Shown: piece by piece, positions 1-36,864 of the stretch
Numbering within the stretch: the stretch's first letter is position 1
Layout of the letters: each line of letters starts with the position of its first letter
DNA from: Thermoplasmata archaeon
GTDB lineage: Archaea > Thermoplasmatota > Thermoplasmata > Thermoplasmatales > Thermoplasmataceae
DNA length: 36,864 nucleotides
Direction of reading: 5' to 3'
Assembly (NCBI GenBank): GCA_021802365.1
Contig: JAKAAJ010000002.1
Location: forward strand, 1 to 36,864
Notes under the pieces: model-generated
Seen by the model: only the letters and a program-made list of their open reading frames with translations
What the model was told of the DNA's origin: nothing
Database searches by the model: none
Position numbers and translations under genes: made by a program

Positions 1-12
1 CGCGAAAAATAT

Positions 13-37
13 GGTGCCTGAGATAAATTCTGGCACC
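13..37. repeat. Inverted repeat, possible end of an upstream transcript
   Basis: GGTGCC at 13-18 and GGCACC at 32-37 are perfect 6-bp inverted arms separated by 13 nt. The repeat lies upstream of the first gene's TATA-like region, at the window edge. It could be the terminator hairpin of a gene outside the window or an operator. No T-run follows it closely, so a terminator role is weakly supported. Confidence 0.3.
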
Positions 38-66
38 TTCAAAATACTTAAATACTTTGTACAATA

Positions 67-79
67 TGTCTGTCAGACA
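67..79. promoter_or_regulatory. Short palindrome just upstream of the first gene
   Basis: TGTCTG (67-72), one base, then CAGACA (74-79) form a perfect inverted repeat 5 nt before the start codon at 85. An AT-rich TATA-like stretch lies at about 45-55. A site here would overlap the transcription start or the 5' end of the mRNA, which suits repressor binding or a start-proximal hairpin. The regulator is unknown. Confidence 0.3.
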
Positions 80-84
80 AAGAG

Positions 85-753
85 ATGACACCACCCTACA
101 GTTTGTTTGAGAGGTTCAAGAACAAAATATTTGGGCTTGAGCTTGAGAGGATTTCGAGGCAGAATAAAAAAAACTACGATGTCTCAGTGTATTCTCAGGG
201 TAAGGGAATCTTTTATTCACTGATTTTCTCCATAATGCTATGGTGGATCCCAATAGCAGGACCGGCAATCGCTGGGTACCTTGGGGGCAGGAAATCAGGC
301 ACTATCGGAAAGGCACTTGTATCTGGCTTTGTTTCAACGGCCGTTATAATAATGATAACTTTTGCCCTATCCCCATTCAGGACAGGTGTACTGGGTTCCA
401 CCGGAACTTACTTCTCTTCGGGAGTTCTTCAATTTTCTCAGTCAAATCTCATCGCATATTCCGGTATTCTTAACGATCTCTATACAACATATGGAATAAT
501 AAAGACAATGGCAATCATAATGCCAGGATCAATACTGCTGCTGAATATCTTCTCGTTCACTGGTGGATTTTATTCAAATCTGAAGATGCAGGAGGACAAT
601 CTTTCGCACAGTTTCATGCAGAAAGATGTTGAAAACCGCCTCTCCTCAGTTAAAAAAGTCCCATCCGTGAAGCTGGAGTCCAGAACCATAAAGGAATTCA
701 ATGACGGTTCAGACGATGATTCTGAATACGGGGGTTCCTGGTCATATCTCTGA
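85..753 (+). CDS. Small multi-pass membrane protein, family not firmly recognised
   Basis: This 222-aa protein has three clear hydrophobic segments, at about residues 41-67, 72-96 and 140-162. The N-terminus is basic and the C-terminal tail is polar and acidic, ending in an Asp-rich and Gly/Ser stretch. The pattern WWIPIAGPAIAGYLGG with a second helix directly after it resembles archaeal DUF5518-like small membrane proteins that carry a glycine-rich helical hairpin; this is a resemblance only. The gene is preceded by a TATA-like region and a 6-bp-arm palindrome and converges on the DUF488 gene 27 nt downstream. ATG at 85 is the only start that keeps the charged N-terminus. I cannot assign a function. 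Confidence 0.75.
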   Translation: MTPPYSLFERFKNKIFGLELERISRQNKKNYDVSVYSQGKGIFYSLIFSIMLWWIPIAGPAIAGYLGGRKSGTIGKALVSGFVSTAVIIMITFALSPFRTGVLGSTGTYFSSGVLQFSQSNLIAYSGILNDLYTTYGIIKTMAIIMPGSILLLNIFSFTGGFYSNLKMQEDNLSHSFMQKDVENRLSSVKKVPSVKLESRTIKEFNDGSDDDSEYGGSWSYL

Positions 754-780
754 AATTTCAAGCTGAAGACACCTCAAAGA

Positions 781-1161
781 TCAGGGAGGAAAACCCTCCC
801 GGATTTTTTTCTCCACATATTCTTTCAGAACCGATGCGGAATTAAGATGGGTCTCCTTTGAGGAGAAGAGAAATGTCACAACTTCTGCTGAAGAAATCTC
901 ACCGATAAGTCTGGAAACCTCATTCCTGTTGGAATCCAGCTCTTTGCAATATCGAATTTTGAAATCCTCCCATCTGCCAGGATCATGGCTGTAAAACTTC
1001 CGCAGTTCGTTAGATGGTGCAATATCTTTCAACCAGAGATCAATTTTCAGATCAGCTTTTTTAATTCCTCTTGGCCACAGCCTTTCCACGAGAATGCGTC
1101 TGCCATCAGCAGGCTCCACCGGTTCATAGACTCTCTTCAGTTTTATGCTCAAATGTTTCAT
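781..1161 (-). CDS. DUF488 (YeaO-like) family protein
   Basis: This is a 126-aa soluble protein. The N-terminal block RVYEPVEPADGRRILVERLW, followed by PRGI and then LWLKDIAPS and FYSHDPGRWEDF, is the conserved core of the DUF488/YeaO family, and the length is typical. The biochemical role of the family is not established. The gene is divergent from serS, with about 106 nt between the starts, so the two probably have separate promoters in a shared intergenic space. No truncation or unusual feature is visible. Confidence 0.88.
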   Translation of the reverse strand: MKHLSIKLKRVYEPVEPADGRRILVERLWPRGIKKADLKIDLWLKDIAPSNELRKFYSHDPGRWEDFKIRYCKELDSNRNEVSRLIGEISSAEVVTFLFSSKETHLNSASVLKEYVEKKIREGFPP

Positions 1162-1239
1162 TCAAACAGGTTTTTCAGGAACATAAATGTGTCTAGTGGA
1201 TAGATTTCAATCCCATTTTACCTGAACTCCTTGAAATCC

Positions 1240-1247
1240 TTTTTAAT
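1240..1247 (+). promoter_or_regulatory. TATA box of serS (leaderless-type)
   Basis: TTTTTAAT lies 21-28 nt before the serS ATG at 1268. This is the spacing expected if transcription starts at or within a few bases of the start codon. No Shine-Dalgarno sequence precedes the ATG, which agrees with a leaderless mRNA. Confidence 0.5.
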
Positions 1248-1267
1248 CCTATTGATATAACTCGTAG

Positions 1268-2593
1268 ATGATAGATATCCATCTCCTGAGGGAGAACCCC
1301 GAGATGTTCAGGAAAGCCTTCAAGGCAAGGGGTTTTGACGAGTCTGCTCTGGAAGATTTTTTCAGGCTGGACAGCCAGTGGCGGGAAAAGCTTAAGGATC
1401 TCAACACCCTGAGGCACGAGAAGAATGACATAACCGCCAGCATATCATCCCTCATAAAGGAAGGGAAGGATGTGGAAGATGCCAAAGGAAAGGTAAAATC
1501 AATCAATGAGAGGATCAACTCTCTTGAGACTGAGATGGCAGAAATTGAGAATGCAAGGACAAAGGTTCTCAACATCATGCCCAACCTCCTCCATGAATCA
1601 GTTCCTGTATGCAAAGGGGATGAGAATAACCAGTTCCACAGTTTCTGGGGAAATGCCAGGGTTTACAGCGGGGACCTGGAAGAATTCAAAAATTCAACAG
1701 CAGGTAAGGGTAAATTCACCCTTATTGAGAGAAAGCCTGTGAGCCATGTGGATCTGCTCTCATCCCTCGATCTGGCAGATCTGGAAAGAGCTTCCAGGGT
1801 TTCGGGTGCCAGGTTTTTCTACCTGAAAAACAGGCTTGTAAAGCTTGAGCTGGCTCTTGTAAATTATGCGGTGGATTTTCTCTCAGAAAGAGGTTTCAAC
1901 GTCGTTGAGCCGCCATACATGCTCAACCTGTCAGCAATGAGCGGAGCCACTGATATGGAGACCTTTAAAGACACTCTCTACAAGATGGAGGGTGAAGACC
2001 TGTATCTTATTTCCACTTCAGAGCATCCCATAGCTTCAATGTATATGGGGGAGACTCTTGAATCATCAAGCCTCCCATTGAGAATTGCCGGAGTTTCCCC
2101 ATGCTTCAGAAGAGAGGCAGGTGCCCATGGAAAGGACACCAAAGGGATTTTCAGGGTACATCAGTTCACAAAGATAGAACAGTTCATCTTCTGTCATCCG
2201 GATGAATCATGGGAATTTCTGGAGGAACTGCTTAAGAATTCTGAAGATATATTCAGAAACCTGGAAATTCCATATCGTGTTGTTAATGTCTGTTCAGGTG
2301 AACTGGGAAATCTTGCCGCAAAGAAATATGACATCGAGGCATGGTTCCCTGCTCAGGGAAAGTTCCGTGAAGTTGTGTCGGCATCAAACGACACTGATTA
2401 CCAGGCGAGATCACTTGGAATAAAATTCAGGGGAAAGTCAGGAAACCAGTTCGTGCACACACTGAACTCAACAGCAATTGCTACTACAAGAACAATCGTC
2501 GCAATAATGGAGAATTTCCAGTCAGAGGATGGGAAGAAGATAAAAATACCGGAAGTACTGGTTCCATACACCGGGTTTGACACTATAAGCTAG
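1268..2593 (+). CDS. serS: Seryl-tRNA synthetase
   Basis: Class II aminoacyl-tRNA synthetase that activates serine and charges tRNA-Ser (and tRNA-Sec where present) in the cytoplasm. The 441-aa length is normal for the family. Residues about 1-110 form the tRNA-binding coiled-coil arm, which starts with the typical MIDIHLLRENPEMFRKAF. Motif 2 is visible as CFRREAGAHGKDTKG followed by RVHQFTKIEQF. Motif 3 lies near the C-terminus (SGNQFVHTLNST, later ending in IPEVLVPY). This is the common bacterial/eukaryotic type of SerRS, not the rare methanogen form. It is monocistronic and converges on the flavoprotein gene, with 5 nt between the stops. Transcription is probably leaderless. Confidence 0.97.
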   Translation: MIDIHLLRENPEMFRKAFKARGFDESALEDFFRLDSQWREKLKDLNTLRHEKNDITASISSLIKEGKDVEDAKGKVKSINERINSLETEMAEIENARTKVLNIMPNLLHESVPVCKGDENNQFHSFWGNARVYSGDLEEFKNSTAGKGKFTLIERKPVSHVDLLSSLDLADLERASRVSGARFFYLKNRLVKLELALVNYAVDFLSERGFNVVEPPYMLNLSAMSGATDMETFKDTLYKMEGEDLYLISTSEHPIASMYMGETLESSSLPLRIAGVSPCFRREAGAHGKDTKGIFRVHQFTKIEQFIFCHPDESWEFLEELLKNSEDIFRNLEIPYRVVNVCSGELGNLAAKKYDIEAWFPAQGKFREVVSASNDTDYQARSLGIKFRGKSGNQFVHTLNSTAIATTRTIVAIMENFQSEDGKKIKIPEVLVPYTGFDTIS

Positions 2594-2598
2594 TTATA

Positions 2599-4047
2599 TT
2601 ATCTGCTCATGAAGGCAATTTTTGCACTTGATGAGGAGTACTTCTTCCAGCGGTCAAGTATGGGGAGATGATCCTCATCAACCATATCCATCACGTTCAG
2701 ATACTGCAGAATTCCCTGAACTGCACTGTCCGCATCCCTGACAGCGCTTATGAGATCACGGTTCAGGTTCGTTGAATCTCCTCCTGTGAAAAGACCCCTG
2801 ATTGAGGTCATGTTGAATTCATTAGTTATTGGCTGGCCATGTGGCGTAAGGCGAAGCTGCCTGGCAAATTCCTCACCAAGGAATGAATAGTCAGTTTCCT
2901 GCCCTGTTGCTTCTATGACATAATCCACAGGCATTTCAAGAACACGGTCCTTCTTCGGTATTGGTTTTGCGCGTCCACCCTTGTCAGGAACCATCTCGTT
3001 CTGCCAGTACCTCAGTGTAACTACGCGATCTCCTTCCTTGACGTATTCGAACGGGGTAACCTCCCACATATAGTCAACATGTTCTTCCACTGCCTCCTCC
3101 ATCTCCTCCTCAGCATTCATTGAGGGATATCCTGGCCTGTCAATGTCTCTTCTTCTGTACATTATATGGACGTTCTTTGCCCCAAGCCTCAGGGATGTTC
3201 TTGAGGAATCATTTGCCGTGAATCCTCCCCCTATGATCGCAACATTTTGACCCACATCAATACGCTCGCCAAAGCTTGCTCTTCTTAGAAACTCAGTGGC
3301 ATGTATAACATTCTTTGCGTCGCTCCCCGGGGTACCTGTCATCCTTGGCTTCTGGTTTCCAACAGATATGTAAACGGCATCAAAACTCTCCATTATCTCC
3401 TTGAATGATATATCCTTACCAACCTCTGTATTCAGCCTTACGTCTACTCCCTGGTCGATGATGAAGCCTATTTCCTTATCCAGAACATCCTGTGGAAGTC
3501 TGTATCTGGGAATGCCAGTCTTCATGAATCCTCCAAGTGCTGGAAGCTTCTCGAATATGGTCACCTTTATTCCCTGTACTGAGAGATAAAATGCTGCAGT
3601 AAGGCCAGATGGCCCTCCCCCTACAACAGCGACCTTCTTTCCGATAAATCTTTTCCTTGGAATATTGAGGACCTGTGAATAATCGTCAAACTTGTCCGCA
3701 GCATATCTCTTCATGTGTCTGATGGCAATGGGGCCACCGGTGTCATACAGAACGCATATGTCTTCACAGAGATGTGTGCATACTCTTCCAATAATTGCGG
3801 GAAAAGGAAGGTTTTCGAAAACAATCCTGACAGTCTGTGCCGGGTCCCCCACGGCACTGCTCCTTATGTACCCTCCAATGTCAAGGCTGGCAGGGCAGGA
3901 TTGTGTGCATATGTTACATCCAAGGCATCTGCTGGCCTCAGCAACCGCTTCAGAATCAGTATAACCTTTAACGGGTTCTAGCTTAAAACTTCCTATTCTT
4001 TTTTCAGGGTCTTCATGTTCTATCTTCACTCTTTCGAAGTTAAGCAT
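2599..4047 (-). CDS. GltD-like FAD/NAD(P)H oxidoreductase (glutamate synthase beta-subunit family), orphan
   Basis: 482 aa. An N-terminal Fe-S region has RCLGCNICTQSCP (about residues 40-52), then a second cysteine group GRVCTHLCEDICV. Next come an FAD Rossmann motif VAVVGGGPSGLTAAFYLS, an NAD(P) motif VAIIGGGFTANDSSRTS, and a C-terminal GLFTGGDS FAD signature. This is the architecture of the glutamate synthase small subunit and its relatives (NfnB, sulfide dehydrogenase SudA, dihydropyrimidine dehydrogenase). In all of these it passes electrons between NAD(P)H and a partner. No glutamate synthase large subunit or NfnA-like subunit is adjacent, so the electron acceptor is unknown. It lies downstream of the TSUP/DUF1634 pair but is separated from it by a T7 terminator-like run. 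Confidence 0.85.
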   Translation of the reverse strand: MLNFERVKIEHEDPEKRIGSFKLEPVKGYTDSEAVAEASRCLGCNICTQSCPASLDIGGYIRSSAVGDPAQTVRIVFENLPFPAIIGRVCTHLCEDICVLYDTGGPIAIRHMKRYAADKFDDYSQVLNIPRKRFIGKKVAVVGGGPSGLTAAFYLSVQGIKVTIFEKLPALGGFMKTGIPRYRLPQDVLDKEIGFIIDQGVDVRLNTEVGKDISFKEIMESFDAVYISVGNQKPRMTGTPGSDAKNVIHATEFLRRASFGERIDVGQNVAIIGGGFTANDSSRTSLRLGAKNVHIMYRRRDIDRPGYPSMNAEEEMEEAVEEHVDYMWEVTPFEYVKEGDRVVTLRYWQNEMVPDKGGRAKPIPKKDRVLEMPVDYVIEATGQETDYSFLGEEFARQLRLTPHGQPITNEFNMTSIRGLFTGGDSTNLNRDLISAVRDADSAVQGILQYLNVMDMVDEDHLPILDRWKKYSSSSAKIAFMSR

Positions 4048-4116
4048 TTGCGGAACCTAATCTAACATTTCTACATCGGTAATAAACATTTTTTTAGCCT
4101 TATGGTGAAATGATGG

Positions 4117-4123
4117 AAAAAAA
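4117..4123 (-). terminator. T-run after the TSUP/DUF1634 pair
   Basis: Seven A residues on the plus strand give a T7 run in the minus-strand transcript, 3 nt past the DUF1634 stop codon. An oligo-T stretch without a hairpin is the usual archaeal terminator. Confidence 0.5.
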
Positions 4124-4126
4124 GGA

Positions 4127-4531
4127 TCAGGTATGAATCAGTGAAGGTATTGCCAGCATTGCAAAGAAAAGATTGAAAAGCACAATAAGGCTCATTGCTA
4201 TGTAAAGGCGGTTTCCTGCAGTTATAAATGTAACCATTGATGTGAAAACAACAGTTATAGGTGTGAAGATCAGAACCCAGAGGCCGAGAGTTATAAAGTA
4301 CAGAGGATCAACAGCTATCAAACCCTGTACTATATGTGTTGGGTTCAGGTAGGAGGAGTTAAATGTGGAATGGAATGATGCTATCTGAGATATACTCACT
4401 CCGTCAGCACTTCCCCTTATGAAGAGGAGTATAACTCCTACAATTATGAGTGAAAGGCTGCTCAATACGCCTACTCGCAATATCAGGCTGGTAATACTAT
4501 CTATATCACGCTGCTTTGACGGCACGTTCAC
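4127..4531 (-). CDS. DUF1634 membrane protein, partner of TSUP transporter
   Basis: 134 aa with three hydrophobic segments: about residues 13-35 (ILRVGVLSSLSLIIVGVILL), 75-100 and 110-130. The opening pattern with an Arg-Val-Gly-Val helix and the three-helix layout match DUF1634, a family usually encoded next to TauE/SafE-type (TSUP) transporters. Its start overlaps the end of the TSUP gene by 26 nt, so the two are translationally coupled. The likely role is an accessory subunit of the transporter in the cytoplasmic membrane; this is inferred from neighbourhood and not from any known activity. Confidence 0.8.
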   Translation of the reverse strand: MNVPSKQRDIDSITSLILRVGVLSSLSLIIVGVILLFIRGSADGVSISQIASFHSTFNSSYLNPTHIVQGLIAVDPLYFITLGLWVLIFTPITVVFTSMVTFITAGNRLYIAMSLIVLFNLFFAMLAIPSLIHT

Positions 4532-5489
4532 CCCTCCTTGTTTTAAGATACAGGCCAGATATCATAATTATTGCTACAGCTATAGATATCATCTCCTCGA
4601 TGGTTGTTGCTATGACAAGCACTTTTGCCTTGTCAAGTCCTTCAAGGAGCATCTCTACGCCAAGGAATGAGAGAATAGAGAAGAAAATCCATCTGATATT
4701 TTTGTTGGTTATCTTCAGCAGCAGACGGCTTCCAATATATGCTCCTATAACAACACCTATTGCAGTAGCACCGGCTATGAAAAGCTGTATGTATCCCTCA
4801 TACCAGTAGATTGAGCTTCCAGTTGCCGCTGTTATTCCTATCATGAAGTTGCTTGTTGTGGTGGTAACTTTCATTGGCAGGTTCATTGCCCAGTCCATTC
4901 CAAGGACCTTCAGAGCACCACTGCCAATACCAAGGAGGCCGGAGATCACACCAGCAAAGAACATTATTATTTCTGCCAGCCACCATCTGACACCCTCGTA
5001 GCTGATTTTCTTTTTCAACTTTGTATCATAATATTCTCCGGCAAGCTGAAAAATTCTTGTTGTCCAGTCAGGCTTTCTCTTCAATGGTTCTTCGCTTGAG
5101 CTTCTCTGTATAGTGGGAATCAGTGAACCAAGAAGAACAATTCCGAAGAGAACATAAATGATCCAGCTGGCATGAGCTTCATGCACAGCCACAATTGTTA
5201 AAGATCCCACAATAGCACCGGCAGTAGTTGCTATCTCCAGCCCTACTCCTATCTTAATATTGGCAATCTTGTGCTTTGTATAGCCACTTGCAGATCCCGC
5301 ACTGGTTGCTATTGTTGAGATAAGGCTAGCTCCTGTTGCAAAGTAAATTGGGATTCCATAGAAGAGTGTGAGCAGTGGAACCAGAACTGTTGCCCCACCA
5401 AGTCCGGTAAGTGACCCCAGTATGCCTGCCATTGCCCCTCCACCCAGAATGGAAAGGAAACGCAATATCAGAGTAATATCAGATGTCAA
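4506..5489 (-). CDS. TSUP (TauE/SafE) family anion exporter/permease
   Basis: 327-aa integral membrane protein with about eight transmembrane segments in two repeats. The first repeat opens with the hallmark GILGSLTGLGGATVLVPLL; the second has GVISGLLGIGSGALKVLGMD. Family members move sulfite, sulfonates or other organic anions across the cytoplasmic membrane; the substrate here is not readable. A polar cytoplasmic loop lies between the halves (about residues 130-170, rich in Ser/Glu/Lys). It is translationally coupled to the DUF1634 gene. A role in sulfur handling would suit an acidophile that lives among reduced sulfur compounds, but that is inference. Confidence 0.9.
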   Translation of the reverse strand: MTSDITLILRFLSILGGGAMAGILGSLTGLGGATVLVPLLTLFYGIPIYFATGASLISTIATSAGSASGYTKHKIANIKIGVGLEIATTAGAIVGSLTIVAVHEAHASWIIYVLFGIVLLGSLIPTIQRSSSEEPLKRKPDWTTRIFQLAGEYYDTKLKKKISYEGVRWWLAEIIMFFAGVISGLLGIGSGALKVLGMDWAMNLPMKVTTTTSNFMIGITAATGSSIYWYEGYIQLFIAGATAIGVVIGAYIGSRLLLKITNKNIRWIFFSILSFLGVEMLLEGLDKAKVLVIATTIEEMISIAVAIIMISGLYLKTRRGERAVKAA

Positions 5490-5551
5490 CGGAAAGGAAT
5501 GTAAGCATCGTATAAAGTAAATTCCATTATGGTCGCCACAAAGGAAACCAA

Positions 5552-7378
5552 CTATTCATGAATTGAAATTTTTTTACTGGATTCTCCAAGATCATGCTCA
5601 TAATAAACAATTACACTGTAAGTTCCGGTAACGTTTATCAAATCAGATTCTGCCAGAGGGTGAAGTTCAAAGGTGCAGGTAATTCCAACTCTGAGGGACA
5701 CATTTCCTTCTGTTCCCCAAATATAGCCGTTCTGGTTTACCATCGGTGCTCCCCCCACAAATCTGAAATATAATGGATTCACCGAATTTTGCTGGCCAAG
5801 ATAGGTGACATTTGCTTCCATATAGGACAGTGTCCCATTTGAATAATATTGTGGCACTATACTGTTTACCCTTAAGGAAGGAGCCCTTTCGAAATGAATT
5901 GAAGCGGCTACAGGAACTGCAATAAGAACAACAGCAAAAACGGCAATTTTTCTTAACTTGTTTCTGGAGAATCTGATGGTTTTGGTTTGTGATTCCCGAA
6001 CCTTTAATTCCCTGGATGCAAGGAAAGGAATCAAAAGGACAGCCATCATGGGCCAGTACATCAGGTATTCGGCAAGAGACCGGTAATTGAAGATGAAGAT
6101 CAATATGGGAAAAGCCAGAAAACCGTACTGAATTCTATCTGTGTAAATGATGTATATTACAATAAAGAAAATCAGTAAAAATATGACCATGAATGTATAG
6201 AAGTCTCTGGTCACATCAATGAAACCTAGAAAGGAATATTGTGAAGGACCAAAACCTATTCCTATGAGATTCTGAATCTCTGGTGCAAGCATATCATGCA
6301 CATAGGCGTAGGGAGATTTCAGAATGAAATATCCATTGAAAACAGTGAATGCCACTACGGAAGAGAATATGAATTTGATTGACTCCCTCATTCCGTACCT
6401 TCTGGCAATCAGAATAAGCATGAATGGATACAGCAGTAGAGGCACCTGTTTAAGCGAAAGTGCTGAACCCATCAATGCCCCAGACAGATAGCTCTTCTGC
6501 AGGCAGATCAATGATAGTGCAGTGAGAGTCATCCAGAATATGTCAGAGAAACCAAGTGAATACTGTGTCAGGAGAAGGGGCTGAATAATGAAAGCTGCGG
6601 AGATGGCAGTTCCTGAAAGAATATTGACATTCCTTTTTATGAATGCCAGAGGGATTATGTAGAGAGGTATCAGTCCAATAAAAGGGCTGATCCTGAGCAA
6701 CCTGGCAGGAACCAGTAAAAGAAATGAGAGAGAGGGATAGCTCAGATTTGTGACATAACCGCCTGCCATGTTTGGAGTCATGGCCGTAACCGGAATTGGT
6801 AGAGCTTTGAAAACCCCTGCAGTGACAGAATTGATATAAGGGTCCAACCCACTTAAAAACTGAATTGATGAATACCAGTCAATGGTAAATTCATCAGAGG
6901 ATGGCAAGCTGACCTTATAAAAATAGAGGATCAGGATAAACATAAAAATAGAAAAAGAAAGGGCCTTTATCCACCAGTTGAATCTGAACCCTGCAAAATG
7001 TGGCATATGTGTCAGTCTTCCTCTGAAAGTATACAGGAAAACACCTGCAATGGCAAGCGGAACGATAACCCTTATCAGGGAGTCATACCCTGTTGAGGTC
7101 ATGGTCTGAATCAAAAGCTGGGCTATCAGGTAAAATAGGACAAATATCACAAGTGAGGCTCGGAAATGCGGCAGTTTATAGCCAGAAGGAAGAAGGGCCT
7201 GAAGAAGGACTGTGAATGCCAGAACCGCTAATGCAAATTCAGCTGAAATCTGAAATACTCCTCCGTATCCCAGAAGATACTGAATGGCATTCAGAGTCCC
7301 TATTATACCAAGTGAAGCCAGTGAAAGTGAAATCCTTGAAAATTCATCTTCCTCGGAATCTCTAGTTTCCAAATTCAC
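5552..7378 (-). CDS. Polytopic membrane protein, probable lipid-linked-sugar glycosyltransferase (GT-C type)
   Basis: 608 aa with about 11-13 hydrophobic helices through residue about 490, followed by a beta-rich extracytoplasmic tail of about 120 aa. The pattern of many helices with an acidic loop after the first few (SSDEFTIDWYSSIQFLSGLDPY) fits GT-C enzymes of the GT87/DUF2029-like kind, which use polyprenyl-phosphate sugars. The start is GTG at 7378, which overlaps the stop of the upstream GT2 gene (GTGA), with GGAGAAG just before it. That tight coupling to a dolichyl-phosphate sugar synthase supports a role in building surface glycans or glycoproteins: one enzyme makes the lipid-linked sugar, the other uses it. 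The exact donor and acceptor are not visible. Confidence 0.7.
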   Translation of the reverse strand: MNLETRDSEEDEFSRISLSLASLGIIGTLNAIQYLLGYGGVFQISAEFALAVLAFTVLLQALLPSGYKLPHFRASLVIFVLFYLIAQLLIQTMTSTGYDSLIRVIVPLAIAGVFLYTFRGRLTHMPHFAGFRFNWWIKALSFSIFMFILILYFYKVSLPSSDEFTIDWYSSIQFLSGLDPYINSVTAGVFKALPIPVTAMTPNMAGGYVTNLSYPSLSFLLLVPARLLRISPFIGLIPLYIIPLAFIKRNVNILSGTAISAAFIIQPLLLTQYSLGFSDIFWMTLTALSLICLQKSYLSGALMGSALSLKQVPLLLYPFMLILIARRYGMRESIKFIFSSVVAFTVFNGYFILKSPYAYVHDMLAPEIQNLIGIGFGPSQYSFLGFIDVTRDFYTFMVIFLLIFFIVIYIIYTDRIQYGFLAFPILIFIFNYRSLAEYLMYWPMMAVLLIPFLASRELKVRESQTKTIRFSRNKLRKIAVFAVVLIAVPVAASIHFERAPSLRVNSIVPQYYSNGTLSYMEANVTYLGQQNSVNPLYFRFVGGAPMVNQNGYIWGTEGNVSLRVGITCTFELHPLAESDLINVTGTYSVIVYYEHDLGESSKKISIHE

Positions 7379-8427
7379 CTTCTCCAGACTATGGATATTG
7401 AGGTAAGATATGTGAATGCGAATGCAACTATAATGCCGAAGAGATTCGCGATCAGGGGGTTAAAACTGAAATTAATCAGTGTAAGAAAAATAGCGATGTT
7501 TATCCCGACGCCTCCCAGATTGAAAACGTTGTATTTCAGCATCCTCAAAAAATATTTTCCGCTTCCGTTTCCAGTGGTTCTGAATGTTATTTTGTCGTTA
7601 AGGACAAAGTTCGAAATGACGCTGGCCTCCACTGCTATGACCTCCGAGGCATTTCCAATGAGGCCAAGAAATGCCTTGAGAAGCATCTCATTGACAATCA
7701 CACCGGATATTCCCACAAGGACGTATCGCATCAGGTATCCTTTTCTTGAAACTAGCGACAGGTACTGGAATATGTCACCAGTTCTGAGTTTGCTGTTCCC
7801 TTCCCCTCTTTTCCTGAACCTGATCGGAAACTCTTCAATTATGAAGTTAGCGCTGAGTGCCCTCCTTAAGATATCCACCTGGCCAGCATAGGAAGGGGAC
7901 ACCGCCTGAATCTTATTATCTGAAACGATAAAGTCAGCAAGCTCCCTTGAATATACTCGATATCCACTGGTTGCATCTCTTATTCTGCTTGAAAAGGCTA
8001 GTCTGAATAGAATATTGGCCGACTTGCTCATCAGTTTTCTGGATATTGAATCTTCACTGCTCCCCCCTTTCACATACCTGGAACCTATGAGCAGGTCAAG
8101 CTTCCTGGATTCTGCATATCTGATCATTGAATCAATGCTTTCAGGGTCATGGGAAGAATCAGAGTCAATTGTCACAATGTATCTGTCATCTGAAGACAGA
8201 TTCCTGAAACCTTCCAGGACAGCAGAGACAAGCCCCATCTTCTTACCTCTTTCAATGAACAGAACATTATCTTTTCCCAGACAGAGCTCAGGTGTACCAT
8301 CAGTGGAGCCATCGTCAATTATAATCAGACGGTATGCATTTAATTTAGGAAGCAGGTTTTCGAGATTCTTCTTCTCATTCAAAACCGGGATTATGATTGA
8401 AAATCTCCTTTTTGGTTCTTCTGGCAT
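7375..8427 (-). CDS. GT2 glycosyltransferase fused to GtrA-like membrane domain (dolichyl-phosphate sugar synthase type)
   Basis: 350 aa. Residues about 8-220 are a GT-A catalytic domain of family 2: the opening FSIIIPVLNEKKNLENLLP, the nucleotide-binding DDGSTDGTPEL, and the metal-binding DSDSSHDPESI, followed by GSRYVKGG and RDATSGYRVYSREL. This series is typical of dolichol-phosphate mannose/glucose synthases. Residues about 230-350 carry four membrane helices of the GtrA type. The predicted reaction is transfer of a sugar from GDP- or UDP-sugar to a polyprenyl phosphate at the membrane, with the GtrA part helping to move or anchor it. It is the first gene of a two-gene operon. A small perfect inverted repeat (AACAC, T5, GTGTT at 8459-8473) lies just upstream. 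Confidence 0.9.
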   Translation of the reverse strand: MPEEPKRRFSIIIPVLNEKKNLENLLPKLNAYRLIIIDDGSTDGTPELCLGKDNVLFIERGKKMGLVSAVLEGFRNLSSDDRYIVTIDSDSSHDPESIDSMIRYAESRKLDLLIGSRYVKGGSSEDSISRKLMSKSANILFRLAFSSRIRDATSGYRVYSRELADFIVSDNKIQAVSPSYAGQVDILRRALSANFIIEEFPIRFRKRGEGNSKLRTGDIFQYLSLVSRKGYLMRYVLVGISGVIVNEMLLKAFLGLIGNASEVIAVEASVISNFVLNDKITFRTTGNGSGKYFLRMLKYNVFNLGGVGINIAIFLTLINFSFNPLIANLFGIIVAFAFTYLTSISIVWRR

Positions 8428-8830
8428 TGGACTGAATAGGTAAGGATAACTAAACTAAAACACTTTTTGTGTTATAACGACACCAATCTATATGCTTAGT
8501 ATGAAAAGGAAAATAACTCAATTTCATTTTTTAATCTGGCACTGAAATTTCAATGGCCAAGTCTGATAAAGAATATCTCTCCTGTTAATCCGTCTTATCA
8601 GTAAAGCTACGCATTGTTATATTTATGAAAATGGGCCCAGACAGCTCATTGATCATTTTTATAAAGGAAGGAGAAATCATAAACAGATACATCAGGACTG
8701 GAAATATTCCTTAGAATTACAATAATCCAGTCATTCTGAAGAATTCAACAGGAAAAATAAAGATCACCCCAGGTATTGTTTTTATTTCATATTGGGCATG
8801 GGGTATTCAAAACTTATATGAGGCCCTTGA
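8428..8830. other. Gene-free intergenic stretch
   Basis: AT-rich stretch between the glycan operon (start at 8427) and the PadR gene's stop (8831). It holds the inverted repeat 8459-8473 near the glycan-operon promoter. There is also a 30-codon open frame from an ATG at 8625 with an AT-rich TATA-like run just before it. The latter resembles no protein I know and I do not call it a gene. Confidence 0.5.
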
Positions 8831-9289
8831 TCAGCTTTCAGAGATCTTCTCTATTCTCTTTGCAAGTTCCTTAAGTTTTTCGGATAGTTCAGTTATCTTT
8901 TCGGGTTCCGAGGATTTCAAATCCTCCATGTAAGAAAGGTAGCTGTTCATCTCTCCGATCATTTCTTCTGCATCGGCAGGAGAGTGCATGCCAAAAAATC
9001 CCCCAAATCTTGCAACCTCTTTCCCTTCCGATGTCAGTTCATATCTTCCGTCATCCCGCTTGACAATGAGTTTTTCGTTTGCAAGGTGCTCCAGCAGAGG
9101 GTAAATTGACCCTGGCGACGGCCTCCAGAATCCCATGCTGTTTTTTTCCATTGCGTTAATCAGTTCCATTCCATTCATCGGCTTCCCTCTGAGGAGGTGA
9201 ATAACAAAATACCTCAGCCCTCCACGCATTCTGTTCATACCCCTCATTCTTCTTCCCATTTCTCCACCAAATCCTCCAAACATAGACAT
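8831..9289 (-). CDS. PadR-family transcriptional regulator
   Basis: 152 aa. After a Gly/Arg/Met-rich leader, residues about 22-95 form the PadR winged helix: LRYFVIHLLRGKPMNGMELI, then PSPGSIYPLLEHLANEKLI, then GRYELTSEGKEVA. The C-terminal part (about 105-150) is a charged dimerisation helix. PadR proteins are dimeric DNA-binding repressors that often respond to small molecules and frequently regulate their own gene. The start at 9289 follows GGAGATG with short spacing. The upstream region carries several ATCGAT-type inverted repeats, suggesting autoregulation. No transporter or enzyme sits beside it as an obvious target; the K+ channel gene is divergent, about 320 nt away. Confidence 0.9.
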   Translation of the reverse strand: MSMFGGFGGEMGRRMRGMNRMRGGLRYFVIHLLRGKPMNGMELINAMEKNSMGFWRPSPGSIYPLLEHLANEKLIVKRDDGRYELTSEGKEVARFGGFFGMHSPADAEEMIGEMNSYLSYMEDLKSSEPEKITELSEKLKELAKRIEKISES

Positions 9290-9311
9290 CTCATCTCCGC
9301 TGGTTCATTTC

Positions 9312-9341
9312 ATATCGAATAATCGATATCGGTTAATCGAT
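9312..9341. promoter_or_regulatory. Inverted-repeat operator region for the PadR gene
   Basis: ATATCG-N6-CGATAT (9312-9329) is a perfect inverted repeat. It overlaps a second one, ATCG-N6-CGAT (9328-9341), and together they contain the palindrome CGATATCG. A further near-palindrome, TCGAAAATTCGA, occurs around 9371-9382. The spacing and arms look like sites for a dimeric winged-helix regulator. They lie 23-52 nt before the PadR start codon, over its promoter. Binding by this PadR is inferred. Confidence 0.55.
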
Positions 9342-9606
9342 AATTGGTATTTAACCATTTTCATACGAAATCGAAAATTCGAATTGCCGCAATTAAAATT
9401 CATAAAAAACAGTGGAAGTTATAATGATAGGAATCCTATAGTTTTTCAATATGGGAAATAAATGTCCATTGATGCTATTCAATTTCTCATTAAGGGATGC
9501 CCTTTAAATTTATACATAAGGCAAGTCAATTTTTAAGCACAGGCACAGTTCTCACTCATTGGTTCCACCCTAATGATATATTTATGCAAGTTAGTGATTT
9601 TACCAG

Positions 9607-10626
9607 GTGGTTCTGTTCCCGTTTTTCATGAAAAGGTTCAGGAGAGTCGTGAGGATGCCGCTCCTGAAGCCTGGAGCTGTGTCACTTTCAATTATTGTGT
9701 ATGGGGTATTCTCTGAATATTTACTTCAAAGAGGGGATCCCCAGTCAGGAATCCATTCTTTATTTACCAGTCTTTGGTGGGTGATGCAGACCGTGACAAC
9801 AGTGGGATATGGGGATACCCCTGTTGTCGGACTCTATGCCAGAATCAACGGAATATTCATAATGGTGGCAGGAATCGGAAGTGTAGGATTTCTGCTTGCC
9901 AATCTGGGTTCCAATATGATAGACAACAGGCTTGCAAGAAAGCTTGGAGAAGCAAGGACAAAGATGAAACAGCATATCATAATATGCAATTTCAATGACC
10001 AGGCACTGGAAATAGCACATGATATACTTGAGGAGGAGATACCGGTTCTTATTTTATCACAGACAAAGCCAAAGCTTGAGGATCCTAATGTCGACTATGT
10101 CAGTGGAACAAGCCTGAACTCACGTGACTTAGAAAGGGCCGGAATTTCAAAATGCAAAACTGTGGTAATCCTTGCAGACAGAAGAAACGAAGGTGAGGAG
10201 ATCGCTGCTGTGGATGCAAAAACAATAGTCTCAATATCAAATATCAAAAAGGCAAATCCTCAGATTTATGTTATCGCCGAGCTTCTTTCCAGAGACAGTG
10301 AGGAAGCTGCCAGAAATTTAGGTGCAGACGAGATCATAGTAAAAGGGAATGTCTCTTCCCTTCTGATATCGAATGCGGTTCTGAACCCTGGAATTTCAAA
10401 GGTATACAGTGAACTCCTTAGGCCTGATGGGAAGATGAGGTTTGAGGAGGTACCGGTTGATAACTCATTCAAGGGTAAGGCAGTGAAAGAATTTCATGAT
10501 TACATGGAAAGAAATGGAAAGGTTGTAGTCGCCTTTCGAAAAGGAGATAATATCTTCCTGAGATCATCTCTGGATAGCATAATGGATTTTGATTTCGCAA
10601 TCCTTATTTCACAGGGTAAAGAGTAG
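9607..10626 (+). CDS. Two-TM potassium channel with RCK (TrkA-N/TrkA-C) regulatory domain
   Basis: 339 aa of MthK-like design. The pore module holds an outer helix (about 24-40), a pore loop with the K+ selectivity filter TVGYGD at 65-70, and an inner helix (about 80-100). A Rossmann-like RCK domain follows (HIIICNFNDQALEIAHDI, about 118-240), then a TrkA-C domain (about 255-335). Channels of this type tetramerise in the cytoplasmic membrane and are gated by ligands that bind the RCK ring. The glycine-rich loop of the RCK is degenerate (CNFNDQ), as in MthK, so Ca2+ or nucleotide gating rather than classical NAD binding is plausible. The start is taken as GTG at 9607; an in-frame ATG at 9628 is an alternative. 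It is monocistronic. Confidence 0.92.
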   Translation: MVLFPFFMKRFRRVVRMPLLKPGAVSLSIIVYGVFSEYLLQRGDPQSGIHSLFTSLWWVMQTVTTVGYGDTPVVGLYARINGIFIMVAGIGSVGFLLANLGSNMIDNRLARKLGEARTKMKQHIIICNFNDQALEIAHDILEEEIPVLILSQTKPKLEDPNVDYVSGTSLNSRDLERAGISKCKTVVILADRRNEGEEIAAVDAKTIVSISNIKKANPQIYVIAELLSRDSEEAARNLGADEIIVKGNVSSLLISNAVLNPGISKVYSELLRPDGKMRFEEVPVDNSFKGKAVKEFHDYMERNGKVVVAFRKGDNIFLRSSLDSIMDFDFAILISQGKE

Positions 10627-11490
10627 TTAAAGATTGAATCCTGTATTTTTCCATATATCATAAGACCATGTGATTCCCGATCCCCTTCAGAAATGTTCAA
10701 ACCGCCTTCTGATAATTATTATTTTTCCCTACTGGCCATATACGATAAAGAGAGTAGAACTTCAATAATGATCCTAATGCTAGATTTGAAGGTTTATTGC
10801 TCTACCCGGTAATCATTCTGTCAAGGTATACCAGCTTTGATCTCAGCGGCTCAGACTGATCCAATTCATGAATATTGCATACACATCTCCACTAGCAATC
10901 CCCAGTAGTTACAAGAGCAGCCGGCTAGTGCTGGACTTACTTGACTTTTCCTTTTGTGATGTGTTTTAACCATCTTTAACTAAAATTGGCGATCGAATAC
11001 CTGAATTTACTACAAAACACCCTCTACAAAAGTCCCATATTCAAACATCACCTTCCTTTTCATTTTGATGCAGGTTCATAAAAGAAGGATTATCTGTCTG
11101 ATTAACCATAATTCATTTAACCAGAATATCATTTACACTTATTTCCTCTCTGGGGACCCTGATATAGTAAAGCACTTTGTTTCTGGATCCAGCAAAATAA
11201 GTTTGCTAGCCACATAAATTTAAAAGCGGGGGTGAAGTCAGAATAGTTCTCATTAAAAATATTCACAGGGTTATTCCCATTTGCCCAGGGATTTCAAGCG
11301 ATCTATTCTAACAAAAGACACATTTCATGGGTTTAGGGGGAAAGTTCAGCCGCAGAGGAAAAGTGCAGTCACATTTGAGGATATATGTTTATTCCAAGCT
11401 CCTTGCGCCATCTCATGGTCAGTTCTTATCATAGAGTGAATATCAGGAGGTAACTTTTCAAAATTTATCAATTTTAAAATTCATGGTAAT
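10627..11490. other. Long stretch without intact genes, possibly decayed sequence
   Basis: About 860 bp between the K+ channel gene and the tRNA-Pro terminator. On the minus strand there are several short open stretches broken by stops, for example around 10690-10840 and 11355-11455. Their amino-acid composition is protein-like, but none has a recognisable motif or a plausible start. I see no RNA gene. This is long for a compact archaeal genome and may be the remains of an inserted gene such as a transposase, but I cannot show that. Confidence 0.45.
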
Positions 11491-11496
11491 AAAAAA
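11491..11496 (-). terminator. T-run ending the ribosomal protein/tRNA-Pro operon
   Basis: Six A residues on the plus strand give a T6 run in the minus-strand transcript, about 20 nt past the 3' end of tRNA-Pro. This is a typical archaeal intrinsic terminator. Confidence 0.55.
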
Positions 11497-11515
11497 GGCT
11501 TAACCCTATTGGTTA

Positions 11516-11588
11516 TGGGACCGTTGAGATTTGAACTCAAGTTACCAACACCCCAAGCTGGTAGGATACCAAACTACCCCACGGTCCC
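11516..11588 (-). tRNA. tRNA-Pro (anticodon GGG)
   Basis: Read on the minus strand, the acceptor stem GGGACCG pairs perfectly with CGGTCCC, followed by discriminator A (position 11516). The anticodon stem is CCAGC/GTTGG with loop TTGGGGT, giving anticodon GGG. The T arm is TTGAG-TTCAAAT-CTCAA. There is no encoded CCA and no intron. The tRNA begins 1 nt after the rpoN stop codon, with no room for its own promoter. It must therefore be cut out of the ribosomal-protein operon transcript by RNase P and tRNase Z. Confidence 0.95.
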
Positions 11589-11589
11589 A

Positions 11590-11808
11590 TTACGAAAACG
11601 GCAGTATTTCGTCGATCAGATCGATGTGGGATAATATCATACGCCTGCAGCAGTACCTGTGGATTCCAAGGCTGTCCATCTCTCTAGAGATCTCCTCCGG
11701 GGTTGGCTCTCTGCCTGCCTTGCGTATCTCTGCCATCTTTTCCTCGAATTTTACGCTGCTGGAGGAAATTACTTTCCCACAGCTGAAGCATCTAACAGGT
11801 ATAATCAT
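11590..11808 (-). CDS. rpoN: RNA polymerase subunit N (Rpb10 homologue)
   Basis: Small zinc-binding subunit of the archaeal RNA polymerase, needed for assembly of the large subunits. The start at 11808 gives 72 aa beginning MIIPVRCFSCGK, the invariant RpoN start; the zinc ligands are CFSC near the N-terminus and the CC pair in HRYCCRRM. A longer open frame to 11850 exists, but it would run into the S9 gene and add residues absent from the family. GGTGA sits just before the chosen ATG, 4 nt after the uS9 stop. This S9-RpoN order is the standard archaeal arrangement; RpoK, often next, is absent here and replaced by tRNA-Pro. Confidence 0.95.
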   Translation of the reverse strand: MIIPVRCFSCGKVISSSSVKFEEKMAEIRKAGREPTPEEISREMDSLGIHRYCCRRMILSHIDLIDEILPFS

Positions 11809-11812
11809 GGGC

Positions 11813-12220
11813 TCACCTGTAAGATTTCTGCCTCTTCGCTCTTGCGCCACGGCCCATTGGTTTCTTGGGCATCTTTCTTCTTATATCGTTGACAAGAAGT
11901 GTTCTGTCGTACTGCCTGAACAGTTCATCCAGCTGATCATCCTTGAGGAATTTAACAAGTCCCTTGGCAATGGCTGTTCTGGAAGCGTCTGCCTGTCCTG
12001 TCTGGCCTCCACCGGAAACCATGACATCAATATTTACCTCCTTTGCCTTCTCCCCTGCCAGCATGAGAGGCTCCAGAAGCTTGTTTCTAAGAATCTCAAC
12101 GGGATATATTTCAACAGGTGCGCCATTAATTGTAACCTGGCCATTTCCCTTTCTGGTGACTGCCCTGGCCACGGCAGTCTTCCTCTTTCCAGAGGTCATA
12201 ACAACATTCGGAGCTTTCAT
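11813..12220 (-). CDS. rps9: 30S ribosomal protein S9 (uS9)
   Basis: 135 aa. The family signature is clear: TSGKRKTAVARAV near the N-terminus, GGGQTGQADASRTAIAKGLV in the middle, and the basic C-terminal tail ending KRQKSYR, whose last residues reach the decoding centre near the P-site tRNA. The start overlaps the uL13 stop by 1 nt (TGATG), so translation is coupled. It is part of the eL18-uL13-uS9-RpoN operon conserved across archaea. Confidence 0.97.
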   Translation of the reverse strand: MKAPNVVMTSGKRKTAVARAVTRKGNGQVTINGAPVEIYPVEILRNKLLEPLMLAGEKAKEVNIDVMVSGGGQTGQADASRTAIAKGLVKFLKDDQLDELFRQYDRTLLVNDIRRKMPKKPMGRGARAKRQKSYR

Positions 12221-12633
12221 CAGTATTTACCTCCAAGATTTTCAGCAACCTCGGAAAGCAGAACAAATCTGCTCATTCTTGTATTCTTTGCATCATCTAT
12301 AGTCATCTTTTCTGAGTCCTTGTATTCATGCGGAACTCCGGAATAAACCTTGCAGTTCTTGAATTTCTCTATTCCGCTGGATTTCTTCTTGGGAAGCATG
12401 TCTCCAATGGCCCGCCTGAGAATCTGGTTTGAAGTTCTGGGATAGTGGGGTCCCTTCCTTATGCTGCCTATATCCATTCTTTCTCTGAATTTTCTGAGAA
12501 CAAATTCTCTGGAGCCGGTTACGACAACCTTTCCAGCGTTAACAACTACGACCTCCTCACCATTAAGTAGCATCTTTGCAACCTTTGTGGAAAGCCTTCC
12601 ATAAACATGATCAGCGGCATCAATAACCTTCAT
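12220..12633 (-). CDS. rpl13: 50S ribosomal protein L13 (uL13)
   Basis: 137 aa. The N-terminal IDAADHVYGRLSTKVAKMLL and the later VLRKFRERM with GPHYPRTSNQILRRAIGDMLP are typical archaeal uL13 sequences. It binds 23S rRNA early in large-subunit assembly. It starts 4 nt after the eL18 stop and overlaps the uS9 start by 1 nt. The length is normal for archaea and nothing unusual is seen. Confidence 0.97.
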   Translation of the reverse strand: MKVIDAADHVYGRLSTKVAKMLLNGEEVVVVNAGKVVVTGSREFVLRKFRERMDIGSIRKGPHYPRTSNQILRRAIGDMLPKKKSSGIEKFKNCKVYSGVPHEYKDSEKMTIDDAKNTRMSRFVLLSEVAENLGGKY

Positions 12634-12637
12634 GAAA

Positions 12638-13006
12638 TCACCTCAAAATCCTCAGATTTGTGCCTTTCGGGTTTTCCCTCGCAAGGTCAACCAGAGACAT
12701 GAATTTGCTTCCCCCTTCCGAAATTTTCTTCATTGCCTGGGGTGAAGCCTTCAGTGCTGAAACTGTTACTTTCCTCTTCATATAACCTGAACCAAGGACA
12801 TATCCAGCGACAACAACGGTTTCACCATCGGTTGTGGACTGCTCTATCTTTCCCACATTTGTTCGGGAGTAGCTGCTTTTCGGCTTCATCAGCCTTTTGG
12901 CAATATCTCTCCAGAAATCTGAATTGTTTTCCCTGGAAATTTCCAGTAACTTATAGACGGTATCCTTCAATTCTGGGTTCTCCTTCGTGGATAAATTCTT
13001 TGACAT
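12638..13006 (-). CDS. rpl18e: 50S ribosomal protein L18e (eL18)
   Basis: 122 aa with NPELKDTVYKLLEISRENNS at the N-terminus, and VVVAGYVLGSGYMKRKVTVSALKASPQAMKKI in the core across two adjacent stretches. This is the archaeal/eukaryotic eL18 found on the large subunit. It is the first ribosomal gene of the operon, 36 nt after the TrmJ-like gene. A TATA-like TTTATTAAG, overlapping the stop of the upstream gene about 40 nt before the ATG, may give the ribosomal genes their own promoter. Confidence 0.96.
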   Translation of the reverse strand: MSKNLSTKENPELKDTVYKLLEISRENNSDFWRDIAKRLMKPKSSYSRTNVGKIEQSTTDGETVVVAGYVLGSGYMKRKVTVSALKASPQAMKKISEGGSKFMSLVDLARENPKGTNLRILR

Positions 13007-13042
13007 GTAATTCGACCAGTAGCCACACCTAATGGAGAATTC

Positions 13043-13915
13043 TTAATAAAGCTTTTCGGGTGCTTCTCCGTTGGTTCCGTCAGTTCCAAGCTTGAACCGG
13101 AGAAACCTGATAATTCCCATTATTTTAAAGTACTCTGACTGTGTCATCTCCGAACGTGCCATCAGTCTTGATAGCATAACCCTGGTATTGGGTATCTTAT
13201 ATTCCGGGTAATCCGTCATGGTAATTATATCCATTACGCTGTCAACAAGCCTTGACATGTTCTCGTCTTCAATGGGGTCAGATGTTTGCGGGAGCTTCTG
13301 CTCCAGATCCCTTATCATTTCATAGAGAATGATTGAAACCGCATGTGAGAGGTTGAGGACCGGATACTCGGGGTTAGATGGTATATGTATGAAAGAGTTA
13401 CACATCTCTATTTCCGTGTTTCTCAGTCCATCATCCTCCCTTCCGAACACCAGAGCTATATTCCCATCTGTTTTAAGTGCCCGCTTCCAGAATTTTGCCG
13501 GCGTTTCAGGAAGTCTTCTAAATTTTCTGTCATCAAGTGTAATGGCACTTGAGGTTGCGGCAACAATCCTGAATCCATCAATTGCGTCCTGCATATTTCC
13601 ATAACGTCTTGCATTAAGCAGGATATCCTTTCCGTTCATTGCTCTGGCCATGGCCTCATCTCCGATTTCAGGTGGGGAAACAAATCTTAAATCAGAGAGT
13701 CCATAATTCCGCATGAGTCTTGCAACAGCCCCTATATTGCCGCCATATTTTGGGGCCACAAGAATAACTGATACCCTTTTATCAAGTTCAGAAAGTGTTT
13801 CTGAAAAAATTTTCTGGTAGGAAGATCTCTTTTTCTGGAGAGCTTCCTTATTGAGAGTTCTCCTCTTCAACTTTCTTCTCTTCCTGTTCGGGTTTGTTTT
13901 CGGCTTCCTTCTCAT
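13043..13915 (-). CDS. TrmJ-like SPOUT RNA 2'-O-methyltransferase
   Basis: SpoU/TrmH-class enzyme that uses S-adenosylmethionine to methylate a ribose 2'-OH. TrmJ acts on position 32 of tRNA anticodon loops, and that is the best guess here. Motif 1 is APKYGGNIGAVARLMRNYG; motif 2 is IALVFGREDDGLRN; motif 3 is PVLNLSHAVSIILYEM. The C-terminal helical extension of about 80 aa is as in TrmJ. The start is uncertain. ATG at 13915 gives 290 aa but overlaps the FKBP gene by 68 nt and adds an extremely Lys/Arg-rich leader; it has no clear ribosome binding site. No ATG, GTG or TTG occurs in frame between there and the catalytic core, so the overlap may be real or a rare start codon may be used. Confidence 0.85.
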   Translation of the reverse strand: MRRKPKTNPNRKRRKLKRRTLNKEALQKKRSSYQKIFSETLSELDKRVSVILVAPKYGGNIGAVARLMRNYGLSDLRFVSPPEIGDEAMARAMNGKDILLNARRYGNMQDAIDGFRIVAATSSAITLDDRKFRRLPETPAKFWKRALKTDGNIALVFGREDDGLRNTEIEMCNSFIHIPSNPEYPVLNLSHAVSIILYEMIRDLEQKLPQTSDPIEDENMSRLVDSVMDIITMTDYPEYKIPNTRVMLSRLMARSEMTQSEYFKIMGIIRFLRFKLGTDGTNGEAPEKLY

Positions 13916-14618
13916 CAGCAGAAGATGTTTCAGAAGCAGGTTTCTCCTCCGGTTTGTAGACCTCTGATATCTTTATAGTATGATCCTTCAGATACTTCCT
14001 TGCGTCATTAACTACCCTGAATTTCGACTCAAGCCACATTGCGTCGAACTTTGTCTCCTCGGGAACAGTTATCTCTATTTCGGAGCCATTCTCAGAAACA
14101 TCAAACTTTTCAGAGTCAACGGGATAGTTGAAGTCGATCAGCGCCTTCATCTTATCAACATTATTCTCAAGAACTCCTGTGATTGTGTATTTGTAGACAA
14201 CATCCTTTCCTGCCCACTGGTGATTGTAGTCCACAAGTATTCTTCCGGGGGTCAGGGAAACGACCCTTCCTCTTCTACCGTTAAGTGAGACCTCCTGTCC
14301 AAGAGCGGGTTCAACATTCTGCCTCTGGAATTCTCTGTATGTGTGAACTTTAACATTCTTGGAATCCCTGAGCCCGTAGGCGTCCTCGGCCTTTATGTTG
14401 ACCTCATATTCCTTTCCCACTTCAGCCTGGAGAAAAGACTCGTTTATCTCCTTGAAAAGGTTTTCAGAACCTACCACAAGAACTGTTTCCTTATACTTCA
14501 GTTTCTCATCGTAAATATCATTATCCTTAGCAAGCTGCATATTGTTTGTCGAGACAAGTTTTTTGTCCTCTCCAACGTACATTTCGAAATTGACTTTGAT
14601 GAAGTCTCCGTCTTTCAT
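13848..14618 (-). CDS. FKBP-type peptidyl-prolyl isomerase (SlyD-like, long archaeal form)
   Basis: 256 aa. The opening MKDGDFIKVNFEMYVGEDKK, later VVGSENLFKEINESFLQAEVG, KAEDAYGLRD and LGQEVSLNGRRGRVVSL, then DYNHQWAGKDVVYKYTITGV, are the pattern of archaeal long FKBPs. A prolyl isomerase fold (about 1-90 and 140-155) is interrupted by the insert-in-flap chaperone domain, and a further C-terminal domain of about 60 aa follows. The final 40 residues are a low-complexity Glu/Lys/Ser tail. It catalyses cis-trans isomerisation of proline bonds and assists folding. A TATA box (14664-14672) and GGTGAT before the ATG give it its own promoter. Its 3' end overlaps the start of the TrmJ-like gene. Confidence 0.9.
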   Translation of the reverse strand: MKDGDFIKVNFEMYVGEDKKLVSTNNMQLAKDNDIYDEKLKYKETVLVVGSENLFKEINESFLQAEVGKEYEVNIKAEDAYGLRDSKNVKVHTYREFQRQNVEPALGQEVSLNGRRGRVVSLTPGRILVDYNHQWAGKDVVYKYTITGVLENNVDKMKALIDFNYPVDSEKFDVSENGSEIEITVPEETKFDAMWLESKFRVVNDARKYLKDHTIKISEVYKPEEKPASETSSADEKEAENKPEQEEKKVEEENSQ

Positions 14619-14663
14619 CTGTTAATCACCAGTTAAAACCGTGTGGTGCGAGAGTCCAAGATC

Positions 14664-14672
14664 GTATTTATA
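14664..14672 (-). promoter_or_regulatory. TATA box of the FKBP gene
   Basis: On the minus strand this reads TATAAATAC, an excellent archaeal TATA box in the 80-bp gap after pyruvate kinase. Its distance predicts a 5' leader of roughly 20-25 nt that includes the GGTGAT ribosome binding site. Confidence 0.55.
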
Positions 14673-14698
14673 CATTTGTTGAAATTCATAATTGAAAT

Positions 14699-16381
14699 TC
14701 AATGTATTATGACTCCGGTCTCTCCATCAACAAATACATCCTCTCCGTCCTTTATGTAGACAGCAAGTCTGGTATTGTGAAGAACGGTTATACCAACATC
14801 TCTGAGTGTCTCCCTCATTTTGTTTGAAACGTTTCCAGTAAAGATGATCGCCTGATACTTTCCGATCCGGTCAAAACTTATATCCTCATCAGATTCAACC
14901 AGCAGAATTTCCCTCTTTTCATCAGGATTTCTAGTGATCTTTCCCTTAACACTCTTTCCAGATGGGTATCCTCTCCCTATAAACGTTCCAATTGTGGAAA
15001 CTCTGACTTCGTTTGTTCCTCCGAAAAGGAAATAAGGGGCTCCGGAAGTCAGGACAACCCTGTCTCCTTTCTTCAGAGAGGAGTGGGCCTCAAAGAAGGA
15101 GAGAGCGCTCACAAGGTCTATACCCATTGATTCCTCACCGGCAAAGACAACAGGTTCAACTCCTCTGTAAAGGTTGAGCTTGTTCGCCATCCTGCTGGAA
15201 ATCACTGCCGCATAAATCGGGACATTAGGCCTTACTGCAGATATCATCTTTGCTGTATTACCTGATTTGGTGAATGCAAGGATAGCATCTGCGTCAATTT
15301 CGTTTGCTATATTTTTTGCAGAGCGTGCTATGGAGTAAGCAACCCTGTTTCCAAGGAATTCAACCGGTTCAACTAGAGAAATCTGCTTTGATTCCACATA
15401 TTCAGCAATGTCAGAAAGAAAGTTCACAGCTTCAACGGGATAGTCCCCTATAGAGCTTTCCTCAGAAAGCATAAGGGCGTCGGCATTATCAAGAATGGCA
15501 TTTGTGACATCGGAAACCTCTGCTCTGGTGGGGTTACTCTCCTTCACCATGGATTCAAGCATCTGTGTTGCCACTATAGTTGGAACACCCTCCTTATGAG
15601 ACTCCTCAATTATCCTCTTCTGGGCAAGTGAAACCTCCTTAAGAGGAAGCTCAACACCAAGATCGCCCCTGGCAACCATTATGAAATCAGACACTCTTGT
15701 TATCTCCCGTATATTCTGAAGACCACTTTTGGTTTCGATCTTGGACACAATGAACTGGTCTCCTCCGTTTTCATGAATGAGCTCTTCCAGTTCAATAACA
15801 TTATCTTTACCCTGAACAAAGGACAGCGCAAAGAAATCAACCCCCTGCTTTATTGATTCCTTGAGAAAGTCCTTATCCCTGTCAGTAACTGAACCAATCG
15901 GCAGAAACTTTCCCGGGATGTTTATCCGGCTCCGGTCTCTCATGTTGCCATCATCAACTGCTTCGACAGTTGCGGTCGAATCCTTAATGGAAACAACCCT
16001 CATCCTTATCCTGCCGTCGCTGAAAAGTATCATATCTTTTTCCTTGAGATGGTCAAGGATAGCGGGATGACTGATAGAAATATCCGGAGTTTTATCCTCA
16101 GCTGCCAGTGTAAACCTTGTCCCCCTCCTGACATCAAGCTTTCCACCCTTGAATGTTCCTGTTCTCAGTTCCGGGCCTTTAAGGTCAACCATGATACCGA
16201 CGTGTGAACCCATCTTCTGGTTAAGCCCGTCAACCATCTTCTTAACCTGGCCGATGTAAGGAAGATCTACATGCGCTGTGTTTATTCTGATTGTTGAAAG
16301 TCCGGACTTAATCATCTTTGTAAGGACATCTTCATTGAAACTTTTAGGGCCTATTGTGGCCACAATTTTTGTTTTAGGCAT
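14699..16381 (-). CDS. pyk: Pyruvate kinase with C-terminal extension
   Basis: 560 aa; the usual length is about 470-480. It converts phosphoenolpyruvate and ADP to pyruvate and ATP in lower glycolysis. Visible are TKIVATIGPKSF at the N-terminus, VDLKGPELRTG, the catalytic region IVSKIETKSGLQNI with MVARGDLGVELPL, and TQMLESMVKESNPTRAEVSDV (in consecutive parts), then NADALMLSEESSIGDYP. The last about 95 residues form an extra domain ending GEDVFVDGETGVIIH, which resembles the phosphohistidine-type domain found after some bacterial pyruvate kinases and in PEP synthases. I see no clear catalytic histidine motif in it, so it is probably structural or regulatory. It may have its own promoter, 30 nt downstream of the methyltransferase gene. 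Confidence 0.95.
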   Translation of the reverse strand: MPKTKIVATIGPKSFNEDVLTKMIKSGLSTIRINTAHVDLPYIGQVKKMVDGLNQKMGSHVGIMVDLKGPELRTGTFKGGKLDVRRGTRFTLAAEDKTPDISISHPAILDHLKEKDMILFSDGRIRMRVVSIKDSTATVEAVDDGNMRDRSRINIPGKFLPIGSVTDRDKDFLKESIKQGVDFFALSFVQGKDNVIELEELIHENGGDQFIVSKIETKSGLQNIREITRVSDFIMVARGDLGVELPLKEVSLAQKRIIEESHKEGVPTIVATQMLESMVKESNPTRAEVSDVTNAILDNADALMLSEESSIGDYPVEAVNFLSDIAEYVESKQISLVEPVEFLGNRVAYSIARSAKNIANEIDADAILAFTKSGNTAKMISAVRPNVPIYAAVISSRMANKLNLYRGVEPVVFAGEESMGIDLVSALSFFEAHSSLKKGDRVVLTSGAPYFLFGGTNEVRVSTIGTFIGRGYPSGKSVKGKITRNPDEKREILLVESDEDISFDRIGKYQAIIFTGNVSNKMRETLRDVGITVLHNTRLAVYIKDGEDVFVDGETGVIIH

Positions 16382-16411
16382 TGCTATAATAATGCTTTAA
16401 CATCTAAAAAC

Positions 16412-17107
16412 TTATTCAGGAGTATTTCCGGTCAGTTTTATCCCTGAATGTATGAAGACACTTCCAAGCATCAGTCTCTTCATCCTCACACCTGAGAATC
16501 CAGCTTCTTCAATTTTCCTGCTGATGGCTTCAGGAGTGAAAAAATATCTGACTGAATTTGCAAGATAAGTGTAGGAGCCGGTACCGGAAAGGAAGTTGCC
16601 ATAAACAGGCATGAATCTGTAAAAATACAGTGAAAAAAACTGGCTGAATACAGGCAGTGTTGGATTGAATATATCCATGTTGACCATCATCCCGCCTGGC
16701 TTCAGCACTCTGAAAGCCTCAGAAAAATATCGATCAACATTAATCAGATTTCTTGTCATATATGATGAAACCACAGCATCCACTGAGGAATCATCAAGAG
16801 GGATATCCTCGGCACTTCCCTCAATAAATTCCGTGTTTCTGTTCTTTTCAGGTCTGAACATTTCAGAAGTTATGTCCAGTGATATTGTTTTACATCCAGG
16901 AAAATGATACTGAACTAGCTCCGTAAGCTTTCCAGTACCTGCCCCGCAATCAAGAACTGTTCCACCTTGAGGAATGGAGAGCATCATAACAAGACTTTTT
17001 CTCCACCTGTTATCCTGGCCGAAGCTTATCATGCTGTCCAGACGATCGTATGAGGATTGTATCCCTCTGAATACTCCTCTTACAAGCTCAGGCGTTTTTC
17101 TTTCCAC
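16412..17107 (-). CDS. UbiE/MenG-like SAM-dependent methyltransferase
   Basis: 231 aa, class I Rossmann methyltransferase. The N-terminal VRGVFRGIQSSYDRLDSMIS and RWRKSLVMML resemble the UbiE/MenG family, which C-methylates the quinone ring of (demethyl)menaquinone. Motif I is VLDCGAGTGKLTELV, motif II VSLD-like (TISLDITSEMF), and post-motif VVSSYMTRNL lies near the catalytic site. A role in menaquinone or thermoplasmaquinone synthesis is reasonable but not proven by sequence alone. The start is GTG at 17107, 7 nt after the DUF424 stop, so it belongs to the mcm-DUF424 operon. Confidence 0.82.
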   Translation of the reverse strand: MERKTPELVRGVFRGIQSSYDRLDSMISFGQDNRWRKSLVMMLSIPQGGTVLDCGAGTGKLTELVQYHFPGCKTISLDITSEMFRPEKNRNTEFIEGSAEDIPLDDSSVDAVVSSYMTRNLINVDRYFSEAFRVLKPGGMMVNMDIFNPTLPVFSQFFSLYFYRFMPVYGNFLSGTGSYTYLANSVRYFFTPEAISRKIEEAGFSGVRMKRLMLGSVFIHSGIKLTGNTPE

Positions 17108-17114
17108 AATACCA

Positions 17115-17423
17115 CTACTCTGTCATACGGGCAAACTGTGCATGTGGAACATCCCCAATCATCAGTATGTTCTCCCTGTCAATCAGGCCCTCCTGAACAG
17201 CAAGTTCTATAGAATGTCTGCCTACGAGATTGGCTATTGTGCATAAGCCAAGGGAGGAAAGGAAAGTTACATCGTTCACTGATGTTTCTCCGTAGAATTC
17301 AGGAAGGACCTTAATTTTTAACTTTCCCGATGAAAACTCTTTGTTTATGAGATCAGAATCAGCAGCAGCAAGAAGTACCTCACCCTGAACATGCGTCAAT
17401 TTCATGCATATACGGGCACTCAT
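17115..17423 (-). CDS. DUF424 domain protein
   Basis: 102 aa. The pattern EVLLAAADSDLINKEF near the N-terminus, followed by a short core with SLGLCTIANLVGRHSIELAV and ending with NILMIGDVPHAQFARM, matches DUF424, a small archaeal family of unknown function. Members are often encoded near translation or information-processing genes. The start ATG overlaps the mcm stop (ATGA), giving tight translational coupling. Confidence 0.88.
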   Translation of the reverse strand: MSARICMKLTHVQGEVLLAAADSDLINKEFSSGKLKIKVLPEFYGETSVNDVTFLSSLGLCTIANLVGRHSIELAVQEGLIDRENILMIGDVPHAQFARMTE

Positions 17424-19528
17424 TTTATCACATCCAGTCTCTTGAAATGTGGTTCATAAACCTGACCGGCACTCTTCAGCTTTGAAATGGCCTCCACACA
17501 TCTTTCCTTGGTCATCCCTCTTGACATGCTCATATTGATCACATCGTCCACATCAGCGCTACCGTGATCCTCCTTGAGCTCCTTAATAATGTCGAATACG
17601 GTTTCAAGATCTGATCTCTGCTTTGAGCTTGTTCCGCTGTAAAGTATGTCTATGTCCACCTGTCCGTTTGTCATGGAAACATCTTTGAGATAGAAATCCA
17701 CAATCTGTTTTGCAAGCATTGCATCCTGGGCACTGACAATTGGGGAAAGTTTTGCTCTGGCTGCAGCTTCAGCAAGTCTTATGGTTGACTCAAGCTGCCT
17801 TGCAGTTATTGGTATGGAGTCGCTGGAGGAATTTCTGGTGTTAACATATTCGTCCTGAAGCAATGCTATGGCCTCATCAGACAGTCTTGGAAAAATTCTC
17901 GCCCTCGCATATGAAACATACTTTCTGATTATTTCCTTCTCAATTGGGGGACGGAAATTCTTCTCATCCTCAATCTCATAATCAACTATCTCATTGATCT
18001 CAAGGCTTCTGTAGATCTCTCCAACTCTATGTGCCTTCAGAACATGCCCTGCAAGGCGTGTGTCATTTTCTCTGTCAGGCTTGTCTATAAGTTTGAAAAT
18101 AACATCGAATCTCGATATCAGGGGTGGAGGAAAAACTATCTGGTCGACAATAGTCCTCGTCTGATCGTATCTGCCAAATTTAGGGTTTGCCGCTCCAAGG
18201 ATAGAGCATCTTGATTTAAGTGTGGCCATAATCCCTGCTTTTGAGATGGTTATGGTCTGCTGCTCCATGGCCTCATGCATGGCTGCAGTATCATGATCAT
18301 CCATCTTGTCAAGCTCATCTATGGCGCAGAATCCGTTATCTGCAAGAACCAGCGCCCCTGCCTCAAGAGTCCACCTTCCTTCTCCGAAGTCATCCCTGAC
18401 TGCAGCCGCAGTCAGTCCGGCAGCACTGGATCCCCTTCCAAATGCAAATACCCCTCTTGGAGAGATTTCTGTCATGTATTTCAGAAGTTGTGATTTTGCG
18501 GTTCCGGGGTCCCCAACCATGAGAATATGGATATCTCCCCTCATGGCAGTGCCATCCTTCATTACCTTTCTCACTCCGCCGAACATCTGAAGGACAAGCG
18601 TAGTTTTGATCATTTCCATTCCATATATTGTTGGGGCTATGGAAGCAGCCATTCTATCAATGATCTTTGGGTCCCTGCTGAGTTCCCTTATCTTTGCTTC
18701 GTCTTCAGGGCTGATGTTGAGGTCCTCCAGCTCCTTGGACTTCTTGTAATTGATTGCATAAAAGTAAATGTAATATTCAGTGAGAAGAACATTTCCGCTC
18801 TTCTTCTGCTCAGCCATCAGGATGCCCTCAACAGTGACCCTATCTCCAGGAAACAGCCTGCCTGCTATGTCATCCTCCATAATTACAGATATTCTCTGAG
18901 GCTGGGATCCTCCCTCCAGAGTTTCAGGGTTCTCCTGAAGTTCAATCTTCTGCATATCAACGAATTCTGAAAGCTCAGTTTTCAGTTTAAATCTGGCCTT
19001 GGAATGATCCAGCTCAGACTCCTCCTGTGCAGGGCACCTCGAAGGTTCCTCTAGCTTCCCCCTTTCCTGAGGTATGAGGAACACTGTTCTGCATACCTGG
19101 CACTCAAAGGCTGCTCTGTAGAGCCTTGGTAGAACCTCCGTATTCTTCCTTACAATTCCATTGAGGCTGATGAACTTGCCAATATCCGGGCTTCTCAGGT
19201 TTCTGATCTCTCTCCGTTGATTTTCATCCTCTGACAGATCTGTAATTCTCAGGTTTATTCTGGATACCTGACCATGCTCAGGGTGGACCAGATCATACAG
19301 CACTTCTTCACCAGACTCCAGATAAAGTTCCGGTTTTTCCAGCAGACCCTGTGAGAAACCAGGATCACTTCCAAATCTAGAAATGTCGCTGAATGACACA
19401 TAAACGGACTTTTCCTCAGGGTAAACCCTGGACAGACGGTTTATTTTTCCAAGGTATCCGTATTCTGAGAAAATCCTCGACCAGCTTTCCTTGATCTTCT
19501 GCCGGTCATCCTGAACTGATGATAGCAT
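17420..19528 (-). CDS. mcm: Replicative DNA helicase MCM
   Basis: 702-aa AAA+ helicase that forms the ring unwinding DNA at replication forks. The N-terminal domain (1-250) includes a zinc-binding loop with CQVC at 143-146 and a third cysteine at 165. The ATPase core has Walker A GDPGTAKSQ (339-347), Walker B IDEL (402-405), sensor 1 asparagine in GAANPKFGRYD (about 448), and the arginine finger in SRFD (472-475). A C-terminal winged helix (about 620-702) follows. The usual fourth zinc cysteine is not seen; the loop continues as CPAQEESELDH, so a histidine or acidic residue may replace it. The ATG at 19528 fits a leaderless transcript. The gene heads the mcm-DUF424-methyltransferase operon. 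Confidence 0.96.
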   Translation of the reverse strand: MLSSVQDDRQKIKESWSRIFSEYGYLGKINRLSRVYPEEKSVYVSFSDISRFGSDPGFSQGLLEKPELYLESGEEVLYDLVHPEHGQVSRINLRITDLSEDENQRREIRNLRSPDIGKFISLNGIVRKNTEVLPRLYRAAFECQVCRTVFLIPQERGKLEEPSRCPAQEESELDHSKARFKLKTELSEFVDMQKIELQENPETLEGGSQPQRISVIMEDDIAGRLFPGDRVTVEGILMAEQKKSGNVLLTEYYIYFYAINYKKSKELEDLNISPEDEAKIRELSRDPKIIDRMAASIAPTIYGMEMIKTTLVLQMFGGVRKVMKDGTAMRGDIHILMVGDPGTAKSQLLKYMTEISPRGVFAFGRGSSAAGLTAAAVRDDFGEGRWTLEAGALVLADNGFCAIDELDKMDDHDTAAMHEAMEQQTITISKAGIMATLKSRCSILGAANPKFGRYDQTRTIVDQIVFPPPLISRFDVIFKLIDKPDRENDTRLAGHVLKAHRVGEIYRSLEINEIVDYEIEDEKNFRPPIEKEIIRKYVSYARARIFPRLSDEAIALLQDEYVNTRNSSSDSIPITARQLESTIRLAEAAARAKLSPIVSAQDAMLAKQIVDFYLKDVSMTNGQVDIDILYSGTSSKQRSDLETVFDIIKELKEDHGSADVDDVINMSMSRGMTKERCVEAISKLKSAGQVYEPHFKRLDVIK

Positions 19529-19680
19529 GTTATGTTAGACTGTATTTCCAGAGTTATTAAATTATTGTTGAAGTTGTAAGTGTGATATAAGATTTAAAAA
19601 TCATCTGGAATCTTCTCTCACTCTGAAGCAAGCGGATATTGAAGGTTAATTGATGTCAAAGTGAAATACGCCTCAAAAAG

Positions 19681-19689
19681 ATTATAATA
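19681..19689 (+). promoter_or_regulatory. TATA box of tRNA-Thr
   Basis: ATTATAATA lies about 24-31 nt upstream of the mature tRNA 5' end, with a purine-rich AAAAAG just before it that could serve as the BRE. This spacing puts the transcription start close to the tRNA 5' end. Confidence 0.55.
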
Positions 19690-19712
19690 CGCTGGCACCA
19701 TTTCCGCACATT

Positions 19713-19786
19713 GCCGTCGTAGCTCAGCCTGGTAGAGCGCGTGCTTGGTAAGCACGAGGTCGCGGGATCGAACCCCGTCGGCGGCT
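19713..19786 (+). tRNA. tRNA-Thr (anticodon GGT)
   Basis: Acceptor stem GCCGTCG/CGGCGGC (one T-G pair), D stem GCTC/GAGC, and anticodon stem CGTGC/GCACG with loop TTGGTAA give anticodon GGT. The T arm is GCGGG-ATCGAAC-CCCGT, and the discriminator is T. There is no encoded CCA. Its 3' end is duplicated 11.46 kb downstream, marking it as the integration site of the element that follows. Confidence 0.95.
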
Positions 19787-19788
19787 CT
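19770..19788 (+). repeat. attL-type direct repeat inside the tRNA-Thr 3' end
   Basis: The segment 19774-19788, CCCGTCGGCGGCTCT, recurs exactly at 31233-31247 in the same orientation. Allowing one missing C, the match extends back to GAAC at 19770. It covers the T-stem 3' strand, the acceptor 3' strand, the discriminator and two bases beyond. This is the part of a tRNA that integrating elements commonly copy. Confidence 0.8.
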
Positions 19789-20379
19789 ATTCCAACATTA
19801 CGAAGCCACACTATGAAATCTAAGTTCCTTTAATGAACAGTAACGGAATCAATAAATAACATATAACCCTACATAGGGTGTATTTCTGAAGCAGGTAGTG
19901 AAGAATCCTATGCTCAACTAGAGGTTTCAGGGGACTTTAGGGAAAATTATAATAATTATTGCGCAGTTTCAAGATTTTTTGGAAATACTTGGTAAAATAA
20001 ATCTGTGCAATTGGTGTGTCATAATCTCCCTTAACCTGCTGAATATAATTATGGAATAATTCGTTCTTGTTTAGTTAATCCGGTGTAATATTATCTCAAT
20101 TCTTTCAAGAGGTTGAAAGAACTTCTGCAATTTGCTATCAGTTTATTGAAGAATTTCTCGAAAGGAGCATTCTCGTTTATCTGTTTCACCCGTTGAGCAG
20201 AACTTCATAGTTTGTCAGAAATGATGGGTCTTTAAGATGCCCGAATCATCTTCACAAGAGGATTGATTTTAACCTTAAGACCATCCTTCTAAGTCAATAT
20301 ATCGCTCTGAATACTATACTTATTGCAATTATGTAATAAAACTTGGTGACTCATTTCACGAGGGGTTTCGCAAAATACT
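19789..20379. other. Gene-free left arm of the island
   Basis: About 590 bp between the tRNA and the first small island gene. This is where an integrase would normally lie. On the minus strand a stop-to-stop open stretch around 20090-20205 (Phe/Lys/Asn-rich, about 35 codons) and several shorter broken stretches occur, with no recombinase signature (no R..HxxR..Y set). It may be decayed coding sequence or plain spacer. I see no RNA gene. Confidence 0.4.
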
Positions 20380-20745
20380 TTATTTTAAAAATTTATTCTT
20401 AATGTATAAAGTCAGCGGACCAAATAGTGTATGGTTGGATACATCAACTACTGCTATCTTTAACCCGGGGATAGAGATACTTATTGATTCTTGATAATTG
20501 TCCATTGCTGCGAAATCGACATGATTTAAATTCATAATTCCCTTTAGCTCTTCTTTAATTACCGCATCGGAAGGATACCGAGTTGCGCGAAAAATAACTC
20601 CATTTGCCCAAAGAAGTCTTAATGTTGAAATTCCTGACTTGGAGGCCCCTTTGGACAAACTTTCACCAAGTTCTTTTGGCGAATTAAATTTGAGTGCACT
20701 TCGAAATATTATTTTATCATAAGGAACAAATTCCACATCTACCAT
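20380..20745 (-). CDS. Small protein of unknown function (island)
   Basis: 121 aa, soluble, with alternating beta/alpha character and no metal or nucleotide motif that I recognise. It opens with MVDVEFVPYDKIIFRSALKF and ends with LFGPLTLYIKNKFLK. A strong ribosome binding site GGAGAGGT precedes the ATG. It lies 27 nt downstream of the winged-helix gene and is probably co-transcribed, so the two may form a regulator/partner pair. No function is assigned. It could be an effector-binding or anti-regulator partner, but nothing in the sequence proves this. Confidence 0.7.
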   Translation of the reverse strand: MVDVEFVPYDKIIFRSALKFNSPKELGESLSKGASKSGISTLRLLWANGVIFRATRYPSDAVIKEELKGIMNLNHVDFAAMDNYQESISISIPGLKIAVVDVSNHTLFGPLTLYIKNKFLK

Positions 20746-20772
20746 AAGTCATACCTCTCCAGATAGCAAAGG

Positions 20773-21285
20773 CTATTCTAATAATAATTCGTCTGGATCG
20801 CCTTCGTCAAATGAATCTTCAATGTATCCAGTACTTGTTTCGAGCCTCACAAGAAAATTATTGTTTAAAGAATTCTTATAATTAATCAGATTTCTATCCA
20901 ACATATTTTTGGGGTGCCTTTCTTCGAAATCTTCTAAGTATTCAGACATGGCATCTTCCATTATCGAGCTACCTTGTCGATCGTCAAGAACTGCATAAGC
21001 TAACAAAGTTAACGCAATGAAACTTTTGCTCCTAGAAACAACTACATATGAAGGGTGTTTTTTGTTTTTATTTGTTTTGCGTAGTAATCCAATTCCTTCC
21101 AACCTTACAATTGCATCTTTAACCGATGGCATTGAACTCTCCGTAAGTTTAGAAAGATCAGATTGGCTATATGTAGACGTCGGGTCCGCCACAAGTTCTT
21201 GCAAAACCCTAACAATTACGCTATTTCCTAGCAAGCCACCAAAAGGCATTTCAATGGAGTCATTGTCTCCAAATGTTTTAGACAT
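20773..21285 (-). CDS. Winged-helix DNA-binding protein (island)
   Basis: 170 aa. Residues about 20-90 read as a winged helix-turn-helix: GNSVIVRVLQELVADPTSTY, then SQSDLSKLTESSMPSVKDAI, VRLEGIGLLRK, and a basic wing with TNKNKKHPSYVVV. A helical region follows (about 90-140), then an acidic C-terminus ending DEGDPDELLLE. This looks like an archaeal MarR/ArsR-type regulator with a C-terminal oligomerisation or sensing segment. It probably controls island genes, or its own operon with the downstream 121-aa gene. The ATG at 21285 lacks a strong ribosome binding site. The family assignment beyond the winged-helix fold is open. Confidence 0.75.
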   Translation of the reverse strand: MSKTFGDNDSIEMPFGGLLGNSVIVRVLQELVADPTSTYSQSDLSKLTESSMPSVKDAIVRLEGIGLLRKTNKNKKHPSYVVVSRSKSFIALTLLAYAVLDDRQGSSIMEDAMSEYLEDFEERHPKNMLDRNLINYKNSLNNNFLVRLETSTGYIEDSFDEGDPDELLLE

Positions 21286-21359
21286 TAATACTTCAATGAA
21301 TTAGGATAAAAAAATCTTTCTATTGTAAATTTTTTCTTACTAATTGCACATTTTGCCTT

Positions 21360-21638
21360 TTAGCGATATCTATGAGACTTTTGACCGTGATGCCAAAGCA
21401 TCTTACCGTATGATCGTAGTATGTTATATGCGGCGACGGTATCTTCCACAACAATAACCTCACCACGCCCATCATTCTTTACGGAAATTAAACATTGATA
21501 TTTCGCAATAAATATGTCAGCATCAATGTGTTTTCCGTTGCATTTGAGTTTAAATTTTTTATAGGAGACTGTACCACCAAATCTCAATAGAATAGATAAT
21601 ATCTCAAGTTCAGAGTCTGTTGAGTTACAAACTGACAA
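21360..21638 (-). CDS. Small hypothetical protein, possible winged helix (island)
   Basis: 92 aa, starting with TTG at 21638, preceded by AAGGGGT at suitable distance; no ATG is available upstream in frame. The N-terminal part ELEILSILLRFGGTVSYKKF looks like the first helices of a winged helix and is followed by beta-strand-like segments; the C-terminus is basic (WHHGQKSHRYR). It could be a compact DNA-binding protein or antitoxin-like regulator. I give it no function. It lies 234 nt after the end of the 939-aa gene in the transcription direction and may have its own promoter. Confidence 0.5.
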   Translation of the reverse strand: MSVCNSTDSELEILSILLRFGGTVSYKKFKLKCNGKHIDADIFIAKYQCLISVKNDGRGEVIVVEDTVAAYNILRSYGKMLWHHGQKSHRYR

Positions 21639-21871
21639 TACTGTTACCCCTTAATGAATGTTTGATTTCACATAAAATAATTATCAGTTTAAAATTATAT
21701 CGTTGTTTTCGGCAGTGATTGTATGTGCCAGTAACATTCGGTGGAAAAATTACCATAAATATATGCTCGTGAGATCACACCTTCCTAAAGGTAGGCGCAT
21801 AAAAACAATAGATCGATGTTAATCTTCTCCATATCTAAACCATAAGAATACCATCACTTTATTAAAACCCG

Positions 21872-24691
21872 TTAAAGTATACTGGAAATAGATAATGAAA
21901 CATCTAATATTTCTTTCACTATGTCTCGTATATTTTTATTCTCACGTTCTGGCATTATTCCTTGACTTCGTAACCCCTCTTCAATTGATTTTAACACTGC
22001 ATTTTTCCCTAAGCCTGAAATTTGACTGTATATTTTTAGGCAGAGTTCTGTTGTGGAGCCTGCTGAAAACTGTTCACACAGATATATGTTAATTTTTTTC
22101 TTCGTTTCTTCAGCCATGGCATCATTTCTAGAAAGAATAGAGTCTTCTGGAATGTTAGGAATCACATTCATGATTCCTCCATAGTCTGAATCAATTATAG
22201 CAGCAACCAGATCAGAAATCCCTATCTTACCAAGTTTCCTTATATTTGTAATGGCATAAAGGGCGGCTAATTTTTCCTTAGGCAAAACTTCTTCAGCCAA
22301 ATTTCTTATGGCGATATAGGGAGAAATCTCATTCCCTTGGGTATCCATAATTACTGATGTCATCTGAGATGAGGCAGACACTTTTGTCAGATATACCGGG
22401 TAGTCACTGTGGTGTCTCTTCCTTAGTGCTGCTCTAACAACTTTTTCAAACTTAGATGAAAAATCAGAAAATGTCATGTTTTCAGGTATAATACCAATTC
22501 TAGTGTAGGTACCAGCAGACGTAACCTTTATGAGATTATTGAATGATTCATCTCTTTCGCCAATAGCTATTTCTCTTTCTGCCTCTATGAGTTCCACAGA
22601 ATCGGATATGGTAGATATAACTGGCACTGTGCCTGAACCTTTACTGGGCACTGTTACTAAATATGATTCTATAAGGTTTCCAGATAGCATTCTTAGTATC
22701 TGTTCCCTCCCTATTCTCTTCTTGAAAATTTTTGCCATTATTAAATCGATTTTTGGATAATTCTCTTTAGATTGAATTTTTTTATAATCCGTCATAATTT
22801 GTTTCATCATTGGAGACATAAGTGAAGGCAAATATCTTATGAACTGGCCCTGGAGTAACCTAGAAACAAATTCCGAATAGACAGGGTCTTTTTCATCATT
22901 GGCATCACGAAACTTTACGGCATCAGATATCGTCGATAGTCTATTCTCTGGCAAAGATTCCTGAGATATGTTAATAAACTTGTAAAGAGCTAGCAGAGCA
23001 TCCTTCATTTCCAAGACTTGCTTATTTACTGTTGCTGCTTCTGGAGAACTTACTTCATTGAAGAAGATTAGTAGAAGAATGGTATGAAATATGTTTTTAT
23101 CCTGAATTTTCTCTGGAGTAACGACCATTTTCTGGGAGAATTTTATGTACTTATCTAATACCTTAGATTCCGGTTCAAATGCTAAACGTAACAGTTCGTT
23201 ATTAAACTGTAACTGCTTAATCTGATAAGGAAAATTATTGTTTTTAAGGTACTCTAAATATTGACCCTCAAATGCAATGATTTTTTCAAGCGAACTCCCT
23301 CTCCTAGTCAGTTCTCCCAAGTTAAACTCTTGCAAACTGGCAATTATTCTTGAGAAATTTTCTTCAGAAAAGTTTAAGGTTTTAAAATTGTGTTTAAGCA
23401 AAAATCTACTCAGGCCAATTAATGCAACTTCATCTTCTAAAATCCCCTTAAAACAATTCCTTGTGATTTCTTCATTCCAAGTACTGTAGTAGAGGAGCTT
23501 AATGGTCTCTCTGCTTGCACCAATTCTTGAAGATAGAAAATTAAGATATTCGTTCTCAAAATTCAAGATACTTTCTGGTATAAAGTCCCTAGATACTATC
23601 TCAGGATAATCTATTTCGAAAGCGTCAAGGAAACGGCTAAATCTATTTATATACGATTGAAGCATATTCATTTTATTCTCAAGTTTTAGCTTTAACTTCG
23701 ATAATGAGAACGCATCCATTTCAGCTATTGCATCAGTCATGATCTTCGAAACCCATTCTTCTGGATATTCGAATTTGATTGTAATAGTCTCGTTGAAAAT
23801 TAGGTAGTTTACTAGAGGCTTAATACTACCTTGCTTCTTAAGCTGATTCAACAAATTGGTATTTTCGTCTTCTATATTTACCGCTTCGAAGTAAAAAAGC
23901 TTAAAAATTAACGGGTCTATCAACTTGCAAACATCTACCTGTTCGGCAATCCTATCAATCCAGAGTGAGCTAGGTAGATGATCTCCGTTAAACTCTTGAA
24001 TGTATTTTTCAAGTGCATTAGGGAGCTCAAGATTATATCTAATTAGCGCACGTTTGAGGCTCTCCTTGAAAGTTTGTAGATCTTTAAGGTATTCTAGGGA
24101 TTCCCTGTAAAGACGCCCTAAGGATGAAAACGTTATTGATGCTTCAACTACTGATTTAATGCCAGCAATTACTCTTCCTTTGAATTCAGAGAATATAGAA
24201 AATGCATTATTCTGCAGTTCAGATCCAAACATTTTGGAATGCAGACTGCCAACATCAGTAATACTATCCTTTATCCGTTCGCTATTCCCCCTTAATGTTT
24301 TCCATTTGGTGTTTGTGAAGAAATTATAGGCCAGAAAACCATAAGGAATAAACGCAAGGACGTTAGCGAAAATGAATATCTTGTCTGAACTAATGAGTTT
24401 CAGAGTCAAAACATCGGCAACAAGTTGAGTGACAGCAACTGCTCCTACGATTATTAAAGCCCTATTTCTCAATGAATTTAAAATCTCATAAGAGTCTTTC
24501 ATGTCGTTAACTGCACTAGTTTGTTTCTTAAGAATAAACTCGAATGAATTGTCGAGCTTAACCGGCAAATCTTGAAATTCATCTGATAATCTTGAAAGTT
24601 CTGAAGTTAGTCTTCCAGAGGCATTTTCAACCTTTTCTCCAACTATTACAGGTGAGATTCCTGGATCTTTTACATTTTCTGGGTCCAACAA
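21872..24691 (-). CDS. 939-aa membrane-anchored helical protein of unknown family, defence-operon component
   Basis: I do not recognise this family. Residues about 25-75 are polar and coiled-coil-like. Two hydrophobic helices follow at about 78-100 and 104-126 and would form a membrane hairpin. The remaining 800 residues are mostly helical, Lys/Glu/Leu/Asn-rich and presumably cytoplasmic. I find no Walker A, no PglZ-type phosphatase, no nuclease and no TIR motif; a beta-richer segment with VTVPSKGSGTVPVIST occurs around residue 660. It begins with TTG, preceded by AAGGGG, 11 nt after the helicase stop, so it is translated from the same mRNA. This gene is distinctly AT-rich compared with chromosomal neighbours. 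Its fixed place behind a methyltransferase and a helicase suggests a dedicated structural or effector subunit at the membrane. Confidence 0.8.
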   Translation of the reverse strand: MLDPENVKDPGISPVIVGEKVENASGRLTSELSRLSDEFQDLPVKLDNSFEFILKKQTSAVNDMKDSYEILNSLRNRALIIVGAVAVTQLVADVLTLKLISSDKIFIFANVLAFIPYGFLAYNFFTNTKWKTLRGNSERIKDSITDVGSLHSKMFGSELQNNAFSIFSEFKGRVIAGIKSVVEASITFSSLGRLYRESLEYLKDLQTFKESLKRALIRYNLELPNALEKYIQEFNGDHLPSSLWIDRIAEQVDVCKLIDPLIFKLFYFEAVNIEDENTNLLNQLKKQGSIKPLVNYLIFNETITIKFEYPEEWVSKIMTDAIAEMDAFSLSKLKLKLENKMNMLQSYINRFSRFLDAFEIDYPEIVSRDFIPESILNFENEYLNFLSSRIGASRETIKLLYYSTWNEEITRNCFKGILEDEVALIGLSRFLLKHNFKTLNFSEENFSRIIASLQEFNLGELTRRGSSLEKIIAFEGQYLEYLKNNNFPYQIKQLQFNNELLRLAFEPESKVLDKYIKFSQKMVVTPEKIQDKNIFHTILLLIFFNEVSSPEAATVNKQVLEMKDALLALYKFINISQESLPENRLSTISDAVKFRDANDEKDPVYSEFVSRLLQGQFIRYLPSLMSPMMKQIMTDYKKIQSKENYPKIDLIMAKIFKKRIGREQILRMLSGNLIESYLVTVPSKGSGTVPVISTISDSVELIEAEREIAIGERDESFNNLIKVTSAGTYTRIGIIPENMTFSDFSSKFEKVVRAALRKRHHSDYPVYLTKVSASSQMTSVIMDTQGNEISPYIAIRNLAEEVLPKEKLAALYAITNIRKLGKIGISDLVAAIIDSDYGGIMNVIPNIPEDSILSRNDAMAEETKKKINIYLCEQFSAGSTTELCLKIYSQISGLGKNAVLKSIEEGLRSQGIMPERENKNIRDIVKEILDVSLSISSIL

Positions 24692-24702
24692 CGCATGCCC
24701 CT

Positions 24703-27700
24703 TTATTTAATGGATTTTTTTAAAAGACACCAGCAAATCCTTTTCAGGTTAACCTCCGCTGAAACAGATTCTGAGTTGGCGTCATTGTTATTGTAGGATT
24801 CTAGCACTTCATTTGCTTTGGATAAAAGGTTTCCGTCTTTCATAGCTTTGTATAGGGTTGTAACCACAGTCTGCCTTGCCCTCGCACTGTTGAATATTGC
24901 TGACAGTCTAATTCCTTCTGGTCCAGACTTCTGCAACTCTTCGTAAATTTCTCTTTCCTGCTTAGTTGTGCCAATTTTCCTCCCCTGCTGAATATCCTTG
25001 ACGCTTCGTTCAGTTTCTATTTTATTTTTTAGCCATGATTTCAGGGACTTAAAGTGAGTCATCATCTCCTTGTAATCAATTGTCTCTCCTCTATTATCAT
25101 ATCCCCCTTCCAGCATTATGTTTATGATCTCATTGGGACTTTGTAAAATTTCCTTCCCTTCATCAAAAAATTTCAGCATCCAGTAATAATTTCTACCTTC
25201 CATGAACAGTATAAAGAGGCCATTCCTGCTTGATTGCTTATATGCACCAATCCCTATAGGCAGGTCCTGGAGCCATTTCTCTCCTTTATTGTTGATGATC
25301 GCTGCAAGTGTTTCTATGGGGTCTTTTGTGAACTGCTCAACTTTTTCCATTAACACATCAAGGACCTTTGGGTCATTTCTCGCTATAGCTTCCTGTATCC
25401 CAAAGTCTCTTGGCGATGCATCCTCCCCAAGAGTGGTGGAGTCTATTCCTATCGTATTGCTGATCAAATCGATCCTCTTGTACAATTTTCTCATTAGCTT
25501 AAGGAAGTGGGAAAGGCTCTTTGGATCATCCTCATTACCATTCACAGGCAGGATATTGACTAGGTATACATCTTTGTAGGTTGAACCTATTCTGTCTATC
25601 CTTCCCGCCCTTTGTATTAGGACTACTGGGTTCCACGGAAAATCGTAATTTACAACATACTGTGCATTCTGTAGGTTCTGACTTTCACTGAGCACATCGG
25701 TACTGACTATGTAACCGCCGTTCCTCATGAAATCCTTTATCACGGTTGTTTTATCCTTTGAATGACCTGTTCTGTCCCTGCATCGAGACCCAGTGGTAAG
25801 CATGACATCTTCTTTAACCACTCTTTTCAAATGCTCATATAAGTATTCAGCAGTTGCTGAATACTGAGTAAACAATATAACACCGTTGTTTCCGTGGATA
25901 TCTATACTTTTCACCCTATCTAAGGTCTGTTTTAGTTTTTCATCTTCTCCTGGAAGTTCAGATAGTATTGATTCAATAACCTCAAGATCTTCGTTGCATT
26001 TTTTAAAGAACTCTCCTATCTCATTTTTTTCAAGTTTGCACTTTCCCATAATCTCTTTGTACTTGCCGGAGAACATTTCTTCCGGATTCGGTGGATGCCA
26101 TTCCTCATCCTCGTCATACATTTCAGTGAGGTCTCCTTTCATTTTAGGGGGGACAAAATAACTTTTCTTTATTGCATAATCCTTGGAAATTTCTATATAT
26201 GTCCTAAGCGTTTCCATCGTTACCCTGAATGCATGGAGACTACTTTCGAGCCTCTTGAAAAAATTAATCCTTATAACCACCTTTACGAGCGACTTGAGAG
26301 ATTCCCTCTTCTCATACATGGCCGAGGCTGAAATCGGCGTCCCGTCGGGAAGTTTAAGTTTATCACCGAGCTTGTCTATAGCATAATCGTAATAAACAAA
26401 ACTCATGGAATCAAAAAAACCGTTAATCTTTTCATAGTCTATCTTAGTAATGTACCTGTTCCTAGGGTCAGTGTCCAATTTTCGAACGGGGAAATTCAAG
26501 GTGTCCTTGCTCAAGGCCCTGGCCAGTTCTCGGGATGTCCTTACAACAAATCTGCGGAGAATAGGGTCCATATCTACTGGCTGTTCGTTGATCCACAACT
26601 TCTGCTGCACCGAGAAATAACCTTTGAGGGATGGGCTAATATCCGATATGGCATCGTCTCTCAGGTATAGAGAGAGAAGTGCATATAGATCCATAAGGCT
26701 GTTGTTTATCGGTGTTGCAGTTAAAAGAACGATCTGTTTACCGCCGGTAGCCATCAGGTCGCGCAATGCCCCGTACCTGTTCGAAGATTGCGATCTAAAA
26801 TAATGGGCTTCATCTATGATGATGAAATCCTTCTCAGCATATTCCTTTACCGTCTGATCTGGGTGACTTGATAGGTATTCTGAGGAAATGGAATCTATGT
26901 GCACATGGGTTTTATCCATTTCATCTTTCCATGTGGTATCCAGGGCACTCTTTGGAGCTATGAGTAGGGGATTTTTTCCTTCATTAATTGCCATCTGAGT
27001 TAGATTGATCCCTACTCTGGTCTTTCCAAGGCCGGTGGAGTCTGCTATAACAACTCCATTATACGAACCCAATATTCTTGATGCCTGTATAGTTGAAAGT
27101 ATCTGATGGGGAAACAGTGTTTTCATCAGGTTATTCGTTTTAGCCTCGTCAATTTGCGGGCGGTACACTTCGTAAAGGGCCTTTGCCAGTACTTCATAAG
27201 GGCTGTGTGTAGTGACGTAATTCTCAAGGAGTTCTAGGAACTCATTTTTGAAATCAACGGAATTGTCCTCTCTCCAGAGGCTCAAAAACCAGTTGATTAG
27301 TTCAGTTACACCTTCCCTGTCGGTTGTAAGCATGTTGAGCTCCCTGTTTCCGGCAAGTCCTCCGCCGGTGAAATTGCTGGACCCTACCGTGGCGAATCCG
27401 TTCACAATATCTGAAAATGAAGGATGCGCACCCATGTAAGCCTTTCCGTGAAAGAATCTACCTTTCACCTTTCTTATCTCTACCTCAGGTCTCTTGAAAT
27501 ATTCATCCGCATCCTGAAGAGAAAAGAAATAGCTTTCTTCATCCTCGTTCTTCATTACCTCATTAGAAAGAACATCACCCTGTTCTGACTTGAATGCCTC
27601 ATCGAATGATTCAAGGTTCTTTATCACTTCTTCCTCGAATTTAATGCTCTCCGATGGCTCCCGACCCAACAAAAGCTTCAGGGGCTTATTTTTTAAGCCC

Positions 27701-27879
27701 TCCCTGATACTTCTGTAGCCTTCAAGATTGAAATATGCGGATGCTATGGCCAATTCATCTGAATGCTTCATTTCATCCTTGAGAATTGATGCAAGTGATT
27801 TATTTGAATTGTCAATTATCCTTGACAGTGACCTCATCTCCTCTCTTAAGTAGTCTGTCAGCTTTGATAAGTCGATCAT
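24703..27879 (-). CDS. SF2/SNF2-like helicase with N-terminal PLD nuclease domain
   Basis: 1058 aa. Residues about 30-230 form a phospholipase-D-type domain with one HKD-like set: HGKAYMG (His144, Lys146), GSSNF (166-170) and downstream Glu180. In helicase-fused proteins such domains are usually DNA nucleases. The motor follows: Q-like FPHQ (256-259), motif I STGLGKT (281-287), motif II DEAH (356-359), motif III TATP (387-390), and motif VI QRAGRIDRIGS (756-766) after the IVSTDVLSESQNLQ motif V region. The C-terminal about 250 aa may be a coupling domain. The layout equals the restriction/translocation subunit of modification-linked defence systems. ATG at 27879 overlaps the methyltransferase end by 68 nt; ATG at 27837, after GAGAGGAG, is an alternative. 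All motifs are intact. Confidence 0.9.
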   Translation of the reverse strand: MIDLSKLTDYLREEMRSLSRIIDNSNKSLASILKDEMKHSDELAIASAYFNLEGYRSIREGLKNKPLKLLLGREPSESIKFEEEVIKNLESFDEAFKSEQGDVLSNEVMKNEDEESYFFSLQDADEYFKRPEVEIRKVKGRFFHGKAYMGAHPSFSDIVNGFATVGSSNFTGGGLAGNRELNMLTTDREGVTELINWFLSLWREDNSVDFKNEFLELLENYVTTHSPYEVLAKALYEVYRPQIDEAKTNNLMKTLFPHQILSTIQASRILGSYNGVVIADSTGLGKTRVGINLTQMAINEGKNPLLIAPKSALDTTWKDEMDKTHVHIDSISSEYLSSHPDQTVKEYAEKDFIIIDEAHYFRSQSSNRYGALRDLMATGGKQIVLLTATPINNSLMDLYALLSLYLRDDAISDISPSLKGYFSVQQKLWINEQPVDMDPILRRFVVRTSRELARALSKDTLNFPVRKLDTDPRNRYITKIDYEKINGFFDSMSFVYYDYAIDKLGDKLKLPDGTPISASAMYEKRESLKSLVKVVIRINFFKRLESSLHAFRVTMETLRTYIEISKDYAIKKSYFVPPKMKGDLTEMYDEDEEWHPPNPEEMFSGKYKEIMGKCKLEKNEIGEFFKKCNEDLEVIESILSELPGEDEKLKQTLDRVKSIDIHGNNGVILFTQYSATAEYLYEHLKRVVKEDVMLTTGSRCRDRTGHSKDKTTVIKDFMRNGGYIVSTDVLSESQNLQNAQYVVNYDFPWNPVVLIQRAGRIDRIGSTYKDVYLVNILPVNGNEDDPKSLSHFLKLMRKLYKRIDLISNTIGIDSTTLGEDASPRDFGIQEAIARNDPKVLDVLMEKVEQFTKDPIETLAAIINNKGEKWLQDLPIGIGAYKQSSRNGLFILFMEGRNYYWMLKFFDEGKEILQSPNEIINIMLEGGYDNRGETIDYKEMMTHFKSLKSWLKNKIETERSVKDIQQGRKIGTTKQEREIYEELQKSGPEGIRLSAIFNSARARQTVVTTLYKAMKDGNLLSKANEVLESYNNNDANSESVSAEVNLKRICWCLLKKSIK

Positions 27880-29707
27880 CTACTAGCTCAACAAATTCTT
27901 TATAAAATTCTTTAATAGGGTAGTTTTCTATAGATAGCATTCTTAATATTTGGGTATCAAGTTCTCTTCTATCCTTCATCTGGACTTCATCGAAGTATCT
28001 CTTTACGTCTCTTTTAAACATGCTGTTTATGGTCGATAGATCAATTTTTTGAAAATCTGGTACTGGCATCTGTTCATAATCGTCTACCATGATCTCACCA
28101 ACACCTCCTCCTCCACCTAGTCTTCTCAAGTAAAGTTCCATTGTAAGGTAAAAAGGGGTTGAATTTAAGTATGATTCTATTCCTTTTACTTTCGGTCTTA
28201 TCGTATAAAGTGTATGATCACAAATTACCGGTTCTTTTGATTCTGGAATAAAGAATCTATCCATAACATACATTGGAAGTATGAAGTTTGCAGGCTCTAG
28301 ATCATTCAAGGAATACCAGTTTTTTCTTCCAGATACAGAAGGAACATTGTGATACCCTATGACTAGTTCTTTCCTGCCTCTTATTGAAATCTTGTGTGAT
28401 TCCCCCCATTTTATGTACTTTTTTGTCATGTTACCTGGTAACTTGGTATACAAACACAAGGTCTTCATTTCACTAATGGTGTATGACTTAAGATCTTTTG
28501 TAGTTCTTACCAGTGGCTTGACATCTGAGCGATCTAAAACAAATCTCTCCCTGCCCTCATTTTCAATGTATATGAGTCCCTGTTCCCTTAGTTCATTCTC
28601 GTTCTTTGCACTGACACCCCAATCCTCAAACTTCTTAGGATCAGCAAGATAATCCGCTTCATATTTCGATGAAATATCCTTCATGTAGAAGAAATCGTTT
28701 GCACCTGTTTTAATACCGAATTTGATCTCAGCAAATTCACAAAACTTGTGAGTCAGCTTGGGATATATCTTCTCCATAAACATCTTTGGTGCCCGCAGAT
28801 AAAACCATTTTCCGGGTCTGAGTGTGGTCCTGTCCATACTGATTTTTCTTATGACACTACCGGAGGCATAGGTTTCCATATAAGTGAAGTCTATATCGCC
28901 TTGGGCCATATCATTTCCATACAGCGAAATAATTGTGTTTATATCCGCCTTAAATGGTCTATATTTCTGCCCATATATTGAGATAAGTCGGCTTTTCAGG
29001 TAATCCTGAAGTTTCTCACCGTATGTGGTTTCAAGCCACTTGTCGGATGAGATTACGGAAACGCATCCCTTTGGCTTCAGAAGCCTCAGGGCCCTTGCAA
29101 AGAAATATACATAAATGTCTGATTTCTTGTCGAAATGCAGGGGATCGCAATATGTCCTGACATAGTATTTTTTTCTCTCATCGCCAATGGTTTCCTGTCT
29201 AACATAGGGCGGATTCATAACAACAATATCAGCAGGTTTCACCATATAGCTTTCAATCACGTTTGGATTCAAACCATACTTCCTTAGATTTTCAGTGTGC
29301 AGGGCAATTCTCTTCCTTAGAGTGCCCTTGTTCTCATGGTCGTGCTCGTTGGAGTACTGTTCTATAAGCTTGTCCACAAGATCTTTCTCTTCCTCAATTT
29401 CAGGAGTTAAACGTTTTTGAAAACTCTGAAGCTCCAAGGAATCAGGTATGTCGACTATCTTGAATTCCAGGTTCGGCAAAGGTACCGGAACCTTCTGATC
29501 AATAATCATTGATAGCCACAGTCTTAAACGAGCTATCTCGACAGCCTCTGGTTCAATGTCAAAGCCGTAAAGATTCTTGTGTATTTCCTTCTTGTACTCG
29601 TATGGATCTGATTTCCATCCGGCAATGGAGTCAGCCTCGGAAATTAATGATACGATCTCCTGCATCATCACTACCAGAAATCCACCAGATCCAACAGCAG
29701 GATCCAC
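27812..29707 (-). CDS. N6-adenine DNA methyltransferase, catalytic and C-terminal part (frameshifted from upstream ORF)
   Basis: 631 aa from the GTG at 29707. Motif I DPAVGSGGFL is at residues 2-11, then YGFDIEPEAVEIARLRLWL, and the adenine-specific catalytic motif NPPY at 165-168. Residues about 320-560 are a likely target-recognition domain (LNSTPFYLTMELYLRRLGGG near its end). Read upstream past the GTG in this frame, the sequence continues as open protein (DELKKSKRIDEIRTFRDKLL before motif I), which is the normal lead-in of Eco57I-type enzymes. The preceding ORF supplies the rest of the N-terminus in another frame. The gene is therefore one methyltransferase broken by a -1 frame change between about 29722 and 29848. 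It would methylate adenine in a DNA site and probably marks self DNA for the helicase/nuclease. Confidence 0.85.
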   Translation of the reverse strand: MDPAVGSGGFLVVMMQEIVSLISEADSIAGWKSDPYEYKKEIHKNLYGFDIEPEAVEIARLRLWLSMIIDQKVPVPLPNLEFKIVDIPDSLELQSFQKRLTPEIEEEKDLVDKLIEQYSNEHDHENKGTLRKRIALHTENLRKYGLNPNVIESYMVKPADIVVMNPPYVRQETIGDERKKYYVRTYCDPLHFDKKSDIYVYFFARALRLLKPKGCVSVISSDKWLETTYGEKLQDYLKSRLISIYGQKYRPFKADINTIISLYGNDMAQGDIDFTYMETYASGSVIRKISMDRTTLRPGKWFYLRAPKMFMEKIYPKLTHKFCEFAEIKFGIKTGANDFFYMKDISSKYEADYLADPKKFEDWGVSAKNENELREQGLIYIENEGRERFVLDRSDVKPLVRTTKDLKSYTISEMKTLCLYTKLPGNMTKKYIKWGESHKISIRGRKELVIGYHNVPSVSGRKNWYSLNDLEPANFILPMYVMDRFFIPESKEPVICDHTLYTIRPKVKGIESYLNSTPFYLTMELYLRRLGGGGGVGEIMVDDYEQMPVPDFQKIDLSTINSMFKRDVKRYFDEVQMKDRRELDTQILRMLSIENYPIKEFYKEFVELVDDRLIKADRLLKRGDEVTVKDN

Positions 29708-29718
29708 AACCTTAACAC

Positions 29719-30849
29719 TTAGAAGTTTGTCTCTAAATGTCCGTATCTCGTCAATGCGTTTGGATTTCTTGAGTTCATCAGGTAGAGATCGATTCCATCT
29801 TTTAGTTCTGTATCGTCTTGGGTGTATTTGTCCTGTAGAGTCAGATACCTAGCAAGGGCACGTCTACAGATAAAAGATACAACATCCTTGGGGGTGTAGA
29901 ATGTTCCCTTTTCTCCCCTCTCTTTTTCCAGAAGGAGATTTTCGAAAACTGTACCAGTAAGCGCCGGGTCAATACTAACCTCAACCTCAAGTGGAGATGT
30001 CTCGTCAACAGTGAAATTGTATTCGTTGAAAAAATCCCTAGCTTTCAGGAACGCTTCATTGAGTATGTTCTCTATCTCACTTTCTTTGTCAACTGTGAGG
30101 TATTCTTCTCTATCGAAAAGTGATCCATTCAGGAAAGGTATTCCATCTATTTTTCCAGTATTAAGGCCCTTGTAATAGAGATGGCTGAGTTCCTTGTAGT
30201 TCTGAATTGAATCAATATATTTTCTGTCGTTTTTCAACCATCCCTTTTTCTGCAAAAAATACAGGAACATAAGTCTGCCAAGGAATTTCTGGGCAAATGA
30301 CCTTGTATTAATGCCTAAATATGGTTCTAGTTTCTTTAGCAGTTCCTGAAAAATATCTCGATATGTAAAGAAGAATTCATCTCTAACCTTCTGGTACGGG
30401 AAAAACTGTTCGTTATAGTTCTTCAGCATTTCCACCTTATCTGGATTGAATCTTATGGAGTCAAGAACAACCCGATCTGTATGGTAAATCTGATCCGAGA
30501 GAAAGAGGATCTTAGCTTCACCGTTGAATCCTATTCCCGGCAGAATGCTCACGTATGAGTCACGACTGTTGGTAAAAATAACCAGTGGGCTCAAGAGATT
30601 ACTTTTCTTCCAAGCCCTGGCTATTGACACACATCTACCTCTGGAGAACTCTGAATCCTTTACCTCAATGAGAACTATGTCTATAAGCCCGTCCGAGAAT
30701 AGTCTATAAAATTTTACGGGATTTGTATTTGGGGGGATGATCTTCTGTTCTCTCAACAGACTCAGTGGTATTTCCTGTAGTTTAATAGGATAACCCAAAT
30801 CCTTCAGGGTCTTTTCCCAGAATTGAAGATTGAAATTCTGTGACGGCAA
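29719..30849 (-). CDS. N-terminal part of the same Eco57I-type methyltransferase (frameshifted)
   Basis: 376 aa from a TTG start at 30849 with GGGGAG before it, 4 nt after the zinc-ribbon stop. Residues 185-330 have the helical block typical of large type IIG/Eco57I methyltransferases (GRLMFLYFLQKKGWL at 191-205), then GTVFENLLLEKE and GTFYTPKDVVSFICRR, which normally precedes motif I by about 40-60 residues. The ORF then leaves the family frame and stops at 29719. Residues 50-65 read FSDGLIDIVLIEVKD; D57 with E62-V-K64 resembles a PD-(D/E)xK nuclease site, so this could be a fused restriction domain, but the match is short. Together with the downstream ORF the protein would be about 1000 aa, a normal size. 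Confidence 0.82.
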   Translation of the reverse strand: MPSQNFNLQFWEKTLKDLGYPIKLQEIPLSLLREQKIIPPNTNPVKFYRLFSDGLIDIVLIEVKDSEFSRGRCVSIARAWKKSNLLSPLVIFTNSRDSYVSILPGIGFNGEAKILFLSDQIYHTDRVVLDSIRFNPDKVEMLKNYNEQFFPYQKVRDEFFFTYRDIFQELLKKLEPYLGINTRSFAQKFLGRLMFLYFLQKKGWLKNDRKYIDSIQNYKELSHLYYKGLNTGKIDGIPFLNGSLFDREEYLTVDKESEIENILNEAFLKARDFFNEYNFTVDETSPLEVEVSIDPALTGTVFENLLLEKERGEKGTFYTPKDVVSFICRRALARYLTLQDKYTQDDTELKDGIDLYLMNSRNPNALTRYGHLETNF

Positions 30850-30853
30850 AACT

Positions 30854-31021
30854 TCACTCCCCTCTCTTAGGTATTGTATAACTCTTACCTTCTGGACTCA
30901 GGTAATGATTAAAGAAATTCTCACATATGTCACATTTGTACCTGCTTACGGTGTATACATTGAAATACCATTTTTTTAATGGAGCAGAAGTTATCTCAGA
31001 GTCACACATTGGGCATTTCAT
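30854..31021 (-). CDS. 55-aa zinc-ribbon protein, first gene of the island operon
   Basis: ATG at 31021 to TGA at 30854-30856. The protein opens with MKCPMCDSE and has a second pair CDIC at residues 30-33, separated by a short beta-like stretch with aromatic residues (WYFNVYTVSRYK); this is a classic two-knuckle zinc ribbon. It ends with a basic YTIPKRGE. The stop lies 4 nt before the methyltransferase start, and the TTG of that gene uses a GGGGAG ribosome binding site located in this gene's last codons, so the two are coupled. A TATA-like box about 25 nt upstream predicts leaderless transcription. It may be a nucleic-acid-binding regulator or a small subunit of the complex; this is inferred. 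Confidence 0.72.
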   Translation of the reverse strand: MKCPMCDSEITSAPLKKWYFNVYTVSRYKCDICENFFNHYLSPEGKSYTIPKRGE

Positions 31022-31038
31022 GGAGTTGAATGATGAAT

Positions 31039-31048
31039 CCTTTTAAGG
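31039..31048 (-). promoter_or_regulatory. TATA-like promoter of the island operon
   Basis: On the minus strand this reads CCTTAAAAGG, with AAAA just upstream as a possible BRE. Its centre lies about 23 nt before the zinc-ribbon ATG. No ribosome binding site precedes that ATG, so a leaderless mRNA starting near it is likely. The element itself is palindromic. Confidence 0.4.
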
Positions 31049-31229
31049 TTTTTCCCATAAATTTAGATGTATATTCATGACCAGAATTTAGAGAAGCAAT
31101 ATTACCTGTAGACGATACAACTATTCACGGCAAAAAAGAGATCGAATCCCAGTTTGAGTTCTTTGAGCATAGAATATCATGAACGTGTACAATTAGAATA
31201 TAAATATAAGGCTTCGAACTATTGGATAA
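31049..31229. other. Right arm of the island, no intact gene
   Basis: On the plus strand, 31080-31189 is an open stretch of about 34 codons bounded by stops, protein-like in composition (it contains DDTTIHGKKEIESQFEF) but without a start codon. It lies just inside the right repeat, where an element-end gene fragment could survive. I cannot identify it. No RNA gene is seen. Confidence 0.35.
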
Positions 31230-31247
31230 GAACCCGTCGGCGGCTCT
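31230..31247 (+). repeat. attR-type direct repeat (displaced tRNA-Thr 3' end)
   Basis: CCCGTCGGCGGCTCT at 31233-31247 equals 19774-19788 exactly, and the preceding GAAC matches with one C missing. The rest of the tRNA is absent here, so this is a tRNA 3' fragment and not a second tRNA gene. It marks the right junction of the integrated element. Confidence 0.8.
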
Positions 31248-31467
31248 TATATATTCAATAAAATTCAGATGTTTATGAATGCCCTGAGGTCAGTTTTTAT
31301 GATAGAAGATGATAATCAGGAAGACTGGTTCTGCTATAATTGCTTAAATTAGCAAATTAACTGATTATGAAGAATATTTGCACTGTAACTTTTTAGGTCC
31401 AATATATAAAACAATGCGATTAAAGGTAAGTTGCAATCTTTATCGAGGATTGTAAGATAATTGAATC

Positions 31468-31965
31468 ATGAGAATAATGGTTGCCTTTGATGGGACAAGC
31501 GCTTCTGTGAATGCATTGAATATAGGTCTAAATTTCAGGAATCTGGTTGAAAGATATCTGATAGTGTATTGCAAGGATGAAAGGGAGGAAATAATTGCCT
31601 TCAACGGTGTTTACAGTCAGGAATTCTACAACGAATTGGCTGTAGCTGATGAAAAGGATGCAGAGAGCATAATTTCCAAGGCTTTGAGCATTTCACAAAG
31701 AGCCGGGGTGAATCCTGAAACCTTGGTAATCGATGATCCTGGAAAGGATATAGCAGACGTATTGCTCAATGAAGCATATGACTTCAAAGCTGATCTAATA
31801 GTTATGGGCACACGCAGGCTGGGGTCTCTGGAAAGGTTTTTCCTGGGTTCTGTAAGTTCACGGGTAATCAAGCAGAGCAAGGTTCCTGTACTTGTGGCTC
31901 CCCCATCTGATGAGGTAAAAACAAGTTCAGACGTAAAGACCAGTGACAAAGAAAATTCCGCATAG
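31468..31965 (+). CDS. Universal stress protein (UspA family)
   Basis: 165 aa. The N-terminal strand IMVAFDGTSASVNALNIGL contains the conserved aspartate. The C-terminal nucleotide-binding region reads LIVMGTRRLGSLERFFLGSV followed by SSRVIKQSKVPVLVA, close to the ATP-binding consensus of UspA proteins. The last 15 residues are a polar Ser/Lys/Asp tail. Family members are cytoplasmic dimers linked to stress survival; the precise role is unknown. It is the first chromosomal gene after the island's right repeat and stands alone, about 300 nt before the permease gene. Confidence 0.92.
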   Translation: MRIMVAFDGTSASVNALNIGLNFRNLVERYLIVYCKDEREEIIAFNGVYSQEFYNELAVADEKDAESIISKALSISQRAGVNPETLVIDDPGKDIADVLLNEAYDFKADLIVMGTRRLGSLERFFLGSVSSRVIKQSKVPVLVAPPSDEVKTSSDVKTSDKENSA

Positions 31966-32264
31966 CCTTTCCAGTTCATAAACAGTTAACTGTGGGTACT
32001 GAAGAAATTACAAAATTCTCCTGAAAAACTTACTCTAACAGTAAATGAAAGAGAAAAATGGGAATATTTAACTATTTTCATTCCACTAATATGCAGAGTA
32101 AATTTTAAAGGGCATATTCCAAATATTCAAAAAATGCACAAATACCCGTTTTTGTAATATTTATATTTCAAAATAATTACATATATACTTTAAATTTAGT
32201 AATATATAATACATTTTCCGACAAATTGAAAACACTTAAGTAGGATGGTGCATAATAAATTAAA

Positions 32265-33710
32265 ATGGATTCTATATCTGCATCAGAACCAAAACTGAAA
32301 AAGGGCTCAGTAGGGTTCTGGTCTCTGGTAGGCCAGACTGTCGCATTCACAGCTCCTCTCGCTTCAATAGTCACATCGCTGACAGGTGCTGCATTTTATG
32401 CGAAAAGTGCGCTCCCCCTTGCAATTCTCATTTCAGTAGTGAGCGGTATTATCTGGGTGAACACCCCGTATCAGTTCTCAAGGAAAATAGCAAGCGCAGG
32501 CGGATTCTTCACATTCACCAGAAAGGCGATAGGTCCGAAGTATGGTCTCTTTGACGGGCTAATTTATCTTATGTTTGAATATGCTATTCTTGCGAATACA
32601 ACACTATTTTTTGCAGGTGTTCTCATACCCGGTATACTTTCAAAATTCTTCGGGATCACCGCCCCGACATTTCTCTGGATACCTGTCCTTATAATATTCG
32701 TAATGATTTTCACATTACTTCCATACATAGGCATAAAGCCTTCAGTAAGGTATTCCCTAATAGGGTCTCTGCTGGAGATCTCAATAATAATAGTACTTGG
32801 CATCGCAATTGTTTATCTATCCGGAAGTCACAACACATTTTCTGTGTTCACACCAGATCTCTCAGGAGGAATTACTCCTTTGTTTGAAGGGATCGTTCTG
32901 GGAACATTCCTGATGACAGGAGCCTCCGGTGCGGTTTACATAGGGGAGGAAGCAAAAATGCCCCGGAAGAATATCAAAAAAGCCCTGATCATAAGTTTCA
33001 TTCTTACGGGCGCAACATTTCTCTTTATTTCCTATGCCTTTACAATAGGATGGGGGCCTTCAAAGATGTCCGGGTTTGCAGGGCAACTCATACCGGGGCT
33101 GATACTCGCCAACAGATTTCTGGGGTTTCCATTCCTTATAATCATGGTTGTTCTCCTTTTCAACAGCGTATTCGTTTCTATGGTTGCTCCTCTTAATGTT
33201 CTTGGGAGGATGGGTTATTCCTTCTCCAGAGATGGCGTAATGTCAAAATGGTTTGTTAAAATCCATCCAAAGTACAGGACTCCATCAAACGCCATCCTCT
33301 TCATGGGACTTTCAAGCATTGCAGTAAGTGTTATTGCAGGACTTATTATGGGCCCGTATTACGGCTATCTCTTCCTTATTACAGTAGCGAGCCTTGCACT
33401 ATTTGCAGGGCATATGCTGAGTGACTTTGCACTTCCTTTCCTCTACAGAAAGCTCAGGGAGTTCAGGGCAGGTCCTCACTTATTACTGCCACTGATTTCA
33501 CTTGTGATTCTGGGCTTTGGAATCTATTACAGCATAATACCTCCGTCCTATCCTTATCTTCAGGCTACAGTGGCAATGGTTGTATTGATGGTGGCAATTG
33601 GAATGTATGTGGCATATTTCAGCAGGAAAAACAGAGATACAATTTCATCAATAGGCATGATCGAGGAGGAACACCCGAAAGGAAAACTTACAGGAGCCGA
33701 AGAAGAATGA
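32265..33710 (+). CDS. APC-superfamily amino-acid permease
   Basis: 481 aa with about 12 transmembrane helices. The first helix region has GFWSLVGQTVAFTAPLASIV, the usual unwound-helix area of APC transporters, and AGGFFTFTRKAIGPKYG follows helix 2. A cytoplasmic loop with GEEAKMPRKNIKKAL lies between helices 6 and 7, as in the family. The short tail is acidic. It probably imports an amino acid or amine by proton symport, useful for a heterotroph living on peptides in acid; the substrate is not readable. The 300 bp upstream are very AT-rich without a gene, with TTAAG about 27 nt before the ATG as a likely TATA element. It is monocistronic. Confidence 0.93.
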   Translation: MDSISASEPKLKKGSVGFWSLVGQTVAFTAPLASIVTSLTGAAFYAKSALPLAILISVVSGIIWVNTPYQFSRKIASAGGFFTFTRKAIGPKYGLFDGLIYLMFEYAILANTTLFFAGVLIPGILSKFFGITAPTFLWIPVLIIFVMIFTLLPYIGIKPSVRYSLIGSLLEISIIIVLGIAIVYLSGSHNTFSVFTPDLSGGITPLFEGIVLGTFLMTGASGAVYIGEEAKMPRKNIKKALIISFILTGATFLFISYAFTIGWGPSKMSGFAGQLIPGLILANRFLGFPFLIIMVVLLFNSVFVSMVAPLNVLGRMGYSFSRDGVMSKWFVKIHPKYRTPSNAILFMGLSSIAVSVIAGLIMGPYYGYLFLITVASLALFAGHMLSDFALPFLYRKLREFRAGPHLLLPLISLVILGFGIYYSIIPPSYPYLQATVAMVVLMVAIGMYVAYFSRKNRDTISSIGMIEEEHPKGKLTGAEEE

Positions 33711-33777
33711 AAAGGTTGAAAGTTCAATTTTTCACAATTTTACGGATTCATAACTTTTTTATTGATATAATGATTAA

Positions 33778-33786
33778 TATTATAAA
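33778..33786 (+). promoter_or_regulatory. TATA box of the 66-aa membrane protein gene
   Basis: ATTATAAAT lies 22-30 nt upstream of the ATG at 33808. GTGAG directly before the ATG may add weak ribosome binding. This matches the leaderless pattern seen elsewhere in the window. Confidence 0.5.
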
Positions 33787-33807
33787 TGAAACATCAATAT
33801 GTGAGAT

Positions 33808-34008
33808 ATGGATAAGAGAACTAAGTATATCGGAATGCTGGTCGGATTAATTCTTGTAATTGTAGGGGGTTATTTTATCGGGACTGTATTCCATGCCGTT
33901 GCTACAACACTTAAAAGTGAACTGGGTCCTCTTGAGGCCGGGGTAATACTTCTGCTGGTTGGTCTCATAATTCTTGTTGGGTTCGTTTCAAGACATTTCC
34001 GGAGATAA
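33808..34008 (+). CDS. Small two-helix membrane protein
   Basis: 66 aa: a short basic start (MDKRTKY), a hydrophobic helix (about 8-32), a polar link with SELGPLEAG, a second helix (about 42-60), and a basic end (SRHFRR). The positive-inside rule places both ends in the cytoplasm. The family is unknown and no catalytic residues stand out. A good TATA box upstream and a proper start support it as a real gene. It is followed at 62 nt by the YbjQ-like gene, which has its own promoter-like sequence. Confidence 0.7.
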   Translation: MDKRTKYIGMLVGLILVIVGGYFIGTVFHAVATTLKSELGPLEAGVILLLVGLIILVGFVSRHFRR

Positions 34009-34069
34009 TTGAAGAAACTCACAAATTAAAAATTCATATACTCCGCAAATATATAATTCTAGATAATAA

Positions 34070-34432
34070 ATGGTAGACAACGTAATAATAGTTTCAACGA
34101 ATTATGTCCCGGGCAAGAGGGTTACTAAGGTTATAGGTACCATTTGGGGTATAACAGTCAGAAGCAGAGGGCTAGGCGGCAATATCATGGCAGGCCTGAG
34201 ATCACTGGCGGGTGGCGAAATAACCGAGTATGTAAAACTTCTTTCAGATGCCAGGTCACATGCAATGGACAGACTAAGAGATAACGCAAAGCAGCTTGGA
34301 GCAAATGCAGTGATAGATCTGAGGTTTGACTCTTCGGAAATAGGGCAGACAATGTCAGAGATTGTAGCCTACGGCACTGCTGTTGTTGTAGAGGATGTTT
34401 CAGGGGAGCCTGAGAGAGTTTCCCTTTCCTGA
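34070..34432 (+). CDS. YbjQ/UPF0145 (DUF74) family protein
   Basis: 120 aa. VIIVSTNYVPGKRVTKVIGT, then GITVRSRGLGGNIMAGLRSL, GGEITEYVKLLSDARSHAMD, and NAKQLGANAVIDLRFDSSEI are the conserved blocks of the YbjQ family, annotated as putative heavy-metal-binding. Members form compact oligomers; their function is not established, and no cysteine ligands are present here. The ATG is preceded by AT-rich TATATAA about 20-25 nt upstream. The membrane protein gene that follows starts 12 nt after this stop, so the two form an operon. Confidence 0.88.
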   Translation: MVDNVIIVSTNYVPGKRVTKVIGTIWGITVRSRGLGGNIMAGLRSLAGGEITEYVKLLSDARSHAMDRLRDNAKQLGANAVIDLRFDSSEIGQTMSEIVAYGTAVVVEDVSGEPERVSLS

Positions 34433-34444
34433 ATGGAATTATAA

Positions 34445-35137
34445 ATGGAGGTAAACCATAGCAAACCTGTACATGGGTTCAGGTCCAGGCTTGGAGCAAT
34501 TGGGATTGGCATCCTCTTCATGGTGGTTGCTCTCATAGTTCAGGAAATAATAGAGTCAGTACCTTCAATATATTTTCTATTTACCGTAGGAGCCAGATCC
34601 CTTGAAACCACCCTTCTGAATTTTGAGACTGGAAATATTATTCTTTACTCACTTTTCATAGGCCTTGCTGCTGGGTTTTGCCAGGAGTTTTCTAAGTTTG
34701 TAGCGGTGGATACAAGAAAACTGCCCCTCACAATTTTTGTTGGTCTTGGGTTTTCTTTTGTGGACATTGCAATTCTCTTGATTGAAGATTTGCCTTTATT
34801 CAGCAGTTTAGCAAGCTTCGCCCTGCTACTGGCATTTTTCAATATTTTGGAATCCCTCATCTTTCATCCCTCCACTGCCCTCATACTCAAATGGGGTCAT
34901 TTAAAATCAAGAAGATTTATGTCTCTGGCATTCTCCGTTGCCGTACATGCTGCTATTGATGGTGGCCTTATCTATACTGATCTGCTGATTGTTACTGACA
35001 AAAACCTTTACAGGGGTCTTAGCCTCGAGTACTGGGGAATAGTATTTGCGCTCACCCTTGTTACGGCGCTTATCGCTTTCACTCTGACACGAGGCCTGGA
35101 AGAGGTTCCTGTTAGAGAGGAACCTGTGGTATACTGA
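34445..35137 (+). CDS. Polytopic membrane protein resembling YhfC-like intramembrane protease family
   Basis: 230 aa with about six or seven transmembrane helices. The sequence GLAAGFCQEFSKFVAVD (a Gly-rich helix, then Gln-Glu and a basic residue), followed by GLGFSFVDIAIL and later LAFSVAVHAAIDGG with a histidine in a helix, resembles the Glu/His pattern of YhfC/CPBP-like membrane metalloproteases. The match is partial and the activity is unproven. It is co-transcribed with the YbjQ-like gene and converges on the next gene, with 5 nt between the stops. It could also be an unrelated membrane protein. Confidence 0.65.
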   Translation: MEVNHSKPVHGFRSRLGAIGIGILFMVVALIVQEIIESVPSIYFLFTVGARSLETTLLNFETGNIILYSLFIGLAAGFCQEFSKFVAVDTRKLPLTIFVGLGFSFVDIAILLIEDLPLFSSLASFALLLAFFNILESLIFHPSTALILKWGHLKSRRFMSLAFSVAVHAAIDGGLIYTDLLIVTDKNLYRGLSLEYWGIVFALTLVTALIAFTLTRGLEEVPVREEPVVY

Positions 35138-35142
35138 TAGAA

Positions 35143-35574
35143 TCAGGCAAGCCTTCTGTGCAGTATGGCTCTCTGAAGAAGCATGAGGTGCTTTTTCTCC
35201 CTGGCGGGGCTGCAGAAAATCGTATCTTTTGTTACTTCAATTTCCGTGAGCTTGGACCTGTGCATTCCCTCTACCTCAAAAACAAGTGTCTCAACCCTGG
35301 GGAGGTCCTCTTTTGAGGGCAGATCTTCATACTCGCCTACAAGGCCATCACTGTCCTTCATTTCGCAGAATTGAAAATCCATAGTATATCTGGTAGAATC
35401 GCTGAGAGAAAAGACTTCCTTTCCATCATCAGATTTTCCGAATTCCTCTAGAAGAATCTGAAAAATGTGATGTGTATAGACAGGTATCTCTTCAACAGGT
35501 TCATCTCTTGAGAGCCCTTCAATTTCCTTCCTGATCATATCGTCTGCTTTTCTCAGATCAATATCGTCTGCCAT
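35143..35574 (-). CDS. Acidic hypothetical protein
   Basis: 143 aa, soluble and strongly acidic, beginning MADDIDLRKADDMIRKEIEG. A central part contains DGKEVFSLSDSTRYTMDFQF; the C-terminal part contains FEVEGMHRSKLTEIEV and a basic end, HLMLLQRAILHRRLA. The composition suggests a small mixed alpha/beta protein. I do not recognise the family and give it no function. It lies divergent from the small coiled-coil gene, sharing about 115 bp of upstream DNA, and converges on the membrane protein gene. Confidence 0.72.
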   Translation of the reverse strand: MADDIDLRKADDMIRKEIEGLSRDEPVEEIPVYTHHIFQILLEEFGKSDDGKEVFSLSDSTRYTMDFQFCEMKDSDGLVGEYEDLPSKEDLPRVETLVFEVEGMHRSKLTEIEVTKDTIFCSPAREKKHLMLLQRAILHRRLA

Positions 35575-35690
35575 CCAAATAGTATATGGAAAATATTATT
35601 AAAGTTAAGTCCTGAACAGCTTTCTGCTACTGCATGTTCAGTAATGCCATGATAGAAATAAAGATAATATCCCTGGTTATATGGCATGAC

Positions 35691-35837
35691 ATGGGGTTGG
35701 GAAAGAGGGATCTGGACCGTAAGAAAAAGAGCCTTGAGAATAAGCTGCAGGAACTTGAGGATAAGGCAAGGAAGAATCCGCTTAACAAACAGCTTCAGGA
35801 AGAGATCAGGGATCTGAAGAAAAAAATTGAGAAATAA
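35691..35837 (+). CDS. 48-aa coiled-coil peptide
   Basis: From ATG at 35691 the protein MGLGKRDLDRKKKSLENKLQ continues as a charged heptad-like helix ending LKKKIEK, a likely coiled coil. A longer reading from 35634 adds a hydrophobic leader, but the TATA-like GATAATAT at 35663-35670 sits 21-28 nt before 35691, inside that leader, and favours the short form as a leaderless gene. A T5 run just past the stop could end its transcript. It may be a dimerising or nucleoid-associated peptide; the function is unknown. Confidence 0.55.
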   Translation: MGLGKRDLDRKKKSLENKLQELEDKARKNPLNKQLQEEIRDLKKKIEK

Positions 35838-35840
35838 TAT

Positions 35841-36797
35841 TCAATTTTTATTATTGCTCTTGACAAATAATGGGAGGGCCACGGTGGACAGGTCATGCCC
35901 GTTTTTAAGGCCTCTCACAATTTTCACTGGTCTGTACATGCTTTTGAACTCTTCCTTAATGGCATTCTTAAGAGGTGTGAAGAGTTCATTCCCGGCTGCT
36001 GCAATTCCACCTCCGATTATGACAACCTCCGGATCAAGAATATTTATAATATTTACAAGGCCGACCGAGAGATAATAGATTGTCTCTTCAATAATGAGCT
36101 GTGAGAACATATCTCCCTTTTTCTTAAGTTCAAAAACCTTCCTTGCGTCTATCTCATTTGGTTTCAGGGATGAAAGGAGTTCACTTTCCCTCAGCGCGGT
36201 TATGTTCTCGGAAACCCTTCTTGCTATGCCTCTGCCGCCTGCTATGGCTTCAAGGCACCCTCTTCTGCCACATCCGCAGACAGGACCATTGGACATCACA
36301 ACCATGTGTCCAATCTCCCCTGCCATACCATGGGCACCCCTGTAAAGCTGTCCGTTAAGGAAAGCACCCCCGCCAATCCCGGTGCTTAAAGTTATGTAAA
36401 CGAAGTTGTCCACTCCTCTACCTGCGCCAAACACTCTCTCGGCAATCGTTGCGGCGGTTGCGTCATTCTCAAGAAAGGATTCCACACCGAATTCCTCGGT
36501 AAGTTTCTCAGCAACAGGGAAATTTTTCAGCCCAAGTATATTCGGGGAGGATATGACAACTCCCCTGGCAGAGTCCACAAGTCCCGCAAATATTATCCCA
36601 ATAGAATCAGGTCTGGAAACACCATTATCATTGAGTAATTTCCAACCCATCTCCGTAAAATCACTGATAAGTTTGCCCGGACCCAGATGCCTGACTGTTG
36701 GTTTTCTCAGTGATGCAACAATCTTTCCATCACTTTTTCCAAGGACAGCAGATATCTTTGTACCGCCAACGTCAAATCCGAGAATATAGCCTGACAT
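35841..36797 (-). CDS. ROK-family sugar kinase (glucokinase-like)
   Basis: 318 aa. The ATP-binding ILGFDVGGTKISAVLG lies at the N-terminus. GLVDSARGVVISSPNI and LENDATAATIAERVFG mark sugar binding and the catalytic aspartate. TLSTGIGGGAFLNGQLYRGA is followed by GEIGHMVV and the zinc-binding CGCGRRGCLEAIAGG of ROK kinases. PEVVIIGGGIAA is near the C-terminus. It phosphorylates a hexose such as glucose or an amino sugar with ATP in the cytoplasm; the exact sugar is not decided by sequence. It has its own TATA promoter, and an A-run at 35819-35826 on the plus strand may terminate it inside the convergent small gene. Confidence 0.93.
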   Translation of the reverse strand: MSGYILGFDVGGTKISAVLGKSDGKIVASLRKPTVRHLGPGKLISDFTEMGWKLLNDNGVSRPDSIGIIFAGLVDSARGVVISSPNILGLKNFPVAEKLTEEFGVESFLENDATAATIAERVFGAGRGVDNFVYITLSTGIGGGAFLNGQLYRGAHGMAGEIGHMVVMSNGPVCGCGRRGCLEAIAGGRGIARRVSENITALRESELLSSLKPNEIDARKVFELKKKGDMFSQLIIEETIYYLSVGLVNIINILDPEVVIIGGGIAAAGNELFTPLKNAIKEEFKSMYRPVKIVRGLKNGHDLSTVALPLFVKSNNKN

Positions 36798-36818
36798 CAG
36801 AACACTATACTTACTTTA

Positions 36819-36826
36819 TTTATAAA
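36819..36826 (-). promoter_or_regulatory. TATA box of the ROK kinase gene
   Basis: TTTATAAA (the same on both strands) lies 22-29 nt upstream of the ATG at 36797, with no ribosome binding site before that ATG. This predicts a leaderless or near-leaderless transcript. Confidence 0.55.
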
Positions 36827-36864
36827 TCAATAATATATGTATTATTTCGCCAAGGCATTTTAAA

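Follow-up and report, generated by a model that had tools for sequence, protein, structure and literature searches.

Among the closest described counterparts of the locus analyzed here are the type-2 BREX-related (BR) or Hma systems, which, according to PMC12839542, combine an HKD-Snf2 helicase fusion with an N6-adenine methyltransferase (MTase). The same source describes backup effectors as a theme in BREX and related systems. A second counterpart is the type I-like set DnmA-YeeB-YeeC of B. subtilis, presented in PMC7261158 and PMC9973331 as an MmeI-like N6-adenine MTase that lacks a nuclease motif of its own and is accompanied by a separate superfamily II helicase. For the archaeal combination of an MTase with an HKD-Snf2 helicase, no established system name was met in the literature listings surveyed. 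We have studied one such combination in a window of 36,864 nt (the whole stretch of DNA analyzed) from a Thermoplasmata archaeon, where it occurs together with a zinc ribbon and a 939-aa protein. Judged from its sequence, and with a probability that we place at roughly 0.55, the island would carry a type I-like restriction-modification system joined by an auxiliary that was recruited on its own, evolves fast, is anchored in the membrane and most likely serves as a backup effector or guard.

The island and its genes

The features of the locus are collected in Table 1. The initial annotation of this DNA does not mention that the genes sit in an insertion, flanked by tRNA-Thr on one side and by a copy of the tRNA 3' end on the other. 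In the nearest genome compared (G001, 81% complete), two contigs end exactly at the island joints, 19788 and 31233, and the island interior has no match in this 81% complete assembly. Queries with two integrases of related loci returned nothing significant within the island; the best match (E 0.11), a stretch of 21 residues at 19886-19948, close to the tRNA border of the island, is indistinguishable from chance. Among the small ORFs at that end, the 170-aa one gives weak matches only, the best being from PADLOC (E 0.00077).

Table 1. Features of the island and its borders.
Feature	Position	Strand	Remarks
tRNA-Thr (GGT)	19713-19787	+	ARAGORN call
Left 15-nt direct repeat	19774-19788	+	tRNA-Thr 3' end plus one base
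Inserted island	19774..31247		11.46 kb; between tRNA-Thr and the copy of its 3' end
Three small ORFs (92, 170, 121 aa)	20380..21638	-	tRNA end of island; role unassigned
939-aa family protein	21872..24691	-	N-terminal hydrophobic hairpin; TRIGIIP at 730-736
PLD(HKD)-Snf2 helicase-nuclease, 1058 aa as called	24703..27879	-	Pfam PF00176, PF00271, PF13091
MTase C-terminal part, 631 aa	27812..29707	-	Pfam PF07669, E 6.5e-30
MTase N-terminal part, 376 aa	29719..30849	-	Eco57I-type N6-adenine MTase; ends at frameshift
Zinc ribbon, 55 aa	30854..31021	-	Relative before MTase in related loci
Right 15-nt direct repeat	31233-31247	+	attR-like; copy of tRNA-Thr 3' end

The initial annotation had proposed a four-gene minus-strand operon, and the zinc ribbon, the Eco57I-type MTase, the PLD+Snf2 helicase and the 939-aa ORF are indeed all present, but the MTase is split by a frameshift. 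The junctions of 4 nt between zinc ribbon and MTase and of 11 nt between helicase and 939-aa gene, the latter with a GGGG stretch before the 939 start, stand as described, whereas the 68-nt overlap of MTase and helicase rests on the most upstream helicase ATG. This start has probably been called too far upstream, and the ATG at codon 15 (27837, 26-nt overlap) or the CTG at codon 18 (27828) seems likelier, because in all seven relatives (L002, L023-L027 and L063, with helicase ORFs called from the first ATG/GTG/TTG) the overlap is 17 nt and the helicases align from window codon 18. In the same seven relatives the MTase is a single ORF of 1008-1051 aa. In the window its two ORFs lie in different frames and are separated between the FYTP region and motif I; the C-terminal part holds DPAVGSGGF (motif I) and NPPY (motif IV), and both pieces match type IIG profiles in PADLOC. 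Since the split form is found on one contig only (P0125) among the matches listed, the break could stem from an error in sequencing or assembly. The broken MTase frame may mean that the system is inactive in this copy, or that the sequence is incorrect here.

The motifs of the helicase are intact (HxK...GSSN, Walker A, DEAH and QRxGRxDR), and its HKD domain is the only evident nuclease, because the N-terminal ExK is not conserved among the seven MTases compared. These MTase, motor and nuclease domains, with their motifs, bear out the earlier view of a modification-linked restriction-type set. At the profile level the helicase matches PADLOC C3a139 'HKD+Snf2' (E 6.4e-48) and HmaA (E 1.7e-21), and reaches 125.7 bits with NCBIfam NF042964 (phospholipD_antiphage), far under the cut-off of 1100. 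The zinc ribbon has no Pfam match above its cut-off; counting the window, nine close-family loci have readable upstream DNA, and in five of them a relative of it precedes the MTase.

A recurrent core and its accessories

Close relatives of the helicase occur in 9 of the 77 family genomes, and zinc ribbon, Eco57I-type MTase and HKD-Snf2 helicase together are a recurrent set in archaea, predicted to be type I-like restriction-modification. The 939 gene lies beside the helicase in only two of the nine close-family core loci with readable downstream DNA. Among the seven loci without it, one is decayed (L065) and two (L063 and L064) offer only about 2.3 kb downstream. The four parts are therefore not the obligate unit that had been supposed. 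In related MTase/HKD-Snf2 operons other accessories are found at or near the place of the 939 gene, namely a Swt1-like HEPN protein, HNH plus DndB-like genes, HTH/IrrE with DUF4411, and AbiEii.

In G009 the four genes follow one another as in the window (zinc ribbon-MTase-helicase-939), and the record of this genome, CP009479.1, was the one locus returned by a scan of genome contigs. Identity to the window there is 46.8% for the helicase and 53.0% for the C part of the MTase, and 24.5% for the 939 protein. Faster divergence of the 939 protein than of the helicase (and of the MTase where compared) is seen in 3/3 comparisons, two of which assume co-location from equal longest-contig sizes (P0002/P0007, 22442; P0004/P0023/P0143, 16954). 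This sign is suggestive only: P0134 and L038 share the size 5793 although L038 carries no MTase. P0003 (25745) has no equal-size partner among the matches listed.

The 939-aa family and its neighborhoods

The 939-aa protein is composed of N-terminal helices, a hydrophobic hairpin at about 75-125, a helical body and a small alpha+beta domain at about 673-778, which contains the TRIGIIP stretch and is possibly a ferredoxin-like domain with an R-[IF]-G-x-x-P motif. This motif and at least one N-terminal hydrophobic segment are present in all nine family sequences. The membrane anchor claimed for the protein is probable, with the hairpin in place and the second hydrophobic segment of the window protein marginal (1.59 vs a threshold of 1.6). 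The earlier designation of the protein as the new part of the set holds. No profile match above cut-off was obtained, and neither a catalytic motif nor a convincing fold was found. Four remote members were recognized with profile E values of 7.5e-28 to 8.8e-13. Among the controls, the lowest E value was 3.4e-5 over 2000 shuffled sequences and 0.0031 over 4 reversed ones. A search of 400 genomes drawn with profile A2, circular for members already in A2, returned no further ones. The 939-aa proteins are a small, unnamed family with few known relatives.

Surroundings are readable at six loci of this family (window, L002, L038, L039, L040 and L041), and restriction genes lie near five of them: the MTase/HKD-Snf2 core twice, a type I system (HsdM-HsdS-HsdR, L041), a type II one (MvaI/BcnI nuclease plus MTase, L039) and GmrSD (L040, on a 6.8-kb contig). 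A family found mostly without MTase or helicase neighbors had been named as the outcome that would refute the initial annotation; this is not what is seen, an MTase being nearby in four of the six loci, three of which have a motor as well. The remaining member, that of G420 (L038; 46% identity), has as neighbors an IS66-like transposase and a 528-aa ORF matching RecD2-HHH, and no restriction gene was seen on its 5.8-kb contig. Two of the adjacencies are in G428 and prove little, because this genome is crowded with restriction genes (15 N6_Mtase, 9 GmrSD_N and 3 MvaI/BcnI matches). In G431 a type I system adjoins the family member, and the genome has only two N6_Mtase matches. The link of the family to restriction genes is moderately supported, and the location of relatives mostly near differing restriction genes suggests that such defences have acquired this helper repeatedly.

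Interpretation and comparison with known systems

In the mechanism that we favor, the Eco57I-type MTase would recognize and mark a specific sequence, the HKD-Snf2 protein would translocate on DNA and cut unmarked DNA with its phospholipase-D-type nuclease, and the zinc ribbon, small and conserved, would accompany them, perhaps as a regulator. The 939-aa protein would act when restriction is engaged or inhibited; a backup or guard role seems the most likely because related operons carry other accessories at or near the same place. What the sequences establish is the gene content and its conserved order, the intact motifs, the borders of the island, the relationship within the 939 family and its faster divergence, whereas all activities, the insertion into the membrane and the backup role are inferred. 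Against this stand the seven of nine readable core loci that do without the protein, the slight weight of the G428 adjacencies, the G420 member, the lack of a catalytic motif or convincing fold and the broken MTase in this copy. More tentatively, the family might constitute a new class of membrane-anchored restriction auxiliary, a guard shared across type I, type II, GmrSD-like type IV and MTase/HKD-Snf2 systems that detects failed restriction and, acting from the membrane, incapacitates the cell. Membrane-based responses are familiar from abortive systems in bacteria. If the auxiliary role is right, differing restriction systems of acidophilic archaea would share an exchangeable membrane-bound partner, DNA restriction would be linked to a membrane-based response, and the family, marked by a defined motif, would be open to testing. 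The core, for its part, documents a widespread archaeal MTase/HKD-Snf2 set.

The frameshift could be real decay, leaving the MTase pieces as pseudogenes of a system that is dead here. The position of the split and the related copy in G008 (L065), decayed into many pieces, point that way, but the remaining motifs are preserved, neither the helicase frame nor the 939 frame is interrupted and the split form is confined to one contig among the matches listed, where an error may be at fault; we hold such decay to be a real prospect, short of even odds, and one compatible with the backup-effector reading for the family at large. Rather unlikely, in our estimate, is that the 939 protein is ordinary cargo of mobile islands in which restriction genes also gather. 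The location at a tRNA, the G+C of its gene (0.352, below 0.394 for the MTase and 0.414 for the helicase), the transposase beside the L038 member and the crowding of G428 would all fit, and against them must be set the 11-nt junction with its GGGG stretch, the retention of the gene after the helicase in G009 despite deep divergence, and the type I neighbor in MTase-poor G431. The model of the initial annotation, in which a core subunit would tie the restriction complex to the membrane and entering DNA would be read and cleaved there, draws on the hydrophobic N-terminal segments of the family and on the close junction with the helicase; we regard it as improbable given the core loci that lack the protein (seven of nine, with the reservations on L063, L064 and L065 given above).

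Membership of the type-2 BR or Hma systems appears very improbable. As in the description of these systems (PMC12839542), the island has an N6-MTase and an HKD domain (PF13091) fused N-terminal to a Snf2 helicase (PF00176/PF00271), with HxK...GSSN intact and the HmaA match already mentioned, but the DUF499 AAA+ ATPase and DUF3780 have no Pfam match among the island proteins and the MTase is of the Eco57I type, with no Pfam match to DUF1156 in either piece. The island had been set apart from BREX and DISARM before, and this holds. For BREX, neither PglZ nor a BrxC-type ATPase was found among the island proteins (Pfam and NCBIfam; PADLOC among the matches listed), and the PglX model NF033452 scores 54.9 bits vs a cut-off of 500, on the C part of the split MTase only. 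For DISARM, DrmB was not found (PADLOC among the matches listed; NCBIfam), the single DrmA match sits on the helicase core of the HKD-Snf2 protein (PADLOC among the matches listed; none in NCBIfam) and the DrmD helicase model reaches 115.5 bits vs a cut-off of 610 (NCBIfam). A type ISP or type IIG single polypeptide was rejected as well: in the window and in relatives alike, a gene distinct from that of the MTase encodes the HKD nuclease and the motor, and the MTase ExK is not conserved.

DnmA-YeeB-YeeC resembles the island in that an MTase without its own nuclease motif stands beside a separate superfamily II helicase; it differs in that no YeeC-like (T5orf172) gene has been noted in the island, where the nuclease forms part of the helicase protein as a fused HKD domain. 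C3a139 and phospholipD_antiphage share the helicase domain architecture, each being a single-protein model and not a gene set. A sister archaeal operon, assigned by sequence in L050, L067 and L068 and by gene sizes in L051 and L053, with L066 cut, gives no match to the 939 family at its loci and has a related zinc ribbon near four of the six (L050, L051, L053 and L066). It likewise pairs an Eco57I MTase (1209-1244 aa) with an HKD-Snf2 helicase (29-33% identity) and differs in carrying a toxin-antitoxin-like pair, a 382-aa HTH/IrrE protein and a 163-165-aa DUF4411 protein, between MTase and helicase.

Gene set and recurrence of the core

The genes concerned lie on one strand of the window, and two of the junctions described for the four-gene defence operon of the initial annotation are found there: 4 nt between zinc ribbon and methyltransferase (MTase), and 11 nt between the helicase gene and the gene for the 939-aa protein, where a GGGG stretch lies upstream of the TTG start of the latter. 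Two other details have to be revised. The MTase, annotated as a single gene, is present in two pieces in different frames, coding continuing in the other frame shortly before motif I (stop-to-stop frames); in seven relatives (loci L002, L023, L024, L025, L026, L027 and L063 of the compared genomes) it forms one ORF of 1008-1051 aa, and the frameshift is supported by DNA alignment with L023, L024, L026 and L027. The split may be an error or decay, which are indistinguishable because this form (P0125) is listed for one contig only, of 38,338 bases and taken as the window's own. In genome G008, a related MTase and helicase copy has decayed to many short frames (L065, 6077-12120). The 68-nt overlap described between MTase and helicase depends on the choice of the most upstream ATG: the overlap is 17 nt in 7/7 relatives, and the helicase ORF alignment begins at window codon 18, a CTG, with an ATG at codon 15.

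Genes of the window and members of the 939-aa protein family in other genomes
Feature	Length	Position	Strand	Genome	Locus
Zinc ribbon (ORF)	55 aa	31021-30854	minus	window
Eco57I-type N6-adenine methyltransferase, piece 1	376 aa	30849-29719	minus	window
Eco57I-type N6-adenine methyltransferase, piece 2	631 aa	29707-27812	minus	window
HKD/PLD domain and Snf2 helicase protein	1058 aa	27879-24703	minus	window
939-aa ORF	939 aa	24691-21872	minus	window
939-family member	885 aa			G009	L002
939-family member	945 aa			G420	L038
939-family member	968 aa			G428	L039
939-family member	1160 aa			G428	L040
939-family member	936 aa			G431	L041

The core formed by zinc ribbon, MTase and HKD-Snf2 helicase belongs to a type that recurs. 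Helicases closely related to that of the window (at least 43% identity) were found in 9 of 77 family genomes, two of them broken or partial (G008 and G440, the latter outside the loci read), and a sister type (29-33% identity) in 7 of 77; G009 has both, and either type occurs in 15/77 in all (E<=1e-40) and in 13 of the 389 genomes of the phylum sample. Protein matches reach Bathyarchaeota, Nitrososphaerota, Caldarchaeum and Parvarchaeum (organism names as the sources give them). The HxK...GSSN, Walker A, DEAH and QRxGRxDR motifs are intact in the window helicase and five relatives. Judged from sequence, the HKD domain is the only evident nuclease of the core, because an ExK in the N-terminal part of the MTase is not conserved among seven sequences (present in the window and L027, lacking in the other five). 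The window zinc ribbon has no Pfam match above cut-off; a relative lies upstream of the MTase in five of nine close-family loci (window, L002, L023, L025 and L026; L064, cut within the helicase, left out), was not found in the readable upstream DNA of L024, L027, L063 and L065, and is present near four sister loci (L050, L051, L053 and L066). This small protein is common to both MTase/helicase families, with MKCPxC...YTIP in each of the five sequences inspected.

What accompanies the helicase varies among loci. Of nine close-family loci whose downstream DNA can be read, two (window and L002) have a 939-family gene next to it; the gene is absent there in L023, L024, L025, L026, L063, L064 and L065, a count in which L063 and L064 offer only about 2.3 kb, L065 is decayed and L027, ending inside the helicase, was dropped. 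After the helicase, L063 has small ORFs, none with a match above cut-off, and L064 a weak rhomboid-like ORF below it. A Swt1-like HEPN gene overlaps the helicase end by 35 nt in L026 (10766-11740, genome G207). In the sister operon, HTH/IrrE and DUF4411 proteins are nested between Eco57I MTase and HKD-Snf2 helicase (by Pfam in L050, by similarity in L067 and L068; L066 is cut), a toxin-antitoxin-like pair within a restriction operon; L051 and L053 hold ORFs of matching sizes there, judged by size alone. In L052 the MTase and helicase genes overlap and have none between them. More remotely, an AbiEii gene precedes a helicase relative (25% identity) on a Thermococcus profundus plasmid, and a TaqI-like specificity protein and two hypothetical genes lie upstream of another on a Nostoc plasmid.

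The 939-aa protein family

Pfam, PADLOC, PHROGs and NCBIfam yield no match at E<=0.001 for the 939-aa protein, and its family is new to these libraries. Among 5.8 billion proteins (7994 candidates scored) four were obtained, itself included, and members occur in 1/61 relatives, 1/389 phylum, 4/77 family and 3/400 class genomes (overlapping sets). Remote membership was assessed with a profile built from five close sequences only, which gave E-values of 7.5e-28, 1.5e-26, 4.6e-18 and 8.8e-13 for the four distant members, against 3.4e-5 for the best of 2000 shuffles, 0.0031 for the best of four reversed sequences and 6.2e-4 for the best unrelated ORF (174 background ORFs, six being family members); hhalign probabilities were 98.5, 98.3, 97.0 and 68.1%. 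By these values, the 1160-aa protein is the least certain member. All nine sequences share an R-[IF]-G-x-x-P motif and at least one N-terminal hydrophobic segment; a second segment in the window protein peaks at 1.59, just under the threshold of 1.6. In the AlphaFold model (from nine sequences; pLDDT 73.2, pTM 0.47) helices make up almost the whole protein apart from a small alpha+beta domain, about 673-778, which contains the motif and whose likeness to ferredoxin-like folds may reflect a merely common arrangement. Comparison with solved structures gave no match at E<=0.001.

The protein is also the fastest-diverging of the set in three of three comparisons: 24.5% identity with L002 (helicase 46.8%, C part of the MTase 53.0%), 49.9% with proteins presumed on one 16954-base contig (helicase 68.2%, MTase 71.2%) and 66.7% with those presumed on one 22442-base contig (helicase 86.3%), the last two pairings being assumed from shared contig size and possibly wrong. 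The G+C of its gene, 0.352, is below that of MTase (0.394), helicase (0.414) and flanks (0.43 and 0.412).

A restriction gene is present in 5/6 readable loci of the family and an MTase in 4/6. L002 (CP009479.1, archaeon clone ASS_A1) has the gene order of the window, followed by an HNH gene and a DndB-like gene. In L041, HsdM, HsdS and HsdR are followed by DUF3800 on the opposite strand and the 936-aa member. The 968-aa member is divergent from an MvaI/BcnI nuclease and MTase 650 nt away, with a SIR2-STAND protein and an integrase close by, and the 1160-aa member converges with GmrSD on a 6.8-kb contig. On the 5.8-kb contig of L038 the neighbours are an IS66-like transposase and an ORF of 528 aa that matches RecD2-HHH; no restriction gene was seen. 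The adjacencies in G431 and G009 are telling because only 2% and 5% of these genomes, by rough estimate, are less than 10 kb from an N6_Mtase match. The G428 pair says little. N6_Mtase matches number 2, 5, 15 and 1 in G431, G009, G428 and G420 (weak ones counted), and all nine GmrSD_N and three MvaI/BcnI matches are in G428.

A probable strain-variable island at tRNA-Thr

The 3' end of a tRNA-Thr gene falls at window 19787, and a 15-nt direct repeat at 19774-19788 recurs at 31233-31247. The nearest genome compared (G001; 81% complete, about 50 contigs) matches the window at 100% over 17001-19788 and 31233-36864 and nowhere between, its contigs C33 and C43 starting at 19788 and stopping at 31233, exactly on the joints. 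A strain-variable insertion would give this pattern, seen here as contig ends and not as a joined empty site. In G002, of the same genus, other sequence, with an HsdM, follows the same tRNA-Thr (L030 and L031 are the two stretches concerned); on a second contig the tRNA end is repeated over 46 nt inside the gene of an archaeal phage integrase, accompanied by HsdR and a primase-polymerase. The two stretches are probably one element, and the site has the look of a hotspot for insertions. Within the island of the window no integrase could be identified; 21 residues just inside the tRNA end (19886-19948) resemble the C-terminus of the integrase in L039, possibly by chance (E 0.11, non-significant). 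This side of the island is likewise low in G+C (0.347), and three small unassigned ORFs lie at 20380-21638, one with weak regulator-like profile matches.

Proposed mechanism and known systems

The MTase would provide site recognition and self-marking, and the HKD-Snf2 protein translocation and cutting. The 939-aa protein would be a membrane-anchored auxiliary, taken up by MTase/HKD-Snf2 and other restriction systems and most likely serving as backup or guard. The analysis establishes the genes with their order and motifs, the island boundaries and the protein family, whereas all activities and the placement in the membrane are inferred. No paper describing the gene set was met in the open-access literature searched, and the word helicase is absent from the main text of an archaeal restriction survey (PMC10609329). 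Backup effectors within or beside the same operons are a theme described for BREX and BREX-related systems (PMC12839542). The nearest studied MTase-plus-helicase design encountered, DnmA-YeeB-YeeC, has been proposed as type I-like, and the reported B. subtilis tests gave no restriction or phage protection; in Vibrio crassostreae, deletions of the dnmA and yeeB homologues led to higher sensitivity to some phages (PMC7261158, PMC9973331).
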